A model generated the notes under the pieces. The model saw only the letters and a program-made list of their open reading frames with translations. It did no database searches and was not told where the DNA came from. A DNA stretch of 64,000 nt from a bacterium SCSIO 12741 (lineage in GTDB: Bacteria > Bacteroidota > Bacteroidia > Flavobacteriales_G > Salibacteraceae). The position numbers and the translations under genes were made by a program. This document shows positions 1 to 64,000 of the stretch, piece by piece. The stretch lies in assembly GCA_024398055.1 (NCBI GenBank), contig CP073749.1:1674594-1738593 (forward strand). Direction: 5' to 3'. Within the stretch, counting starts at the first letter, position 1. Every line of letters starts with the position of its first letter.

Positions 1-627
1 GTTGGGATCGCAAGGTTTACCGTTGGCCAGATTTTTCAACGCATCGTTTAAGTATTCAGCCTTTACTTTTTTGGCGCTATTCACATTGTCATCAATCTTT
101 CCTTGATAAACCAATTTCAAGTCTTTGTCAAACAAATAAACATGTGGTGTGGTGCGAGCTCCAAAGGCATCAGCCATGGCTGATCCGGGATCCAAAACAT
201 AGTTCATTTTGTAGGCTTTTTCCTGGGCTCTTTTGATCATTTCATCCATGGAATCATCACCGGTTCTTTTAGCCTCATTGGAATTGACCAAAACCATTCC
301 CATCTCATTTTTTTCACAGGTTTCAAACAAGCCGTTGTAGCGACCTTCCCAGCCTTCTTTTTCACCATGACCTATCACAAATGGACAGGTGTTGCAAGAA
401 AAAATAACGAGTAATCCGTTACCCTTTTTTAGGTCCGTCAAGGAAAAACTTTCTCCCGAAACATCTTTCATTTTTACCTCAGCCATCGGTGCAACAGCAC
501 CAATTTCCAAGGCTTTCATTTCTTCAGAAACGATGGCTTTTGGAGCACCAGCACTTGGGTAAAATGCAGCAGTGACTAATCCGGCAAATAAGGCGATTGA
601 AGCTAAAAGGAGAGAGTTAACTTTCAT
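1..627 (-). CDS. Exported thioredoxin-fold protein (redoxin/AhpC-TSA type), 3' end outside window
   Basis: Translating the complement from the ATG at 627 gives 209 codons with no stop before the window edge, so the C-terminus is missing. The N-terminus (MKVNSLLLASIALFAGL) is a Sec signal peptide. The mature part has the redoxin layout: a G-E-S-F-S-L strand, then SCNTCPFVIGH, a CxxC pair at the first helix of a thioredoxin fold, and later the RTTPHVYLFD segment with the cis-Pro before a strand. Proteins of this type in Bacteroidota are exported thiol-disulfide or peroxiredoxin-like proteins; the exact substrate cannot be told. It lies 30 bp behind the radical SAM gene and is probably the last gene of a ferritin-radical SAM-redoxin operon. 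Confidence 0.85.
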   Translation of the reverse strand, partial: MKVNSLLLASIALFAGLVTAAFYPSAGAPKAIVSEEMKALEIGAVAPMAEVKMKDVSGESFSLTDLKKGNGLLVIFSCNTCPFVIGHGEKEGWEGRYNGLFETCEKNEMGMVLVNSNEAKRTGDDSMDEMIKRAQEKAYKMNYVLDPGSAMADAFGARTTPHVYLFDKDLKLVYQGKIDDNVNSAKKVKAEYLNDALKNLANGKPCDPN

Positions 628-657
628 GATAAAGGGAGAATTAAAAAGATCAAAAAA

Positions 658-1683
658 TCAGCTCCATACCTTAGTTCCCTCGGTACAATTGGTGCAAATG
701 TCAATAGACTTTCTCGATGTCAATAAGTTCCTGCGAAAATCCAGGTAAGGATCTGAGGTCCAAATGTCGTAAAAACTTTGATTCGAAAGATTACCTAATT
801 GATGTTTGGCGTCTTTGTCAAAACAACAAGGAACAATTCGGCCATCCCAGGTGATTACACAACCCTGCCACATTCTCCAGCAGTGGTTGAGTAGAGGGTT
901 TTTGATCTGGTATTTTCCGTCTTTTCCTTTTTTGTAGCGGGAGTATTTTTCTTGGGTAGGCATTAATGGATTTCCATCCTCGTAATCATAGAGTTGAGCC
1001 GTTTTTATTTTGGTTTCATCCACTCCTAAATCCTTACCCAATTGCCTCACTTCTTCCACTTGATGTTCGTTGGGACGAACCGCTAAAAATTGAAAGATGA
1101 TGTAGGGTGTTTTACTCTTGAGTTCTTTTTTCCACCGAACCAGATTTTTGGTTCCTTCAATCACCTTATCCAGTTTACCATTTACCCGGTATTGTTCATA
1201 AACATCCTGGGTACTTCCGTCGATGCTAATGATGATTCTATCCAGTCCGGATTCCACCGTTTTACGGGCAACCGAATCTCTCAAAAAATGAGCATTGGTC
1301 GAGGTGTTGGTGTAAATACCCCGATCGGAAGCCAGTTTTACCAAATCCAAAAACTTGGGATTGAGGTAGGGTTCGCCTTGAAAATAAAAAGTGCAATACG
1401 TCAATCGATCACCCAGTTCATCCAACACTTTTTGAAACATACCGGTCTCCAAATTACCGGTGGGTCGGGTAAAGGAACGTAGACCACTTGGGCATTCCGG
1501 ACAACCCAGATTGCAAGTAGTGGTAGGTTCAATAGAAAGAGAAATGGGTGCACCCCAAGGCTTGGGTGAGCGGGTAATTCTGGAATAGTAATAACCAACG
1601 AAAACCTGAATGGCATTGAACAAACGCCGCGGGGTAAGTTTACTCCACAGGTTCAGTGCGTCTGCCAATTGGGCTTTGGTCAA
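658..1683 (-). CDS. Radical SAM protein with SPASM domain
   Basis: This 341-residue protein has the radical SAM cluster motif CNLGCPEC (C57, C61, C64; CxxxCxxC), which binds the 4Fe-4S cluster that cleaves S-adenosylmethionine, and a C-terminal SPASM-type cysteine set (C268, C275, C286, C287, C330, C333) for auxiliary Fe-S clusters. The IISIDGSTQDVYEQYR segment is the usual SAM-barrel strand of SPASM enzymes. Such enzymes modify peptides or small molecules, and no obvious peptide substrate gene is adjacent. The start lies 12 bp after the ferritin stop codon, so the two are probably cotranscribed. The substrate is unknown. Confidence 0.88.
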   Translation of the reverse strand: MTKAQLADALNLWSKLTPRRLFNAIQVFVGYYYSRITRSPKPWGAPISLSIEPTTTCNLGCPECPSGLRSFTRPTGNLETGMFQKVLDELGDRLTYCTFYFQGEPYLNPKFLDLVKLASDRGIYTNTSTNAHFLRDSVARKTVESGLDRIIISIDGSTQDVYEQYRVNGKLDKVIEGTKNLVRWKKELKSKTPYIIFQFLAVRPNEHQVEEVRQLGKDLGVDETKIKTAQLYDYEDGNPLMPTQEKYSRYKKGKDGKYQIKNPLLNHCWRMWQGCVITWDGRIVPCCFDKDAKHQLGNLSNQSFYDIWTSDPYLDFRRNLLTSRKSIDICTNCTEGTKVWS

Positions 1684-1695
1684 AACAAAGGAGAA

Positions 1696-2211
1696 TTATC
1701 CATTGTTAGCCGCAACACTTTTTACCTGAATGTTTTCCACATCGCGGTCAAACAGGTACAATCCACCTTTGTCGTTTCCGATCAATTTGAGTTTATCCAA
1801 AATAGTGCGGGCTAAAGCTTCTTCTTCAATTTGCTCCGAAACGTACCACTGCAGGAAGTTGTGAGTGGTGTAATCTTTTTCTTGCAGACAGAGGAAAACC
1901 AATTCGTTAATCTTTTGGGTAACCAATTCTTCGTGGCTCAGCAAGTTGTCAAACACCTCTTGCAAGGAATTGTAATCCGTTGAGGGTTGATCCAAAGCTG
2001 AAACTACCGCATGACCACCGCGCTCGTTGATGTACTGCATAAGCTTAAGCATGTGCATTCTTTCCTCATCAGAGTGAGCATACATAAAAGTAGCCGTGCC
2101 ATTAAATCCTTGATTCTCAGCCCAACTGGCCATAGCAAGATAAAATTGGGAAGAAGCCGCTTCCAATCGTACTTGTTCGTTTAATGCGTCCTCAATCTTC
2201 TTAGCGAGCAT
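1696..2211 (-). CDS. ftnA: Ferritin (non-heme, FtnA type)
   Basis: This 171-residue protein is a bacterial ferritin, which forms a 24-subunit shell that oxidises Fe(II) and stores it as a mineral core in the cytoplasm. All ferroxidase-centre positions known from E. coli FtnA are present at the same numbers: E17, Y24, E50, H53, E94, Q127 and E130. The length is normal. It is the first gene of a minus-strand run followed by a radical SAM protein and a redoxin, which suggests iron supply or oxidative-stress handling. A -7 box lies about 46 bp upstream of the start. Confidence 0.95.
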   Translation of the reverse strand: MLAKKIEDALNEQVRLEAASSQFYLAMASWAENQGFNGTATFMYAHSDEERMHMLKLMQYINERGGHAVVSALDQPSTDYNSLQEVFDNLLSHEELVTQKINELVFLCLQEKDYTTHNFLQWYVSEQIEEEALARTILDKLKLIGNDKGGLYLFDRDVENIQVKSVAANNG

Positions 2212-2256
2212 AGTGTGTGTTTTTAGTAAAAGAAAACCTGGAGTGATTTTCTACGT

Positions 2257-2264
2257 CAAAATTA
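2257..2264 (-). promoter_or_regulatory. Candidate -7 promoter box of the ferritin operon
   Basis: The minus strand reads TAATTTTG, an exact match to the Bacteroidota -7 consensus TAnnTTTG, 46 bp upstream of the ferritin ATG. No good TTTG (-33) box is found at 17-20 bp, so only half of the promoter is supported. Confidence 0.4.
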
Positions 2265-2356
2265 TGTCTACTTTTAAAACTTTGCACATAATTTGTGGAC
2301 TCCTGCAGGAAAAATAGCGGAAAAGAGGGAATTTGGAATAAATCTACATAACAAGA

Positions 2357-4489
2357 TTGGGGAGAAAGAAGAAAAAGCAGAAATCAGGCGCGGATAAAAG
2401 TATTGGGAATTACATCTTATCCATATTTCACGACACTCCCAACAAGCCCTACAATTACAGGCAGATGGCGCGTCGTATAAGCCTGAATACAAAAAAGGGG
2501 AAAAGCATTGTTCAGCATAACCTGGAGAAATTGGCCCAACAAGGTATGTTGGTAGAAATTCAACCCGGGCAATACAAACTCAATTACGTGACTCAAGTGG
2601 TGGAAGGATTGATTGATATGACTTCCAAAGGCTCTGCTTATGTCATTGTGGAGGGTATGGAGAAGGACGTTTATGTGCCAAACCGTAGAATTGGTAAGGC
2701 CTTGAATGGAGACCGCGTAAAAGTGGAAGTATCCAAGGAAGGAAAAAGTAAACTGGTAGGCACGGTACTCGAAGTGGTGGAACGCAAAAAGACTGTTTTT
2801 GTGGGAACCATGGAAATTACGGATCGTTTTGCCTTTATGATCGCCGATGATGATAAAATGCCGGTGGATATCTTTATTCCTAAATCCAAATTTAACGGAG
2901 CTAAGAATGGGCAAAAGGTCATTGTTCAAATGACAGATTGGCCTGAAAAGGCATCCAGTCCTTTTGGTCGGGTAGAAAAAGTACTTGGATATCCAGGAGA
3001 TAACGAAGCCGAGATGAATTCAATCTTGGTGGAATATGGATTTCCCCTCGATTTTCCAGAACATGTTAAGCTTCAGGCAGCCCAAATTCCGATGGAAATT
3101 CCTAAATCGGAAATTGAAAAGCGGGAAGATTTTAGAGAGGTTACTACCTTCACCATCGACCCGGTAGATGCTAAAGATTTTGATGACGCCTTGTCTTTCC
3201 GTTCCCTCGAAAATGGGAATGTGGAAGTGGGCGTACATATTGCCGATGTAACCCATTATGTGAGACCAGGAACGGAGCTGGAGAAAGAGGCTGTTGAGCG
3301 AGCTACTTCGGTTTATCTTGTAGACCGGGTGATTCCCATGCTTCCTGAAGAACTTTCCAATGTGGTTTGTTCACTTCGTCCGAATGAGGACAAACTCACC
3401 TATGCCTGTATTTTCGAAATGAACGACCAGGCTGAGGTGGTTAATTACCGAATCAAAAGGACCGTAATACACTCCGATAGGCGATTTACCTACGAGGAAG
3501 TACAGGAAATTTTGGAAGGAAAAAAAGGCGATTACGAAGAGGAATTGCACAAGCTGAATGACCTCGCTAAAGTCCTTCGGGAAAAGCGAATCAAAAAGGG
3601 ATCCATTGCCTTTGATAAAGTAGAAGTAAGGTTCCAATTGGATGAAGAGAAAAAGCCTGAAGGTGTATTTCTTAAAGTTCAAAAGGATGCTCATAAGCTG
3701 ATTGAAGAATTCATGTTGCTCGCTAATCAAACCGTGTCAAAATCGGTAAATGGTGGGCAAACTAAAAAGGCTTTTGTTTATCGGGTACACGATAATCCTG
3801 ATCCGGAAAAGTTGGCCGTTTTCTCCGAATTCATTCGAAAGTTTGGCTACAACTACAAGTTTTCGTCAGGCAATGTGGCTTCCAATATGAACCAGTTGCT
3901 CAATGAAATTCAAGGCAAACGGGAAGAGTCCATTTTAGAAAATCTGGCCATTCGAACCATGGCTAAGGCTGAATATTCCACCGATAACATTGGCCACTAC
4001 GGATTGCATTTTCAGTACTACTCTCACTTTACCTCACCCATCCGCCGGTATCCGGATATGATGGTTCATCGCTTGTTGGAATACTACGAAACCAATAGCA
4101 AGTCGGCCAATGAGGATGAGCTGGAGCAGTTGTGTAAGCACAGTAGTGAAATGGAGCAACGGGCTACCAATGCTGAACGCGATTCCGTTAAGTTTTTCCA
4201 GGTGCTGTACATGCAGGATACTGAGGGAAAAGAATTTACCGGTGCCGTTTCCGGAATTAGCGAATGGGGTATTTACGTAGAGCTCGAAAACAGCTTATGT
4301 GAAGGTATGATCCGACTCAGGGAATTAGACGACGATTACTACTACTTCGATGAGGCCAATTTCCGGGTTCTTGGACATAACTCCAAAAGCGAAATTAACC
4401 TGGGTGACAAGCTTGTAATCCGCGTAAAATCGGCAGACCTATCTCGTCGACGTCTGGATTTTGAACTGGTAGAAAAGCTCGAGCAATAG
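2357..4489 (+). CDS. rnr: Ribonuclease R
   Basis: This 710-residue RNase II-family 3'-5' exoribonuclease degrades structured RNA and takes part in RNA quality control. Visible are a basic N-terminus (GRKKKKQK), a winged-helix segment (NYRQMARRISL), cold-shock domains (around 80-230), the RNB catalytic signature TIDPVDAKDFDDALSF with its Mg-binding aspartates, the RNB segment HFTSPIRRYPDMMVHRLL, and a C-terminal S1 domain (FTGAVSGISEWGIYVEL). The start codon is TTG. No in-frame ATG or GTG lies close upstream and the lysine-rich start is typical of Bacteroidota homologues, so TTG is accepted. It converges with polA, with one base between the stop codons. Confidence 0.95.
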   Translation: MGRKKKKQKSGADKSIGNYILSIFHDTPNKPYNYRQMARRISLNTKKGKSIVQHNLEKLAQQGMLVEIQPGQYKLNYVTQVVEGLIDMTSKGSAYVIVEGMEKDVYVPNRRIGKALNGDRVKVEVSKEGKSKLVGTVLEVVERKKTVFVGTMEITDRFAFMIADDDKMPVDIFIPKSKFNGAKNGQKVIVQMTDWPEKASSPFGRVEKVLGYPGDNEAEMNSILVEYGFPLDFPEHVKLQAAQIPMEIPKSEIEKREDFREVTTFTIDPVDAKDFDDALSFRSLENGNVEVGVHIADVTHYVRPGTELEKEAVERATSVYLVDRVIPMLPEELSNVVCSLRPNEDKLTYACIFEMNDQAEVVNYRIKRTVIHSDRRFTYEEVQEILEGKKGDYEEELHKLNDLAKVLREKRIKKGSIAFDKVEVRFQLDEEKKPEGVFLKVQKDAHKLIEEFMLLANQTVSKSVNGGQTKKAFVYRVHDNPDPEKLAVFSEFIRKFGYNYKFSSGNVASNMNQLLNEIQGKREESILENLAIRTMAKAEYSTDNIGHYGLHFQYYSHFTSPIRRYPDMMVHRLLEYYETNSKSANEDELEQLCKHSSEMEQRATNAERDSVKFFQVLYMQDTEGKEFTGAVSGISEWGIYVELENSLCEGMIRLRELDDDYYYFDEANFRVLGHNSKSEINLGDKLVIRVKSADLSRRRLDFELVEKLEQ

Positions 4490-4490
4490 C

Positions 4491-7307
4491 TTAGTGTGCT
4501 TCCAGCCAGTTGTGGCCAAATCCGCTATCCACAACCAGTGGAACGACCAGCTGAACAGCTGAGGCCATTTCTTCTTCCACCAGATTTTTGATCAATTCTT
4601 TCTCTTGGTTAGGAACATCAAAGATCAATTCATCATGTACCTGGAGTAACATTTTGCTTTCTACTTTTTCATCTTTCATTCGACGGTGAATGTTGATCAT
4701 CGCCTTCTTGATGATATCTGCTGCCGATCCTTGAATGGGGGCATTAATGGCAATTCGTTCGGCTTGAGCTCTAACCGTATGATTGGAAGAATGAATGTCT
4801 CTCAACCTTAATTTTCGTCCCAAGATCGTTTGACAAAATCCATTGTCACGAGCCTTTTCTATAGAGGCATCCATGTAAGCTTTTACACCCGCATATTTGG
4901 TGAAATAAGAATCAATGATTTCTTTAGCTTCCGTCCGACTAATGTTGAGGTTTTGAGCCAAACCAAAAGCTCCCTGTCCATAGGCAATACCGAAGTTAAC
5001 CGCTTTGGCCTTAGAACGCATTTCACGAGTTACCTCATCGAAGTTTACCCCAAATACTTTGGCCGCCGTGGCTGCGTGAATATCCTCTCCATTTTTAAAA
5101 GCTTCAATCATTCCCGGATCTTCACTCAAAGCCGCCATAATGCGCAATTCTACTTGACTGTAGTCCGCAGAGAGGAGGATAAAATCTTCGTTTCTGGGGA
5201 TAAAAGCTTTTCGAATTTCCCGCCCTCTTTCCGTTCTCACAGGAATGTTCTGCAAGTTGGGAGCTTCTGAACTCAATCGGCCGGTAGCTGCAATAACCTG
5301 GTTGTAGGTGGTGTGAATTCTTCCGGTATTTGGATTGACCAATTGAGGTAGGGGATCCACATAGGTGTTTTTCAATTTGAGTAGTTCCCGGTAGTCCAAA
5401 ATCTTACCTACTACGGGGTGCATGGCATCCAGCTTTTTGAGGACGTCCTCACTTGTCATGTATTGACCCGTCTTGGTTTTCTTCGGATTGCTATCCACCT
5501 TGAGGTGATCAAACAGAACTTCACCCACTTGTCGGGGAGAGGAAATGTTGAACTCCATGCCGGCTAGTTCGTAGATTTCTTCCTTAACGTTTAGGGCATC
5601 CTTACCCAGGTTTTCACTGAGTTCGCTGAGGTTTTCCGTATCCAATCGGATTCCTTCTTCCTCCATATCCGACAGCACCGAGATCAGCGGAGTTTCCACC
5701 GATTTCATCAAATCCATCTCGTTTTCTTTTTCCAACATCGGTTGGAATTTGCGCTTGAGCCGAAGTGTAATATCGGCATCCTCGCAGGCATAATCCGAGA
5801 TGTTTTCCTGAGGAATATCCCGCATCGATTTTTGCTTTTTGCCTTTTGGACCAATGAGGGTGGTAATGGAAACCGGCTGGTAGTTCAAAAACACTTCGGA
5901 CAAATAATCCATACCATGTTTCCGAATATCCGGCTCTAGCAGATAATGAGCCACCATGGTATCGAAAAGAGGGCCTTTTACGCGCACATTATACTTCCGA
6001 AGTACCAGAATATCATATTTCAGGTTTTGGCCGATTTTTTCTACGTTTTCGTCCTCAAGAATATCGCGGAATTCATCCACAATGGCCTGAGCTCCTTCGA
6101 GGGTATCAGGCACGGGTACATAAAAGGCCTCATAGGCGCTTACAGCAAAGGACAATCCTACCAGTTCAGCCAGTAGGGGATTGGTACCCGTAGTTTCTGT
6201 GTCGAAGCATATACTCTTTTGCCCGCGAAGAATGTAGAGTAAGGATTTCCGTTTTTCCGGAGTATCTGTAAAGTGGTATTCGTGCGGTGAATTTTCCAGG
6301 TTTTTGATTTCCGAAGATTCTTCTTCCAGGGTTTCTTCAGCAACATTTGGCTCTTCTCCACCAAACAAAGACATTTGATTTCCGGAAGAAGCTGGCTTTG
6401 CCGGAGCTTGAATTCGAATTTCTTCGCCCAACAACTTTTTGGAAAGGTTGTTAAATTCCAGTTCGGTAAATAGTTCACGAAGTTGATCCTTGTTCGGATC
6501 TTCCATGATCAATTTATCGGGTTCAAAGGCTACCGGGGCATCCAGAAGAATGGTAGCCAGTTTTTTAGAAAGGAAGGCGATGTCTTTGTTCGCCTCTACC
6601 TTTTCCTTCATTTTTCCTTTGAGCTCATGGGTGTTTTCATACAAACCTTCCATGCTGTCGTATTGCTGAACCAACTTGGCTGCTGTTTTCTCACCCACTC
6701 CTGGTATTCCTGGAATGTTGTCTACAGCATCTCCCCACATTCCCAAAATGTCGATTACCTGTTCCGGACGATTTACCCCAAATTTTTCGCACACCTCAGG
6801 CACACCCCAAACTTCAGGAGCACCGCCACCACGGGCCGGTTTGTACATGAAAATGTTTTCTGACACCAGCTGGCCAAAGTCTTTATCCGGGGTCATCATG
6901 AAAACAGTGTAGCCTTCTTTTTCAGCCTTTTTAGCCAAGGTTCCAATTACATCATCCGCTTCGTATCCGGCGGCTTCGAGTAGGGGAATGTTAAAAGCCT
7001 CAATTAAACGACGGATATAGGGTTCGGCTACTTTGATATCTTCTGGAGTAGCGTCGCGGTTGGCCTTGTATTCGGAGTATTCCTGAACACGTACATTGGG
7101 TGACTTGTGATCGAATACCACAGCCAGGTGCGACGGCTTTTCCCGGTTAAGAAGATCGAGTAAGGTGTTGGCAAATCCAAAAACCGCTGAGGTATTCATC
7201 CCTTTGGAATTGATCCTCGGGTTTTTGATAAAGGCATAGTAGGCTCTGAATATGAGTGCGTAGGCGTCTAGAAAAAACACCTTTTTGTTTTCGTCTTTGA
7301 TCTCCAT
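4491..7307 (-). CDS. polA: DNA polymerase I
   Basis: This is a 938-residue replicative repair polymerase with three domains. The 5'-3' exonuclease (about 1-290) contains VFFLDAYALIFRAYYAF and the helix-hairpin-helix GIPGVGEKTAAKL. The 3'-5' exonuclease keeps its acidic residues (CFDTETTGTNP, GQNLKYDILVL, YACEDADITLR), so proofreading should be active. The polymerase domain has SADYSQVELRIMAAL, the O helix RSKAKAVNFGIAYGQGAFG and VHDELIFDV. An upstream in-frame start at 7349 would add 14 residues before MEIKDENKKVFFLDAY. The ATG at 7307 is preferred because the family begins just before the VFFLDAY strand. Confidence 0.95.
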   Translation of the reverse strand: MEIKDENKKVFFLDAYALIFRAYYAFIKNPRINSKGMNTSAVFGFANTLLDLLNREKPSHLAVVFDHKSPNVRVQEYSEYKANRDATPEDIKVAEPYIRRLIEAFNIPLLEAAGYEADDVIGTLAKKAEKEGYTVFMMTPDKDFGQLVSENIFMYKPARGGGAPEVWGVPEVCEKFGVNRPEQVIDILGMWGDAVDNIPGIPGVGEKTAAKLVQQYDSMEGLYENTHELKGKMKEKVEANKDIAFLSKKLATILLDAPVAFEPDKLIMEDPNKDQLRELFTELEFNNLSKKLLGEEIRIQAPAKPASSGNQMSLFGGEEPNVAEETLEEESSEIKNLENSPHEYHFTDTPEKRKSLLYILRGQKSICFDTETTGTNPLLAELVGLSFAVSAYEAFYVPVPDTLEGAQAIVDEFRDILEDENVEKIGQNLKYDILVLRKYNVRVKGPLFDTMVAHYLLEPDIRKHGMDYLSEVFLNYQPVSITTLIGPKGKKQKSMRDIPQENISDYACEDADITLRLKRKFQPMLEKENEMDLMKSVETPLISVLSDMEEEGIRLDTENLSELSENLGKDALNVKEEIYELAGMEFNISSPRQVGEVLFDHLKVDSNPKKTKTGQYMTSEDVLKKLDAMHPVVGKILDYRELLKLKNTYVDPLPQLVNPNTGRIHTTYNQVIAATGRLSSEAPNLQNIPVRTERGREIRKAFIPRNEDFILLSADYSQVELRIMAALSEDPGMIEAFKNGEDIHAATAAKVFGVNFDEVTREMRSKAKAVNFGIAYGQGAFGLAQNLNISRTEAKEIIDSYFTKYAGVKAYMDASIEKARDNGFCQTILGRKLRLRDIHSSNHTVRAQAERIAINAPIQGSAADIIKKAMINIHRRMKDEKVESKMLLQVHDELIFDVPNQEKELIKNLVEEEMASAVQLVVPLVVDSGFGHNWLEAH

Positions 7308-7389
7308 GAACCGGGGTGTTAAGTGAGCTCCGAATTTACAGAAAATCACCGGGTAGATGTAGCTGCTAAAAAGGCTATTTTAGCGAGTT

Positions 7390-9234
7390 GTGATTGCCTG
7401 GCTAAAATACCGTGTAGCTCAAAACCGGGGCTTGTATCTGGTATTGATTCTGTTTTGGATGATAGCCTTGTTTTCTTTGAAACTTCCCCATCACCAAAAA
7501 GGAAATTGGTACGGTGTTCTCCAAAACGATGCTTTGGGTTATTATTTGGGATTACCCACGCTGTTCATTTACCAGGATTCCAATTACGATTACCTCTTTG
7601 AACCGACCTTTAATGAAAGGTACGGTCAAAATTTTACCTATGCCGTAAAGAATACAGCCGACGGGAAACGATATACCAAATACTATTATGGTACCTCGTT
7701 GCTGCAACTGCCCTTTTTTCTGGGAGCAGCTGCTTTTGCCTGGGTTTCCGGTTATCCGGTTGATGGCTTTTCCCCTCCCTTTCAATGGAGCGTTATGCTG
7801 GCTGCCTTGTTTTATTCCCTGCTTGGAATTTATTTTCTCAAGAGGTGGTTAAAATTGATGAACCTGTCCGATAATTTGATTTATCTGACCCTCATAGGGG
7901 TGTATATGGGTACTTGCCTCTTCAACTATGTTTTCAACGAATCGGGCTTTAGCCATGCTTATGCCTTTTTTGCAGTATCGGCTTTTCTGTATTTTCAAAC
8001 CCGGTGGTTTAGGAAGGGCGACTGGAAATATCTGGCTTGGGCAGGATTGAGTTTTGGATTAACCGTGGTTATACGGCCGACCTCCGGTTTGGTCCTATTG
8101 ATATTGCCGCTTTTGGCCGGTGGTTGGCGCGATCTCTTTCAAAGCATTCGATCCATTCTCATTTCACCTTGGGGATGGCTGTGTATTCTTCTTCCGGTTC
8201 TTTTGTTGGGAGGGCAGTCGTTTTGGTATTATTGGCAAACCGGTTCCTGGTGGATGTGGTCATACGAGGGGGAGAGTTTTGATTTATCCAACCCTAATTG
8301 GGGACCTTTTCTCTTCGGATTTCGGAAGGGGTTGTTTGTCTATACTCCCTTGCTCTTTTTGTTGTTTCCAGGGGTGATTCGCCTTTGGAAAAACAGCCCT
8401 CGATCGGGAGTAACATTCGTTTTGTTTTTCGTAGTCAATACCTGGATTCTATCTTCTTGGTGGTGCTGGTGGTATGGAGGGAGTTTTGGTATGCGATCTA
8501 TGATTGACTTGTTTCCCGTTTTTGCTCTTCCTCTGGCTTTGGGATTACAGGTTATTCGGCAGAGTATGGGTCGGGTGATGGCCGTTGGAATCGTATTGCT
8601 TTTTGTGGGTTTAAACCTGTTGCAAAACTACCAGTACGTAACCAACATCATCCATTACGATGACATGGATGATACCAAGTATTGGCAAGTCTTTTTAAAG
8701 ACCGATGGATCATACCGATGGCTGAGTTCAGATCCACCTGAATACCTGAGAAATCAGGTAATTGATTCTGTAAAATGCTACTACACAGATTTTAACTACC
8801 CATCTCCCTATTTTGAGAACAAACAACCCGAAGTATGGTTACCTCATTCGCCTTTTCAGAACAGAATGACCAGCTGCAAGGTAGATCGATTGGCTCCTTA
8901 TGGAGGTCAAATAAAATTATCCACGGATTCCATTAGAGACAATCGTTATTCCCTGGTGATGCAAGTAACCTTTGATGCCTTGTATTCACGACCCGACCTT
9001 CAAGCAGTAGCGGTGGTGGGCACTCAGAAGAAAGGTGGTGGAGGCAGATGGATGTCTCGTAAGTTAACGACCAGTGCCCGGGAACAAAACGTGTGGAATG
9101 GAGCTCGATTTGAGTATAAAATTCAATCGCTTGAAGAAGATGAGGAAGGCCTCTATTTCTTCTTGCTCAACGACTCAAAAGACCCCGTTTGGATAGACCA
9201 TTTACGGGTCAATTTTTACTACGTACGGTATTAG
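7390..9234 (+). CDS. Polytopic membrane protein, GT-C glycosyltransferase-like
   Basis: This 614-residue integral membrane protein starts from GTG (7390). It has one N-terminal transmembrane helix, then a soluble loop with [16 protein letters not shown], about ten further hydrophobic helices to residue 420, and a C-terminal extracytoplasmic region of about 190 residues rich in beta strand. The early acidic loop (QNDALGYY) after helix 1 and the overall plan resemble GT-C glycosyltransferases that use lipid-linked sugars, but no family can be assigned with certainty. It is divergent from polA. Its TAG stop overlaps the complementary TAA stop of scoB (9231-9234), so the two genes converge head on. 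Confidence 0.7.
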
Positions 9235-9890
9235 ATAACCATTTCAGGAACGTCAGCAGGAACTTCCAATTCACCTGCTGTGGCCTGAACGACTTCCTCA
9301 ACACTTACTCCAGGAGCTCTTTCCACCAAGCGGAAACCGCCTTCCGGTTTTACATCGAGTACGGCCAGGTTGGTCACAATTTTCTTTACACAACCTACTC
9401 CGGTGAGTGGAAGAGAACATTCAGGAAGTAATTTAGACTCTCCCTTTTTGTTGGTGTGCATCATGGCCACAATGATGTTTTCAGCCGAAGCAACCAAATC
9501 CATGGCACCACCCATTCCTTTTACCATTCGACCGGGAATTTTCCAGTTCGCGATATCGCCCTTTTCAGAAACTTCCATAGCTCCTAATATGGTAAGGTCC
9601 ACATGCTTTCCACGGATCATAGCGAAAGAAGTAGCCGAGTCAAAGAATACCGCTCCAGGAAGGGTAGTAATCGTTTGTTTACCTGCATTGATCAAATCGG
9701 CATCTTCAGAACCTTCTACGGGAAACGGGCCCATACCCAACAAACCATTTTCCGATTGAAATTCTACATCAATATCTTCAGGAATGTAATTGGCCACCAA
9801 GGTGGGAATACCAATTCCAAGGTTTACATATTGACCATCCTGAACTTCTCGTGCGATTCGTTGTGCGATACCGTTTTTATCTAATGCCAT
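9231..9890 (-). CDS. scoB: Succinyl-CoA:3-ketoacid CoA-transferase subunit B
   Basis: This 219-residue protein is the beta subunit of a family I CoA-transferase, which moves CoA from succinyl-CoA to acetoacetate or a similar acid in ketone-body or butyrate-type metabolism. The catalytic glutamate is E47 in the [10 protein letters not shown] motif, and the [14 protein letters not shown] strand near the N-terminus is also typical. Family I subunits A and B are usually adjacent, but here the A gene is more than 1.6 kb upstream with a membrane glycosyltransferase gene between them. The ATG follows the stop codon of that gene by one base, so translation is probably coupled. Confidence 0.93.
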
Positions 9891-9891
9891 G

Positions 9892-11451
9892 TTATGTCGT
9901 TTTTTTCCAGGTGTAGTTATACAGGATAAATTCTTCGTCCCGATCCAATTCTATGAGCTCAACTCGGATGCCACGGCCTTCGAAAAAACGCTCGGGAGTA
10001 TCGGGTCCAAATAACTCATCAAACTTAGAATTTTTTTGAATGAGCAAGGTCCCGGAAAGGTTATTAGATCGGTCAAAAAAGTATTTAAAGGCATCCGGGT
10101 TAAAATCACCTTCCCATCCGCCAGGAATGAGTAAGATATTGTCGGGGTGCCATCCACTCGTAAAAGCCAGGTGATAGGTTTCTTCCCAGCCCATAAAATC
10201 CAGGATTAATCCATTGGGATTTTCTAATCTTTGGGCTTGAAGTTTTTGAACCCATGGACGCACTTTTCCGGATTTGAGTCTGGGAATCGCCGTGGTTTGT
10301 TCTAATCCCATTTCTCTAAAGTCGAAAAGAGCCTCACGAACCTCTTTAGGTTGGTTAATGAAGTTCTCTATTCGGAAGGACCGGAAACGGAAGGAGGCTG
10401 GAATATTGATGGCAATCAATAGGAATAGCAGACTATGGTTGATCCAGCGTTTTCCGGGAGCTTGGGTGAGAATTCCAATGAGTGGAGCCAGAAGCAACAA
10501 CAGGATCGAAGTAAATCGATGTTGCATAAACATAGATCCGTTAATCACCTTTAGCATCCAAAGGACCAGGAAAACCAGGAGTGGAACCCACCAGATGAGT
10601 ACTTCAAATCTCCACTTCTTTTTAAGCGTTAGGTAAACGCTCATAGCTATGAAAAAGAGCCCCAATATAGGTTGCACCAAGTAGGTGAGTGAAAGGGGAA
10701 AGAAAAGCCTACGTTTCCACCAGATGATTGGGTTTTTTTGAGCATCTGTGAGAGATTCATTCCACCAGGTTTGGTAGGGCGTAATACTATAAAGAGGATT
10801 GTTGTGAGCACTCCAATTGCCGGCCATCCAAATGAGTGGGAAAGAAGCGGCAATGAGTCCGAAAGACAGAGTTGATTTCCATCCTTTTTTCCAGAGAAGA
10901 AAGCCGGCGAACAAAGCCATGAGGATCCAGGCTTCGAATCGAAAACCCGAGGCGATGGTGAGAAAAAGACCTGCATAAAAAGCATCCTTTTCCTTTCCTT
11001 CGGAAGCCATCGCCCGTTGAAAATAATACATCGACCAGGCCGTAAACAAAGCAAAAGGAGGAAAGGATAAGCCTTGAAAGCTGTTGTGCAAAATAACCGG
11101 ATTTGCCACCAGAAATAGAGCACAGGCCCACCCACCCACCCGACCATAAAGTCGAGATCCAAGCAAGTAAAGCGGAATAGCAGTCAATCCACTAATTACC
11201 GTTTGCAAAAAAGTAGAAGCCCAAACATGATCATCCGTGAGCCAAAAAACAGAACCAAATAGATAAAAGTGAAAAGGACCCCATACTCCTTCCGAAATCC
11301 AATCGGGATGGGCCGCCCATTGCTTGGCCAGAAATATACGAGACACGGCATCGGCATCCACGGTTTCGGCCCACGGCATCATTAACCAGCGCAGGCACAA
11401 AGCCACACAGGTGATTAGGAGTAGGTCTCTTTGGCGAGGGGTGTTAATCAT
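9892..11451 (-). CDS. GT-C family membrane glycosyltransferase (ArnT/PMT-like)
   Basis: This 519-residue protein has about ten transmembrane helices and a soluble C-terminal part. After the first helix it carries an acidic pair in a periplasmic loop ([12 protein letters not shown]), as in GT-C transferases of the mannosyltransferase/ArnT group where an aspartate of this loop is catalytic. [17 protein letters not shown] is the typical helix 3-4 hairpin of GT39-like enzymes. A lipid-linked donor is expected, but donor and acceptor are unknown. It lies between the scoA and scoB genes on the same strand (49 bp after scoA, one base before scoB), an odd place for an envelope enzyme. Confidence 0.75.
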
Positions 11452-11499
11452 TCGAAGCGACCTTGAATTGAATTCGTTAGACTAAGCGTAACGAAAAAA

Positions 11500-12201
11500 T
11501 CAGGCCGGTCGTGTAGTACGCTGCTCGATTCTTTTCTCGTAGTTCTGTCCTTGGAAGATTCGTTGCACAAAAATCCCCGGTGTATGGATTTGATTTGGAT
11601 CCAACTCACCAGCAGGAACAAGTTCTTCCACTTCAGCAACCGTAATTTTTCCGGCCATAGCCATCATCGGGTTAAAGTTTCTGGCCGTTGCTTTAAATAC
11701 CAAGTTTCCGGCGGTGTCCCCTTTCCAGGCTTTTACAAAGGCAAAATCAGCAGTTAGTGCAGATTCCAGAATGTGTGGCTTTCCATCGAAAACCCGAACT
11801 TCTTTTCCTTCGGCCACTTCAGTTCCATAACCCGCAGGAGTGAAGAATGCAGGAATTCCAGCTCCACCCGCTCTGCAGCGTTCAGCCAAAGATCCTTGAG
11901 GAATCAAATCCACTTCCAATTCCCCGCTCAGCATCTGGCGTTCAAACTCGTCGTTTTCTCCCACATAGGATGAAATCATTTTTTTGATTTGGTGGTTTTG
12001 CAACAACAAGCCCAATCCAAAATCGTCTACACCAGCGTTGTTTGAAATACAGGTCACTCCCTTAATACCGCGTCTTACCAGTTCGGCGATCGAATTCTCG
12101 GGAATTCCGCATAAACCAAATCCACCCAACATAAAGGTCATGTCATCCTGCACGCCTTCCAGGGCCTCTTCTACGCTCGAAACAACTTTGTTCATTGCCA
12201 T
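11500..12201 (-). CDS. scoA: Succinyl-CoA:3-ketoacid CoA-transferase subunit A
   Basis: This 233-residue alpha subunit pairs with the subunit B encoded at 9231-9890. The CoA-binding glycine-rich segment [15 protein letters not shown] and the [15 protein letters not shown] and [16 protein letters not shown] segments are diagnostic of family I CoA-transferase A subunits. Translation could begin at 12201 (MAMNK) or two codons later. A TACCTTTG box lies 28 bp upstream of the first ATG. Acetate or butyrate-acetoacetate specificity cannot be excluded from sequence alone. Confidence 0.92.
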
Positions 12202-12228
12202 GGGAAATAATCAATTTAGGGTACCGCC

Positions 12229-12236
12229 CAAAGGTA
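12229..12236 (-). promoter_or_regulatory. Candidate -7 promoter box of scoA
   Basis: The minus strand reads TACCTTTG, an exact TAnnTTTG match, 28 bp upstream of the scoA ATG. No clear -33 TTTG is seen at the expected distance. Confidence 0.35.
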
Positions 12237-12330
12237 TGATAATCGACTAATAGATGGGCATGCCCTTGCGGAATACGGAGACCAAATGATTAACTCGAGA
12301 ATGGAATGGACAGGATGAGTAAAATCCAAA

Positions 12331-12357
12331 ATTGAACTTGTTAAATGGAAGTTCAAT
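12331..12357. promoter_or_regulatory. Perfect 9-bp inverted repeat upstream of the nap operon
   Basis: The arms ATTGAACTT and AAGTTCAAT are exact reverse complements separated by nine bases. No T-run follows, so it is not an intrinsic terminator. It lies about 160 bp upstream of the -33 element of the nap promoter and about 130 bp upstream of scoA. It could be an operator for either operon. Confidence 0.45.
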
Positions 12358-12379
12358 CCAAGATCAAATCTTCTTTAAG

Positions 12380-12395
12380 CCCCCATTTGCGGGGG
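12380..12395. other. GC-rich hairpin (CCCCC/GGGGG) in the scoA-nap intergenic region
   Basis: Five C, a six-base loop and five G form a short strong stem in otherwise AT-rich sequence. No T-run follows on either side. The region 12202-12618 holds no other gene: I see only this stem, the inverted repeat at 12331 and the promoter at 12516. Confidence 0.35.
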
Positions 12396-12515
12396 ATACT
12401 GAAATTAACCAATTGATAATCAGAACAGTCTTTTTAAAAATCTTATCTTTTTAACTCGATTGAGTACTGATCCTTGAACATGATTAAACTCATAATTGAT
12501 GGATTTATATATCAG

Positions 12516-12545
12516 TTTATCAGGTGAATAGATGGTCTACATTTG
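12516..12545 (+). promoter_or_regulatory. Bacteroidota-type promoter of the nap operon
   Basis: TTTA (12516-12519), an 18-base spacer and TACATTTG (12538-12545) match the TTTG / TAnnTTTG consensus with one mismatch in the -33 box. The transcript would start near 12552, downstream of the long-form ATG at 12532, which supports translation from the ATG at 12619. Confidence 0.55.
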
Positions 12546-12618
12546 GAAAGACGGTCCAAAACAGGTTATTAAAAAGAGGGCCGGTTCAAACATTATCAGT
12601 TTTACAAAATCTAGTATT

Positions 12619-13932
12619 ATGATTAGAAGAATACGTGATTTGGTGTGTGTATCAAGTCTCATTCTTTGCGGCTGGATGCAACCCGCATTCGGTCAGGTAA
12701 CACCACCAACAGAAATCAAATTAGAAGGTGAAATCAGACCCCGGGCAGAATACCGACATGGTTATGGAACGCTGGCCAATACCCATCAGGAAGGGGCCTT
12801 TTATGTTCAGCAACGAACGCGGTTGAATGCCGGAATTAAAATGTCGGATATAGAGGTTTACCTCAGTTTTCAAGATATACGGGTTTGGGGATCGCAACCT
12901 CAATTGGTGGATAATGATGGTGCATTAACAGCCATTCACCAGGCCTGGGGGATCATAAAATTACACCAGAAATGGGACCTCAAATTTGGTCGACAAGAAA
13001 TTTCATACGACGACGAACGCTTATTTGGTGCCGTAAACTGGGCGCAGCAAGCTCGTAGTCATGACGCTTTGTTGCTGCGTTATCAAGACAGCACCTTCAA
13101 GGCTCACTTAGGGTTGGCCTACAACCAGGATGGCATTCGGTCAAACACCACCTTATATACTACCCGAAACAACTACAAAACCATGCAGTATTTGTGGTTG
13201 CATAAGGATTGGAAGAATTTGAATCTGAGTTTATTGGTTCTCAACAATGGAGTACAGGTTATTCCTGTGATTGGAAACCCATCCGTTAACTATGCTCAGA
13301 CCTACGGAGGTCGGATCGGTTGGAAGAAAGGAAAACTTGCTGTGAATGGATCTGGTTATTATCAAGGAGGAGTAAATGGAGATACGCTAAGTAGTACTAT
13401 GAATGCCTATCAGGCCAGCTTGGATGTAACTTACAAAGTGACCAAGAAACTTTCTGCCACTGGAGGATATGAAATGTTGAGTGGAAACAGCCAAGCTTCT
13501 GCTAACGGAGAAAACAATGCTTTTAATCCCTACTTCGGTACCAACCACAAATTCAATGGTTATATGGACTACTTCTATGTCGGAAACCACATTGGAAGTG
13601 TTGGACTGAACGATGGTTACCTGACAGCGGCCTGGAAAGAAAAAGGACCGAAGCAACTCAAGCTTGTATTGACTGGTCACGTATTCTACTCCAATGCCGA
13701 TGTGGTGGATGCTCGAAGCCAAGCCATGGACAGCTATTTGGGTACGGAACTTGACTTTTCCGTAGGCCTAAAATTGACGAAGAACAGCAAGTTGAACTTT
13801 GGTTATTCTCACCTATTTGCCAGCGATACGATGGAAAGATTGAAGGGAGGAGACCGCAACGAAGTTCAGAATTGGGCCTGGGCCATGATTACCTTAAAAC
13901 CTTCTTATACGTTCAAGCCAAAAATTAAATAG
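12619..13932 (+). CDS. Outer-membrane beta-barrel protein (alginate-export/porin-like)
   Basis: This 437-residue protein has a signal peptide (MIRRIRDLVCVSSLILCGWM, cleaved after AFG) followed by alternating strands with barrel-type aromatic girdles. The segments LKFGRQEISYDDERLFG and QQARSHDALLLRY are typical of the alginate-export (AlgE-like) porin family, and the C-terminal strand ends in charged KPKIK after SYTFK. The longer reading frame from 12532 would put 29 residues before the signal peptide and begins ahead of the likely transcript start, so it is rejected. The gene is first in the nitrate reductase operon, one base from napD. I infer that it helps anions such as nitrate cross the outer membrane. 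Confidence 0.75.
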   Translation: MIRRIRDLVCVSSLILCGWMQPAFGQVTPPTEIKLEGEIRPRAEYRHGYGTLANTHQEGAFYVQQRTRLNAGIKMSDIEVYLSFQDIRVWGSQPQLVDNDGALTAIHQAWGIIKLHQKWDLKFGRQEISYDDERLFGAVNWAQQARSHDALLLRYQDSTFKAHLGLAYNQDGIRSNTTLYTTRNNYKTMQYLWLHKDWKNLNLSLLVLNNGVQVIPVIGNPSVNYAQTYGGRIGWKKGKLAVNGSGYYQGGVNGDTLSSTMNAYQASLDVTYKVTKKLSATGGYEMLSGNSQASANGENNAFNPYFGTNHKFNGYMDYFYVGNHIGSVGLNDGYLTAAWKEKGPKQLKLVLTGHVFYSNADVVDARSQAMDSYLGTELDFSVGLKLTKNSKLNFGYSHLFASDTMERLKGGDRNEVQNWAWAMITLKPSYTFKPKIK

Positions 13933-13933
13933 A

Positions 13934-14161
13934 ATGCCCGTCAAGAGTTATCTCGCAATACCCGCTGCCGGAGGAAAAGATAAGCTCCTTCAGGAGTTGA
14001 ATAACATGAAAGAATGTGATGCTTCTCCAGCAGACAACAAGGACGTGGTGGTTCTATTAACCGAAACGGAAAACGAAACGGAGGAAAAAGCCTTGCAACA
14101 AAAGTTGGAAGAAATGGACTCCATTAAGTTACTCACGCTGGTTTCAGCATTTAGTGAATAA
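13934..14161 (+). CDS. napD: NapD-like chaperone for NapA
   Basis: This 75-residue protein has the size and ferredoxin-like strand pattern of NapD (SYLAIPAAGGK, KDVVVLLTETENETEE, SIKLLTLVSAFSE). NapD binds the twin-arginine signal peptide of NapA and delays export until the molybdenum cofactor is inserted. Sequence identity to NapD is low, as usual in this family, so the call rests on size, fold pattern and its place directly before napA. The spacing is one base after the porin and 10 bp before the napA start. Confidence 0.7.
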   Translation: MPVKSYLAIPAAGGKDKLLQELNNMKECDASPADNKDVVVLLTETENETEEKALQQKLEEMDSIKLLTLVSAFSE

Positions 14162-14171
14162 AGAATTAGTC

Positions 14172-16499
14172 ATGATGAATAAGCAACTTGACAGACGAGA
14201 TTTTTTAAAGCGAATAGCTCGAGGTTCGGCGCTATTGGCGGCGGCATCCTTGTTTCCTGGAATCATTTTTCCGGAAGACCAGGTGATGAAAGAATTGCTG
14301 GGAGATGCGATCTCCTGGAAAAAGACTCCGTGTCGATTTTGCGGAGTAGGCTGTGGTCTTCTGGTTGGCTTATCGGATGGTAAGGCAGTAGCTGTAAAAG
14401 GTGACCCAGACAGTCCAGTAAACAAAGGATTGTGTTGCGTAAAAGGCTACCATTCCGTGATGGCCCTCTATGGCAAAGATCGATTGACCAAACCGCTTGT
14501 TAGAAAGAACGGAAAGTTGGTTGAAACCTCTATGGAGGAAGCTCTCGATCTCGTGGCCAGTAAAATGAAGCAGACCATTGCCGATCACGGAAAAGATGCC
14601 GTTTCTATCTACGGGTCTGGACAATGGACCATTCCCGACGGATATGTGGCTAACAAATTATTTAAAGGCGCCATTGGAACCAACAATGTAGAAGCCAACG
14701 CACGTGTGTGTATGGCTTCCGCTGTAACCGGGTTTTTAACCTCCTTTGGAATGGACGAACCCATGGGTTGCTACGAAGACATTAATCACGCCGATGTATT
14801 CGTGATGTGGGGAAACAACATGGCCGAAATGCACCCCGTTTTGTTCTCTCGGATGTTGGATCAGCGCTTGAACCGAAAGGGTGTTAAGATTATTGATCTT
14901 GCTACTCGAACAACCCGAACCAGCCATGCCTCTGACAGCTCCTTTTTGTTTAAACCTCAAACCGATTTGGCTATTGCCAATGCCATTTGTTATGAGATCA
15001 TTGAAAATGGCTGGGTGAACGAGGAGTTTGTGCGTAATCACTGTGTATTTAAAAGTGGAAAAACCAACATCGGATATGGAGTAGAGGACAAATTCAAATT
15101 CAAGGATAAAGCGGAGGATGCCTCTTTTGATTCCTTCCGGGCTTTCTTACAGGATTATACCCCCGAAAAAGTGGCCAAGATTTCTGGAGTAAGCGTCATG
15201 GATATTAAGTACATGGCCTCTTTGTATGGAGATCCTAATCTCAAAGTGATGTCGCTTTGGTGTATGGGAATGAACCAACATACTCGAGGAACCTGGATTA
15301 ACAATTTGGTGTATAACATTCACCTGCTTACCGGAAAGATTTCCACTCCTGGAAACAGCCCATTCTCCCTCACCGGACAGCCCAGTGCCTGTGGAACTGT
15401 ACGTGAAGTAGGAACACTTACCCATAAGTTGCCTCACGGAGTGGTAATGAATGAAAAAGACCGTCAAATGGCGGCAGAAATCTGGCAGGTTCCGGTGGAA
15501 AATATTCCGAGTAAACCGACCTACCATACCGTGGAAATGTTCCGGGCTCTGGACCGTGGTGAAATCAAATTTATGTGGGTACAGGTAACCAATCCCATGG
15601 TAACCATACCCAAGTTGAAACGATATCGGGATGCCACCAAAAAGGAAGGTCGGTTTATTGTGGTTTCCGATGTATACCCAACACCTACAACCGACATAGC
15701 CGATGTGGTACTACCCTCTGCGATGTGGATTGAACGAGAAGGAATGTATGGAAACTCCGAAAGAAGAACCCAGCATTTTGATCAACTCGTAGATCCTCCC
15801 GGAGAAGCTATGAGCGATACCTGGCAGCTGATTGAGGTGGCCCATCGAATGGGTTATGAAAAGCTGTTTCCCTGGACTCCCGAAAATCATGTGGAAAAGA
15901 TCTACAACGAATACACCCGCTTCCACGAAGGCAAAAAACATGGAATGGCACCCCTCGAAGTGCTGAAGTCTCAACCTGGGGCTCAATGGCCCTATGTAAA
16001 TGGAAAGAGTACTCAATGGAGGTTCCATGCTAAATATGACCCTGCAGCCAAAGGTGATGGATTTGACTTTTACGGCAAGCCCGATGGTAAGGCCTGGATA
16101 TGGATTCGACCTTACGAACCAGCGGCTGAATCTCCAGATTCGGAATACCCATTCTGGTTGAATACTGGTCGTGTGGTTGAGCACTGGCACACCGGATCCA
16201 TGACCCGTAGAATTCCCGTGTTGCATCAAGCCGTTCCCAATGCCTATGTGGAACTACATCCGGCAGATGCCAAACGAATGGGCATTCACAACAAAGATTT
16301 GGTTCGAATTACTTCAAGGCGGGGAACCATAACTCTTCCAGCATCTGTGTATGGAAGGGGAGAGCCAACTGTGGGTCAGGTATTCGTTCCCTTTTTCGAT
16401 GAGGGTTACCTTATCAACGAGCTCACTTTGGATGCTTTTTGCCCCATCTCCAAGGAGCCAGATTACAAGAAGTGTGCAGTAAAAATCGAGAAGGTATAA
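14172..16499 (+). CDS. napA: Periplasmic nitrate reductase catalytic subunit
   Basis: This 775-residue Mo-bis-MGD enzyme reduces nitrate to nitrite in the periplasm. A twin-arginine signal (DRRDFLKR) is followed by the N-terminal 4Fe-4S motif CRFCGVGC plus the downstream cysteine in GLCCVKGY. YGSGQWTIPDGY and the Mo-ligand cysteine in NARVCMASAVTGF, with MDEPMGCYEDI and WGNNMAEMHP, are signatures of NapA rather than formate dehydrogenase or assimilatory NasA. The C-terminal cofactor-binding domain has LNTGRVVEHWHTGSMTRR. The upstream GTG at 14154 overlaps napD. The ATG pair at 14172/14175 places the twin-arginine motif near the N-terminus and is preferred. Confidence 0.95.
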   Translation: MMNKQLDRRDFLKRIARGSALLAAASLFPGIIFPEDQVMKELLGDAISWKKTPCRFCGVGCGLLVGLSDGKAVAVKGDPDSPVNKGLCCVKGYHSVMALYGKDRLTKPLVRKNGKLVETSMEEALDLVASKMKQTIADHGKDAVSIYGSGQWTIPDGYVANKLFKGAIGTNNVEANARVCMASAVTGFLTSFGMDEPMGCYEDINHADVFVMWGNNMAEMHPVLFSRMLDQRLNRKGVKIIDLATRTTRTSHASDSSFLFKPQTDLAIANAICYEIIENGWVNEEFVRNHCVFKSGKTNIGYGVEDKFKFKDKAEDASFDSFRAFLQDYTPEKVAKISGVSVMDIKYMASLYGDPNLKVMSLWCMGMNQHTRGTWINNLVYNIHLLTGKISTPGNSPFSLTGQPSACGTVREVGTLTHKLPHGVVMNEKDRQMAAEIWQVPVENIPSKPTYHTVEMFRALDRGEIKFMWVQVTNPMVTIPKLKRYRDATKKEGRFIVVSDVYPTPTTDIADVVLPSAMWIEREGMYGNSERRTQHFDQLVDPPGEAMSDTWQLIEVAHRMGYEKLFPWTPENHVEKIYNEYTRFHEGKKHGMAPLEVLKSQPGAQWPYVNGKSTQWRFHAKYDPAAKGDGFDFYGKPDGKAWIWIRPYEPAAESPDSEYPFWLNTGRVVEHWHTGSMTRRIPVLHQAVPNAYVELHPADAKRMGIHNKDLVRITSRRGTITLPASVYGRGEPTVGQVFVPFFDEGYLINELTLDAFCPISKEPDYKKCAVKIEKV

Positions 16500-16530
16500 C
16501 CATGCTTTACTTGGCAATAAATCGGCAATT

Positions 16531-17298
16531 ATGAAAAAACGACTCTTTTTTATCGGTCTTTTCACGCTGGTCATGTTGGGAAGCATTCTGGTTTTCTTTT
16601 CGGCTCTCCAACAAGAGATGGAGGACGTACATGAAACGCCTCTGGAAACCGTGTTAACACCATCCCTTCAAGCAGACCGGGACGTGTTTTCTATATCCGA
16701 AAAGGCATTGGAATACAAAAATATGCCTGACGGAGATCGAAGCCTGAAAGACAATTATGCTCATCGGGCTTATCCAGGAGCACCACCTATTATTCCTCAT
16801 GCCGTTTTTTCGGAGAACGAGGTGGGCGGAAAAACCTGCTTACAATGTCACAAAAACGGGGGCTATACTCCCGAGTTTGAAGCGTACGCACCGATTGCTC
16901 CACACCCCAATTTTACCAACTGCAGGCAATGCCATGTTCCCAAAACAACAGATGGAGAATTCAAACCCACCGAATGGGAAAAAACCGAGTTTCCAGAATT
17001 GCATCAAGCGGCTCTACCAGGGGCACCTCCGCCCATTCCGCACACCTTGCAGTTAAGGGGAAATTGCCTTTCCTGTCATGCTGGATCTGCGGCACCGGTG
17101 GAAATTCGAACCACACACCCTGAGCGAATCAATTGTCGCCAATGCCATGTGGCCGGGGAATCGTCCATGGAATTTTCCAGACCCGATGCGATGAATGCTC
17201 CAGTCATTCGTGATACGATGAGTGAACAGGGATTAAAAGAAAGGAAAGAGCTGATTCAATGGTTAGCTGATAAGGAACAAAAAACATCAAACGAATGA
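16531..17298 (+). CDS. napB: NapB-like cytochrome with two tandem diheme units (tetraheme)
   Basis: This 255-residue protein has an uncleaved N-terminal helix (residues 5-25), so it is probably membrane-anchored. It then has two copies of the NapB heme unit. Copy 1 (81-137) has YPGAPPIIPH, CLQCH (103-107) and NCRQCHV (131-135). Copy 2 (162-208) has LPGAPPPIPH, CLSCH (179-183) and NCRQCHV (202-206). The GAPPxIPH element before a CxxCH is the hallmark of NapB, the electron donor of NapA, which normally has one such unit and two hemes. The gene overlaps the next by four bases (ATGA). Confidence 0.85.
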   Translation: MKKRLFFIGLFTLVMLGSILVFFSALQQEMEDVHETPLETVLTPSLQADRDVFSISEKALEYKNMPDGDRSLKDNYAHRAYPGAPPIIPHAVFSENEVGGKTCLQCHKNGGYTPEFEAYAPIAPHPNFTNCRQCHVPKTTDGEFKPTEWEKTEFPELHQAALPGAPPPIPHTLQLRGNCLSCHAGSAAPVEIRTTHPERINCRQCHVAGESSMEFSRPDAMNAPVIRDTMSEQGLKERKELIQWLADKEQKTSNE

Positions 17299-17933
17299 AA
17301 AAGTGGATCGTTCTATTAGTTCTCGTGTTGATGGTCGTTTTGATCGCCAAACTGGCTCCTCAGCTGAGCCATGGTTCAGGCCATCACGGAAGCCTGATTA
17401 AGGAAATTCAAAAAAACGATGAGGTACCCACTTACCATTTGGAGTACAACAGTCGTTTGGACACCTCCCTATTGGTTCGGGTGCACCCCAAACTTGCCGG
17501 AGTTCACCCCTTTTATACCGAAACCCGGGAAGATGGGTTAAATTCTTTTCCCTGCTCCAACTGCCACAGCGAATCTCTGGCCGAACTTCAAGCCAAACCC
17601 GATAAGCCTAAAAACTCACATTGGAACTTGAGCTTGCAACATGCTTCTTCGGAAACCATGGAATGCCTGACTTGCCACTCAGAATCCAACCTGGATGAAT
17701 TGGTGACACTTACAGGTAAACCGCTCTCTATAAACCGAAGTTTTGAGCTTTGTGGGCAATGCCATTCCACCCAGTATAAAGATTGGCAGGGAGGAGCTCA
17801 CGGCAAACAACTCAACGGCTGGGCGCCACCCCGGCTGGCTAAAACCTGTGTCGGTTGTCACAATCCCCACAATCCCTCTTTTCCAACCCGGTTACCGGCC
17901 CGATACAGTACTCAAAAATTGGAAGACAAATGA
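17295..17933 (+). CDS. Membrane-anchored tetraheme cytochrome c
   Basis: This 212-residue protein has an N-terminal hydrophobic helix (4-20) and four CxxCH motifs (C87, C124, C153, C185; the first is CSNCH and the last CVGCH). CGQCHSTQYKDWQGGAHGK followed by CVGCHNPHNP resembles cytochromes that accompany molybdopterin oxidoreductases and NrfD-type complexes. It replaces the NapC-type cytochrome that usually links menaquinol to NapAB. It overlaps the preceding NapB-like gene by ATGA and precedes the ferredoxin gene by 15 bp. The role as an electron relay between the NrfD/ferredoxin module and NapB/NapA is inferred from context. Confidence 0.82.
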   Translation: MKKWIVLLVLVLMVVLIAKLAPQLSHGSGHHGSLIKEIQKNDEVPTYHLEYNSRLDTSLLVRVHPKLAGVHPFYTETREDGLNSFPCSNCHSESLAELQAKPDKPKNSHWNLSLQHASSETMECLTCHSESNLDELVTLTGKPLSINRSFELCGQCHSTQYKDWQGGAHGKQLNGWAPPRLAKTCVGCHNPHNPSFPTRLPARYSTQKLEDK

Positions 17934-17948
17934 CAAAACGGGAATGCT

Positions 17949-19016
17949 ATGTTAATTGACTTACTCAGAGCCAAGCAAAGTATCCGATCCTTTTTTGCTT
18001 CGGAGATTGCTGAAACGAAAAAAGAATCCTGCGGATGTGGATCAAATTCCGGTGGATGTCAGGATCACAAGAAACCGGATGGCTACGATAATGTGTTGAA
18101 TAAATCCGTAAGTCGGCGGAAGGCACTATCTACCATTACCCAAGGACTTATTGTGGGGGCAGGGCTCACTCAAACGGCTTGTAATATGGCCACTTCAACC
18201 GAATCTCGTGAAAAAACGAGTATGAAGTGGGACGAATACTTCAAGACCAACTACCGCTTGATGACGGATGAAGAGCGCGGCCAAACCGTAGACCGACTTC
18301 AAAAGCTTTATGAAATGCGAACTGGTAAAACGGTGAGCATTGGTACTGATGCCCCGGTTGAAAATGTGCTTTATGGGTACGCCTTCAATGTTTCCAAATG
18401 CCAGGGTTACATGGATTGTGTAAACGCTTGTGTGGAGGAAAACAACCAGGATAGAAGTACTCAAATGCAGTATATCCGGATTCATGAAATTGAAAATGGA
18501 AAAGTGAATTTTGATGGGGCAGATGACAACTTCTTTCACGAAGTTCCTGCTGCTGGTCACTTTTATATGGGCACCCAGTGTTTTCACTGTGAAAACGCTC
18601 CTTGTATCGAGGCATGTCCTGTGGGTGCAACCTGGCAGGAAGAAGATGGAATTGTGGTAATCGATTACGATTGGTGTATCGGCTGTCGCTATTGCATGGC
18701 TGCCTGTCCTTATGATGGAAGACGTTTTAACTGGAAGGAGCCCGAAATTCCTGAAGAAGAAATCAACCTGAAACAGCATTACCTGGGAAATCGCCCTCGG
18801 AAGAAAGGGGTGATGGAGAAATGTACCTTCTGTATTCAGCGAAGCCGAAGTGGTAAAAACCCAGCTTGTGTAGACGCCTGCCCAACAGGTGCACGGGTGT
18901 TTGGTAACCTATTAGACCCCAACAGTCAAATCAGATGGGTATTGGAGAACAAGAAGGTGTTTCGCTTAAAAGAGGAACTCGGAACCGAGCCTAAGTTTTG
19001 GTATTTCATGGATTAA
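17949..19016 (+). CDS. Four-cluster ferredoxin subunit (PsrB/NrfC/ActB-like), one cluster ligand changed
   Basis: This 355-residue protein has a Cys-rich N-terminal segment (C28, C30, C37), a twin-arginine-like motif SRRKAL (55-60) with a hydrophobic stretch, and four Fe-S binding segments. Three are complete: CFHCENAPC..C (211, 214, 219, 223), CIGCRYC..C (243, 246, 249, 253), and CTFC..CVDAC (292, 295, 307, 311). The first reads CQGYMDCVNAC (151, 157, 161) with Tyr154 where the second Cys is expected, so that cluster may be 3Fe-4S or absent. The protein pairs with the NrfD-like membrane subunit 12 bp downstream to oxidise menaquinol and pass electrons on. Confidence 0.85.
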   Translation: MLIDLLRAKQSIRSFFASEIAETKKESCGCGSNSGGCQDHKKPDGYDNVLNKSVSRRKALSTITQGLIVGAGLTQTACNMATSTESREKTSMKWDEYFKTNYRLMTDEERGQTVDRLQKLYEMRTGKTVSIGTDAPVENVLYGYAFNVSKCQGYMDCVNACVEENNQDRSTQMQYIRIHEIENGKVNFDGADDNFFHEVPAAGHFYMGTQCFHCENAPCIEACPVGATWQEEDGIVVIDYDWCIGCRYCMAACPYDGRRFNWKEPEIPEEEINLKQHYLGNRPRKKGVMEKCTFCIQRSRSGKNPACVDACPTGARVFGNLLDPNSQIRWVLENKKVFRLKEELGTEPKFWYFMD

Positions 19017-19028
19017 TCGAAAGTAGAA

Positions 19029-20273
19029 ATGGAAGTTAAGATCATATTCAGATTTGTAAGAGACTGCCTCGATTCAGTCATACATGGAAACCGGGCCTAC
19101 CACCTTTGGATGGCCTTGCTCACCTTTCTGGTTTTGATGGGCATGTATGCCTATACCGTTCAGCTGGACGAAGGGCTTCAGGCCACAGGAATGAACGATC
19201 GGATTAGCTGGGGGCTTTACATCTCCAACTTTACCTTTTTTGTTGGGGTAGCTGCGGCTGCTGTGATGCTTATTCTTCCCGCCTATGTGTTGAAGGATAT
19301 GAACTTTAAGCAGGCTGTATTAATTGGAGAAGGGTTGGCTGTGGCAGCCTTATGCATGTGTTTGGCCTTTGTGGTGGTTGACCTTGGCGGGCCTGCTCGA
19401 GCCTGGCACTTGATTCCCGTTATTGGTTACTTCAACTGGCCCAATTCTATGTTGGCCTGGGATGTATTGGTGTTGAATGGCTATTTGTTTATCAATTTTT
19501 CCATTCCATGCTACATTCTTTACTGCCATTACAAGGGCATTGAGCCCAAAAAGAGCATCTACCTTCCAGGCGTCTTGATCTCCGTTTTTTGGGCTGTGGG
19601 AATCCATATGGTTACCGCATTTCTTTATGCCGGATTACCCGCTCGTCCGTTTTGGAACAACTCACTTTTGGGCCCTCGTTTTCTGGCCTCTGCTTTTGCA
19701 GCGGGACCTGCTTTGATTATTCTGGTTCTTGAGTTTGTTCGTAAGTACACCCGGTTTTCCATCGAGGACATTACCTTGAGAAAGATCTCCATGATTGTAA
19801 CGGTGGCGGCTCAGATTAACCTGGTGATGCTTGGATCTGAATTGTTCAAGGAGTTTTACGCACCCACTCACCATAGCTTGAGTGCCCAATATCTCTTCTT
19901 TGGATTGGAAGGTCATGAGTCTTTGGTTCCTTGGGTATGGACCGGTATAGCCCTCAATTTAGTGGCAACCTTGATGCTTACGATCCGAATGTTTCGGCAA
20001 AATTTCAAAATGCTTTCTCTGGCTTGTGCCATGCTCTTTGTGGGTATTTGGATTGAAAAGGGTTTGGGCTTGATCATCCCAGGATTCATTCCCGGACCTT
20101 GGGGCAAAATTGTGGAGTATACCCCCACCTGGGTAGAACTTGTGGTTTGTGTAGGTGTGCTGGCTATGGGGGCTTTTATCTTCAGTGCCCTGGCAAAAAT
20201 TGCTATCCGGATTGAAACCGGGCAGATGCTTCATCCATCGGTGACTAAAAAACCGCTTGAGAAGGTGGATTAG
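19029..20273 (+). CDS. nrfD: NrfD/PsrC-type membrane quinol dehydrogenase subunit
   Basis: This 414-residue integral membrane protein has about ten transmembrane helices and belongs to the NrfD/polysulfide reductase C family. Features include an N-terminal helix (ALLTFLVLMGMYAYTVQL), SWGLYISNFTFFVGVAAAA (helix 2 with the Gly-rich face), FVVVDLGGPARAW (a quinone-site helix in relatives) and a C-terminal helix ELVVCVGVLAMGAF. It anchors the ferredoxin subunit and exchanges electrons with the quinone pool. It is the last gene of the nap run, so I infer that it feeds electrons from menaquinol to NapA in place of NapC or NapGH. Confidence 0.88.
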   Translation: MEVKIIFRFVRDCLDSVIHGNRAYHLWMALLTFLVLMGMYAYTVQLDEGLQATGMNDRISWGLYISNFTFFVGVAAAAVMLILPAYVLKDMNFKQAVLIGEGLAVAALCMCLAFVVVDLGGPARAWHLIPVIGYFNWPNSMLAWDVLVLNGYLFINFSIPCYILYCHYKGIEPKKSIYLPGVLISVFWAVGIHMVTAFLYAGLPARPFWNNSLLGPRFLASAFAAGPALIILVLEFVRKYTRFSIEDITLRKISMIVTVAAQINLVMLGSELFKEFYAPTHHSLSAQYLFFGLEGHESLVPWVWTGIALNLVATLMLTIRMFRQNFKMLSLACAMLFVGIWIEKGLGLIIPGFIPGPWGKIVEYTPTWVELVVCVGVLAMGAFIFSALAKIAIRIETGQMLHPSVTKKPLEKVD

Positions 20274-20335
20274 GATTGACAAATCTTAACCTTAAGGGCC
20301 GAGGGATAAGGCTTATTTTAGTGCTTTGAATTTTC

Positions 20336-21217
20336 ATGTCAAGCGAGGCACGACCCATAAAAGTTTACCAGGAAGTTGATCCGGATAATACGGAACTATC
20401 CTTCGACCTTAAGCGAATGGAGGATATCTATGACCGCAATCAAGGCATTGCGGATGAACCTCACCGACACAATTTCTACATCGTTTTGCTGGTCAAAAAG
20501 GCAAGTGGCAAACACCTGGTTGATTTTAAGGAGTTTGATATGGGAGCCCATCAGATCTATTTTTTGTCCCCAGGGCAGGTCCATCAGCTCATCGCTACCA
20601 GTAGACCGGAAGGATATGCTATCGTTTTTTCTACCCAGTTCATGTTGGAAAGTGGCATCGAAAAGATCTTTATAGATGACCTGCACTTGTTTGAGGACTT
20701 TGGCAACCGACCCCCATTAAACCCTGGTCAAGAAGGGTTCCAAGAGATTTGGGATTTTGCCCATAAAATCCACCAGGTACAAGGCGAAAACCACGCTTTG
20801 AAATACGCCGAGATTGGGTCCTGGCTAAAATTGCTGCTCATCCGGTGCAATCAACGGTGTTTAAACGATTCGCAGGATAATCCACAAAAAGCCCAGGCAT
20901 CCTTCACGCTATTGCGGAACTTAAAGGGATTACTTGAAAACCACTTCAAGGAATGGCACCAGGTAAAAGAGTATGCCCAAGCCATGAACGTGACTCCGGA
21001 TTACCTGAATACCTCAGTTAAGTCACTGACGGGTAAATCAGCCAAGGAACACATACAATCCAGGATCACGGTAGCAGCCAAACGAATGCTCTATTTTACC
21101 GAATTGAGCAACAAAGAAATCAGCTACGAATTAGGATTCAGCGAGCCCGCAAACTTCAGTTCCTTTTTTAAAAAGTGTACCGGAATAAGCCCTTCTTCTT
21201 TCCGGCAAAAAAGATAA
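20336..21217 (+). CDS. AraC-family transcriptional regulator
   Basis: This 293-residue regulator has an N-terminal cupin-like sensing domain (HNFYIVLLVKKASGKH, IYFLSPGQVHQLIA) and a C-terminal double helix-turn-helix (EYAQAMNVTPDYLN and KEISYELGFSEPANFSSFFK). Only 63 bp separate it from the nap operon, but its start has its own gap. The pirin and nitroreductase genes downstream are commonly found beside such regulators in Bacteroidota. Two direct repeats directly after its stop codon look like its binding sites. The ligand is unknown. Confidence 0.88.
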   Translation: MSSEARPIKVYQEVDPDNTELSFDLKRMEDIYDRNQGIADEPHRHNFYIVLLVKKASGKHLVDFKEFDMGAHQIYFLSPGQVHQLIATSRPEGYAIVFSTQFMLESGIEKIFIDDLHLFEDFGNRPPLNPGQEGFQEIWDFAHKIHQVQGENHALKYAEIGSWLKLLLIRCNQRCLNDSQDNPQKAQASFTLLRNLKGLLENHFKEWHQVKEYAQAMNVTPDYLNTSVKSLTGKSAKEHIQSRITVAAKRMLYFTELSNKEISYELGFSEPANFSSFFKKCTGISPSSFRQKR

Positions 21218-21218
21218 C

Positions 21219-21256
21219 CCCGGATTTTGATAAGCCCACCCGGAATTTTGATAAGC
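21219..21256 (+). promoter_or_regulatory. Two direct repeats, likely AraC-type operator of the pirin gene
   Basis: CCCGGATTTTGATAAGC (21219-21235) and CCCGGAATTTTGATAAGC (21239-21256) are near-identical copies, 20 bp apart from start to start and so on the same helix face. Tandem direct repeats of this size and phase are the usual binding site of AraC-family dimers. They begin 2 bp after the AraC stop codon and 52 bp before the pirin start. Confidence 0.6.
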
Positions 21257-21307
21257 TCCATTCAACCCTAAGTGGGGAACTTTGTTCTATCGTTAAATCG
21301 CATCGTT

Positions 21308-22186
21308 ATGGAACGTAAAGAATTTCTCAAAAAGACCTTATTAGCCGGAGCTGCTGGAGCCATTGCACCCGCCATGCTTCAGGCCAAAAATGTACGCTTG
21401 AAAAACTCCGATTACGACCAGATGATGAAACAGGTAGGGTTTAATCACCTACCCAATGAGGAGGACAAAACCATGAATACGGTATTACACAAAGCTGAAA
21501 CAAGAGGCCATGCCAACCATGGCTGGCTCGATACACACCATACATTTAGTTTCGCCAATTACTACAACCCTGAGCGGATGCACTTTGGTGTATTGCGGGT
21601 ATTAAATGATGATCGAGTAGAAGCTGGACGAGGGTTTGGAACCCATCCGCATGATAACATGGAAATCATCTCCATTCCCCTGGAAGGAGACCTGGAGCAT
21701 AAAGACAGCATGGGAAACACCGCTGTTATTCGCCAGGGAGATGTTCAGGTGATGAGTGCTGGGACAGGTATTTTTCACAGTGAATACAACAAGAATGCAA
21801 ACCAGGCGGTTAAGTTTCTACAGATCTGGGTATTTCCGAACAAAAAGGACGTAACCCCTCGCTACGATCAAATCTCCATCCGAGATATTGCTAAGCCAAA
21901 TAGTTTTTACCAGGTACTCTCTCCCGATCCGAATGACCAAGGGGTTTGGATTCACCAGGATGCGTGGTTTAGCCTGGCCAACCTCGATGCCGGAAAGAAA
22001 GCGAACTATACCCGAAAAAAGGAAGGTAACGGCCTTTACCTGTTCGTTCTTGAAGGCGAAGTGGAAGTGGCCGGTCAAAAACTGGCACCACGAGATGGTT
22101 TCGGAATAACCCAAGTAAATGAAATTGAAGTAAAAGCTGGAAGCACGGCCCGCGTACTGTTGATGGAAGTGCCCATGGCGATTTAA
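21308..22186 (+). CDS. Pirin family protein with an N-terminal export-like extension
   Basis: The bicupin core begins at MNTVLHKAETRGHANHGW (ATG at 21473) and contains the metal-binding HPHDNMEIISI segment and FHSEYN typical of YhaK-like pirins. Reading from the ATG at 21308 gives 292 residues, including MERKEFLKKTLLAGAAGAI, which resembles a twin-arginine signal (RK variant) or Sec signal and is unusual for pirins. An internal start at 21473 (237 residues, the normal family length) is preceded by GAGGAGGA at 7 bp spacing. Pirins of this type are quercetin-dioxygenase-like or redox-sensing proteins; the function is unproven. The gene is followed closely by a nitroreductase. Confidence 0.82.
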   Translation: MERKEFLKKTLLAGAAGAIAPAMLQAKNVRLKNSDYDQMMKQVGFNHLPNEEDKTMNTVLHKAETRGHANHGWLDTHHTFSFANYYNPERMHFGVLRVLNDDRVEAGRGFGTHPHDNMEIISIPLEGDLEHKDSMGNTAVIRQGDVQVMSAGTGIFHSEYNKNANQAVKFLQIWVFPNKKDVTPRYDQISIRDIAKPNSFYQVLSPDPNDQGVWIHQDAWFSLANLDAGKKANYTRKKEGNGLYLFVLEGEVEVAGQKLAPRDGFGITQVNEIEVKAGSTARVLLMEVPMAI

Positions 22187-22196
22187 ATAGTAAGCA

Positions 22197-22826
22197 ATGA
22201 ATTTAAATGAATCCCTAAAGTGGCGCTATGCCACCAAGAAATTTGACCCGAACAAAAAACTGTCTGACGAACAGGTAAATGAGCTTTGGGAAGCCATTCA
22301 ATTGTCGGCCTCATCGTATGGACTGCAACCTTACAAAGTGCTTGACATTCGTGATGCAGAATTGCGTGAAAAACTAAAACCCATGTCCTGGGGACAGTCT
22401 CAGATTACGGATGCCTCGCACTTGTTTGTGTTTTGCGCCAATACCGATATGACTCCCGATATGGTAGATGAATTCGTACAGCGAATGGCCGATACCCGAG
22501 GAGTGTCCCTGGAGTCCATTTCTGGTTATGGTGACTTTGTTAAGAAGACTATTGAACCGAAGAGTTCAGAATTTCTTCAGGCCTGGAACACTCGTCAGGT
22601 ATACATCGCCTTGGGTCAACTTCTGGTAGCAGCAGCAGCCATGGGTATTGATGCTTGCCCGATGGAAGGATTCGACGCTAGCCAGTACGATGAAGCATTA
22701 GGTTTAAAAGAGCAAGGATTGGCTTCTGTAGTGGTTGCTACTGTAGGATTCCGTTCAGAAGAGGACCAAGCCCAGCATTTGAAAAAAGTGCGCAAACCTT
22801 TGGCAGACCTGTTTGAAGTGAGGTGA
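22197..22826 (+). CDS. NAD(P)H-dependent nitroreductase family oxidoreductase
   Basis: This 209-residue flavoprotein is of the nitroreductase family. The N-terminal WRYATKKFDPNKKLSDEQ and ASSYGLQPYKVL segments bind FMN phosphate and ribityl groups, and the middle segment QVYIALGQLLVAAAAMGIDACPMEGF is the dimer core with the second FMN contact. Such enzymes reduce quinones or nitro groups using NAD(P)H. It lies 10 bp after the pirin gene, so they form an operon probably under the AraC regulator. Its stop abuts the stop of the next, convergent gene. Confidence 0.9.
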   Translation: MNLNESLKWRYATKKFDPNKKLSDEQVNELWEAIQLSASSYGLQPYKVLDIRDAELREKLKPMSWGQSQITDASHLFVFCANTDMTPDMVDEFVQRMADTRGVSLESISGYGDFVKKTIEPKSSEFLQAWNTRQVYIALGQLLVAAAAMGIDACPMEGFDASQYDEALGLKEQGLASVVVATVGFRSEEDQAQHLKKVRKPLADLFEVR

Positions 22827-23801
22827 CTATTTCTTCTTCTTCTTTTTGTCTTCAATCCAGGCGACCAGTTGTTGCCCGGTAGCTGTGGCCACAATGCGGG
22901 TTACTACTGAGATGTTTTGATCTACTCCCACCTTTACCGTTTGGGTTTTGGTTTTACCTTTTTTGTTGACCACATCTCTTTCTTCGGTGATCCAGATTCC
23001 GTCAAACTGTCGGCCGAATTTGGTGTTGCCATAGACGTTCTCATGGAAAGGCCGGTAGATGGTTTTGCTTCCCTGGGCAGGGTTTCTAACATCAATGCTC
23101 GCCGATGATCGTTTGTAGAGGCCGCCGGCTGCAGATAGATTTATGCCAATGGTAAGGTAGGCGTCCATGCCCAGCTTGTCGAGGAAGTCGTCTTTTTCGT
23201 TGAAGAACTTGTTTCCGTTGAGAAAGAGGTCATTGAAAGGTAGCAAACGATATCCATCTGGAATAGCTGATTTGTTGCCGCTTAGTCCCCAGGATTTGAT
23301 CTTTTCATCGATAATGGGTAACGAGGCGTTATAATACCAGTTTTTCTTTTCTTCGGTGTCCAGGTACTCATGGGGTTCGAGCAACTGAATACCCAGGGCT
23401 TCAAACTCCTTTTTAAGGGCAGCGATTTCTTGATCGTATAGAATTTGGGTAAGCACATTGACTTGGGCAGCCGATGCCTTGGTGGTGGTGCTGGTATTGA
23501 AGTAATAGCCGCTGGAAAAAGCGGTGTAGTTATCATCTTTGATGTAGAAACTGAGTAAGGCGACTTTCTTGGGAATTTGGTAATCACCTTCTGAGCAATA
23601 CCCTTTTTTGATTTGCCAGTTTCTGATTTCATTTCGGCCCGGAGGCACAACGATGTACTTGCCTAATTTTTCAGGATTTTCGACCAGTTTTTGCAGGTCT
23701 TTTGACTGACTTTGAACAGGAGAGACAGGAGCGAAGACGAAAGTGAGAACGACGAGAGTCGTGGTCCCCGCTGAGGCTAAAATTGTTTTAATAAACTTCA
23801 T
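22827..23801 (-). CDS. Exported protein of unknown function
   Basis: This 324-residue protein has a signal peptide (MKFIKTILASAGTTTLVVL, cleaved near VQSQS) and no family that I recognise. It is lysine- and tyrosine-rich with alternating strands, and ends in a run of six lysines. The upstream ATG at 23813 (MHEIM) would lie only 7 bp from the promoter box, so the ATG at 23801 is used. It converges with the nitroreductase and is divergent from the histidine kinase. The location is probably periplasm or outer membrane. Confidence 0.7.
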   Translation of the reverse strand: MKFIKTILASAGTTTLVVLTFVFAPVSPVQSQSKDLQKLVENPEKLGKYIVVPPGRNEIRNWQIKKGYCSEGDYQIPKKVALLSFYIKDDNYTAFSSGYYFNTSTTTKASAAQVNVLTQILYDQEIAALKKEFEALGIQLLEPHEYLDTEEKKNWYYNASLPIIDEKIKSWGLSGNKSAIPDGYRLLPFNDLFLNGNKFFNEKDDFLDKLGMDAYLTIGINLSAAGGLYKRSSASIDVRNPAQGSKTIYRPFHENVYGNTKFGRQFDGIWITEERDVVNKKGKTKTQTVKVGVDQNISVVTRIVATATGQQLVAWIEDKKKKKK

Positions 23802-23819
23802 AATTTCATGCATTTAGCT

Positions 23820-23850
23820 CAAAATTATCGGGGTGATACGCGGAGATCAA
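23820..23850 (-). promoter_or_regulatory. Promoter of the exported unknown protein
   Basis: The minus strand has TTG (23850-23848), a 20-base spacer and TAATTTTG (23827-23820), an exact match to TAnnTTTG. It lies 19 bp from the ATG at 23801, so the transcript begins close to the start codon. Confidence 0.5.
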
Positions 23851-23950
23851 TACGGTGATTCCTGTATTTTGAAGGTGCTGATTTACTGGTTTATTTGCTT
23901 TATTTTTATCCTGAGTCGGCCTGGAGGTGAGTGGGAAATTCAAGCAAACA

Positions 23951-25885
23951 ATGAGGGGATCATCAATTTGGGTAGGTATAGTCCTTTGCCTCTGGCTAGC
24001 AGCGCCTGGATCAGTTTATGCTGATTCTGCGGAAGCAGATAGCCTGCTTCAGATTTACCATCAATCGACCCAAGACCAGGAAAAAGCCGAATTGGCTGTG
24101 GCTTATGGAAAATTGATGGTTCGTACGGATCAAGTGGCAGTTCGTTCCCTCTGTATCCCGCTCCTCAACGAGCTGGAAGAATTGAACTCAGAGGTAAGTT
24201 ACGACCTAAGAATGACCATTGGAATCAGCTATAAATACTCGGGATATATAGATTCTTCCAGCTACTATTTTTCCCAAGCCTTGATCCACGCCCGCCACAT
24301 TCCCGATTCCGCTAAGGTGATGAAAACTTATCGCTACCTGGCAGCCAATTACCGAAACGGTGGACGCTACGAAGAGTCTGTTCGAAGTAGCCTCAAAGCC
24401 CTGGCCTATTACACCGTGCAACAGGATTCCCTGGAAATGATCAAGGTGATGAATGACCTGGGCAACGTCTATTACCTAATGAACAGTTTTGACGAAGGAG
24501 ATCGCTACCAGCATCGGGCATTAAGTGCCATGGAAGGCATTGAAGATCCCCGAACGTTGGGAAACATCTATACCTCGCTGGCCTATGGATTGGAACGTAA
24601 CGAACGCTTCGATTCGGCACTCTTTTACAACCAAAAAGCCATTGATCTTTTCCAAAAAGAAGAATTGATCTATAACGAAGCCATCGCCCGCAGAAACCGT
24701 TGTGCGATCTACACCCGAATGGGCTCGTCGGAAGAAGATTTAATTGATTGCTACCGCAACTCCCTGGAGGTGGACGAGGCCATTGGCGATTGGGAGGGAG
24801 TAATGATCAATCGATTCAACCTGGGAACTTCATTGAACGAAACCGGAGACTATGCCGAGGCCAGAAATCAAGTGGAACAAGCGTTGAGTTTGGCTCGGGA
24901 AATGGGCGACCAACGGTTAAAATTCATGAGCTACTACACCCTTTCCGATATCTACTCCAGGCAGAAAAACTTTACCCAAGCCTATCACTACCTGGATTCA
25001 TCCTACCAGCTGCAAGAAGAGGTGCGTGGGGAGGAAGTACAAAGCACGATTTTGGAATTGGATAAGAAATACCAGATCAGTGAGAAGGAGAAGGAGCTGT
25101 ATAAAACCAAAAAAGAAAAAGCGGAAGCCGAGCTCAAGGTTTCCGAAAAGAATAACCTGATTGGCATTATTGCTGGGGCTGGTGGGTTTTTAATCCTGGG
25201 CTTAGGATTCGTTTTTTACAGGAACAAACAACAGGAAAAATCGAAACTGGCGGCTGCTCGAATCGAAGAACAGCAAAAGGGATTGGAGGCCGTTATCGAG
25301 GCTCAGGAGCAAGAGCGCAGTCGCATTGCACGGGATCTGCACGACGGAATGGTCCAACAACTCGCAGGCCTTAAATTAGGTTTCGGACGATTGTTTGGAG
25401 ATACACCTCACCAAGATTCGGGAAAGCTCATGGACTTGCTTGATCAATCCACTCAGGAGTTAAGAGAACTCTCCCATACCATGATGCCTCGATCGCTTGC
25501 TGAATCTGGTTTGGTGCCAGCTTTGGAAGACATGCTGGAACTCTCTTTGAAAAATCGAATAGAATACTCTTTTGAGCATTTTAATGTACCGAATCGATAC
25601 GCTGAAAACCTGGAAATTACGCTCTTTCGGGTGGCCCAGGAGTTGGTTAATAACCTACTTAAACACAGCCAAGCATCTTTGGTGCAGGTTCAGTTGTTTC
25701 AAGCTGGAAGTCAGATCCATTTGAGCGTTGAGGACAATGGAGTAGGCTTTGATTCAGACGCAAACAGCGATGGTATCGGATTGCGTAACATAACCAGCCG
25801 GTTGGAAACGGTTCAAGGAAAGTTAATGGTTGAATCTACGCCTAATAAAGGAACTCGAATGGCGGTTACAATTCCAATGGGATGA
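23951..25885 (+). CDS. TPR-containing sensor histidine kinase (NarX/HisKA_3 type)
   Basis: Signal sequence MRGSSIWVGIVLCLWLAA, then a periplasmic array of tetratricopeptide-like helical repeats (about 40-370; for example YYFSQALIHARHI and YNQKAIDLFQKE), a coiled coil, one transmembrane helix (LIGIIAGAGGFLILGLGFVF), the HisKA_3 phosphorylation segment RIARDLHDGMVQQLAGL and an HATPase domain with DNGVGFD and GIGLRN. The GTG at 23927 would extend the frame by eight residues; the ATG at 23951 directly precedes the signal helix and is preferred. It overlaps its response regulator by four bases (ATGA). The stimulus is unknown. Confidence 0.9.
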   Translation: MRGSSIWVGIVLCLWLAAPGSVYADSAEADSLLQIYHQSTQDQEKAELAVAYGKLMVRTDQVAVRSLCIPLLNELEELNSEVSYDLRMTIGISYKYSGYIDSSSYYFSQALIHARHIPDSAKVMKTYRYLAANYRNGGRYEESVRSSLKALAYYTVQQDSLEMIKVMNDLGNVYYLMNSFDEGDRYQHRALSAMEGIEDPRTLGNIYTSLAYGLERNERFDSALFYNQKAIDLFQKEELIYNEAIARRNRCAIYTRMGSSEEDLIDCYRNSLEVDEAIGDWEGVMINRFNLGTSLNETGDYAEARNQVEQALSLAREMGDQRLKFMSYYTLSDIYSRQKNFTQAYHYLDSSYQLQEEVRGEEVQSTILELDKKYQISEKEKELYKTKKEKAEAELKVSEKNNLIGIIAGAGGFLILGLGFVFYRNKQQEKSKLAAARIEEQQKGLEAVIEAQEQERSRIARDLHDGMVQQLAGLKLGFGRLFGDTPHQDSGKLMDLLDQSTQELRELSHTMMPRSLAESGLVPALEDMLELSLKNRIEYSFEHFNVPNRYAENLEITLFRVAQELVNNLLKHSQASLVQVQLFQAGSQIHLSVEDNGVGFDSDANSDGIGLRNITSRLETVQGKLMVESTPNKGTRMAVTIPMG

Positions 25886-26523
25886 TCAAAGTACTCTTAG
25901 CAGATGACCACAAAATTATTTTGGATGGAATTGCTCAATTGCTCCAGCCCGAGCAGGATATTGAAGTGGTAGCCCAATGTATCCATGGCCGCGATGTGAT
26001 TGAACAGGTAGCCAACCTGGAGGTAGATGTCTATTTATTGGATCTCGATATGCCTGAGATGAATGGCATTGATTGCGCTCAAACCTTGCTAAAAAAATAC
26101 CCCAACGATCGAATTATTATTCTTAGCATGCACGCTGAAAAGGCATTGATGACTCGCTGCCTGGAGGTGGGTGTAAAGGGTTATTTGATTAAAACGGTAG
26201 GTCAACAAGAGCTGGCTGAAGCGATTCGAAAAGTGGCCCAGGGCGAGACCTATTTTCCCAAAGATGTAGAAGAAGTATTAACCAACAAAAGCAGGGTAAA
26301 TCCATCCTTGACTCAGAGTCCTTTGGTAGCCGAGCTCTCTCCTCGGGAATTGGAAATTATTCAATGGGTGGTCAAGGGAAAATCGAACAAAGAGATTTCA
26401 GAGGGATTATTCATCAGTCCAAGGACCGTGGATACCCATCGAACCAATATTATGCGCAAACTGGAGGTACACAATGTGGCTGCCTTGGTGCGTTTTGCCT
26501 TTGAGAACAAGCTTGTTCATTAA
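25882..26523 (+). CDS. NarL/LuxR-family response regulator
   Basis: This 213-residue protein has a receiver domain (LLADDHKIILDGIAQLL; phospho-acceptor Asp in VYLLDLDMPEMNG; Lys in GYLIKT) and a C-terminal LuxR helix-turn-helix (LSPRELEIIQWVVKGKSN then SPRTVDTHRTNIMRKL). It is the partner of the adjacent TPR histidine kinase, with overlapping start and stop. The targets are unknown. Confidence 0.92.
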   Translation: MIKVLLADDHKIILDGIAQLLQPEQDIEVVAQCIHGRDVIEQVANLEVDVYLLDLDMPEMNGIDCAQTLLKKYPNDRIIILSMHAEKALMTRCLEVGVKGYLIKTVGQQELAEAIRKVAQGETYFPKDVEEVLTNKSRVNPSLTQSPLVAELSPRELEIIQWVVKGKSNKEISEGLFISPRTVDTHRTNIMRKLEVHNVAALVRFAFENKLVH

Positions 26524-26581
26524 AAGCAACCCGGCCAATCTGCATGAAATGCTCCTTGACCAGGCTGCCCCCAATAAGGCC

Positions 26582-27166
26582 TTATTTGTAGTTGAGTCGG
26601 AACTTACCTTCTGTCACGGTAACCTTGTCTGAATAGTCTGGGTTTTGTGGATCATTCCAATCCGGGAATACGGCGGTAAACTCAAAGGTTCCTTCAATTT
26701 TAACACCGTCGAAATGGGTCACCACGATTTGGCCCGTAGTTATTCCGTCTTTGGCCAACTTCTCGCTACAGTCGTAGGTTTTGAGCGGGTTCGTTGTCAG
26801 CCATTGGCAACTTACATTATTGGGCCCACCAACTGGATAGGTACCCACACTATCAAATTCGAAGAACCAGAGATTGATAGATTGGGTGGTGGAATCTGCT
26901 CCTTTGAGGTGGTGTTGCCCAAAGTTTATTCGAGCATAAGAGAAGCGGTTCTCGTCATCATCCTTAGAGAGGAAATCTTTGCCGTCAATTTTGCATTGAA
27001 TGTACTCTCCCTGAGTGACGGGATTGTTGTTGTTATTTGAGTTATTGTTCGTTGTAGTGGTCGTGGTAGTCGGAGTTTCTGGTTCGGGCGTTTCTTCTTT
27101 TTTACAGGAGTAAAACACGAGAAGAAGGGCCAGTGCCGAGAGCCCAAGTTTTGCAGCTTTTTTCAT
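26582..27166 (-). CDS. Lipoprotein, DUF6252-like
   Basis: This 194-residue protein has a lipoprotein signal (LLLVFYSCKKE, cysteine near 21) followed by a low-complexity Pro/Thr/Asn linker (residues 26-50) and a small all-beta domain with GTFEFTAVFPDW and VTVTEGKFRLNYK at the end. The layout matches small Bacteroidota lipoproteins of the DUF6252 kind, whose function is not known. It is convergent with the NarL-type regulator. Confidence 0.75.
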   Translation of the reverse strand: MKKAAKLGLSALALLLVFYSCKKEETPEPETPTTTTTTTNNNSNNNNNPVTQGEYIQCKIDGKDFLSKDDDENRFSYARINFGQHHLKGADSTTQSINLWFFEFDSVGTYPVGGPNNVSCQWLTTNPLKTYDCSEKLAKDGITTGQIVVTHFDGVKIEGTFEFTAVFPDWNDPQNPDYSDKVTVTEGKFRLNYK

Positions 27167-27197
27167 AACGATCTAATTTTTGAATTGCAGATTAGAC

Positions 27198-27225
27198 CAA
27201 AGCTACCGGACTCATTTCCTCCAAA
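27198..27225 (-). promoter_or_regulatory. Promoter of the lipoprotein gene
   Basis: The minus strand has TTTG (27225-27222), a 16-base spacer and TAGCTTTG (27205-27198), an exact -7 match, 32 bp upstream of the lipoprotein ATG. The spacer is 1-2 bases shorter than usual. Confidence 0.5.
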
Positions 27226-27252
27226 AAATAGAGTAATTCCCGTATTTTTCAG

Positions 27253-27738
27253 CTACATACTTGCTGCGATTAAGGCACAAGTGAGAAATAACGAAATGAC
27301 GAAAACCGTTTGCTTTAGGGTTCGCTTGCTTTTCGTTTTCAAATGCTGCAACTCTTGTTGATCTTGTTTTTGCCGATGCATTTGTTGTATACACGGAATG
27401 AGTTGTGAGAATGCACGGCTGTTGTTGATGATGTAGTCACAGGCACCATGGCGGAGCAATTGTAAAGCTCGCTGTAAATGGTTTTCAACATCAGAGAGAA
27501 TAACCGTGGGCAAAACCTCAGGACGGCTTATCAATCGGCGGATTTCCCGGTAGGAGATATCAGAGTCTGCCGATTCAAGGATAATTAAGCAGGAGAAGGC
27601 ACCAGGTACATTCAAGGTTTTCCATTGTTGAGGATGAAAACAGTTGACCAGGTAATTTCCTGAAGATTCTATTTGTTGGGCCCATCCCAGCGCTTTTGCC
27701 GGGGAATTGGAAACGATGGCAATTTTTTGAGGAGTCAT
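27253..27738 (-). CDS. Degenerate receiver-domain protein with C-terminal membrane helix
   Basis: This 161-residue protein has the receiver fold pattern: IAIVSNSPAKALGWAQQI, a third strand CLIILESADSD, TVILSD, and LLRHGACDYIINNSRAF. It lacks the acidic pair of strand 1 and the phospho-acceptor aspartate at the end of strand 3 (Glu stands there), so it should not be phosphorylated normally. The C-terminus is a helix of about 18 hydrophobic residues (TVFVISLFLTCALIAASM) that would tether it to the membrane. It is the last gene of an EPS operon, 9 bp after the wecA-like gene, and resembles the intact receiver protein at 42846-43304 in overall plan. I infer a scaffolding or regulatory role in polysaccharide assembly. 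Confidence 0.65.
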   Translation of the reverse strand: MTPQKIAIVSNSPAKALGWAQQIESSGNYLVNCFHPQQWKTLNVPGAFSCLIILESADSDISYREIRRLISRPEVLPTVILSDVENHLQRALQLLRHGACDYIINNSRAFSQLIPCIQQMHRQKQDQQELQHLKTKSKRTLKQTVFVISLFLTCALIAASM

Positions 27739-27747
27739 GGGTTTCGT

Positions 27748-28862
27748 TTATCGTTCGAGTAAATAGTTTTTTTGACGGTTGATATGTTGCATTTGACGTA
27801 GCTGCGCAATTCTTGATCGGATGCGGAGCAAACGCTTGATGGCCATAAATTCGGAGAAAAACACCGTTGTTCCAGCCAATATGATAGCCTTGCTGAAGAG
27901 GTCTAAGGAGGTAAAATCAAGCCCGAAGGAGATGATGATCAACACAACCTCCAAGGCATAAAGAGTAAGTGCAGCTCCCTGATGACCTAAGCGATGTCGA
28001 AGCAAGCTATGGTGCAAGTGACTTCGGTCAGGGTGAAAAGGCGACTTACCCATGAGTAAGCGCAAGGAAAAGACGCGAAGTGTATCGTATACGGGTAGCA
28101 TGAATGCCCCAGAAGTAAGGTCATTGAAAATCCACTTTCCAGGTTTTGGGTAGACACCACGCCAAATACCGCCAGAATAAATCCAACAACGAGTGACCCA
28201 TTATCGCCCAGAAATATTTTGGAAGGATGGAAATTGTGCTTGAGAAAAGCGAGCAAACAAACAACCATTCCTGAGGATAATAACATGAACTCCACTTGTC
28301 CTTGAACCCAGAAAACGGAGGCAAACAGGAGGCTCAAAATCACACCAATTCCACCGGCCAATCCATCGATTCCATCCATGAGGTTAATCGCGTTTGTGAT
28401 ACCCGTTATCACCAATACGGTAAGTAGGTATTGCACCATAAAAGGAAGCTCTCCGTCAAATCCGATTCCAAACAACGACTCGATTCGAATACCTGCGGCA
28501 AAAACCAGGGAAGCGGCGGCAAACTGAATGAAGAGTTTTAGGGTCGCTCTCATCTCTTTAAGGTCGTCACGCAAACCGGTAAAAAACAAGGCGATAATGC
28601 CGAGACCAACAGCGAACCAGGTAACCGGATCATGTAAAAAGATGAAAGAAAACAGCATGGGGGTTAATCCAATCATGACGGCTACTCCACCCAAAGCTGG
28701 TTTTGGCGTTGCGTGTTTTTTGCGTTCGTCGGGTTCGTCGAGCAAGCGGTGCTTCACGGCGTATTGAATAATTTTTGGGATGAGGAAGTGAGTTATTAAA
28801 CCCATTCCGGCAAGGGCTAAACCTGCCAACAAAACGATCAGTAAAGGGTAAATCTGTTCCAT
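27748..28862 (-). pseudogene. wecA: Frameshifted WecA/TagO-like undecaprenyl-phosphate sugar phosphotransferase
   Basis: Two reading frames together make one complete transferase of the MraY/WecA family, which attaches the first sugar phosphate to undecaprenyl phosphate in EPS or O-antigen synthesis. The N-terminal part, from the ATG at 28862, has DEPDERKKHATPKPALGGVA, NAINLMDGIDGLAGG and KIFLGDNGSLVVG. The C-terminal part, in another frame, has LPVYDTLRVF and SPFHPDRSHLHHSLL, the conserved HxxHH-type end. The frames meet at 28107-28110, a run of four C on the plus strand; one more C would restore a single frame. This is either a true mutation or an assembly error. The first frame alone runs on out of frame to 27987. 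Confidence 0.85.
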
Positions 28863-28883
28863 ATCAAGGGTGTTTTTTAGGGT

Positions 28884-30095
28884 TTAATATTCGTCGTCGT
28901 CAAAAAAGAGTCTTTGATTCAATAAATGAGCTTTGCCCGTTTTAATCAGGAGTTGTGGCTCCAGTGAGCGGGTAGAACTGAAAATCGATTTCTTCTGGTA
29001 GTTGTAGTCAAAGCCGAAGATCAATCGGGCGTACTTTCCTGCAATTTCCGACCATTCGTATCGGTCTTTGGCAATCCGCTTCATGGTTTTACCATTCTTG
29101 GTGTAGTCGGCAATTCTTTTCTCCTTCAGCACCTGGGTGAGGTCGTCGCTATTTTCAAAGTAGAAAGCCTTCCCTTCTGTAGTTGCCCGGTTGTAGGAAA
29201 CATCAAAAGCAATGATGGGCAGCCCCAGGTACATGGCCTCTACCAGCGATGGATTGGTTCCTCCGGCACTATGGCCATGAACGTACACGTAGCAGTTGGA
29301 CCGCAACTTGTCCAATTCTTTTTGATCGTATATGGGATCCAGTAAATGCAAGTGAGAATAGGAGCTGTACTTGGCTTTAAGTTCTTGACCGTAAGGGCTG
29401 TTTTCCCAGTTGCCTACTATTACATAAGGCTTGTCGGGCTGCGACTTAAAGGTTTCAAGTAATACATGGATGTTGTTCTCGGGCTCAATTCGACAAACCG
29501 TGAAAGCATAAAACTGCTGAAGAAAGGAATACTTAGCCCGATCAGCCTTGTTGATTCTTCTGGAGCGAGCATGATTACCTCCGTACTCTATGAGGTGACT
29601 TAGGGTTTTGTAGTAACGACCGGTGTATCGTTTGATGGATTCATTATCCGTTATATCAGCGTCGCTAAAACGTACGGCGAGGTATTCCGAAAACTTCAAG
29701 AACGCCCGAATCGGTTTGCTCCACTTGCCCCGTTTCCACTCCAAGCCATCAATGTTTACAATGATGCGTTTGCGGGAAAAGAGTTTGACAAAGGGTAAAA
29801 CAATGCAACCCGATACACCCAAAATGATCAGCGTATCTGCAAAAATGAGGGCATGTAGAATGGAGATGATGTCGTAGGGGATGCTTTGAAGTCCGTTGGC
29901 ATTGAGTGGTAAATGATACAGGCGAGCCTTCTTGTAGTATTTGGTTCGCTCCGATTTGGAGTAATACCGATTGCTGCAATACACACTCATCTCAAAACGA
30001 TCTCCCAATTGGTCAACCAGGTTATCGGCGAGGGTTTCAAATCCCCCGTATCGTGCAGGGACTCCAGCTGTACCTATGATGGCGATCTTTTTCAT
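28884..30095 (-). CDS. Glycosyltransferase with DUF1972 N-terminal domain (GT4)
   Basis: This 403-residue protein begins with KKIAIIGTAGVPARYGGFET, the signature of the DUF1972 rhamnosyltransferase-like group, and has a GT4-type donor domain with FYAFTVCRIEPENNIHVLL and HGHSAGGTNPSLVEAMYLGL. It transfers a sugar from a nucleotide donor to the growing lipid-linked oligosaccharide; the sugar is unknown. It is the first gene of EPS operon C. The gap before it carries a TGGCACG element 37 bp upstream and a TCTCnnnnAGAGA palindrome 118 bp upstream of the start. Confidence 0.88.
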   Translation of the reverse strand: MKKIAIIGTAGVPARYGGFETLADNLVDQLGDRFEMSVYCSNRYYSKSERTKYYKKARLYHLPLNANGLQSIPYDIISILHALIFADTLIILGVSGCIVLPFVKLFSRKRIIVNIDGLEWKRGKWSKPIRAFLKFSEYLAVRFSDADITDNESIKRYTGRYYKTLSHLIEYGGNHARSRRINKADRAKYSFLQQFYAFTVCRIEPENNIHVLLETFKSQPDKPYVIVGNWENSPYGQELKAKYSSYSHLHLLDPIYDQKELDKLRSNCYVYVHGHSAGGTNPSLVEAMYLGLPIIAFDVSYNRATTEGKAFYFENSDDLTQVLKEKRIADYTKNGKTMKRIAKDRYEWSEIAGKYARLIFGFDYNYQKKSIFSSTRSLEPQLLIKTGKAHLLNQRLFFDDDEY

Positions 30096-30116
30096 GAATT
30101 CTTTTTCTACTCTTTA

Positions 30117-30132
30117 TGTCAGAGTCGTGCCA
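30117..30132 (-). promoter_or_regulatory. Candidate sigma-54 promoter of EPS operon C
   Basis: The minus strand reads TGGCACGACTCTGACA. The -24 half (TGGCACG) matches the sigma-54 consensus exactly. The -12 half (TGACA against TTGCW) is poor. It lies 37 bp upstream of the start at 30095 and about 81 bp from the centre of the palindrome at 30207. Confidence 0.5.
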
Positions 30133-30188
30133 GAAGAAGAATGTGTTGAAAATCAAGTGTTTAATGGTTTTTGGTAAGGAATTGTTAT

Positions 30189-30219
30189 TCTCTTGTGAGG
30201 ACGGATTCTCTTTTAGAGA
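30189..30219. promoter_or_regulatory. Paired TCTC-n5-GAGA palindromes, candidate activator site (operon C)
   Basis: The strong site TCTCTTTTAGAGA (30207-30219) and the weaker TCTCTTGTGAGGA (30189-30201) start 18 bp apart. The strong site touches the stop codon of the upstream glycosyltransferase gene. The same motif occurs in three other gaps of this locus. Confidence 0.6.
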
Positions 30220-31314
30220 TTAGGCACTTAAGGTTTGTTGTTCAATGCGGGAGTTCATTACTTCTGGGGTGAAGAAGCGAGAACCGGTTCGGGCGGCTCT
30301 TGAAAACTCTTCGTAGAGCTGCTCGTTTCGAGCTAATTGATCAATTTTTTGCACCATTTCACCCTTGTTGTCAACATGAATAGCATAACCGTTGCGCTGA
30401 TCCTCGATCACTTCCGTAATTCCGCCAACCGGTGGAACGATTACAGGGAGGCCATAGGATAATGCTTCTAAGGCTGTTAAGCCAAAGGTTTCTACCCATT
30501 GATCGGGGTGCGATAAGTTGAGAACCAAATGTGCTTTTTCATAAAATGGGTGCACGTTTTTGGTCGCTGCATGAAGCTCTAAGTTAGAAGGCAAGGACTG
30601 ATCGATAAAGAATTGGTCGAGTTCCACAGAAGAAGCGTTTACCACCAACACAAATTGAAGATTAGGTAGTTTCCGAGCCAGTTCCACAAAGTCATTAACG
30701 CCTTTATAGGTCCGAAGGGAGCAGAGCATAAGCACAGTGAAAGGCTTATGTAAGGATGGAATGGATTGCGAAGATTTTTCAATGAATTCGGGAGTAAGTG
30801 AATTGTACACCACTTCGCCAGGCACCCCGATAAGTTCTTCGGCTTGCTTCAAATATCCTGAAACGTAGTAAGCCTTAGTGGCACAAAACTGAGCCACCTT
30901 TTTTAGAAACCACTTCAGTTGACGTGGATTCAAACTGGTTTCGTGAATGTGGTATATCACCTTCCTACCGGTTAACTTTCCGGCCAGGGCAGCACCAAAG
31001 GGCAGCAGGGTGTTGACATAAATGATGGCATCTTCCTTTCGGTATTTTAGAATCATAAAAAACAAAGCCACCTGACTGGCCAAAAAAGAGTAGAGCTGAA
31101 GCCATTTGTTTTCATGCCGTTTATACCCTAATTCCACTCGATTAACGCCCTTTAGATCTTGCAAGAAACCTTTGTTACCAGTGCTCGAGGTGAACAAATC
31201 GGCGGGGTGTCCTTGATTAGCAAAGTGATCAATGACTTGAGATAAAACCTTTGGACTACCGCTGAGGTCGTCCATCAAATGAACAAAAACCAGTTTTGTT
31301 TTAGGCAGAGACAT
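30220..31314 (-). CDS. GT4 family glycosyltransferase
   Basis: This is a 364-residue GT-B fold enzyme. The N-terminal acceptor domain begins SLPKTKLVFVHLMDDLSGSP. The donor domain contains FTVLMLCSLRTYKGVNDFV and the GT4 glutamate segment TFGLTALEALSYGLPVIVPP. An open frame from 31440 exists, but the ATG at 31314 directly precedes the first beta strand and overlaps the upstream gene by 14 bp, as expected for coupled genes. It is the last gene of EPS operon B. Confidence 0.88.
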   Translation of the reverse strand: MSLPKTKLVFVHLMDDLSGSPKVLSQVIDHFANQGHPADLFTSSTGNKGFLQDLKGVNRVELGYKRHENKWLQLYSFLASQVALFFMILKYRKEDAIIYVNTLLPFGAALAGKLTGRKVIYHIHETSLNPRQLKWFLKKVAQFCATKAYYVSGYLKQAEELIGVPGEVVYNSLTPEFIEKSSQSIPSLHKPFTVLMLCSLRTYKGVNDFVELARKLPNLQFVLVVNASSVELDQFFIDQSLPSNLELHAATKNVHPFYEKAHLVLNLSHPDQWVETFGLTALEALSYGLPVIVPPVGGITEVIEDQRNGYAIHVDNKGEMVQKIDQLARNEQLYEEFSRAARTGSRFFTPEVMNSRIEQQTLSA

Positions 31315-32599
31315 AGGCGTCGTTTTTAGTTTGAGGGGTAAATTGTTGTTTGGAAAAAGCAGCCTGAGAATGACCCAAAACCTGGTCGTATACATCACGC
31401 AATTGCAAGCCTCTTTGATCCCAGGCAAACCATTGCTCAAAATGAGAGCGAGCTTGACGAGATAGCTGTTTTCTCTGAATGGGGTTGTAATACAATTCGG
31501 TCAAGCGGTTAGCAAACTGGATAACAGTGTAGTCATACTCACCATAAGGAACCTTGCGACCACAGGAATTGTCTACAAACTCTCCGGGACCTTCGTTGTC
31601 AAAACAAATGACAGGAAGACCATAAGAAAGGGCTTCAGATACGACCATTCCAGCACCTTCGTGCGAGGGAAAAAGAAACACATCTGATTCCTGGTAGATT
31701 TTCATGAGTTCATTCCGATCGATCCAGGAGGTAAAGGTTACCGCCTTATCGATGCCTAAACGTTTGCTCAGGTTTTTCAGGTAATCCTCCAAAGGCCCTT
31801 TTCCGATCAGGTGCAATTGAGATTGTGCTTTTTGATTTTCTGGCAGGCGGTGGTGAAACCGGGCAAATGCACGCAACGTAACGTCGAACCCCTTAAGGCT
31901 TACAAACCGTCCAACGGAGAGCACCTTGAAGCCTTCTCCATGTACTGTTTTTTGATCATTGTGCCATTCGGAAGCCACGCTTGGCATGTATTCCCATTGT
32001 TTGGCATCCAAGCGAAGTTCTTTGGCCACACCGGAGTGCATCGCTAAAACCTTATTGGATTTTTTCTTGGTCAAAAACACAAAGGGATCCAGGTTCCAAA
32101 AGAACTTTTTGGCCAACCAGGTCATGGAGTTCTTCAGCTTGTCTTTGAAGGGTTTTCCCGATTGAACAAAGGCTGCTGGAATTTTGGGGTGATGTCCAAC
32201 AGGACCCCAAACCAAAGGTTTGCCTAAAGTCCATAAAAAAGAGGGAGTCCAATCGTTGTGGAAATTGAGGTTGTGAGTGATATCAAATTTGAGTTTTTGA
32301 GCCAGCACAAACAGGGGCAAAGTCATTTGCCAGAGGTAGAAATACAGGAGTGCTCCCTGACCTTTTCTTTTCCAGGCCCGAAGAATGTAAGGCCAATCAA
32401 AGTAGTAGAACGAGATGTTCTTGTAGCGCGAATCAGGATTGGCCCGCTGGTATTTTTCGATGGCTTCCCGGTTGTTTTTTCGGGTCACCACCAAGATGCG
32501 ATTAAAGCGGGCTATTTGTAGAACAAAGTTCCATCCCATTCCATCTTCAGATCCTTTGTATGGATTTACGGCGTATGCTGAGGCTAAAATTGTAGTCAT
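31301..32599 (-). CDS. GT4 family glycosyltransferase
   Basis: This 432-residue enzyme starts at the ATG at 32599 (TTILASAYAVNPYKGSEDGM, the first strand and the Gly-rich acceptor loop). The donor domain has FKVLSVGRFVSLKGFDVTL and SHEGAGMVVSEALSYGLPVI with the conserved E-x7-E. The longer frame from 32731 adds 44 residues that overlap the acyltransferase gene and look unlike protein. It stands between the acyltransferase and the second GT4 gene in EPS operon B. Confidence 0.9.
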   Translation of the reverse strand: MTTILASAYAVNPYKGSEDGMGWNFVLQIARFNRILVVTRKNNREAIEKYQRANPDSRYKNISFYYFDWPYILRAWKRKGQGALLYFYLWQMTLPLFVLAQKLKFDITHNLNFHNDWTPSFLWTLGKPLVWGPVGHHPKIPAAFVQSGKPFKDKLKNSMTWLAKKFFWNLDPFVFLTKKKSNKVLAMHSGVAKELRLDAKQWEYMPSVASEWHNDQKTVHGEGFKVLSVGRFVSLKGFDVTLRAFARFHHRLPENQKAQSQLHLIGKGPLEDYLKNLSKRLGIDKAVTFTSWIDRNELMKIYQESDVFLFPSHEGAGMVVSEALSYGLPVICFDNEGPGEFVDNSCGRKVPYGEYDYTVIQFANRLTELYYNPIQRKQLSRQARSHFEQWFAWDQRGLQLRDVYDQVLGHSQAAFSKQQFTPQTKNDAYVSA

Positions 32600-32612
32600 G
32601 ATTTTGGGGTGT

Positions 32613-33320
32613 TTAAGCCACTTTTGGGGTGACGATTCTTTCTTTGATTTTTCGAGCTGGAACACCAGCAATGACGGAGTTGGCGGGAAAACTTTTGGTG
32701 ATGACCGATCCGGCAGCCACCACACAACCATCGCCCAGGGTTACTCCATCCAAAACGGTGACTTTGGATCCAATCCAGCAGTTTTTACCGATGTTAATTC
32801 CCTGGCGGCTAACGCCTTGAAAGCGAATTTCCTGATCCAACCTTCCGAAGTGGTGATTTTCTGGGTGGCAACTGAAGTACTGACCTATAATACAACCTTC
32901 CCCAAGGGTCAGTCCTCCAGCCCCGCCCAGATAGGCAAATTCCCCAATCCCGACGTTATTTCCTATGTGTATGAATTGACCGATTTGGCCAAATGAAGTG
33001 GAAATGATAAGCCGACTAAAGGCTCCGATTCCTACGTTGTTTCCAATTTTGATTTTACCTGAACCCAGGGCGCTTAAGCAAACGTGATCTTCAATTTTTA
33101 CCCAGCGACCCAGGGAGATTTTACTGAGATAGTGAAACTGAACTCCGCGGCCCAAAAGAACCTTGTTTGGAATTCGTCCTCTTAGGATCAGTTTTCCGGA
33201 TCGTGCCCAGGCCATCAACTTTTCAGTAAAAAGCTCGATTACCATGGAGGTGGTTACAGCCGGACCAAAGGCAAATTGAGGGTTTCTCAGACGGATAATG
33301 CGTTCTATAATAGCTTTCAT
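32613..33320 (-). CDS. Left-handed beta-helix acyltransferase (WbbJ type)
   Basis: This 235-residue protein carries repeated hexapeptides (KIKIGNNVGIGAFSRL, QFIHIGNNVGIGEFAYL, INIGKNCWIGSKVTV, VTLGDGCVVAAGSVI) that fold as a left-handed beta helix. The HPENHHFGR segment supplies the catalytic histidine of the xenobiotic/maltose acyltransferase group. It probably acetylates a sugar of the EPS repeat unit. It lies 11 bp after the fusion gene and 13 bp before the next glycosyltransferase. Confidence 0.88.
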   Translation of the reverse strand: MKAIIERIIRLRNPQFAFGPAVTTSMVIELFTEKLMAWARSGKLILRGRIPNKVLLGRGVQFHYLSKISLGRWVKIEDHVCLSALGSGKIKIGNNVGIGAFSRLIISTSFGQIGQFIHIGNNVGIGEFAYLGGAGGLTLGEGCIIGQYFSCHPENHHFGRLDQEIRFQGVSRQGINIGKNCWIGSKVTVLDGVTLGDGCVVAAGSVITKSFPANSVIAGVPARKIKERIVTPKVA

Positions 33321-33331
33321 AAGGCGGAGAT

Positions 33332-35977
33332 TTAAAAGGTTCTTACTTCTTGTACAACTTGCTCTACTGTGGCATCCAGGTTCACATTCTCAATCTGAAG
33401 AAACTTGGACTGGCTGTTTTTTCCAGCCAAATCGTGAAACAGGGATTGGTAATCCTGAGTCAGGCGGGTGATCACGTTTTCGGTGAGCTCTTGTTTACGT
33501 TTTAGAATTTCCTGGGCCGAGGCAAAGAGCAATACATTTACTTCAGGCTTCCAGATGAATTTGTACAGGGCACGGATCAATCCTTTGGGCAATACCAGGT
33601 TGGATCGACGAGAGTCGCTAATGAAGTCAAAGTAGTAGCGATCATAGAGTACAATGGTTCCTGGTAAGATGTACTTGAAGTACACGTAGATCTGACCCAC
33701 CACGTAATCGGTGTAGTAATAAGCGAAACGAAGCAGGGAGCTCAGGGTTCCTTTGTTGGTGCCGGTTCGTGGCAAACGATTGATACTGCGCTGCTCCGCT
33801 CCTTGTTTCCCGTATCTCCAGGCACTCAAAATGGGCAACAAGGAAGGGCGGTGACGTAGCACCACTACCGGGCGACGAAGTTCTAAGCTGATGCGTTTTC
33901 CAGCAGCCTCAATCACACTCGATTTTCCAGCTCCATCAACGCCAGTAAAGGTGATGATCATGCCTTGGTTTTTCCATAGTCGGGTGAAAGTATCTACCAC
34001 ATAATTGAAGGTGTTTTTTAACCCTTCCCATCCCTTGTTTCGAGGATCCTGATTCAAAGTCTGCATCAAAGATTGACGGATAGAAGCGGATGCGTTAAAC
34101 AGGCTTTCCTTGTTCTCTAAACCGAGATTGTACTTGCGGTTAAGGTGATGGATAGTCAAATCTTGTTTCTTGGCACTGAAGGCCTTGAAAAAGGTGCGGT
34201 ACTTGGCTGGAATATCAGCTCTGTTCAATTGGTAGAACAGGAATACGAATTCAAAATCAAGTACCTCGTCTGGGAGGGCCAAGCCGTACATTTCCTGACG
34301 AGCAGTGAGCAACATTCGCTCGGGATTCATCATGGCCTTGGCTTTGTACTTAAAAGAGTGTAGTAAATCGAGGCTTAGGAATGAGTTATCCGAAAGGTGT
34401 AGCTCAGCTGTTGTCATAAACGACTTGTCTACAAACCGGGCACGAACCACCCCTGGATACTTTTTCAGGTAGCTTTTTATGGGCTCCAAGTTGGCCTTTG
34501 GAATTAAGATATCTAAGTCGGAACCAGGCTGAAGTTCTTCCAACTGATTTTCGTGAAACTTAAGCAGGGCATAGGTGCTGTTGGCCATACGTCCGAAAAA
34601 ATCCTGGAGAAACAGCATTTTCACATCTTCCTGAGGCAATGGAATAACATCGCGAAGGGCGTCTAACCAGGTCTCGGCCAACCACTGAACCTGAGTATGC
34701 AATTTCTCCTGAGCAGCATACAGGGTGAGGTAATAACTTACCTGGTAGTAGAGGTACAATTTGAAATAGAGATCCACGTCCAGGTTGTGGGTTTCAATCA
34801 AACGACGAATAGGCTCTGTTTTCAAGGCCTTGTTTAAGGTCTTTTTGATTTCTGAATAAGATTTACGCTGAACCAAAACACCACTCTGAAATACAAAATG
34901 AAAAAGGTCGAACAAGGCTGGCATTTTGGATTCGGATAGCTCCCAGTCGAAAGCGTGCAATCTGTTGGAAGCCTTGTACAAGTTCCAGGGTGTAAAATCA
35001 CCATGAGCCATGGAGGTGTGGATCAGCTTTCCTTCATCCAAAGATGCTTCCAGCTCGATCATGCATTGACGGATCAAATCACTGTGCTGGATTCGGTGAT
35101 CGGGATAGAGGCGGTCCATCCGGTTTTTGGCTTTTTGAAAGAAGGCAGTCTCTCCCAAGGTGGAAAGTGAACTGCTTTTCACATGAAGCTCCACCAGCGC
35201 AGCGCTGTGTACATTCCCTATTTCTGTGGGTTGTGAATCTGCGGAAGGACGAACGTTTTGAGTAATCAAACTGTGACCAGCACCATCAAAGGAGTGCCGT
35301 GGAAATACAAGCTTGGTCCAGCTGTGGTAGGACAGTCGGCGGATGGCCGACATTTCGTTTTCCAATATTTTCTGGGATCCACGGCCCAGTGGAATTTTTA
35401 CAAAATGTGTGGATTTGCCGCGCTGATTGAGCTCCACCACAACCTTGCGATTGGGTCCGGTAGTGCCCATAAAAAAGCTGTAGCTCTCAAAGTCTAATGG
35501 AGCCCAGCAGCCTTCCATCCATAGAGGCTTTTTGTAGTAAACCGTAAAGGATGGGAAGAAGGCCGAACGAAACCCTTTCAAAGCAAAAGCAAGGGACCAA
35601 ACAAAGGCCAACAATTTTGCCCGCATGCCCGAAGAGCAATAGAAGTTCAAGAAGGTGGCTCGCTTGGCGTTTTGAGGAACAACCCAGCGCATGCTTCCAT
35701 CCTGATTTTTGATGTAGTAAAACTTCTTGTGCTGATAACCCTTTTGAGGAGCTCCAGAGCGAGACGTAAAGTCCATGATGTAGTCTGATCGCATTTCAGA
35801 TCGATCATCCTCAGCCACACGAATCTGCATGGTAGGTGCATCCTCTTGAGAGGCATTACGAAGCGTTTCGTTGTGGCCTATTTTATCTTGAGAATTCTTA
35901 CTTATTATGCCTGCCTCGGGTGAAGCGAAGAGGTGAGTAAGAATGTTTAAATCGCTGGAGTTTAAAAAGGGTTTCAT
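33332..35977 (-). CDS. Three-domain fusion: APH-type kinase, nucleotidyltransferase, thymidylate-kinase-like
   Basis: This 881-residue protein fuses three nucleotide-using domains. After about 140 residues of unknown type comes an aminoglycoside-phosphotransferase-like kinase: the Lys strand THFVKIPLGRGSQK, the catalytic loop HGDFTPWN near 323 and the metal site FDWELS near 341. Around 484 lies GSDLDILIP, the GS-x-D-x-D pattern of a nucleotidyltransferase fold like NTP_transf_5. The C-terminus (from about 672) is a P-loop kinase with TFTGVDGAGKSSVIEAA and the DRYYFDFISDSRR lid region, as in thymidylate kinases. The start at 35983 is TTG; the ATG at 35977 is preferred. It is first in EPS operon B, so it may make or modify a precursor. 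The substrate is unknown. Confidence 0.8.
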   Translation of the reverse strand: MKPFLNSSDLNILTHLFASPEAGIISKNSQDKIGHNETLRNASQEDAPTMQIRVAEDDRSEMRSDYIMDFTSRSGAPQKGYQHKKFYYIKNQDGSMRWVVPQNAKRATFLNFYCSSGMRAKLLAFVWSLAFALKGFRSAFFPSFTVYYKKPLWMEGCWAPLDFESYSFFMGTTGPNRKVVVELNQRGKSTHFVKIPLGRGSQKILENEMSAIRRLSYHSWTKLVFPRHSFDGAGHSLITQNVRPSADSQPTEIGNVHSAALVELHVKSSSLSTLGETAFFQKAKNRMDRLYPDHRIQHSDLIRQCMIELEASLDEGKLIHTSMAHGDFTPWNLYKASNRLHAFDWELSESKMPALFDLFHFVFQSGVLVQRKSYSEIKKTLNKALKTEPIRRLIETHNLDVDLYFKLYLYYQVSYYLTLYAAQEKLHTQVQWLAETWLDALRDVIPLPQEDVKMLFLQDFFGRMANSTYALLKFHENQLEELQPGSDLDILIPKANLEPIKSYLKKYPGVVRARFVDKSFMTTAELHLSDNSFLSLDLLHSFKYKAKAMMNPERMLLTARQEMYGLALPDEVLDFEFVFLFYQLNRADIPAKYRTFFKAFSAKKQDLTIHHLNRKYNLGLENKESLFNASASIRQSLMQTLNQDPRNKGWEGLKNTFNYVVDTFTRLWKNQGMIITFTGVDGAGKSSVIEAAGKRISLELRRPVVVLRHRPSLLPILSAWRYGKQGAEQRSINRLPRTGTNKGTLSSLLRFAYYYTDYVVGQIYVYFKYILPGTIVLYDRYYFDFISDSRRSNLVLPKGLIRALYKFIWKPEVNVLLFASAQEILKRKQELTENVITRLTQDYQSLFHDLAGKNSQSKFLQIENVNLDATVEQVVQEVRTF

Positions 35978-36005
35978 AAGCAATGATTTCGTTCCATAAA
36001 CCTTA

Positions 36006-36021
36006 AACCAACCTTGTGCCA
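36006..36021 (-). promoter_or_regulatory. Candidate sigma-54 promoter of EPS operon B
   Basis: The minus strand reads TGGCACAAGGTTGGTT. The -24 half TGGCAC is exact and the -12 half is TTGG, one base off in spacing and identity. It lies 44 bp upstream of the ATG at 35977 and 73 bp from the palindrome centre at 36094. Confidence 0.5.
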
Positions 36022-36087
36022 GGGGCGGAAAAGATTGTAACTAATTGTTTTTTAGTTGGTTGTGTTTTTGGCAGGTAAAAGAGCTAT

Positions 36088-36117
36088 TCTCGATTAGAGA
36101 CATTTTCTACAGGAGAA
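36088..36117. promoter_or_regulatory. Paired TCTC-n5-GAGA palindromes, candidate activator site (operon B)
   Basis: TCTCGATTAGAGA (36088-36100) is the strong copy. TTCTACAGGAGAA (36105-36117) is a weaker symmetrical copy starting 17 bp further on. The pair lies between the wzy stop codon and the operon B promoter. Confidence 0.6.
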
Positions 36118-36129
36118 AACAGAATACGC

Positions 36130-37422
36130 TTAGCCTTTTACCCAGGATTGATAGAGGTCGGGCCTCTTTTTCCTTAAAATCACTTTCTGCTTGAGGGTGA
36201 GCAAGGGGTTACGTTTAACCACCAGCAGCCAGATTAGAAGTTGGTAGAAGAGAATACCAAAATTGGTTTCTCCAAAAATCCCGAATTCGGTGAATGAGTT
36301 AATCAGCAAGGGAATAATCAGTCCAATGAAAAACAAGCGATCGGCCTGAAGGGAGAGTTTTCGAACACCGGAGAAGGTGAATATCATTTGAACCAGTACG
36401 ATGGAAAACCCCACGAAGCCCAAATTCATCAGGACTTGAATAAAGGTGTTGTGGGTCATCTTACCCGCATAGGTGTGTACACTTTGAAAGGCATCGGTGT
36501 AAGCGATGCGCATGTAGCCAAAACCGAATAGAGGTTCTTTTGGGAGACCTTCGCTCAACAGGGCTTTCCAAAACGGTAAACGTCCTGTCATACTTAGTAC
36601 CTCGTCCAGGCCGCCGTGTTTGATGATGATGGTATTTACGACCAAAGGAACGGCCGCTATTCCTGCTGCCACCATACCCAACTTTAGCTTACGGTTTTTG
36701 GAAATGAAAATGAAGTAGCCCAGAATCAAGGCCAAACCGATCATCGACGATCGGGATCCGGTTTTGACCAGGGCAAAAAGCATAACCGCCATCATGAGGA
36801 TGTGCTTCACCTTGGGTGCGCCGAGGTACAATTCCATTCCGCTACAAGCCAATCCTATCACGGCCAGCATACCCAGCTCATTGGGGTTCATAAAATATCC
36901 TCCAAGTCGAGCTTCTTCCCCTCCATGGGTTAACCGGTAAAAGGTGTCGGGATTAACGAATAATCCAATGACGAAAATGGCCAGGATAAAGAACAGGGCG
37001 GGGGCCAATAGAGCCGAAAATCGAGTGGCTCTTTGCGGATAAAAATCGCGTAGTACCAAGTAGGTTTTGATGAACAAAAAGCCGAAAAGGAAACTTTCGG
37101 TGTTCATGGTTAATTGCAGCAAAGAGTAACCCGGCTTGGTGGACCACAAAAGGGAACACAAACCCAAAAACAGGTAGCCGAAATAAAAGAACAAAGCCGC
37201 CTGATTTTGCCAGTGAAAGGAAGTAACATTTCCTCGATTTTGAAGTTGTTTTAAAACCAAGATCAACCACCCGGTAGCCATTAATCGAACGATCACCTTA
37301 ACTACTCGGGTAATCACGATACTCTCGGATACCGTAAAGTAGCTTCCCACTTTCAAAAACAGGATAGCGATCAGAACCCAGGCGATGTTTCGGGCAAATT
37401 TATCTTGGCTTTGGGCCATCAT
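36130..37422 (-). CDS. wzy: O-antigen/EPS polymerase (Wzy type)
   Basis: This 430-residue polytopic membrane protein has about eleven helices and a Wzy_C/O-antigen-ligase pattern: LGGYFMNPNELGMLAVIG in the large loop, LVKTGSRSSMIGLALILGY and GYMRIAYTDAF followed by THNTFIQVLMNLGFVGF. Wzy polymerases join undecaprenyl-linked repeat units on the periplasmic face. It is the last gene of EPS operon A and overlaps the preceding glycosyltransferase gene by four bases. Confidence 0.88.
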   Translation of the reverse strand: MMAQSQDKFARNIAWVLIAILFLKVGSYFTVSESIVITRVVKVIVRLMATGWLILVLKQLQNRGNVTSFHWQNQAALFFYFGYLFLGLCSLLWSTKPGYSLLQLTMNTESFLFGFLFIKTYLVLRDFYPQRATRFSALLAPALFFILAIFVIGLFVNPDTFYRLTHGGEEARLGGYFMNPNELGMLAVIGLACSGMELYLGAPKVKHILMMAVMLFALVKTGSRSSMIGLALILGYFIFISKNRKLKLGMVAAGIAAVPLVVNTIIIKHGGLDEVLSMTGRLPFWKALLSEGLPKEPLFGFGYMRIAYTDAFQSVHTYAGKMTHNTFIQVLMNLGFVGFSIVLVQMIFTFSGVRKLSLQADRLFFIGLIIPLLINSFTEFGIFGETNFGILFYQLLIWLLVVKRNPLLTLKQKVILRKKRPDLYQSWVKG

Positions 37423-38537
37423 AGTGCGGCGCGGTATACTTGAAATAGTTGTTCACTGATGGAGCTCCAGTCAAATGCTTTTCTCACCATTTGGCGCGCA
37501 TTTTCTCCTAATTTTTCGAGAGAGCCATTGGCAAAGTGATCTTGCATTTGTTTCATGCTTTGAGCCAGGTTTTTGGAGTTGTTGTTATGCAATCCGGCAC
37601 CGGCCTTAAATTGATTGATATAATCGGCCATGTTGCTTTCCTGGCTTACCACGCAGGGCACGCCAAATCCGGCGGCTTCCAGCACGGCTCCGGGCAAACC
37701 TTCGTTCCGGGAGGGGTGAAAAAACACATCCGATTCCAGCAGCAATTGGTTTTTCGCATCACCGGTCTGCATGCCATGAAAAGTCACCCGATGATCTAGG
37801 CCCAGTGATTGAGCCAGTTCCTTGAGCTTGGGCAATTCAGCGCCGTCGCCAATGATCCAGAGTTCGGCTTGCAAACCTTGACGGGTGAACAGCTCAAAAG
37901 CTTGCAACAGAATATCGAGGCCCTTGGTTTCAATATCGATTCTTCCGCAAAAGGTAAATACAGGGTGCTTGCGGTTTTTCAGCTTGTAATCTTTTTGGTT
38001 TTGAGGCAGAATCTGTCCGTTGGGAATCAACACGCCGTTGGGGTGCAGTTCACGTTGCTGAAGGGTATTCCATTCGCTTTTCCCGATCACATGTAGAGAT
38101 TGAGCATGCTCAATCAAACGGCGTTCGAAAAGTTGGAAGTAGACTTTTTTGACCCACTTACTTTTCTCCATAGCCTTGTCGTTGTAGGCTCCGTGCGGAG
38201 TGAGTACGTATGGAATTTTCAAACGATCCAGCAGTTTGGAAGCCACGAAAAAGCGAGGAATAAATCCACCGTGAATATGAACCACACAAGGATCCTTCAT
38301 GGCGGTTAGTCGTTGCTTAAGTTCTGAAGGCAGTCCCCACGGAAAAGAAGGTGCCAAAAAGAGGCGGGTCACATAGTTTCTTTCCGGGTAGTTTAACTCC
38401 AGATTAGTGGCAATTCCCCAAACCTCTACTTCGTGACCCAATTGAGCCTGGGTAGTGGCCAGGTTGTTCACCACCTTGTTTACCCCATTCATGCGTAGGG
38501 GATTGGCTTTTCCAAGTATCAAGTGAATGATTTTCAT
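37419..38537 (-). CDS. GT4 family glycosyltransferase
   Basis: This is a 372-residue GT-B enzyme. It has MKIIHLILGKANPLRMNGVN with the acceptor-site Gly-rich loop, VLTPHGAYNDKAM, the donor domain FTFCGRIDIETKGLDILLQ, and SRNEGLPGAVLEAAGFGVPC with its two glutamates. It overlaps wzy and wzx by four bases each, so it belongs to EPS operon A. The sugar is unknown. Confidence 0.9.
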   Translation of the reverse strand: MKIIHLILGKANPLRMNGVNKVVNNLATTQAQLGHEVEVWGIATNLELNYPERNYVTRLFLAPSFPWGLPSELKQRLTAMKDPCVVHIHGGFIPRFFVASKLLDRLKIPYVLTPHGAYNDKAMEKSKWVKKVYFQLFERRLIEHAQSLHVIGKSEWNTLQQRELHPNGVLIPNGQILPQNQKDYKLKNRKHPVFTFCGRIDIETKGLDILLQAFELFTRQGLQAELWIIGDGAELPKLKELAQSLGLDHRVTFHGMQTGDAKNQLLLESDVFFHPSRNEGLPGAVLEAAGFGVPCVVSQESNMADYINQFKAGAGLHNNNSKNLAQSMKQMQDHFANGSLEKLGENARQMVRKAFDWSSISEQLFQVYRAAL

Positions 38538-39772
38538 GCTTGCTTAAATTTTAAGGTTAGGGAATAGAGAAAGTAGATTTGGATGATGACTTGGCTGGCG
38601 ATAAGCCCAATAACCACACCGGCAATACCAAAGAATTGAATTACCGGGTGAGCCAGGCAAATGCTGAAAATAGTGCTCAAGGTGTAGGCGATAAAAATGC
38701 TTCGATTGAGTTCGAGCGTACGAATGGCAAAACGAAGAATAGTACCGGTAAACACGAAGATGTACAACAGGGCAAAGCCATACAGCAAGTGGGCATAATC
38801 CACGTAATCATCTCCATAAAGAAGTCTTACCAAAAAGGGACCACAAACCGCCATAGAAATGCCCATGACGGTAGTGGCCATTACCCCCTGACCCGCAATT
38901 TTTTTCAAAAAAGATTTTAGTGCTCCAGATCCTAACTGCTGGAAAATTTGAGAAGCCCGAAGAGGAACAATGTGCTCCAGGGCCTGGAATACCACATGCA
39001 TAACGCCCACCAGATTTTGCAAAATTCGAATGGCGCCGACGGCCGCTGGTCCAAGTAGAACGGATGCGGCAATCAAAAAGAAGTTTCCGGAAGTCCATTG
39101 AAGCAATGCCGTACCGATCAACCATTTGGAAAAGGTCCAGTGGCGGGCTAAATCACTTTTAAAATCATGGAGACTGATAGAGCGAATGGGCAAAACCTGA
39201 TTCAAACCCAATAGAGGAATAAGGTAGGTAACCATCAGCACCAATAGAACAGAAGTTAAGCTTACGGAACCCATCCAGGTAAGTATCGCGAAGGCCCCTA
39301 ATTGAAGGGTATAAACCACCGAATCGAGTACCAGAACCTGCTTGGTTTTTCCCTGGCAATAGTGAAGGCGACGGATAAAGTCAAAGGTCAAAAAGGAGAA
39401 CAACACGCCCGAACCCAATAAGGCCTGGTCCAGATTCCAAACACTCACCCAAGGGGTAGCCAGGGTAAAAACGAGGATCAGAAGTCCAGAGGCGCCAATA
39501 CTGTACAAGGCTTGCATCCAACCTACCGAAGTGAGGTAGCCGGTTTTTTGTTCCAAGGACTTCTGTGGAAACAGAGTGTATAAAGGAGTACTGATTCCCG
39601 CTTGATTCAAGCTGCTGAAGAACAATACCACCAACCAAAAGATGGAGAATTGTCCGAAGCCATCCATTCCTAAAGCACGGGCCAGCAGCACGCCGGCAAT
39701 GAAGTTTCCTCCGCTCACCACGCCTTGATCCATAAAGGGCAACAACTTAGATTTCCACTTACTTAGGTTCAT
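38534..39772 (-). CDS. wzx: Polysaccharide flippase (Wzx type)
   Basis: This 412-residue protein has about twelve transmembrane helices of the MATE-like/MVF flippase superfamily. The N-terminal helix 1-2 region GGNFIAGVLLARALGMDGF is typical of Wzx and PST proteins, which turn lipid-linked repeat units over to the periplasmic face. Neighbouring genes on both sides overlap by four bases. Together with wzy and the Wzc/Wza-like proteins it makes a complete Wzx/Wzy-dependent export pathway. Confidence 0.85.
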   Translation of the reverse strand: MNLSKWKSKLLPFMDQGVVSGGNFIAGVLLARALGMDGFGQFSIFWLVVLFFSSLNQAGISTPLYTLFPQKSLEQKTGYLTSVGWMQALYSIGASGLLILVFTLATPWVSVWNLDQALLGSGVLFSFLTFDFIRRLHYCQGKTKQVLVLDSVVYTLQLGAFAILTWMGSVSLTSVLLVLMVTYLIPLLGLNQVLPIRSISLHDFKSDLARHWTFSKWLIGTALLQWTSGNFFLIAASVLLGPAAVGAIRILQNLVGVMHVVFQALEHIVPLRASQIFQQLGSGALKSFLKKIAGQGVMATTVMGISMAVCGPFLVRLLYGDDYVDYAHLLYGFALLYIFVFTGTILRFAIRTLELNRSIFIAYTLSTIFSICLAHPVIQFFGIAGVVIGLIASQVIIQIYFLYSLTLKFKQA

Positions 39773-42102
39773 GATCTTAGGTGTTTAATGAGTTTATCGC
39801 CACTCAGTTTTAAGCGGGAATTGCTGGGAAGGTAACCCCACAACACTTTGAGGCTATTGAAGGGCCACACTTCGGATAAGTGGAAGCCCTTTACTCCATT
39901 GAGTAGAATGGACAGGTTTGAAAACCCATACTCTTCGCTGATTTTATCTACGGCCATTAGGTCCTTTTCCTTGCTGCGTTTGGCGTGAATCACCCAGATG
40001 GATTGGTTGCTGTATTCCATCCACTTTAAGGCTCCTATGGAGGTTGCCAAATCCGGGGAGTCGATTAGAACCAAATCAAAGTCTTTTTTGAGCGAGTTGA
40101 TCAATTCTTCAAGCTGTGGCTGATTGTACAACCGAAGCGGGAAATTGCGATTGTTGCCGGCAGGCAAGAAACTCCAGTTTTCGGTTTCATTTTGTACCAG
40201 GCAGTTTTCCAAAGTGCCACTACCGTTCAATATTTCGGCCAATCCGGCATGAGATTCACATTGCATTTGAGCAGATAGATCCGGGTTGATCAGGTTTCCA
40301 TCCAACACGATAACTCGCCATCCCATTAATCCATAAGCTTTGGCCAATCCGCGAACTGAAGTTGTTTTACCCTCACCGTGATGAGACGATACCAATGACA
40401 CGGCACTTCCCCGAACCACTCGTTTAAGCAGCTGCAGATTGGTGGCCAGGCTTTGCCAGGCGGCTTCATCCTTACCATTGGATTTAGCACTCAGGTGTGG
40501 AATTTCGCCACAAAGAGGAGTGGCAGAAGTAGCTTCCAATTCCTCCCGGGAGTTTACTTTCCCCTGCAGCATTTCGTGAATTACGATTAAGGAGATAGAT
40601 CCCAACAAGGCGATGAATACCGAAATGATAACAACCATGTTCTTTTTGGGCGATACCGGAATTCGGGGTATCAATCCGTGCTGAATAATGCGGTGAAAGG
40701 AGATATTGGCCGCCTCTGCGATCGACGCCTCCGTTCTCTTCTCAGCTAAAAAGTTGTAGATCTTTTGGTTCAGTTTAAAGTCGCGTTCCAAAATAACCAG
40801 CTGCTTTTCCTTGGTAGGAACCGAAAGCAATGCTTCTTCAGCAGCTAATATGGCGTTTTCAATTTCCTTTCTTTTTATCCCGCTATTAATCCGGGTATTG
40901 CGAATGCTTTCCACAATGTAGTTCTCGATATGACGGATACGATCCTCCACCAACTTCACTTTTTCATCGGCAGGAGTGTAGACCACCAAAAGCTCCTTTT
41001 TTTCGCCTTCAAGCTGGATTAGTTCTTTTACCAGTTCGGTGGACAGCAAGTCGTTAAAGGCCTCGAAATTGGGAGCCAATTCGGTAAAATCTCTTTGAGA
41101 CTTGGTCACGTAGTGTTCCAGGGTGTCCAGGGCCGCTTCGTTCATTTCCAGGTTGGCCAATTGAATTTTGAGTTGGGCTATTTTCCGTAAGTCGGTTTCA
41201 TTTTCCTGGTAGGTGTTGATGATGTTGTTTTGTAGTCGGTATTTCTCCAGAGCACTTTCCGATTCCTTCAGCTCATTTTCAACCTTGGCCAATTGATTTT
41301 CAATAAAACGTACGGTACGACCGGCGGCTTGAGTTCGGTTTTCTACGTAATCGCGCACATACGATTCGGATAGGGCATTGACAAAAGCTGCCGCCTTTTC
41401 GGGTACTTCGGAGCGATAGGATACCCGAAGAATGGCAATGTCTTTATCGATGGCACTCACGTCCAGATTGTCACCAACCAGGTGCTCGCTGATAAATTCT
41501 TTGGAGTGGATTTTAAAGCGAAAATGATCCGCCCAATCTATTTGTTCTTTGTCGGTAAATAGTTCTTGATTTAGTTTTACTGTAAATTGAAAAAGAGGGT
41601 CTATTACAGGCGTGTTTAGTTTTCCTGTTACCCGGCGTTCAACTCCTCCCGGCGCAAAAACGAGGGTAAAGGTGGAGTCCTGATTCAAGTACAAATCGAA
41701 AAAGCGATCATAGGCTTCTGAAGCCATACCTGAGTACTCCACCAAAAAGGGTGTGTGGAGGTAAAGTTCAGAAGTGCGCACCTTTCCCACCCGGAAGTAA
41801 CTCACTTCAAAATCTAAGGTTTCCAAAGCTTTCTGAACCAACATCGGAGACTTCAATACTTCCACCTCAGCAGCAATCTTGTTGGAGTGAGAAAACAGGT
41901 CGAAATCTTCGTACAGGGACGCACTCGAAAAACCATGTCCAATATCGTCCAACTTGATTTTTGAGGTGCTTTCAAAAGTCGGATTGGTATACAGCACGTA
42001 GCGAAAGGCCAATACCAGAGCCAGCAACACGCTCAATAGGATGATGGGTGCACCCTTGAGCAGGGGCCAGAGCATTCGTTTTAGTTGTTGAGCGTTTTCC
42101 AT
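39769..42102 (-). CDS. wzc: Wzc-like chain-length regulator with atypical tyrosine-kinase domain
   Basis: This 777-residue protein has two membrane helices (about 18-35 and 490-510) enclosing a Wzz-type periplasmic coiled-coil region, and a cytoplasmic ATPase domain. Its Walker A is SSHHGEGKTT, Walker A' is VLDGNLINPD (the usual second Asp is Asn), and Walker B is LVLIDSPD. The C-terminus WGYLPSNSRLKLSGDKLI lacks the tyrosine cluster that BY-kinases autophosphorylate. It should still set chain length and contact the Wza-like exporter, but kinase signalling may be lost. It lies 2 bp from the Wza-like gene. Confidence 0.87.
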   Translation of the reverse strand: MENAQQLKRMLWPLLKGAPIILLSVLLALVLAFRYVLYTNPTFESTSKIKLDDIGHGFSSASLYEDFDLFSHSNKIAAEVEVLKSPMLVQKALETLDFEVSYFRVGKVRTSELYLHTPFLVEYSGMASEAYDRFFDLYLNQDSTFTLVFAPGGVERRVTGKLNTPVIDPLFQFTVKLNQELFTDKEQIDWADHFRFKIHSKEFISEHLVGDNLDVSAIDKDIAILRVSYRSEVPEKAAAFVNALSESYVRDYVENRTQAAGRTVRFIENQLAKVENELKESESALEKYRLQNNIINTYQENETDLRKIAQLKIQLANLEMNEAALDTLEHYVTKSQRDFTELAPNFEAFNDLLSTELVKELIQLEGEKKELLVVYTPADEKVKLVEDRIRHIENYIVESIRNTRINSGIKRKEIENAILAAEEALLSVPTKEKQLVILERDFKLNQKIYNFLAEKRTEASIAEAANISFHRIIQHGLIPRIPVSPKKNMVVIISVFIALLGSISLIVIHEMLQGKVNSREELEATSATPLCGEIPHLSAKSNGKDEAAWQSLATNLQLLKRVVRGSAVSLVSSHHGEGKTTSVRGLAKAYGLMGWRVIVLDGNLINPDLSAQMQCESHAGLAEILNGSGTLENCLVQNETENWSFLPAGNNRNFPLRLYNQPQLEELINSLKKDFDLVLIDSPDLATSIGALKWMEYSNQSIWVIHAKRSKEKDLMAVDKISEEYGFSNLSILLNGVKGFHLSEVWPFNSLKVLWGYLPSNSRLKLSGDKLIKHLRS

Positions 42103-42104
42103 GA

Positions 42105-42842
42105 TTAATTTCCAAATGAGGTGAATAGGATCACTACCGCAGTTATGATACTTGCTACAGAGATGAGGGTCGGGGCCTTTTTGTCCAGGGCCTTTCCGTT
42201 TTTAGCCGGGGCGATGATCATGTCTCCAGGCAACACCGAAATGTTGTTGATTTCATACTCCTCCATTTCGGTGAGATTCAAGACATACTGACGGTTGTTG
42301 CGAATGAGTTTCACTCGCTTTTTATCGGCGTAGTAATCAAAGCCGCTACCCTTACCAATGACTTCGTATAGGGTGTTCTTTTCCTTTTCAAGCAGGTAGT
42401 TTCCTGGCGAGTTAAATTCACCTAGAAGAGTAACTTCCTTGTTCAGCACTTTGACCACCACTATGGGGTTAACCACAAATTCGGCAAACCGGGCGCTTAG
42501 GGTATCAGCTGCTTGATTTAGGGTAAGACCCGCCAGGTGCACCTTGCCTACTTTTGGAACCTGGATATTTCCTTCCGGATCGATCAGTTCCCATTTTCCA
42601 TAGGCCTCAGCGGAGTTGTAGATGTCAAAAACAGATCCTACACTCAAGTCGTTGTGATTCCATAAGCTGATGGACACTTTGTCGTCTACCCGTAGCACGT
42701 AGCTTGCTGAGTCGGCAGCGAGACTATCTGCAGTTAGGGGATAGTGCTTTCCGGTTTCCAGCAAGTTTTGAACCTGGCAGCTGCTTAGGCTAAGCACCAG
42801 AAAAAACAAAAGCATCAGTTGAAAGGATGGGAGCGTTTTCAT
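42105..42842 (-). CDS. wza: Wza-like outer-membrane polysaccharide export lipoprotein
   Basis: This 245-residue protein starts with a lipoprotein signal (LLFFLVLSLSSCQVQ). It has the Poly_export domain (SYVLRVDDKVSISLWNHNDL and VQVPKVGKVHLAGLTLNQA patterns) and a SLBB domain (EVTLLGEFNSPGNYLL), with a C-terminal hydrophobic helix (LISVASIITAVVILFTSFG). It probably forms the periplasm-spanning exit channel with the Wzc-like partner. It is the second gene of EPS operon A. Confidence 0.9.
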   Translation of the reverse strand: MKTLPSFQLMLLFFLVLSLSSCQVQNLLETGKHYPLTADSLAADSASYVLRVDDKVSISLWNHNDLSVGSVFDIYNSAEAYGKWELIDPEGNIQVPKVGKVHLAGLTLNQAADTLSARFAEFVVNPIVVVKVLNKEVTLLGEFNSPGNYLLEKEKNTLYEVIGKGSGFDYYADKKRVKLIRNNRQYVLNLTEMEEYEINNISVLPGDMIIAPAKNGKALDKKAPTLISVASIITAVVILFTSFGN

Positions 42843-42845
42843 GAT

Positions 42846-43304
42846 TCAAAAGGAAAGGAGAAGAGAGTTTAAAAGCTGGCGACCAAAACCACCAGACGAC
42901 TTTTTGTTTTTGATCTGGTTATTGATCTCTTCGATTCGCTGCAGTTGTTTTTGCAGGTTGCGTTGCGCATTTTCATCTTTGATCACGTAATCAAAAGCAC
43001 CATACTTCAAGGTGTTTACTGCTACTTCGAGCTTTTGCTGCCCGGTAAGCATCAGCACATGGATGTCAGGATCGTAAGCTTTAATGCGTTTTAAGATTTT
43101 CAATCCATCCAATCCAGGCTCCTTAAGGCGGTAGTCCAAAATGACGATGGAAGGGTTTTTATGTAACTCTTCCATGAATTCTTTGCCAGATTGAAAGAGT
43201 TTAAGGTTCGTGTATTCGTTCTGAAGAAGCACCTCTTTGATGAAAGCTCCGTAGAGCGGGTCGTCTTCAACTACAAATACCAGGGGAGAGGCCATTTTTT
43301 TCAT
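42846..43304 (-). CDS. Single-domain response regulator at the head of EPS operon A
   Basis: This 152-residue receiver domain is intact. It has the acidic pair VVEDDPLYG, the phospho-acceptor Asp in VILDYRLKEPGLDG, the Thr in VLMLTGQQ and the Lys in FDYVIKDENA. There is no DNA-binding output domain; after the receiver come a helix and a short hydrophobic tail (LLNSLLLSF). It is first in the operon, 3 bp from the Wza-like gene. I infer that it is a phosphorelay output acting on the export machinery by protein contact, perhaps receiving phosphate from the hybrid kinase encoded 150 bp upstream. Confidence 0.88.
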   Translation of the reverse strand: MKKMASPLVFVVEDDPLYGAFIKEVLLQNEYTNLKLFQSGKEFMEELHKNPSIVILDYRLKEPGLDGLKILKRIKAYDPDIHVLMLTGQQKLEVAVNTLKYGAFDYVIKDENAQRNLQKQLQRIEEINNQIKNKKSSGGFGRQLLNSLLLSF

Positions 43305-43327
43305 GATTTATTGTTTGCTTTTGGATA

Positions 43328-43343
43328 TTCAATAGCGATACCA
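43328..43343 (-). promoter_or_regulatory. Candidate sigma-54 promoter of EPS operon A
   Basis: The minus strand reads TGGTATCGCTATTGAA. The spacing is correct; the -24 half is TGGTAT and the -12 half TTGAA, each with mismatches to TGGCAC and TTGCW. It lies 39 bp from the ATG at 43304 and 81 bp from the palindrome centre at 43424. Its position is supported mainly by geometry shared with the other operons. Confidence 0.4.
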
Positions 43344-43399
43344 AAAACATAATCCCCTGAAAAGCAACTGGTTAAATGTTTTCCAACAAAGTCAATTAG

Positions 43400-43433
43400 T
43401 CTATGTTAGAGAGTGATTCTCGATCAGAGAATC
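43400..43433. promoter_or_regulatory. Paired TCTC-n5-GAGA palindromes, candidate activator site (operon A)
   Basis: GATTCTCGATCAGAGAATC (43415-43433) is a perfect 7-5-7 palindrome, the best copy in the window. TCTATGTTAGAGA (43400-43412) is a second copy starting 18 bp away. Both lie between the hybrid kinase stop codon and the receiver gene. Confidence 0.65.
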
Positions 43434-43454
43434 GGGCAATAAGGTTGATAAGTC

Positions 43455-46268
43455 TTATTCTGAATAAGCAGCAAGCCTTTTTTCGAGCTGTTTGATAGCC
43501 GCTCGGCAGGCTTGAGTGATAAATTCAATTCGAGCTGGAATGGCATCGCGGTCACTGGGTGACTCAGCCATTTTTTCCAACTCCTGAATCTGGTCTCCGA
43601 TACCCGTTATATTCATCATTTGAACGGACGGATTTATCGAGTGCGCCACTTGTTTGATACTGGCCCAATCTTCTTGTTCCAAATGTTTTTCAAGCGCTTC
43701 GAGCGACTTTGGAATTTCCTGAACAAACAGGTTTATCATCCGATTGACGAAGTCGTCATTGCCTCTTGAAATTTCATGGATTTTTTCCAGGTTGTAGAGT
43801 AGTTCTTCTTCGGGTTCTGAGGCGGCCAAATCTCGTTCTTTCCCCGATTTGACTTGCAATCGTTTTCGCCCGGTCAGGGAGCCTACTTTTTCAATTAACT
43901 GGTCGGCATCGAAAGGTTTGGAGAGGTAATCATTCATCCCGGCCCGCAAGTAGTTTTCGCTGTCTTCCTTAAAGGCGTTGGCGGTGAGGGCCAAGATAGG
44001 TATGGGCAACTCCATTTGGTTTCGGATTACCTCTGTGGTTTCAATCCCATTCATTTCCGGCATTTGAATATCCATCAAAATGAGGTCAAAATTTTCTTGT
44101 TCAAGAATTTCCAAAGCTCGTTTACCGTTATCGGCCAGGGTTACTGAAACCCGATATTCTTCCAAAATACTGGAAGCCAAAACCTGGTTGATACGGTTAT
44201 CTTCTGCCAGCAAAATTTTGAGCCCGGAGAGGTCGTAAACCAAATCTTCTTTTTCTTCTTTGTGTCCTAAATCTTCGGGTTTACCCAAGGGGTAAGGAAT
44301 GGTCACAAAAAACGAACTTCCTTTGCCCTCTTCACTTTCCACCCAAATCTTTCCTTGTTGAATTTGGACCAACTGGCGGCAAATCGTAAGCCCCAATCCT
44401 GTTCCCGGAATGGCTGGACGGTCTTTGGATTCTACCCGTTCAAAGCTCTCAAAAATAGACTCCAACCGATCCTTAGGAATACCCATCCCTGTATCTTTTA
44501 CTTCAAAATGGGCCAATACCGTCTTGGTGTCCTTCAGCTCCATTTTGCAGCTCAATCGCACCTCGCCATCCGGTGTAAATTTGATGGCATTGCTCAACAG
44601 GTTGGTGAGAATTCGGTGAAGCAGAATGCCATCTCCAACCAGAACAAGATTTTCATCCATTTCATCGGTGTTGGAACTTAGGATCAGATCTTTTTCAGCA
44701 GCCAGGTATTCTGCACCTGTCAATGCACCCGCCATAAGTTGAGAGAGTGAGAAAGGTGCATTTTGAAGCTCGAGTTTACCCGAATTCACTTTGGACAAAT
44801 CGAGAATATCGTTGATGATTTCGAGCAGGGTTCGAGAGGAATTCTGAATGGCTTCCAGGTATTGTTTTTCCCGGGTATTGAGAGGAGCGTTCTGTAGCAA
44901 CCGACTCATCCCGATAATACCGTGCATAGGCGTCCTTATTTCATGACTCATATTAGCCAGAAAAAGTTCCTTGGCAGCCGAAGATTCTTCAGCGATTCGC
45001 TTGGATTCCTTAAGGCTTTCCTCCAGTTCTTTTTGTTCAGTGATGTCTAGGTGAATTCCAATTGATCCCTCGACCACACCTTCACGATCCCGGAGTGGTG
45101 CCCCACTAATAAGCCACCATTTTTTCTTTTTCTGTTTCGTTATGATTTCCGCTTCATAGGCATCCGACTTACCGGCTTTTCTCCGTTCATTCACCTTGAT
45201 GGCAGCTTGACGTTTGTTTTCAGGTAAGAACAACTCTCGGGCATTTTTACCAATCAGTTCATTGCGTTCATAGCCACTCATTTCGCACAAGCGTTGATTG
45301 GCAAAGCGGATTATTTCGTTTTGGTCCACCTCCAGCAAGCCCAGGTTCATATTCGAAATAATACCCAGGTACTTGTTCTCACTTTCTTTGATTTGGTGAA
45401 TGAAGTGGTGCTTTTCAGAAATATCCCTGGCTACGGCATGAAATCCTGCAATTTGGTCGCCTTCAAACAGGGTTCGAACATTTTGCCCGATCCACAATTC
45501 ATTGCCTTCGGAGTCTAAAATTGGAAACTCGAAATAGGTCGTCGGTAATCGCTCTTCAAATTGTTTGCGGTAGAATTCGATGACGTTTTCCTTCCAGTCT
45601 TCGCGAACGAGGTCCGTAAAGTGGGTTTTCTCGAGTTGTTCCGAGGTCATTTTGGTTTGTCGCTCGGCTACGCTGTTGGTAAAGGTGAAAAAACCGGCCG
45701 GGTTGGTTTTGTAAATGATATCGCTGGCATCTTGCACCAGCTGTTTATAGCGATCTTCACTTTCTGAAAGGATGGTTGCCAGCTCAGAAATTTCCTTGTT
45801 CTTTTTCGTTAAAATGGCTTGTTGCTTCTTGTAATCCTGAATAGCGAGTTGTCTCACTTTAATGACCAGAAGCATATCGGTAACCGGATCGTGAATGGCA
45901 AAGTCGGTGAGGGACAAATTGTGTTTCTCCAAATCCTCTACCGCGGTCAGCCAGGGGCTAACCACAAAGAGTAATCGTTCATCTGAGGCTAAAACCTGTC
46001 CACGAAACTGGATGTGGTTCATGCCGAGTTTCCCTTTTAGGATGAATACTTTGTTGGTATTCTCCTGAATGGATTCGAAGGACAAGTTCAGGTGCAATGA
46101 TGGACGTAAAATGTTGAAGGGGTCAAACAGGTTTTGACCTACTATATCGGGAAAAAGCTTAACCATGCTCTTACCCGCTCGGGTAATGTTGAGATCCGGA
46201 TCTACCTGAATGTAGAACGGAAACAGAACATTGAGCTGTTCGCCATCTATTTGAAAAAGATCGGGCAA
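43455..46268 (-). CDS. Hybrid histidine kinase with HNOBA, PAS, HisKA, REC and Hpt domains
   Basis: This 937-residue soluble kinase contains a complete phosphorelay. The N-terminal region (about 10-150) with LFPFYIQVDPDLNITRAGKS and LSLTDFAIHDPVTDMLLV is an HNOBA domain, the partner domain of H-NOX sensors. A coiled coil and two PAS domains (about 175-420) follow, then HisKA (FLANMSHEIRTPMHGIIG, His near 441), HATPase (NLLSNAIKFTPDG, GTGLGLTICRQL), a receiver (Asp near 731 in LILMDIQMPEMNG) and a C-terminal Hpt (VAHSINPSVQMMN, His near 871). No membrane helix is seen. It lies 9 bp after the H-NOX gene, so H-NOX should control it. Confidence 0.93.
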   Translation of the reverse strand: MPDLFQIDGEQLNVLFPFYIQVDPDLNITRAGKSMVKLFPDIVGQNLFDPFNILRPSLHLNLSFESIQENTNKVFILKGKLGMNHIQFRGQVLASDERLLFVVSPWLTAVEDLEKHNLSLTDFAIHDPVTDMLLVIKVRQLAIQDYKKQQAILTKKNKEISELATILSESEDRYKQLVQDASDIIYKTNPAGFFTFTNSVAERQTKMTSEQLEKTHFTDLVREDWKENVIEFYRKQFEERLPTTYFEFPILDSEGNELWIGQNVRTLFEGDQIAGFHAVARDISEKHHFIHQIKESENKYLGIISNMNLGLLEVDQNEIIRFANQRLCEMSGYERNELIGKNARELFLPENKRQAAIKVNERRKAGKSDAYEAEIITKQKKKKWWLISGAPLRDREGVVEGSIGIHLDITEQKELEESLKESKRIAEESSAAKELFLANMSHEIRTPMHGIIGMSRLLQNAPLNTREKQYLEAIQNSSRTLLEIINDILDLSKVNSGKLELQNAPFSLSQLMAGALTGAEYLAAEKDLILSSNTDEMDENLVLVGDGILLHRILTNLLSNAIKFTPDGEVRLSCKMELKDTKTVLAHFEVKDTGMGIPKDRLESIFESFERVESKDRPAIPGTGLGLTICRQLVQIQQGKIWVESEEGKGSSFFVTIPYPLGKPEDLGHKEEKEDLVYDLSGLKILLAEDNRINQVLASSILEEYRVSVTLADNGKRALEILEQENFDLILMDIQMPEMNGIETTEVIRNQMELPIPILALTANAFKEDSENYLRAGMNDYLSKPFDADQLIEKVGSLTGRKRLQVKSGKERDLAASEPEEELLYNLEKIHEISRGNDDFVNRMINLFVQEIPKSLEALEKHLEQEDWASIKQVAHSINPSVQMMNITGIGDQIQELEKMAESPSDRDAIPARIEFITQACRAAIKQLEKRLAAYSE

Positions 46269-46277
46269 ATCGAAAGA

Positions 46278-46820
46278 TTAAAATTTCACCAAAAAGACCT
46301 CATGGTCGGCTCCGGCATCACGGCTTTCAACCATTTCTACGTCCACATTTTTTTGAAACATTTTCCCTATTCCCTTGAGCAGGCCAGTCACAAAATCAGC
46401 CAGGCCTTCACGTTCTGAGAAATAGTGCACGTGCATGGTGTTATCCGTTACATCGGTCACCTGAAACTCAGGAGGGGTTAATTCCGGATACATAAGCATT
46501 ACCCGGCTGTGGAAATTGGGAAGGTTCACCAAAAACTCCTTGAAGTTATCTCCTCCGGAAGCTAATAGTGAGCCATAGTTTTCCATTCCGGTTTTCAGAA
46601 TCCAGTATTCTCCAAAAGCGCTGAGTACGGCAGAAGCAGGAACCTCAAGAACCTCGCTGGCGGCGCCAACCAGGTTATAGGTCACTGAATCATCGTAGGA
46701 CTCATTGCTCATAAAGAAATCGGTATCGATCTCAGCCTTGGCTTTAATGGCTTCCCACTTGTCTTCTCCGAAGTTTTCGGTTACAAGGCCCTGAATCGCT
46801 TGATTAACAATTCCATACAT
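46278..46820 (-). CDS. H-NOX heme sensor protein (nitric oxide binding)
   Basis: This 180-residue stand-alone H-NOX (HNOB) domain binds heme b and senses nitric oxide. The heme ligand is H104 in LPNFHSRVMLMYP, the conserved proline lies after it (PELTPP), and the propionate-binding YxSxR motif is Y133-S135-R137 in HYFSER. The N-terminal YGIVNQAIQGLVTENFGED and EYWI segments are typical. No tyrosine is seen at the distal position equivalent to 140 of oxygen-binding H-NOX proteins (Leu is there), which favours NO over O2. The gene stands between the sigma-54 regulator and the hybrid kinase in one operon. Confidence 0.94.
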   Translation of the reverse strand: MYGIVNQAIQGLVTENFGEDKWEAIKAKAEIDTDFFMSNESYDDSVTYNLVGAASEVLEVPASAVLSAFGEYWILKTGMENYGSLLASGGDNFKEFLVNLPNFHSRVMLMYPELTPPEFQVTDVTDNTMHVHYFSEREGLADFVTGLLKGIGKMFQKNVDVEMVESRDAGADHEVFLVKF

Positions 46821-46843
46821 AATTATGTTCGTTTAGTTTAAGA

Positions 46844-48193
46844 TTATACATCGTTTCGCTGAATCATTTTATACAAAGTCGACTTGCCAATGTCCAGCTT
46901 CTTGGCCACCAGGGCCACGTCGTTGCTGTGCTTATCCAGGTAATACCGGATAATTTGAGAGGTAAAGCCCTTAAGGGTAGTATCTTCACCTATAAAGTCA
47001 GTGAACGAAACACTGCTGTTGAAGGTTACATCTTCGGGCTTAATTTCGGTGTCATCTGCCAGAACTGTAGACAGTTCCATAATGGCTTTGAGCTCCCTGA
47101 CGTTTCCAGGATAGTGGTATTGGTTGAGCTTTTTTCGGACTTCTGCCGAAAGGGTTTTCTTGGGTTTTTTGTTCTCTCGGCAAAACTGATCAACGAAGTG
47201 TTTGGCCAGCAGCAGGATGTCTTCTTTTCTTTCCCGAAGCGGAGGCAAGGAGATGGGAAGGCCCAGCAAACGGAAATAAAGATCTTGTCTAAAAAGGTTG
47301 TTTTTCACTTGCACCGCCAGGTCTTTGTAGGTGGCCACAATCACCCGCACATCTATTTTGATCGGTTTGTTTCCCCCTATACGGGTTACTTCACGCTCTT
47401 GTAAAACACGTAAGAGCTTGGCTTGTAAACTGGCATCTAAATCGGCAATCTCATCCAGAAATAGAGTGCCTTTGTGGGCTTCTTCAAACTTTCCAATACG
47501 CCTGGCATGGGCTCCGGTAAAGGCCCCCTTCTCATGGCCAAAAAGTTCACTTTCGATCAACTCTTTGGGAATGGCGGCCATGTTCACGGCCACAAAGGGT
47601 TTTTTGCTTCGGGTAGAATTAAAGTGGATGCATTGGGCCACCAATTCCTTACCCGTTCCGGTTTCTCCGGTTATGGATACGGTAATGTTGTTATCGCACG
47701 CTTTTTTCATGCGTTTAAACACATCCTGAAGTGACTGGCTGTTTCCTTTTATGGCTTCGTTGAAGTCGTATTTCTGGCCCAGTTGTTCCTTCAAGGTTTC
47801 TACTTCCTCTTCCAGGCTGCTTCGCTCCTTGATTTGATGCACGGCCTTCCACAGTCGGTCTTTGGTGTCGTCATCCTTAACCAGGTAATCGTATACATTG
47901 TCGTTTTTAAGCAGGTCGATGGCGGTGCTCACATCGTTTTGTCCTGAGATGACCAAAAGAGGAACCTTGGGCATCTGTTCCTTTAGCTGTTTCACCAGTT
48001 CGCCTCCGTCAATGTCGGGTAAATTGAAGTCGGTACAAATCACTTGGGGGTTCTCATTCAATGCACCCAGGAGGTCTTTGGCATTTCCAAAATGACGAAC
48101 TTCAAATTCCGGATCCAAACTCAGGTGATACTGAAGCAATTCGGCATACCAAATGTCGTCTTCGACCAGAAATATTTTAAATGTATTCTGCAT
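46844..48193 (-). CDS. Sigma-54-dependent response regulator (NtrC family)
   Basis: This 449-residue activator has a receiver (LVEDDIWYAELLQYHL; Asp in VICTDFNLPDIDG; DYLVKDDDTKD), an AAA+ domain (Walker A GETGTGKELV, the sigma-54 contact loop EKGAFTGAHARR, Walker B GTLFLDEIADL, RQDLYFRL) and a C-terminal Fis-type helix-turn-helix (VALVAKKLDIGKSTLYKMIQ). It should turn on sigma-54 promoters when phosphorylated. It is the first gene of the regulatory operon with H-NOX and the hybrid kinase, and divergent from the large secreted protein. Palindromes in the shared gap are probably its binding sites. Confidence 0.95.
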   Translation of the reverse strand: MQNTFKIFLVEDDIWYAELLQYHLSLDPEFEVRHFGNAKDLLGALNENPQVICTDFNLPDIDGGELVKQLKEQMPKVPLLVISGQNDVSTAIDLLKNDNVYDYLVKDDDTKDRLWKAVHQIKERSSLEEEVETLKEQLGQKYDFNEAIKGNSQSLQDVFKRMKKACDNNITVSITGETGTGKELVAQCIHFNSTRSKKPFVAVNMAAIPKELIESELFGHEKGAFTGAHARRIGKFEEAHKGTLFLDEIADLDASLQAKLLRVLQEREVTRIGGNKPIKIDVRVIVATYKDLAVQVKNNLFRQDLYFRLLGLPISLPPLRERKEDILLLAKHFVDQFCRENKKPKKTLSAEVRKKLNQYHYPGNVRELKAIMELSTVLADDTEIKPEDVTFNSSVSFTDFIGEDTTLKGFTSQIIRYYLDKHSNDVALVAKKLDIGKSTLYKMIQRNDV

Positions 48194-48239
48194 AGAACCG
48201 GGAGTTTAGAATTAGGTTCCTATAAACTTAAAGAATGTA

Positions 48240-48269
48240 TCTCAAATAGAGATTTTTTTCTTTTAGAGA
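48240..48269. promoter_or_regulatory. Paired TCTC-n5-GAGA palindromes between regulator and large T9SS gene
   Basis: TCTCAAATAGAGA (48240-48252) is the strong copy and TTTCTTTTAGAGA (48257-48269) a copy with one mismatch, starting 17 bp apart. The pair lies 47-76 bp upstream of the regulator start (48193) and 94-123 bp upstream of the secreted protein start (48363), so it could serve both genes. Confidence 0.6.
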
Positions 48270-48324
48270 CAATTGAAGATTATGTTGGTTCATTTAAGTT
48301 GTTGAAAATCAACAGTCTGTATTT

Positions 48325-48340
48325 TGGCATGGTGCTCCTA
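48325..48340 (+). promoter_or_regulatory. Candidate sigma-54 -24 element of the large T9SS gene
   Basis: TGGCATGGTGCTCCTA has a good -24 half (TGGCAT) but no recognisable -12 half. It lies 38 bp upstream of the ATG at 48363 and 79 bp from the centre of the palindrome at 48246, the same geometry as the EPS operons. Confidence 0.35.
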
Positions 48341-48362
48341 AGGGGATAGGAAAATTTACACC

Positions 48363-51300
48363 ATGAATTACCCTTACTTCAGCTCAAATTCCTTTAAAAA
48401 GATCTTTTTGTTCCAACTTATCTTCTTAAGACTGGCTTTTCTTCAAGCTCAAACCATTCAAACAGACATGGCCTTAGAGTTAACGGTATGCCAGGAGTCG
48501 GATACTTTGAAAGTGACGGTATATAATGATTTGTCACAAGCGTTTTCCGGTCTCATTGTGGAGACCCAGTTACCCACGGGAATAGAGTATGTTGCTGGAA
48601 GTACAAGAGAGCTTACGTCTCATGGCTTAACAGTTTTGGATAGTTCAAATTTGGAGCGGCCAACTTTTGGGGCCACATTCCTGGGTGTAGGGGATAGCCT
48701 GAAGTTTTGTTTGTTGGTTAAGGCGGACCCAAAAGCCGTTAATTACCTGCAGCAAGGGAATACACTTCGAGTCTTAACCGACTTGCAATATCAAGGTGGA
48801 AATGCACAACAATATTCCAACGCTTTTAATCTGTTGTACCCGGCGCTGAGTATAACTCAGGTTTCTCCAAGTACCACTCAGGTTAATTGTGGAGATCAGG
48901 TTACTCGTACAGTCACCGTGGTTAATGCCGGATATGGCAAAGTTGATCAGATCCGAATTTCAGATGTTCGCAACGATGCTCGGTTGAGCGCGGTTTCGGC
49001 CAGTCATGGTCAATGGAATGCCACGGGCGACACGCTTACCCTAAGCAGTTCCGACTTTCAAGGAATTGGAAACAACGATGGTTTTTTGGATCCCAATGAA
49101 TCTATTCTGATTGTTCAGACCTTTCAAGGGTCCGGTTGCCAGGATGTAACGGTTACCTCCGAAATCAATACCCATTGGGGCTGTTCGGGAGAGAATTTGG
49201 CTGGTGTTTCCACTTATGGTCATGTTCAAATCAAGTATCAAAAACCCAATATTTCAGCAAAGGCGACTCCAAGTTTGGTGACTTGTTTTGCCTCAGGAGA
49301 CTTAAGCGGCCAGAAATTGGAGTTTACCAACAACGGCCAAGGAACCGCAAAAGATCTTGTGTTAAACCTGTTCAAGTCGAGCGGGTCGGGATATGACCAG
49401 AGTTTGTTTTCCAAGATTGTGGCTGAAAGTTTTGTGTACCAAATAGATGGAGGAACGCAAGTGGCCATATCTCCGGATAGTGTAGTTGCTACTCAATCTT
49501 CCGGCTCTTATTCCTGCTTGGGTCAAAACCCTGTGGGACAAGTTTTTCTGAGTTTACCCGATTTGGCCCCTGGACAAAAACTCACCCTGGAATGGGATAT
49601 GAGTCACTGTGCCATTTCCGTATGCCAGGGTGAAGAGGTTAGCGGTTGGGCCTATTCCCTGGCTTATGAAGATGGTTGTGCGGTCAACTATTCGAAGAGC
49701 GGGACCGGACAAGGTACCTTGGATGCCAACATGAGCATTTTTACCGAATCACCAACCGACATCAAAGACCAGGAAACCAAAACATTTACCTTCAGCATTT
49801 CAAGCTACACCAATGAACTGCCATTAGGCACAGGCGGTCGTTTGCGTTATCGCTTCGACATTCCTCAAGGATTGGCTTACAGTCCAGCGGCAAATACCCT
49901 GAATTTGACCAGTGGAAGTTCTCAATGGCCGGCTTTAAAGTCTTCCTGGGATGCCCAAAATCGAGTATTGGAAGTAGACTTTGCCTTGCCGGTTAATTTC
50001 GCCCTCCCAAAATCAGAAGTGCAGCTCAACTTGACTGGAGATTGCTCGGTGGTAGGAAGCACTCCTGGATTGACCGTGGACTATGGCGTATCCTACATTC
50101 CCGATACCACTTGCTCCACGGTTGTAAGTATTCCTTTTCTCTGCAACCAGTCTGTTGAGGTGGATTTGCATTGTCCGCTTTCAGGGCCTTGCCAAGGTGT
50201 TTATTTCCAGAATTATTCCATTGTCCGTACCAATTTTGGACAACCGGATAACAACCAGGATGGCTTGGCAGACAATAGTGGAAGCCTGGATTTAAGTAAA
50301 ATAAAATCTCAGCGAGTGATGGTTGGAGATACCCTGCAAGGAGTTTTTACCGGGGTGGTTCAATCTACCGGTTCGTCTCAGTGGTCGTACGCTTACGCCA
50401 GTTCTGAAATCGAAAAAGGAACCTACCTCGATGCGATCGATGCGACCTTGAATATTTACGACGCATCGGCTCAAGCTTATTACACCGTTACTGTGTCCAA
50501 TCCTTCAGAAACCGTTTCTGGAACCAACAAGACCTTTGCCTACGATATTTCGGCTTTTCAATATGTCTCGCAAAATGCGGCGTTAAATCAGTGGAAATAC
50601 AGCCCTGGAGACTCCATTGAATTGGTTTGTCGGTATCGGGTAAGTAGCAACCCAGGAGGTATAGTTGAAGAGGTGAAGGTGGACAACAGTCTATACCTTT
50701 CCTTTATGGCTAATCCAAGTTCGGGTGGAGGTTATTCCTGCGGCTACTACAACGGTCGTTTTACCCTGATTGGTTACTTCTATAACAACTCCTCCAAAAA
50801 CAACTTTACTGTGAACTCCTGTACCCGGGTGATTCAGCAAAACTTTGGCATGAGTATCGGTGATTGCTGTTCAAATTATGCCGGCGGGAACCTCTTTCCC
50901 TTTGAATACCGCAATTGGGCTGAAGTAAACAAAGCTCGTGTGGTAATTCCACAAAACTATCAGTTGGTTAACTCCTATGTACGTATGCGGAGAACACGCA
51001 CTACAAACGCGTACATTACAGATTGGCGATACAATTTGACTCCAACTCAAAGTCAGGATACCCTTATTTATGACCTCAGTAGCTTGTACGCAGGCAAGGG
51101 GGGAACTGTTCAACCCAGTGATGAGGGCTTTATCGGGACCTTGTATCTGGAAGTGGCTCCTACTTGTGACGTACCCACTAACACTTATGAAGACATTGAT
51201 TGGCAGTTTAATTTTAACCAAAGCACAGCCTTGGGCTCGGCAAGCACCGCCTACCTGACCACAAATGCGGACCGCATTCGTTATCGCCCGACTCAATTGG

Positions 51301-54300
51301 CGATGAGTTCACCCGCCCCTGTGGTAGACGGACTTTCCAAAACCGTGACTTGGCAATTGGAGATTAAGAATTCTACTTCCAACACCGATGCCAATAATTC
51401 CTGGCTCCATTTTATTCTTCCTTCGGGAGACTTGACCCTGGTAGAGGTTCGTGATACCGATGCAGATACTGTATTAACCCAGGTAAGCGATATCTACCCC
51501 ATGGGTAAAATAGCCAGAAACCGCACCCGTAAGGTAAGTATCACCGCTAAGTACAGTGCCTGTAATGCCGATAAACTTTGGGTCTATACCGGATATGAGT
51601 GTTCGGGATACCCGTCCTCCTATTACGCCTTTACCTGCCCAAAATCGAGTTATGAGCTTCGGGTTGAGCCTAAGTCTGCAGGCATTCAAGCCCGAATCAA
51701 AGGGGCCACTGTTGGTGGGGCGTGTTCGGGAACTGTAGAAGTAGAAGTGGAAGTGGCTAGTGTGTACTTCGCTTCGGCAGATAGCATTGATGTAAGCTTT
51801 CAGCTGCCTGCCAGTGGAAGTATGAGCTACCGTTCCGGATCAAGTCAGTTTGAGTATCCGTTGAACTCCGGTTGGGGAGGCATCAATGATCCACAAAATG
51901 GAGGAGTCTCGTATTCCTATGCTACCGCTCAGGTCAATAGTACTTTGGGTAGTAGAGGATTACCAGGAGTGTTAAACCTCGATTCAAACAAATTCAGACT
52001 CAAGTTTGAGTTGGACCTGAGCTCTCAATTCAAGCCTGGAGAGTATGTTCAGTTGACCATTGCCGGCCAAGAGATTTGTAGAAGAAAACTGCCCACACTC
52101 AACCTGGCCTATGATCCATCTATTCGATTTGAGAAAAACCAAACTGCTGGCTTTCAAGGTGGCGGAGGCGACTCCTGGAGCGTATCCTGGATGGACTACA
52201 ATGGCGATGGATGGGAAGACGTGTATTTTACCGAATACGATCCCCAAAAGAGCGGGCAACTATGGAAAAACAAAGGCGATGGAACCTTTGAGAAAGTATT
52301 GAGTGGGGGAGATCTCACATCTGCGTTGGGTGGAGCAGTCACCAGCACCTGGGGCGACTACGATAACGACGGTGACCCGGACGTTTTTATAGCGAACAAC
52401 ATTGGAGCAGGGAACCAGTTGTTTCGCAACGACGGAAACGGGCAATTTACCGAAGTATCGGCCCCTGGCCTGGTCGACTATAGCGGCTACTGCCATGGCG
52501 CAGCCTGGGGTGACTACGACAACGATGGTTACCTCGACTTAATCGTGTGTGAATTTATGCCCACACGTTTCAACTTATTGTATCACAACAACGGTGATGG
52601 AACATTTACTAGGGTGGAGTCTTCCGTAGTCACTCAGGAGGCCCGTTATTCGATCGGGGCTTCCTGGGCTGACTACGATAACGATGGCGACCTGGATCTT
52701 TTCATGCCGAATACCAATAATCAAAAGAACAGCCTTTTCGAAAACATGGGCGGTACTTTTGAAAAGGTGTTGCAAGCGCCATTTACCACTGATTCTGGCA
52801 ACTCGGTAGGTAGTAGCTGGGGCGATTACGACAACGATGGCGACCTGGATCTTTTTGTGACCAATGCCGGTAATCAGGATAACTTTTTGTACCGGAATGA
52901 TGGAGCCGCAGGTTTTACCAAAATCACGAATGGAGCGGTTGTGAACAACGGCGGTCATTCCCACGGAAGTGCCTGGGCCGACTTGGACAATGATGGCGAC
53001 TTGGATCTATTCACAGCGAACGATCAAAACGGAGAGAACTTCGTGTACATGAACGATGGAAATGGAAATTTCTCTCGGTTTCAAACCGGTATGACCGAAG
53101 AGCGTTCACAGTCTTTTGGAGTAGCCCTGGCCGACTTCGACAATGACATGGACTTGGATTTAATGGTGGCAAACCGCGCTGGAAACGACAATGACTTTTA
53201 CGAAAACGAAACTGGAAGTTGTCAGTCCGCCTTGTGCGTCAAGTTGACCGGAACCCAATCTAACCGTTCGGCGGTTGGAGCCAAGGTACGGGTTAAGGCG
53301 ACCATTTATGGAGTAGCCGTATGGCAAATGCGAGAGGTTTCCGCCCAATCGGGAGGAGGAGCCGGAGGACAAAGTTCCTTGCGTCAATTGATTGGATTGG
53401 GAGATGCCACTCAAGCGGATTCGGTAATCATCGAGTGGCCATCTGGGTTGAAAGAATACTATACTCAGGTGAATTTGCAGAACTGTATGGAGCTTACCGA
53501 GCCCGCAGGAACATTGGTTTCAGGTCGCGTGTTTATTGATCAGAACAACAATTGCCAATGGGATCAAGGGGAGCAGGTATTGGCCCATCAAACCGTAGAA
53601 TTGACCCCGGGTCCGAGGTATGTATCCACCAATTCTGAAGGAAACTACGAGACCTATCTTGAAATGGGAGCCTACACCTTGGCGCTCAAAGATTCCAGTT
53701 CCTGGAAAGCAAAATGTGGGGCTTCAACCATTACGCATAGTATTTCGGTAAGTGGTGCTTCGGGTGAATCTCACACTGGGCTTGATTTTCCACTTCAGGC
53801 TCAAAATGCCTTGGCCGATGTAAGTGTAACTATTGGGGCGTCTGCTCTTCGCCGCGGTTTCCGAAACAACATTTTGGTGAATTATGGCAACGAAGGAACC
53901 GTCACTGCCAAGGATGTTTGGGTAGGAGTAGAAGTGGATCCCGATTTGGTATTGGTAGAGACCAGTATTCCCTGGGATTCAGTTTCTCAAAACACCTACT
54001 TCTGGTATTTCGATTCGCTTCCGGTTCAAGCCTATGGCCAGTTAGTCTTAACTGATTCTGTTTCGTTGGCTGCCACTTTAGGAGATTGGAAAAACATTCC
54101 AGCGAGCATTACCACTTCTACTGCAGAAAACAACTTGGCTAATAATCAATCATTGGCTCGGGAAGAAATTGTAGGAGCTGTAGATCCAAACGATAAATTG
54201 GCCTGGCCACGTGGTTTTGGAGCGGCTCATTTGGTTTTAGCTTCGGATACCTTGACCTACAAAATCCGGTTCCAAAATATAGGTAACTACCCGGCTGCCC

Positions 54301-54878
54301 GAGTGGTGGTTTTGGACACCTTGAGTGGCGACTTGGACTGGACCTCCTTGCACGATTTAAAAATGAGTCATGACGGTGAGTTTACCCTTTTTGAGAATGG
54401 CGTACTTCATGTTCTGTTCGATGGAATTGAATTGCCGGATAGTATGTCTGACCCGTTGTTGAGTCAGGGTTTTATCAGCTTTAAAATACTGCCTCGGGTT
54501 CAAACTCTGTCCGGTACCGTGATTCGAAATACGGCTGCTATTCAATTTGACTTCAACGATTACATCATTACCAATGAAGTGTTTCACACGGTGGTGGATC
54601 GTATGGATGGAGATGAATGGGTGAAAATGATTGTTTATCCTAATCCAGTGCAGCCCGAATCGAAGTTAGAGCTGGTGATGACAGGCGAGGAGCATTTACC
54701 GATTACCATTCGACAATTGCAGGTTTTTACCCTGTCGGGAACGCTTGTTGCCAGTCGGGAGATAGATGAACCAGGACCCGTATCTCTGGACGATATCCCC
54801 TGGGGTAATGGTATGTACATTCTGAAAATTCGCGATGAGTGGAATCATCCCTATACCGGCAAAGTAATGGTGAGGTAA
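48363..54878 (+). CDS. Giant T9SS-secreted protein with FG-GAP/VCBS repeats
   Basis: This 2171-residue secreted protein has a signal peptide (KIFLFQLIFLRLAFLQAQ) and a long region of Ig-like, DUF11-type beta domains (about 30-1260). Seven FG-GAP/VCBS calcium-binding repeats (about 1270-1620; consensus GDYDNDGDLDLF) follow, then an ASPIC/UnbV domain (SVIIEWPSGLKEYYTQV, about 1640-1712), an SdrD_B-like domain (SGRVFIDQNNNCQWDQGEQ) and a domain beginning VDPNDKLAWP of a kind common before sorting signals. The C-terminus is a T9SS sorting domain (IVYPNPVQPESKLEL to GMYILKIRD). Such proteins are adhesins or matrix proteins. It is divergent from the sigma-54 regulator, and its promoter carries the EPS palindrome. 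Confidence 0.88.
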   Translation: MNYPYFSSNSFKKIFLFQLIFLRLAFLQAQTIQTDMALELTVCQESDTLKVTVYNDLSQAFSGLIVETQLPTGIEYVAGSTRELTSHGLTVLDSSNLERPTFGATFLGVGDSLKFCLLVKADPKAVNYLQQGNTLRVLTDLQYQGGNAQQYSNAFNLLYPALSITQVSPSTTQVNCGDQVTRTVTVVNAGYGKVDQIRISDVRNDARLSAVSASHGQWNATGDTLTLSSSDFQGIGNNDGFLDPNESILIVQTFQGSGCQDVTVTSEINTHWGCSGENLAGVSTYGHVQIKYQKPNISAKATPSLVTCFASGDLSGQKLEFTNNGQGTAKDLVLNLFKSSGSGYDQSLFSKIVAESFVYQIDGGTQVAISPDSVVATQSSGSYSCLGQNPVGQVFLSLPDLAPGQKLTLEWDMSHCAISVCQGEEVSGWAYSLAYEDGCAVNYSKSGTGQGTLDANMSIFTESPTDIKDQETKTFTFSISSYTNELPLGTGGRLRYRFDIPQGLAYSPAANTLNLTSGSSQWPALKSSWDAQNRVLEVDFALPVNFALPKSEVQLNLTGDCSVVGSTPGLTVDYGVSYIPDTTCSTVVSIPFLCNQSVEVDLHCPLSGPCQGVYFQNYSIVRTNFGQPDNNQDGLADNSGSLDLSKIKSQRVMVGDTLQGVFTGVVQSTGSSQWSYAYASSEIEKGTYLDAIDATLNIYDASAQAYYTVTVSNPSETVSGTNKTFAYDISAFQYVSQNAALNQWKYSPGDSIELVCRYRVSSNPGGIVEEVKVDNSLYLSFMANPSSGGGYSCGYYNGRFTLIGYFYNNSSKNNFTVNSCTRVIQQNFGMSIGDCCSNYAGGNLFPFEYRNWAEVNKARVVIPQNYQLVNSYVRMRRTRTTNAYITDWRYNLTPTQSQDTLIYDLSSLYAGKGGTVQPSDEGFIGTLYLEVAPTCDVPTNTYEDIDWQFNFNQSTALGSASTAYLTTNADRIRYRPTQLAMSSPAPVVDGLSKTVTWQLEIKNSTSNTDANNSWLHFILPSGDLTLVEVRDTDADTVLTQVSDIYPMGKIARNRTRKVSITAKYSACNADKLWVYTGYECSGYPSSYYAFTCPKSSYELRVEPKSAGIQARIKGATVGGACSGTVEVEVEVASVYFASADSIDVSFQLPASGSMSYRSGSSQFEYPLNSGWGGINDPQNGGVSYSYATAQVNSTLGSRGLPGVLNLDSNKFRLKFELDLSSQFKPGEYVQLTIAGQEICRRKLPTLNLAYDPSIRFEKNQTAGFQGGGGDSWSVSWMDYNGDGWEDVYFTEYDPQKSGQLWKNKGDGTFEKVLSGGDLTSALGGAVTSTWGDYDNDGDPDVFIANNIGAGNQLFRNDGNGQFTEVSAPGLVDYSGYCHGAAWGDYDNDGYLDLIVCEFMPTRFNLLYHNNGDGTFTRVESSVVTQEARYSIGASWADYDNDGDLDLFMPNTNNQKNSLFENMGGTFEKVLQAPFTTDSGNSVGSSWGDYDNDGDLDLFVTNAGNQDNFLYRNDGAAGFTKITNGAVVNNGGHSHGSAWADLDNDGDLDLFTANDQNGENFVYMNDGNGNFSRFQTGMTEERSQSFGVALADFDNDMDLDLMVANRAGNDNDFYENETGSCQSALCVKLTGTQSNRSAVGAKVRVKATIYGVAVWQMREVSAQSGGGAGGQSSLRQLIGLGDATQADSVIIEWPSGLKEYYTQVNLQNCMELTEPAGTLVSGRVFIDQNNNCQWDQGEQVLAHQTVELTPGPRYVSTNSEGNYETYLEMGAYTLALKDSSSWKAKCGASTITHSISVSGASGESHTGLDFPLQAQNALADVSVTIGASALRRGFRNNILVNYGNEGTVTAKDVWVGVEVDPDLVLVETSIPWDSVSQNTYFWYFDSLPVQAYGQLVLTDSVSLAATLGDWKNIPASITTSTAENNLANNQSLAREEIVGAVDPNDKLAWPRGFGAAHLVLASDTLTYKIRFQNIGNYPAARVVVLDTLSGDLDWTSLHDLKMSHDGEFTLFENGVLHVLFDGIELPDSMSDPLLSQGFISFKILPRVQTLSGTVIRNTAAIQFDFNDYIITNEVFHTVVDRMDGDEWVKMIVYPNPVQPESKLELVMTGEEHLPITIRQLQVFTLSGTLVASREIDEPGPVSLDDIPWGNGMYILKIRDEWNHPYTGKVMVR
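52185..53215 (+). repeat. Seven FG-GAP/VCBS repeat units inside the giant protein gene
   Basis: Each unit of about 48 codons encodes a (G/A)DYDNDGDLDLF-type calcium loop. Copies near 52350, 52508, 52671, 52818, 52980 and 53137 are clear, and the first (near 52193, MDYNGDGWEDVYF) is diverged. The nucleotide sequence is also repetitive; for example, AACGATGGCGACCTGGATCT occurs twice, which may complicate assembly. Confidence 0.8.
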
Positions 54879-54961
54879 AACCTGGGAATTATCGAAAAAT
54901 ACGGCAAATGACGTAGACCATTTACTGGGATTGGGCGAGAACTTTGTATCAAAAATCGCTC

Positions 54962-55942
54962 ATGAAGAATGTTCTATCAATCGCCTTGTTACTTCTATCT
55001 GGAAGTTTGCTGGCACAACCCGATTTTACCAAAAACGATATGCCCGATATTGGCGATCAGGATACGATCTTGTATTTGACCTACCACGCTATTACTAACG
55101 ACCTGGATGCTGAGACCGGAAATGGATACAATTGGGACTTCTCCGATTTGATGTTTAACCTGGGTTTTTATGAAACAGATTCATTTAGAACCAAACAGCA
55201 TCCGGTAAGCTCAACCCACCCTACGGCAACGATAGAGGAGTTTAGGCAGGGTTCAGCAGGCCAATTTGTTAGTCTGTTTAGCTACCGAAACGACACCCTA
55301 TTTCAACACAGAACTGGAGGGGTGTCCTCCGGAACGAGTTTTAATCCCCCGCTGGCTTCCATTGTTTATCCGATAGGGTTTAACCAGAGCTCAGATGTAA
55401 CGGCGCCTATTTTTGTAGGAGCAAACCAGGTTGGCGAAAGAAGAACCACGACCGATTACGATGGCTTTGGCACCCTCAAAATGCCTGGCAATACGAATTA
55501 CTCCAACGTGTTTCGCATCAAGAAGGTAGAAGTAGACACCAACTACATTCTCAAATCCACCACGACCTATACGCAATACATCTGGTACAAGCAGGGAGGA
55601 GGGGTACCCATTCTCAGATTGCTTTACTCGGGAGCTTCAAACCTCTATTTCGTTTATGGTAATAAAACCAGTGAAGGCGGTGGCGCCCCAGGTCCATCTG
55701 CCCTAGTAAGTACCCCATCCAATGAATCGATTGACCTATTTCCGAATCCAGCAAAAACCTGGCTGCAAGTAACTGGGGGCGACCTGGAGAAGGTTGAAAT
55801 ATGGGACCAGTCAGGCCGCAAAATGGAAACCCAATGGCAAGCTGATAAGATTTCGGTTGAAGACTACCCTCAAGGGGTTTATTTCCTGCGGGCATCCTTG
55901 AGTTCCGGCCAGTTGGTTCAGAAGCGGTTCATTAAGAACTGA
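54962..55942 (+). CDS. T9SS-secreted protein of unknown function
   Basis: This 326-residue protein starts at the ATG at 54962 (MKNVLSIALLLLSGSLLAQ signal peptide); a start at 54944 would add six residues. The body is an all-beta domain that I do not recognise (DLDAETGNGYNWDFSDL, FRIKKVEVDTNYIL). The C-terminus is a type A sorting domain (IDLFPNPAKTWLQVTGGDLE to GVYFLRASLSSGQLVQKRFI), so the protein is exported by T9SS and probably surface-attached. It lies 83 bp after the giant protein gene on the same strand. Confidence 0.82.
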   Translation: MKNVLSIALLLLSGSLLAQPDFTKNDMPDIGDQDTILYLTYHAITNDLDAETGNGYNWDFSDLMFNLGFYETDSFRTKQHPVSSTHPTATIEEFRQGSAGQFVSLFSYRNDTLFQHRTGGVSSGTSFNPPLASIVYPIGFNQSSDVTAPIFVGANQVGERRTTTDYDGFGTLKMPGNTNYSNVFRIKKVEVDTNYILKSTTTYTQYIWYKQGGGVPILRLLYSGASNLYFVYGNKTSEGGGAPGPSALVSTPSNESIDLFPNPAKTWLQVTGGDLEKVEIWDQSGRKMETQWQADKISVEDYPQGVYFLRASLSSGQLVQKRFIKN

Positions 55943-56014
55943 TCCGAGAAGCACTCCTAAATGTGGCATATGACCTATAGCAAAACCCGAACGGACGTGA
56001 GAATTTTGCCTCAA

Positions 56015-57748
56015 ATGGAACACATGAAGGCACTAAAATGGATGGGCTGCGCAATGATCTTGTTATTGACAACAAGTCCGCTAATCGCTCAGAAGAAGAA
56101 GTTAACCATCAAGAAACCCAACCTTCGGATCGGTGAGAAAATCGGTAACCTGGCCGGAAACATGATGACGGCGAAAACCGACGACCTTGGTGCCACGGCG
56201 CCCATTGTAACCCTCATTATGGGGGTGTATCCGGTTGAGACCAAAACGTCGGAATCCAAATACTTTCCCAAAAACACCCGTGAAGGCGATCACCTGGTGT
56301 ATACCACCTTTATGAAATCGGAGGGTATGGGGATGTACAAGATTTTGGGGAATGTATCCTGCGAAGGGGATTCACTCGATTACGTTGGAGTTGGCTCTTA
56401 TGGGCTCAATTTCGATAAACCCGTTGAGGGCCCAAAAAAGGTGGACATTACCACCGAAACAGGCGGAAAAGCTACCGTAACCGTAGAGCCTATTCCGGAG
56501 GTAGAAATTCTGGAAATTAACGGAGACCCTACCATGCCCATTCTGGATTTGAATGAAGACTTTACCCTCAAAATTTCTCACCCGGAAGGAGCAGAAGGAA
56601 CCACCATCAAAGTGGGCTTACTTACCGACGTAGCCGGTGCCCGGGCCTGGAACTACTTTGCCGATTTTAAGGCCACAGATAAGGTGATCACCATCCCTAA
56701 AGAAAGCTTTTCCAGCCTTGAGATTAATGGAAAGCTGGGTGCCGGGCAGGTGAATAAAGGGCTGAACTATTTGGTGGTTTTGCGACAAAAAATCACAGAA
56801 TATGGGGAAACCACTCCTGAGCAGGCATCCGGAGATTGCGGAAAAGTAAAAATACAAGTTCAGGCCTATGGAGCGAAACCGGTGATCGTAAAGGGAAAAC
56901 AGGAAGAAGGAGTGATTACCGAGCTTAAATTTTCGGGTAGGGCCCGAAAAAAATACGCCTACTCCATTTACAAACCTAATGCGCGTACTGGTATACCCTT
57001 TTCCAGAGCCAGCAACTTTGGCCTTGCCTCACTCACCATCAATGGACGTACCTACAAAAAGGAGTCTAAGTCAGGAACCAATACCTGGACCGTTGGTGAC
57101 ACCCGGTATACCCAAACCTGGACGCGCACCACTACCTACGAATTTCCACAACTGCCGGACGAATACTGGGAAACGGCCATGGAATCCTTTTACCAGAGCT
57201 GGGAAAAAATGATGGCCGAAAAGTTCTCTATTAAGCATGTTCCGGTTGAAACCATTACGAGCGACCCTGTTTACACCGAGTTTTTCCCAATTACCGAGCA
57301 AAACACAAAAACCCGGATAAGTAAGAATTACAAAAACACCAAACGAGTGAGCCCGGAATCGCTGCGGGAGATCATGAAAACGTTGAATGATGATTCGTTT
57401 GGAGAATTGATGAAATCAACTCGGGTTGATGGTATGGTGAGCCTGGAGATCAATTTTGATATTGGCGCTAATCGGGACAATAACATTGTGCTTTTGCCTA
57501 AAGTCAAGTTTTCTATCCAGGGCATTGACGAAACCAAGGAAAACCGACGCGGAGTGTATGCTGAAGGATTTATCACCTTGAGCACCGGCGTGCCTTTTTC
57601 GTCAGAAGCACTAGAGGGTAATCCTGAATACCTGAGTCATATTCTCAACCTGGAAGAACTGATGGCCAGCATTAGCTACATGTTTGATGCCTTGCGTCAA
57701 AAAGAGGTGGAAATGGGCTATGATAAGATCTGGAATATCGGAGAGTAA
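56015..57748 (+). CDS. Exported protein of unknown function
   Basis: This protein of about 577 residues has a signal peptide (HMKALKWMGCAMILLLTTS, cleaved after LIAQ); ATGs at 56015 and 56024 are equally possible. The mature part begins with basic KKKLTIKKPNLRIGEKIG and contains mixed alpha/beta segments (GPKKVDITTETGGKATV, FSGRARKKYAYSIYKPN). No T9SS sorting domain, lipobox or beta-barrel C-terminus is visible, so the location is probably periplasm. No known family is recognised. The open frame extends upstream to 55961 without a signal-peptide-like start. Confidence 0.65.
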   Translation: MEHMKALKWMGCAMILLLTTSPLIAQKKKLTIKKPNLRIGEKIGNLAGNMMTAKTDDLGATAPIVTLIMGVYPVETKTSESKYFPKNTREGDHLVYTTFMKSEGMGMYKILGNVSCEGDSLDYVGVGSYGLNFDKPVEGPKKVDITTETGGKATVTVEPIPEVEILEINGDPTMPILDLNEDFTLKISHPEGAEGTTIKVGLLTDVAGARAWNYFADFKATDKVITIPKESFSSLEINGKLGAGQVNKGLNYLVVLRQKITEYGETTPEQASGDCGKVKIQVQAYGAKPVIVKGKQEEGVITELKFSGRARKKYAYSIYKPNARTGIPFSRASNFGLASLTINGRTYKKESKSGTNTWTVGDTRYTQTWTRTTTYEFPQLPDEYWETAMESFYQSWEKMMAEKFSIKHVPVETITSDPVYTEFFPITEQNTKTRISKNYKNTKRVSPESLREIMKTLNDDSFGELMKSTRVDGMVSLEINFDIGANRDNNIVLLPKVKFSIQGIDETKENRRGVYAEGFITLSTGVPFSSEALEGNPEYLSHILNLEELMASISYMFDALRQKEVEMGYDKIWNIGE

Positions 57749-57872
57749 GGGGCTTGTAATGGGGAGGTTTTAGGAAGTTAAGTTTCCATAAGAGCCAAAT
57801 ATTCAATAAATTGTGCGGTATGGGTGCCGTTTTACGGATTTGGCCCAAGTACTTAAACCTAATTCTAACCGC

Positions 57873-60713
57873 ATGACGACCAGAAAATCACCTCTCCTTC
57901 TCACCTTGCTGCTTGTTGTTTTTGCTTCCAGTTTACGAGCTCAAACGTTTGACTATCAGTGGAGTCATTCTACTCCGGTTTTTCCTGGCGGAATTACTTC
58001 CAAGGATTCCAATCACATGTATTTTGCGGGAACCTTTATTGGAACCAAAGACCTTGACTTTTCTCCAACAACGCTCATGCTTACTCAACACCCGACCTAT
58101 TCCGGCGGATTTTTTGGTAAGTATGACACCAACCGAAAGGCGGTTTGGGTTAAGTCAATTACTTACATAAAGCCGGTTGGAGGTTTTATTGATGGAATGA
58201 TAAACGAATCGGTTCATTTGGACGCCAATAACAACCTGTACATCGCCGGAGGTATGGGTGGTTTATTTGATTTTGATCCGGGAACGGGGGTTGATACCTT
58301 AAGATCCTCCTCCTTGGGCTTTGCCAGTCAATATGTGGCCAGCTATGATTCCGTAGGTAACTACCGATGGGCGTTTAAAACCGACGCTCGTGATATTCAC
58401 ATGGTGGTAGATGATTCTGGCTACGTCTATGTAGTAGGCCACTTTGATGGAACTGTGGATTTTGAGCCTGGTACTGGAATCACCTCATTAACCAGTCAAT
58501 CCGCATCCGATGATGTTTATGTGGCCCGGTATAAGCCCAATGGATCCTTGGACTGGGTAAAACAAATTGGGGGTGCGGACGACGAGTATGGAAGAAGAAT
58601 TTCCTTTCATAAACAAGGCATTCTAATTGGTTTAGAGTTTAAAGGAACTGTTGATTTTAACCCGGGTTCGGGAGTGAATAATGCGGTTAGCTCCGGAGAT
58701 TTTGACCTGGCCGTTGTGAAGTTGAAAAAGAACGGAGATTTTCAATGGGTCAAATCCGTTGGTGGCTCTTTGAAAGAGTATTGCAATGGCTTGGGCTCTT
58801 ATGGATCGGGTCAGATATACATGAGCGGGACTTTTGCTGGAACGGCTGATTTTGACCCATCGTCCAACCAGGCTAATCGAGTATCCAATGGTAGTCGGGA
58901 TGTTTTTCTTCTTCAGCTTGATTCAAGTGGAAATTTTCTGGATGTATTATCTGTCGGGAGCTCTGGAAATGAAGAGGCTCATTGGATGACTTTGGATGAT
59001 ACGGGAAATGTAATGGTAACGGGATACCTCCGTGGTACAGCCGATTTTGACCCGGACACGGCCGTAAAAAATGTGACCGGAAGTAACGTCGGAGATTATG
59101 CCTTCGTGGCTATGTACGACTCCCAACTGGACCTGATTGACGCCTATTCTTACAAAATTGGATCAGGATACGTGGTTCGTGCGGACTATCACAACGAAGG
59201 TTTTACCGCAAGTGGGGACAATACCCTAAACTTTGACGCCGATCCTGGGCCCGGTGTAGCGAGTATAGTATCTGCCGGCAACGAGTCTTATTACATTCAC
59301 TACTCAGTCACCCCAGCTCCAAAACCGGTTGTATCGGTTAATGACACAACTCATCTTTGCAACGGAGGTAGCGTTTTGTTCAGGGGACAGCAGGTAAGTA
59401 TCGCTGGTTCTTATCGCGATACTGTGGTCGGAGCGACGGTAGATTCCCTCTTTCACTTGCTGCTAACCACTGGATCACCCTCCCAAAGCAATGTAACCAT
59501 CCATGCCTGTGATTCCTTTACTTCTCCAAGCGGAAAATTTACTTGGATGAGCAGTGGAAATTACCAGGACACCTTAGTCAATTCCAGCGGTTGCGATTCC
59601 GTTTTAAGCATTCAGCTTGTTCTACACTATACCGTATTTACCACTGATTCAATTACGGCCTGCGACACCTATACCTGGGGAGGAAAAAGCTACCAATCCA
59701 GCAACTATACGGCTGTAGATACCCTCCAGTCAGTTGGTGGATGTGATTCCATTGTCAGTTTGGCCCTTACCATCCTTAACCGATCGGGGGCAGCTCTTTC
59801 CGTTACGGCATGTAACGAGTACACCTCACCCAGTGGTAATTATACCTGGAGCAACAGTGGGACCTATTTGGATACTATAGTCAACCATGTTGGGTGCGAC
59901 TCCATAATCAGTGTGGCTCTTACCCTGGTAGGGAGTTCGAGTTCCACCGATTCCGTTATAGCCTGTGACCGATACACCTCTCCCAGCGGCAAATACACCT
60001 GGAAAGCCAGTGGAACCTATCAGGACACGCTAACCAATAAAGCCGGTTGTGACTCTCTTCTTTCGATTGTACTTCAGATTAACAAAAGTGTAAGCACCCA
60101 CGATACCGTTCGGGCCTGTTATTCCTATACCACCAGCAGCGGAAAGGTTTGGAGTAATTCAGGAATCTATCTGGACACCTTATCGGCGAGTACGGGGTGT
60201 GATAGTTCAGTAACCTATGTGGTCACCATCGATACCGTGGCTTATTTGTTTGGGTATAAAGATCCTCACACCTTGTTTGCCCGTTCTAAGGGAGCTACCC
60301 TAAAATGGCTCGATTGTGATAACAATTACTCGGTAGTAAGTGGAGCAACAGATTCCATTTTTAGTCCAGGAAGAGTAGGTTCGTTTGCCGCTCAAGTTAC
60401 TCAACATGGGTGTATCGATACGACCGAATGCAAGTACATGGATCCGTCCTCGGTCCAAGATGCTGTGGGCGGAAAAAAGGTGAGAATTTTCCCTAATCCA
60501 ACAGTGGGCCAGGTTCATTTATCATTGCCCAAAGGGGAAGAAACCGTAGCCATAGAGCTTTTGACCCTGCAAGGAGTCAGGCTTGAATATTGGGATTCTT
60601 ATCGAGCCGAAGATCCTCTCGATTTTAATCATTTTAAGGCGGGTACTTATTTCATAAGAATATTTAGCCAGGGAGGGAGGCTACTTCATCAAGAGCGTAT
60701 CATTAAGCAATGA
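57873..60713 (+). CDS. T9SS-secreted beta-propeller protein with Cys-bridged repeats
   Basis: This 946-residue protein starts with MTTRKSPLLLTLLLVVFASS (ATG at 57873). Residues 25-490 carry SBBP-like propeller blades, each with a GT(V/A)DFDPG-type strand (for example GTVDFEPGTGITSL, GTADFDPSSNQ, GTADFDPDTAV). Five repeats of about 47 residues follow, beginning CDxYTSPSGKYTW and ending GCDS (545-787), each probably closed by one disulfide. The C-terminus (VRIFPNPTVGQVHLSL to GTYFIRIFSQGGRLL) is a T9SS sorting domain. It is followed by a PorP/SprF gene. Confidence 0.85.
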   Translation: MTTRKSPLLLTLLLVVFASSLRAQTFDYQWSHSTPVFPGGITSKDSNHMYFAGTFIGTKDLDFSPTTLMLTQHPTYSGGFFGKYDTNRKAVWVKSITYIKPVGGFIDGMINESVHLDANNNLYIAGGMGGLFDFDPGTGVDTLRSSSLGFASQYVASYDSVGNYRWAFKTDARDIHMVVDDSGYVYVVGHFDGTVDFEPGTGITSLTSQSASDDVYVARYKPNGSLDWVKQIGGADDEYGRRISFHKQGILIGLEFKGTVDFNPGSGVNNAVSSGDFDLAVVKLKKNGDFQWVKSVGGSLKEYCNGLGSYGSGQIYMSGTFAGTADFDPSSNQANRVSNGSRDVFLLQLDSSGNFLDVLSVGSSGNEEAHWMTLDDTGNVMVTGYLRGTADFDPDTAVKNVTGSNVGDYAFVAMYDSQLDLIDAYSYKIGSGYVVRADYHNEGFTASGDNTLNFDADPGPGVASIVSAGNESYYIHYSVTPAPKPVVSVNDTTHLCNGGSVLFRGQQVSIAGSYRDTVVGATVDSLFHLLLTTGSPSQSNVTIHACDSFTSPSGKFTWMSSGNYQDTLVNSSGCDSVLSIQLVLHYTVFTTDSITACDTYTWGGKSYQSSNYTAVDTLQSVGGCDSIVSLALTILNRSGAALSVTACNEYTSPSGNYTWSNSGTYLDTIVNHVGCDSIISVALTLVGSSSSTDSVIACDRYTSPSGKYTWKASGTYQDTLTNKAGCDSLLSIVLQINKSVSTHDTVRACYSYTTSSGKVWSNSGIYLDTLSASTGCDSSVTYVVTIDTVAYLFGYKDPHTLFARSKGATLKWLDCDNNYSVVSGATDSIFSPGRVGSFAAQVTQHGCIDTTECKYMDPSSVQDAVGGKKVRIFPNPTVGQVHLSLPKGEETVAIELLTLQGVRLEYWDSYRAEDPLDFNHFKAGTYFIRIFSQGGRLLHQERIIKQ
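59508..60235 (+). repeat. Five Cys-bracketed repeats in the propeller protein gene
   Basis: Units of about 47 codons begin with C-D/N-x-Y/F-T and end with GCDS(I/V/L): CDSFTSPSGKFTW, CDTYTWGGKSYQ, CNEYTSPSGNYTW, CDRYTSPSGKYTW and CYSYTTSSGKVW. They form a rod-like spacer between the propeller and the sorting domain. Confidence 0.75.
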
Positions 60714-60834
60714 TGAAGTAGGTGTATAATGCATTAGTCCCTCCTAATTAGTTCTTAAAATCAGGAGCTTATACCAACGGTTTAGGGTGTTTGGGAGTCC
60801 ACCCATTTAGACATCACCCTAAAAACCCTGCCTT

Positions 60835-61707
60835 ATGAATCGTTTAGCTATCCTCCTTTGTTTTTGCCTGCCAGGAATGGTTTGGGCTCAGCAAGAACCG
60901 CTTTACAATCTCTTTTGGAACAACTACTCAGTGTACAACCCTGCAGCTTCCGGCCTTTTCCACAAACACCATGTACATCTCAATGGCCGACTAACGGATT
61001 GGGGACGGTACCGCGAACAGAAATTGGTTAATGCCGGATATGACTACCGCATCGATGGCTTAAACAGCGGAATCGGAATTAACTATTCGTTTAACGAAGT
61101 AGGATTTGCACAAACCCAAAAATTGGGGATCAATTATGCCTATCAGGTTAAACTTAAAGGTGACCGGATTATCAGTGCCGGAGTCGCCGGATTTTATCAG
61201 GTTCGGGTAGCCGATTGGAGTGCAGCTACTTTTGGAGACCTTTATGCAGATCCTGCTGCAGGCCTTGATATGGCCAGCAATGCGTTTGATATGAACTTGG
61301 GAGTGTTCTACAAAGGAAAACATCTTTGGGGAGGAGTTTCCGTCACCCAGCTTTTGGAATCAGAATTGAGCTACTACCAAAACCGCCGCCATTTAATCGC
61401 AAACCTTACCTATGATTTCAAGTTGGGAGCGAATTGGCAAATACAACCCACCGCCTATTTAATAACCACTATAGACCCGTGGCTACACGATTACCATTTC
61501 AATGTGCGAACCATTTTTCGCAAAACCTATTGGATAGGGGCAACCTACCGCTACGATACCGCAGTTGCCGGAATGGCGGGTATTGAGATCAAACAAAAAT
61601 TTCGATTGAACTATGCGATCGATTATGTGTACAACAAGGACCATCATGGTTCACGGGTTTCTCAGGAGATTGGCTTGGCATTAATGTTAAAAAAGAAGTC
61701 CTCTTAA
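60835..61707 (+). CDS. PorP/SprF family T9SS outer-membrane protein
   Basis: This is a 290-residue predicted beta barrel with a signal peptide (RLAILLCFCLPGMVWAQ). The N-terminal mature segment YNLFWNNYSVYNPAASGLF is the signature of PorP/SprF proteins, which accompany T9SS and anchor or help secrete particular substrates. Strands GVSVTQLLESELSYYQ and WIGATYRYDTAVAG follow, with a typical end GLALMLKKKSS. It stands between two propeller-type T9SS substrates, so one or both are likely partners. Confidence 0.9.
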   Translation: MNRLAILLCFCLPGMVWAQQEPLYNLFWNNYSVYNPAASGLFHKHHVHLNGRLTDWGRYREQKLVNAGYDYRIDGLNSGIGINYSFNEVGFAQTQKLGINYAYQVKLKGDRIISAGVAGFYQVRVADWSAATFGDLYADPAAGLDMASNAFDMNLGVFYKGKHLWGGVSVTQLLESELSYYQNRRHLIANLTYDFKLGANWQIQPTAYLITTIDPWLHDYHFNVRTIFRKTYWIGATYRYDTAVAGMAGIEIKQKFRLNYAIDYVYNKDHHGSRVSQEIGLALMLKKKSS

Positions 61708-61780
61708 CTGAAAATCAGCCTCATTCAAAACCAAAGGGGCCAGATTCAAAAAAACTTGTCATACGTGTTGAAACCGTTGC

Positions 61781-61788
61781 TATGTTTG
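61781..61788 (+). promoter_or_regulatory. Candidate -7 box upstream of the second propeller gene
   Basis: TATGTTTG is an exact TAnnTTTG match, 45 bp before the ATG at 61833. A CTTG element at 61755 is 22 bases upstream, slightly far for a -33 box. Confidence 0.4.
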
Positions 61789-61832
61789 GACTTTTAGAAA
61801 TCAAATTACCGTAAAAACTTAAGGGAATAAGA

Positions 61833-63605
61833 ATGAGTTTATTAGAATCAGCTCCAACAACCAAAGCCAAAACTACTTTTTCGATTTTGTGCTTTTTAAT
61901 GGCCCTTCCGGGAGCCATTTTCGCGCAGAATACACATGGAACTTTTACCAAATCTCCTACCCAATTTGAGCAAGTGGATACCTGGGCAAGCCCCGATTTA
62001 GGTAGCCGCGCAGCCGATGAGGTCAAAGAGAATTGGGGATTGAACGGAGGAACACCGATGTCTTCTTCCAACATTTTTAACGCGATTGCTGCAGATGATA
62101 ATGGAAACCTGTACGTGATTGGAACCATTGAAGGCAATGCCCAATTTGGATCGATTAACGTATCCAGCGCATCCGGGCAAACAGCCATGGTCATTGGAAA
62201 GATTAACCCTAACGGCCAATGGGCATGGGTAAGAGCTGCTACCGGTGGACCTTCTTCTGGATTGGATTTGACCATCCGCAACAATGAGATTGCCATCGTA
62301 GGTCAGTTTCGTTCTTCCATCACTTTTGGTGGAAAAACCGGCTCAAGCAATGTGACCAATCAGGAAGAGGGCTTTGTGGCCAAAATGGACTTGAATGGAA
62401 ACATCAGTTGGATCAACGTAATTAATGGGGCGGGAACCCAAAACACCGAATTTGTTGAATTTGGATCTGATGGAAGCATCTACATTGCTGGGGAATTCTT
62501 CAACAATGTGATCCTGGGCAACGATGTGTACCAACGCCGTGGAAGTGGTGAGAAAGACATGTATGTGGCCAAGTTGTCAAACACCGGTTCCTGGACCTGG
62601 TCAGCCGATTTTGGAAGTACCGGTCGTGACTTTCTGGACAACATGGCCATTTCAGCCAACGACGAGTTAATTCTTTGTGGATCTTTTACCGAAAGAATGA
62701 CCTTGAGTGATGGTAACGACTTTTCTTCTGTCCACTCCAATCACATGGATGCCTACATCGTGTTGATGAATAGTCAGGGAGCATTTTCGGGCTACGGTGG
62801 ATTTTCCGGAGATGAAGACATTCGTGCCGAGGCCGTGGCTTTCAATTCTGCAGGCTTTGCCTTTATCGCGATCAACTTTAAGGACAATGTTTACTTCTTT
62901 GGAACAGAGTATGGATCCGTTGGAGGAGATTGGGGTTATTTGATGGTATCTCTGGCTCCGAACAACCAGATGGATGCCTTCTTTTCCTCCGAAGAGGATG
63001 AGTTTGTAGAAAGCATTGCGATCAACAAAGATGGCGACATGTACTTCGCTGGAGGTGAATTGGAAAGCGGTTCTTTTGGAGGCTGCGATATCAACCTTCG
63101 TAAAGTGGAATGGATTAGCCAAACCCAATTTACCCTAAGAAGCAATCGAGTGGGTAGTGCCTCAGGTTCCTGGGACCAGGCGGAAATGGTTTATGTGGAC
63201 AACAAAGACAATGTATACATTACCGGAGAGCACGAAGACAAACTGTACTTCGGAGGAGAAACCTTTAATTCTTCCGCTCGCCAAATGGCTTTGGTATTGG
63301 CTTTCACCGACAAGAGCGCAACCAATCCTGGAGACACCACAACATCCATTGTGGAGACTACCGCAGGACAAATGCTAAAGGTTTTTCCAAACCCGGCAAA
63401 CGGTCAATTGCATGTACAGACTTCTGGAGATAGCTTTGAGGCTTTCGACGCACAGATTAGAGGCGTAGATGGAAGACAATATGAAATCGAAATATTGGCT
63501 GAGCCAAGTTCAACTGAACGCGTTATCAATACGACTCATTTGGACCCAGGAGTGTATTTCCTACATGTAGAAGGAACCGCCATTCGATTTGCAGTGACCC
63601 ATTAA
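61833..63605 (+). CDS. T9SS-secreted beta-propeller protein
   Basis: This 590-residue protein has an N-terminal region of about 34 residues before the cleavage region (TTFSILCFLMALPGAIFAQ). The body is a propeller of SBBP-like blades (for example DDNGNLYVIGTIEGNAQFGS, GSIYIAGEFFNNVILGND, GDMYFAGGELESGSFGG, NVYITGEHEDKLYFGG). The C-terminus LKVFPNPANGQLHVQTSG to LDPGVYFLHVEGTAIRF is a type A T9SS sorting domain. It shares its blade type with the larger protein upstream of PorP/SprF. A strong terminator follows 51 bp after the stop. Confidence 0.85.
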   Translation: MSLLESAPTTKAKTTFSILCFLMALPGAIFAQNTHGTFTKSPTQFEQVDTWASPDLGSRAADEVKENWGLNGGTPMSSSNIFNAIAADDNGNLYVIGTIEGNAQFGSINVSSASGQTAMVIGKINPNGQWAWVRAATGGPSSGLDLTIRNNEIAIVGQFRSSITFGGKTGSSNVTNQEEGFVAKMDLNGNISWINVINGAGTQNTEFVEFGSDGSIYIAGEFFNNVILGNDVYQRRGSGEKDMYVAKLSNTGSWTWSADFGSTGRDFLDNMAISANDELILCGSFTERMTLSDGNDFSSVHSNHMDAYIVLMNSQGAFSGYGGFSGDEDIRAEAVAFNSAGFAFIAINFKDNVYFFGTEYGSVGGDWGYLMVSLAPNNQMDAFFSSEEDEFVESIAINKDGDMYFAGGELESGSFGGCDINLRKVEWISQTQFTLRSNRVGSASGSWDQAEMVYVDNKDNVYITGEHEDKLYFGGETFNSSARQMALVLAFTDKSATNPGDTTTSIVETTAGQMLKVFPNPANGQLHVQTSGDSFEAFDAQIRGVDGRQYEIEILAEPSSTERVINTTHLDPGVYFLHVEGTAIRFAVTH

Positions 63606-63655
63606 TTTGGGGCAAAATAAAGCCCTCTTAAAGTGGTTTGAATAAGATTTTTAAG

Positions 63656-63687
63656 AACCCGTCCTCGCGACGGGTTTTTTGTTTTTT
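63656..63687 (+). terminator. Rho-independent terminator after the propeller gene
   Basis: The stem CCCGTC/GACGGG (63658-63663 and 63669-63674, extendable by two A-T pairs) with the five-base loop CTCGC is followed by six T, a G and six more T. It closes the plus-strand run of secreted protein genes. Confidence 0.85.
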
Positions 63688-63765
63688 CGATCGAATTCGG
63701 CTGTTTTGAGCAAAAAGGATTCATTCTTTTGAAACAACCGAATAAATATTCGTTCAGTATATCTA

Positions 63766-63795
63766 TTTGATTGTCATTGCTATGAGGTAGATTTG
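63766..63795 (+). promoter_or_regulatory. Bacteroidota-type promoter of the last gene
   Basis: TTTG (63766-63769), an 18-base spacer and TAGATTTG (63788-63795) match both halves of the consensus exactly. The predicted transcript has a 5' leader of about 95 bases before the ATG at 63895; I see no riboswitch-like structure in it. Confidence 0.65.
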
Positions 63796-63894
63796 GCCTT
63801 TGAGTGACTGTCCTTAATCAAATAATAATTTGGACCATGCCGTTTTTTTTGTATTCTACGGCCGTTGCAGAATAGAAAAGTGCCGCAGAAAAAT

Positions 63895-64000
63895 ATGATT
63901 CAAAACAAAAAGTACCAGGCCTATAGCCTTCACAATTTCCGCCAAATTCCTCAAATGAAAATGCTCTCTGAAGAGCAACTATTTACCATCGAAGTGGTGG
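63895..64000 (+). CDS. Probable lysine 2,3-aminomutase family protein, N-terminal fragment
   Basis: Only 35 codons are inside the window: MIQNKKYQAYSLHNFRQI, then PQMKMLSEEQLFTIEVV. This start resembles the N-terminus of KamA-family radical SAM aminomutases in Bacteroidota, where a Y-x-x-x-x-L-x-N-F segment precedes SEEQ. The catalytic CxxxCxxC lies outside the window, so the call is tentative. Confidence 0.5.
   Translation, partial: MIQNKKYQAYSLHNFRQIPQMKMLSEEQLFTIEVV

Follow-up and report, generated by a model that had tools for sequence, protein, structure and literature searches.

The window analysed here is a stretch of 64,000 nucleotides of the bacterium SCSIO 12741 (Bacteroidota; contig CP073749.1), and its minus strand carries a fusion gene that lies within an EPS operon. 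The encoded protein has 881 amino acids from the ATG at 35977, or 883 (ORF 33332..35983, minus strand) if it is read from the TTG. The order of its domains is APH/choline-kinase-like, pol-beta-type nucleotidyltransferase (NTase) and thymidylate-kinase-like (TMK-like) P-loop, and a characteristic motif of each is present in the translation. The gene and its parts are as follows:

33332..35977, minus strand: whole fusion gene, 881 aa (ATG start at 35977; TTG at 35983 as alternative)
35501..35734, minus strand: N-terminal module, residues 82-159 (family motifs NPDGSxRWxxP and FLxFY)
34643..35500, minus strand: APH/choline-kinase-like domain, residues 160-445, approximate limits (Foldseek, Pfam in homologues, motif residues)
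34982..35005, minus strand: HGDFTPWN kinase catalytic loop, residues 325-332 (translation, alignment)
33968..34642, minus strand: NTase domain, residues 446-670, approximate limits (model, PDB comparison, Asp residues)
34499..34525, minus strand: GSDLDILIP NTase motif with D487 and D489, residues 485-493 (translation, alignment)
33335..33967, minus strand: thymidylate-kinase-like P-loop kinase domain, residues 671-881 (PDB comparison, Pfam in homologues)
33917..33943, minus strand: GVDGAGKSS P-loop, residues 679-687 (translation, alignment)

The EPS operon and its recurrence

The neighbouring genes, numbered by their position relative to the fusion gene, are:

42105..42842, minus strand: Wza-like export protein, -5 (Poly_export E 5.1e-19; cluster of 44 in other loci)
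39769..42102, minus strand: Wzc-like BY-kinase, -4 (GNVR, AAA_31, Wzz; cluster of 52)
38534..39772, minus strand: putative Wzx flippase, -3 (hydrophobic sequence and position; cluster of 54 in other loci)
37419..38537, minus strand: GT4 glycosyltransferase, -2 (domain scan)
36130..37422, minus strand: Wzy/O-antigen-ligase-like polymerase, -1 (Wzy_C E 2.1e-17; cluster of 65)
32613..33320, minus strand: hexapeptide acyltransferase, +1 (Hexapep E 2.7e-15; cluster of 57, all at +1)
31301..32731, minus strand: GT4 glycosyltransferase, +2 (ORF overlaps the +1 ORF)
30220..31440, minus strand: GT4 glycosyltransferase, +3 (domain scan)
28884..30095, minus strand: DUF1972 glycosyltransferase, +4 (DUF1972 E 3.2e-28; cluster of 62)
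27987..28862, minus strand: phosphoglycosyltransferase-like protein of the Glycos_transf_4 family, +5 (PF00953 E 4.5e-38; cluster of 46)

Matches to Wza, Wzc, Wzy and an initiating phosphoglycosyltransferase support the original prediction of an EPS operon, here of the Wzx/Wzy type; the putative Wzx gene gave no library match and is named by inference. The matched genes of the operon are glycosyltransferases, an acyltransferase and export/assembly genes, and no match to a nucleotide-sugar synthesis gene was obtained among the operon genes scanned. Because its ORF overlaps the preceding one, the +2 glycosyltransferase probably starts later than called. The fusion gene had also been said to head the operon, which is true only insofar as a gap precedes it, since five same-strand genes matching export, assembly or glycosyltransferase functions lie upstream. 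This gap measures 152 bp ahead of the ATG, and homologues commonly have one too (median 135.5 bp, 70 loci); no sigma-70-type site was found in it. A two-mismatch sigma-54 site at 36006-36021 was rejected as a promoter, because sites of this quality number 24 in the window where 30.5 are expected.

Operons of this kind are found in many families of Bacteroidota. Within six genes upstream of the fusion gene, counted in 78 of the best 80 contig loci, a Wzy-like gene is present in at least 55, a Wzx-like gene in at least 52, Wzc in at least 50 and Wza in at least 43, and the acyltransferase stands at +1 in at least 48 of 76 loci. The homologue clusters given above take contig and genome-search loci together.

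Domains and their conservation

The AlphaFold2 model of the fusion protein has a mean pLDDT of 91.3. In the kinase domain the APH/choline kinase superfamily fold is recognised by Foldseek of the predicted model, with LicA (4r7b_B, E 8.2e-07) ranked at the top and APH(2'')-Ib (3uzr) at E 5.8e-06; its catalytic residues are K194, E208, H325, D327, N332 and D344, and the HxDxxxxN motif with the later Asp (H325, D327, N332, D344) is found in 90 of 90 aligned sequences. The N-terminal module is mixed alpha/beta in the model, keeps R97 in 98% of the 90 sequences and shares its RW with the Leisingera and Agrobacterium kinases mentioned below. As the comparison of the full model with the PDB barely probed the NTase and N-terminal parts, the NTase domain was afterwards folded alone (pLDDT 95.7). 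Compared with the PDB, this model matched ANT(2'')-Ia (4wqk) with Z 10.3 over 153 residues (rmsd 3.4), followed by named nucleotidyltransferases or MenT/LnuA enzymes, which indicates a pol-beta-type nucleotidyltransferase fold; by Foldseek its best E was only 3.7e-04. The pol-beta-type DxD and third Asp are present, with D487 and D537 in all 90 sequences and D489 in 89. For the C-terminal domain, comparison with 5x8a_B (Z 19.4, 179 residues, rmsd 2.9) gives a TMK fold, and G679 and K685 of the P-loop are found in 90 of 90 sequences.

Searched by itself in Pfam, the window protein has a single match, Thymidylate_kin at E 0.023, which is under the cut-off of that family. There was no match to the APH/choline kinase families (PF01636, PF01633) at E 0.1 or to NTP_transf_5 (PF14907), nor does any Pfam or NCBIfam entry match the protein over its full length. 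In the homologues, PF01636 and PF01633 match 20 and 3 of 40 family members at E 0.01, and Thymidylate_kin matches 34 of 40; of 61 family NTase domains, 10 match NTP_transf_5 when E values up to 1 are allowed (best 0.00018). Given an own Pfam score near nil, the domains of the window protein are assigned from homologues, models and fold comparison, which together uphold the predicted three-domain arrangement, including the NTase fold of the middle segment.

Relatives are encoded on 282 stretches of the genome contig collection, the best 80 of which were analysed, and they show that both the fused architecture and its EPS operon occur elsewhere in Bacteroidota, with fused enzymes of 750-920 aa. 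In the genome search, matches were counted in 204 of 395 genomes, most of those listed being short and centred on the P-loop; ten were strong, with E 5.4e-51 or better (G000, G500, G516, G097, G178, G472, G309, G441, G418 and G290). The alignment of 90 full-length sequences leaves aside the window's own locus (L002), partial (L018, L019, L020) and split (L028, L087) forms and four duplicates; profile alignments A1 and A3 take 61 of its rows and A2 has 40, whereas A4 (24 rows) and A5 (25 rows) were picked by hand. All 16 catalytic sites checked are intact in 86 of the 90 sequences, the window's included. With 282 stretches encoding relatives, and with catalytic residues that vary little or not at all among the 90 full-length sequences, the motifs are not due to chance. 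In this gene, two kinase-type domains that differ from each other are joined to a domain for nucleotide transfer, each with an intact active site.

The predicted integrity of the catalytic residues does not extend to every relative. A partial-length fused orthologue (G061) has two NTase Asp positions altered and no TMK profile match. Among relatives with the NTase alone, three have lost two or all three of the NTase Asp. The catalytically changed NTase-only forms L142, L151 and L152 directly adjoin a Wzc-like gene, as might be expected if the domains sensed nucleotides or sugars and regulated or scaffolded Wzc or the assembly complex. Such a role appears quite improbable for the fusion, whose catalytic sites are near-invariant across the three domains of the family. 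The best explanation, which we put forward tentatively, is an enzyme with three functions that serves a single EPS.

Split relatives in other bacteria

The kinase and a joined NTase-TMK protein are encoded by separate genes on plasmids of Leisingera (L101), Agrobacterium (L102) and Legionella (L104); because A4 and A5 include these proteins, their profile matches arise by construction. The NTase part of the Legionella protein matches over 72 columns (E 7.3e-05). Adjacent kinase and NTase-TMK pairs outside the profiles, with the three NTase Asp kept, occur in two distant members of the same phylum (G290, G314), and L028, L087 and L140 are further split forms. In the plasmid collection, the Agrobacterium kinase and its NTase-TMK protein retrieve the same six records, namely the query's own, those of four related Leisingera strains and a fused Hymenobacter gene. 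Genes rfbABCD are found close to the split forms of Leisingera and Agrobacterium. Outside the fused clade, the +2 glycosyltransferase is the closest operon reference for the nearby glycosyltransferase in five of six loci. A Streptomyces plasmid has one cluster with a TMK-like gene (profile E 5.2e-14) and an APH gene; the profile match of this kinase is limited to 60 columns and it may be a generic APH. A candidate separate NTase at L105:14591-15406 of the same genus was dismissed, its motif resembling an NTase but its profile comparison giving E 0.21.

The tree fits one fused clade and one later re-split. Both profiles match in 17 of 149 relatives, a count that is no independent sign of linkage because all 17 carry one fused gene. 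Single parts are also encountered, which speaks against a shared pathway: the kinase only in G057 (7.8-kb contig), the TMK alone within 19.9 kb in G318 and the NTase alone in G062, G105 and G140. No phage relatives of the NTase-TMK part were obtained at E 1e-3. That one lineage fuses the parts while others have them as adjoining or nearby genes suggests a functional link between the three activities. Since distant bacteria carry comparable parts in individual genes lying close together, these probably share one chemical task in the making of polysaccharide.

A possible activation line for an EPS donor

We infer that the three domains act in one pathway whose product is either an activated building block or a donor for a decoration, and a dedicated activation line that makes one such compound for the EPS is our provisional reading. 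The APH-like domain would phosphorylate a sugar or a small alcohol, which the NTase domain would then couple in phosphorylated form to a nucleotide, and the TMK-like domain might add an extra phosphate, either to the nucleotide part or to a phosphate of the intermediate; the product would be the substrate of an operon-encoded glycosyltransferase or transferase. The phosphorylation-then-nucleotidylation chain of the original prediction is plausible on this sequence evidence, and gains strength from the occurrence of the separate parts in other phyla. Phosphorylation of the nucleotide part is modelled on CDP-phosphoramidate 3'-phosphate of the Campylobacter capsule and on PAPS; APS-kinase matches to the fusion in general scans are weak. 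Cj1415-Cj1418 of Campylobacter jejuni comprise a kinase, a cytidylyltransferase and a P-loop kinase. According to PMC11800397, which cites a work entitled 'Cytidine Diphosphoramidate Kinase', they form CDP-phosphoramidate 3'-phosphate from glutamine, ATP and CTP. This O-methyl phosphoramidate (MeOPN) pathway also belongs to a surface-polysaccharide locus; the likeness is in logic only, and it uses separate enzymes in place of a single chain.

Two of the domains have nearest folds that include modifiers of aminoglycoside or choline hydroxyls (LicA and APH(2'')-Ib; ANT(2'')-Ia). The kinase and NTase could instead modify hydroxyl groups on the lipid-linked repeat unit, giving it a phosphate or phosphodiester decoration whose phosphate the P-loop kinase would extend. 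A precedent, alike by description, is the pseudomycoidin lasso-peptide cluster, in which PsmK phosphorylates serine and the annotated nucleotidyltransferase PsmN leads to hexoses on the phosphate (PMC9266682); its substrate is a peptide, and whether PsmN itself is the hexose transferase is left open there. As folds do not fix substrates, and as no lipid-binding part turned up among the domain matches, we consider direct glycan modification rather doubtful. LicA, whose aromatic choline pocket residues are given in PMC4364537, has the Brenner-type catalytic motif in common with the kinase domain, but the lic pathway is marked by a LicD-like phosphotransferase. No LicD-like Pfam match was obtained among the operon genes scanned, and this absence of a LicD-like user for the donor counts against the proposed activation line.

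The TMK-like domain shares fold, P-loop and DRY motif with thymidylate kinase (TIGR00041, PF02223), but scores 18.9 bits against the cut-off of 83.25 of the curated dTMP kinase equivalog. In alignment with the TMK of G086, it lacks the canonical stretch after DRY, which in thymidylate kinases carries the thymine-contact residues; SSYAYQG is exchanged for a family-specific stretch with invariant D784, R791 and N793. A housekeeping dTMP kinase relocated into the operon would agree with above-cut-off dTMP kinase matches in just 3 of 100 relatives (none in G000). Nevertheless, the broader Pfam family is above cut-off in 60 of 100 (fused genes included), so other kinases may serve, and a fusion detected by both profiles in so few relatives cannot serve the many genomes without it. 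On the grounds of distribution and the lost signature, this scarcely credible reading was rejected. Anti-phage defence was likewise discarded, PADLOC giving weak P-loop-type matches alone (best E 0.0085).

The TMK fold would also suit salvage, in which kinase and NTase make an NDP-sugar from free sugar and the TMK-like domain recycles the nucleotide as an NMP kinase. To our knowledge, sugar nucleotidylyltransferases have other folds than the NTase domain, which, together with the lost post-DRY stretch and the low dTMP kinase score, makes salvage unlikely; NMP or nucleotide substrates other than dTMP are still compatible with these two features. On its side are the rfbABCD genes near two split forms and NahK, a kinase of APH-type fold that acts as a sugar 1-kinase (the latter activity from PMC6264712).

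Returning to the activation line, the fusion may, at a lower level of confidence, be the one-chain version of a three-step pathway of several phyla that has so far gone unrecognised. Its product would be a new kind of donor, nucleotide-activated and doubly phosphorylated, for an unusual sugar or a phosphate-linked decoration. The one fused record whose annotation was inspected is labelled hypothetical, and, as the original prediction held for the enzyme, no published description of the fusion protein or its operon was found in the open-licence literature, one elsewhere being possible. The pattern of fusion and splitting turns an unannotated gene into a testable pathway and, if a phosphate-linked decoration is made, bears on the charge, ion binding and recognition of environmental Bacteroidota polysaccharides. 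A related pairing is seen in G090, which lacks a kinase profile match genome-wide: its strongly diverged NTase-TMK protein (L153, 577 aa) matches both NTP_transf_5 and Thymidylate_kin above the Pfam cut-offs and likewise lies in a glycosyltransferase-containing locus.

A three-domain fusion protein and its predicted folds

A single polypeptide carries an APH/choline-kinase-like kinase, a pol-beta-type nucleotidyltransferase (NTase) and a thymidylate-kinase-like (TMK-like) P-loop domain, and is encoded as follows:

33332-35983, minus strand: fusion ORF (883 aa with a TTG start, 881 aa with the ATG start at 35977)

All three motifs quoted in the original prediction are found in its translation. 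Scanned alone, the protein gives a sole Pfam match (Thymidylate_kin, E 0.023), an NCBIfam dTMP kinase score below the cut-off (18.9 versus 83.25 bits) and, in a PDB sequence search, a probable thymidylate kinase (E 0.065). No Pfam or NCBIfam model spans the three-domain protein in these scans, and no description of it or of its operon was found in searches of an open-licence library. The component folds are already known.

The AlphaFold2 model of the fusion (61 sequences) has a mean pLDDT of 91.3 and a pTM of 0.75. Its C-terminal domain resembles thymidylate kinases (Z 19.4, 179 residues, rmsd 2.9), and a Foldseek search with the model places the pneumococcal choline kinase LicA third overall (E 8.2e-07) and also lists APH(2'')-Ib (E 5.8e-06). 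The middle segment had been read as an NTase, and no other fold emerged: when it is modelled separately (pLDDT 95.7), VIA-align ranks ANT(2'')-Ia first (Z 10.3 over 153 residues, rmsd 3.4) with further nucleotidyltransferases behind it, while Foldseek E-values are weak (best 3.7e-04). Among 40 members scanned with Pfam at E 0.01, split and partial forms included, Thymidylate_kin is matched in 34, APH in 20, Choline_kinase in 3 and NTP_transf_5 in 2; NTase domains scanned alone match NTP_transf_5 in 10 of 61 cases at E up to 1.

By sequence, the TMK-like domain is not a dTMP kinase, since the canonical stretch is replaced: in an alignment with the TMK of G086, one of the genomes compared, the canonical DRYLFSSYAYQG stands opposite DRYYFDFISDSR in the window protein. 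The canonical TMK residues of this stretch contact thymine, and the fusion family has invariant residues of its own there, including D784, R791 and N793. Matches above the NCBIfam dTMP kinase cut-off occur in 3 of 100 relatives and above the broader Pfam cut-off in 60 of 100, fused genes included. The fusion is too rare among relatives to stand in generally for a dTMP kinase. The best dTMP kinase match of the source genome reads like a deoxynucleoside kinase.

Distribution, conservation and split forms

Relatives of the fusion occur in 19 of 149 whole genomes (own genome counted; E 0.001), 16 of which match over most of the protein and three only partially (G061, G057 and G105). A contig scan found relatives encoded in 282 stretches; the best 80 of these belong to Bacteroidota and Balneolota, with one long ORF in 78 and adjacent split genes in two (L028 and L087). 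Fused forms are present in Balneolota too (L042, L046, L053 and L055). Four of the compared genomes encode a homologue identical to a Flavobacteriales protein, and all four fall in the source's own family, so that the source most likely belongs to that order. In an even draw across the phylum, strong matches occur in just 10 of 395 genomes, so the system is scattered. At E 1e-8 the 149 genomes yield 18 with the kinase profile, 21 with the NTase-TMK profile and 17 with both, always in a fused gene, so that this count shows the rarity of lone parts and not independent linkage.

In an alignment of 90 full-length sequences (the window's and 89 homologues), positions conserved at 100% include H325, D327, N332 and D344 in the kinase, D487 and D537 in the NTase, and G679, D681, G684, K685, D779, R780, R827 and K828 in the P-loop domain. 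The catalytic residues, predicted to be intact, largely are: all 16 sites checked are unaltered in 86 of the 90, and the four exceptions (L017, L054, L086 and L099) have one site changed in each. A few relatives do show losses. The fused orthologue of G061 (L143:9239-11143), one of the 17 genes found with both profiles, adjoins the usual glycosyltransferase (GT); two of its NTase Asp are altered, and the TMK profile does not match it. In the NTase-only proteins of G062, G105 and G140, two or all three of the catalytic Asp are missing, and each of these genes directly adjoins a Wzc-like gene. These proteins (L142:9563-10300, L151:8123-8950 and L152:8163-8915), from three genomes of one family, are possibly pseudoenzyme partners of the BY-kinase.

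Other genomes hold the parts singly or in pairs. G057 has the kinase only, on a 7.8-kb contig, and G318 has a TMK-like gene with neither partner found within 19.9 kb. In G090, a 577-aa protein (L153:7437-9170) exceeds both the NTP_transf_5 and Thymidylate_kin cut-offs and the kinase profile has no match in the genome; by sequence, this is a second NTase-TMK lineage without kinase. Its locus also contains glycosyltransferase, FemAB-like and DUF354 genes.

A search of a plasmid collection gave one fused gene (Hymenobacter swuensis, annotated as hypothetical protein) and separate parts in other phyla. The phosphotransferase gene is followed one gene further on by a 457-aa NTase-TMK protein in Leisingera sp. 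NJS204, lies about 4 kb from its counterpart within a single EPS cluster in Agrobacterium leguminum, and is overlapped by the NTase-TMK gene in Legionella adelaidensis. Within the same phylum, adjacent genes encode the parts in G290 (TMK E 7.3e-37, NTase 5.4e-10, kinase 5.8e-21) and G314 (TMK 4.0e-31, kinase 3.4e-28; NTase 0.2, not significant); their proteins were absent from the search profiles, and both alignments have all three NTase Asp. Across 24 aligned NTase-TMK parts, among them those of Leisingera, Agrobacterium and Legionella, D487, D537 and the P-loop, DR and RK.E residues are invariant. A Streptomyces plasmid cluster combines an APH gene, with a short match to the kinase profile, and a TMK-like gene that stands alone (E 5.2e-14 against the profile) with a DUF1972 GT, an O-antigen ligase and an acyltransferase; profile comparison did not support a candidate separate NTase gene there.

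A quick tree built from the NTase-TMK parts, with SH-aLRT support only, places the 90 fused sequences together with the split L028, L087 and L140 on the same side of a branch with 99% support; these three are a 100% group nested within the fused side, and the other five split forms lie outside. The topology fits a single fusion event and a single later split, but the outer branches are long and their order is unsure.

The EPS operon and a proposed pathway

The genes run in the following order:

EPS operon, minus strand: Wza, Wzc, putative Wzx, GT4, Wzy/ligase, fusion, hexapeptide acyltransferase, GT4, GT4, DUF1972 GT, phosphoglycosyltransferase-like

The fusion had been thought to head this operon, which is not borne out, as five genes from Wza to Wzy/ligase precede it on the same strand. 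Up to six genes upstream of the fusion in 78 loci, Wzy-like genes are found in at least 55, Wzx-like in at least 52, Wzc in at least 50 and Wza in at least 43, and the acyltransferase follows directly in at least 48 of 76 loci, all of them minimum counts, given short flanks and stringent clustering. For every member of the operon-gene clusters the best reference was the window gene of like name. The median gap 5' of the fusion is 135.5 bp (70 loci) and the median distance to the next gene 2 bp (76 loci); given this contrast in spacing, the fusion may open a second transcription unit. Outside the fused clade, the GT4 two genes downstream of the window's fusion is the closest operon reference of a nearby GT in five of six loci (L101, L102, L105, L137 and L138, the exception being L104; E 1e-42 to 6e-68). 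In four loci, L049:14-6022 among them, the gene directly upstream of the fusion belongs to one protein cluster (representative 2002 aa).

From the predicted folds, conserved sites, operon and split forms, we infer that the three domains act in one pathway, in which the kinase would act first, then the NTase and finally the P-loop kinase. The best precedent in terms of logic is the capsule pathway of Campylobacter jejuni, in which, according to PMC11800397, Cj1415-Cj1418 convert glutamine, ATP and CTP to CDP-phosphoramidate 3'-phosphate. A second such precedent is PsmK/PsmN, described in PMC9266682 as a kinase that phosphorylates serine and an annotated nucleotidyltransferase that leads to hexoses on that phosphate. 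The main rival to such a pathway is direct modification of the glycan itself by the fusion domains, a reading favoured by the fact that two of these have aminoglycoside-modifying enzymes as relatives.

Genes beside the operon

At the operon end (27253-27738) lies a gene for a 161-aa protein which by eye has a receiver-like domain and a C-terminal membrane helix, and which gave no match in a Pfam scan. Regulator genes precede the EPS genes on that strand (43455-48193): they encode a hybrid histidine kinase that matches HNOBA, an H-NOX (haem-NO-binding) protein and a response regulator of the sigma-54 activator type, and their proximity suggests that EPS is under nitric-oxide control. Beside them, the plus strand carries an ORF of 2171 aa (48363-54878).
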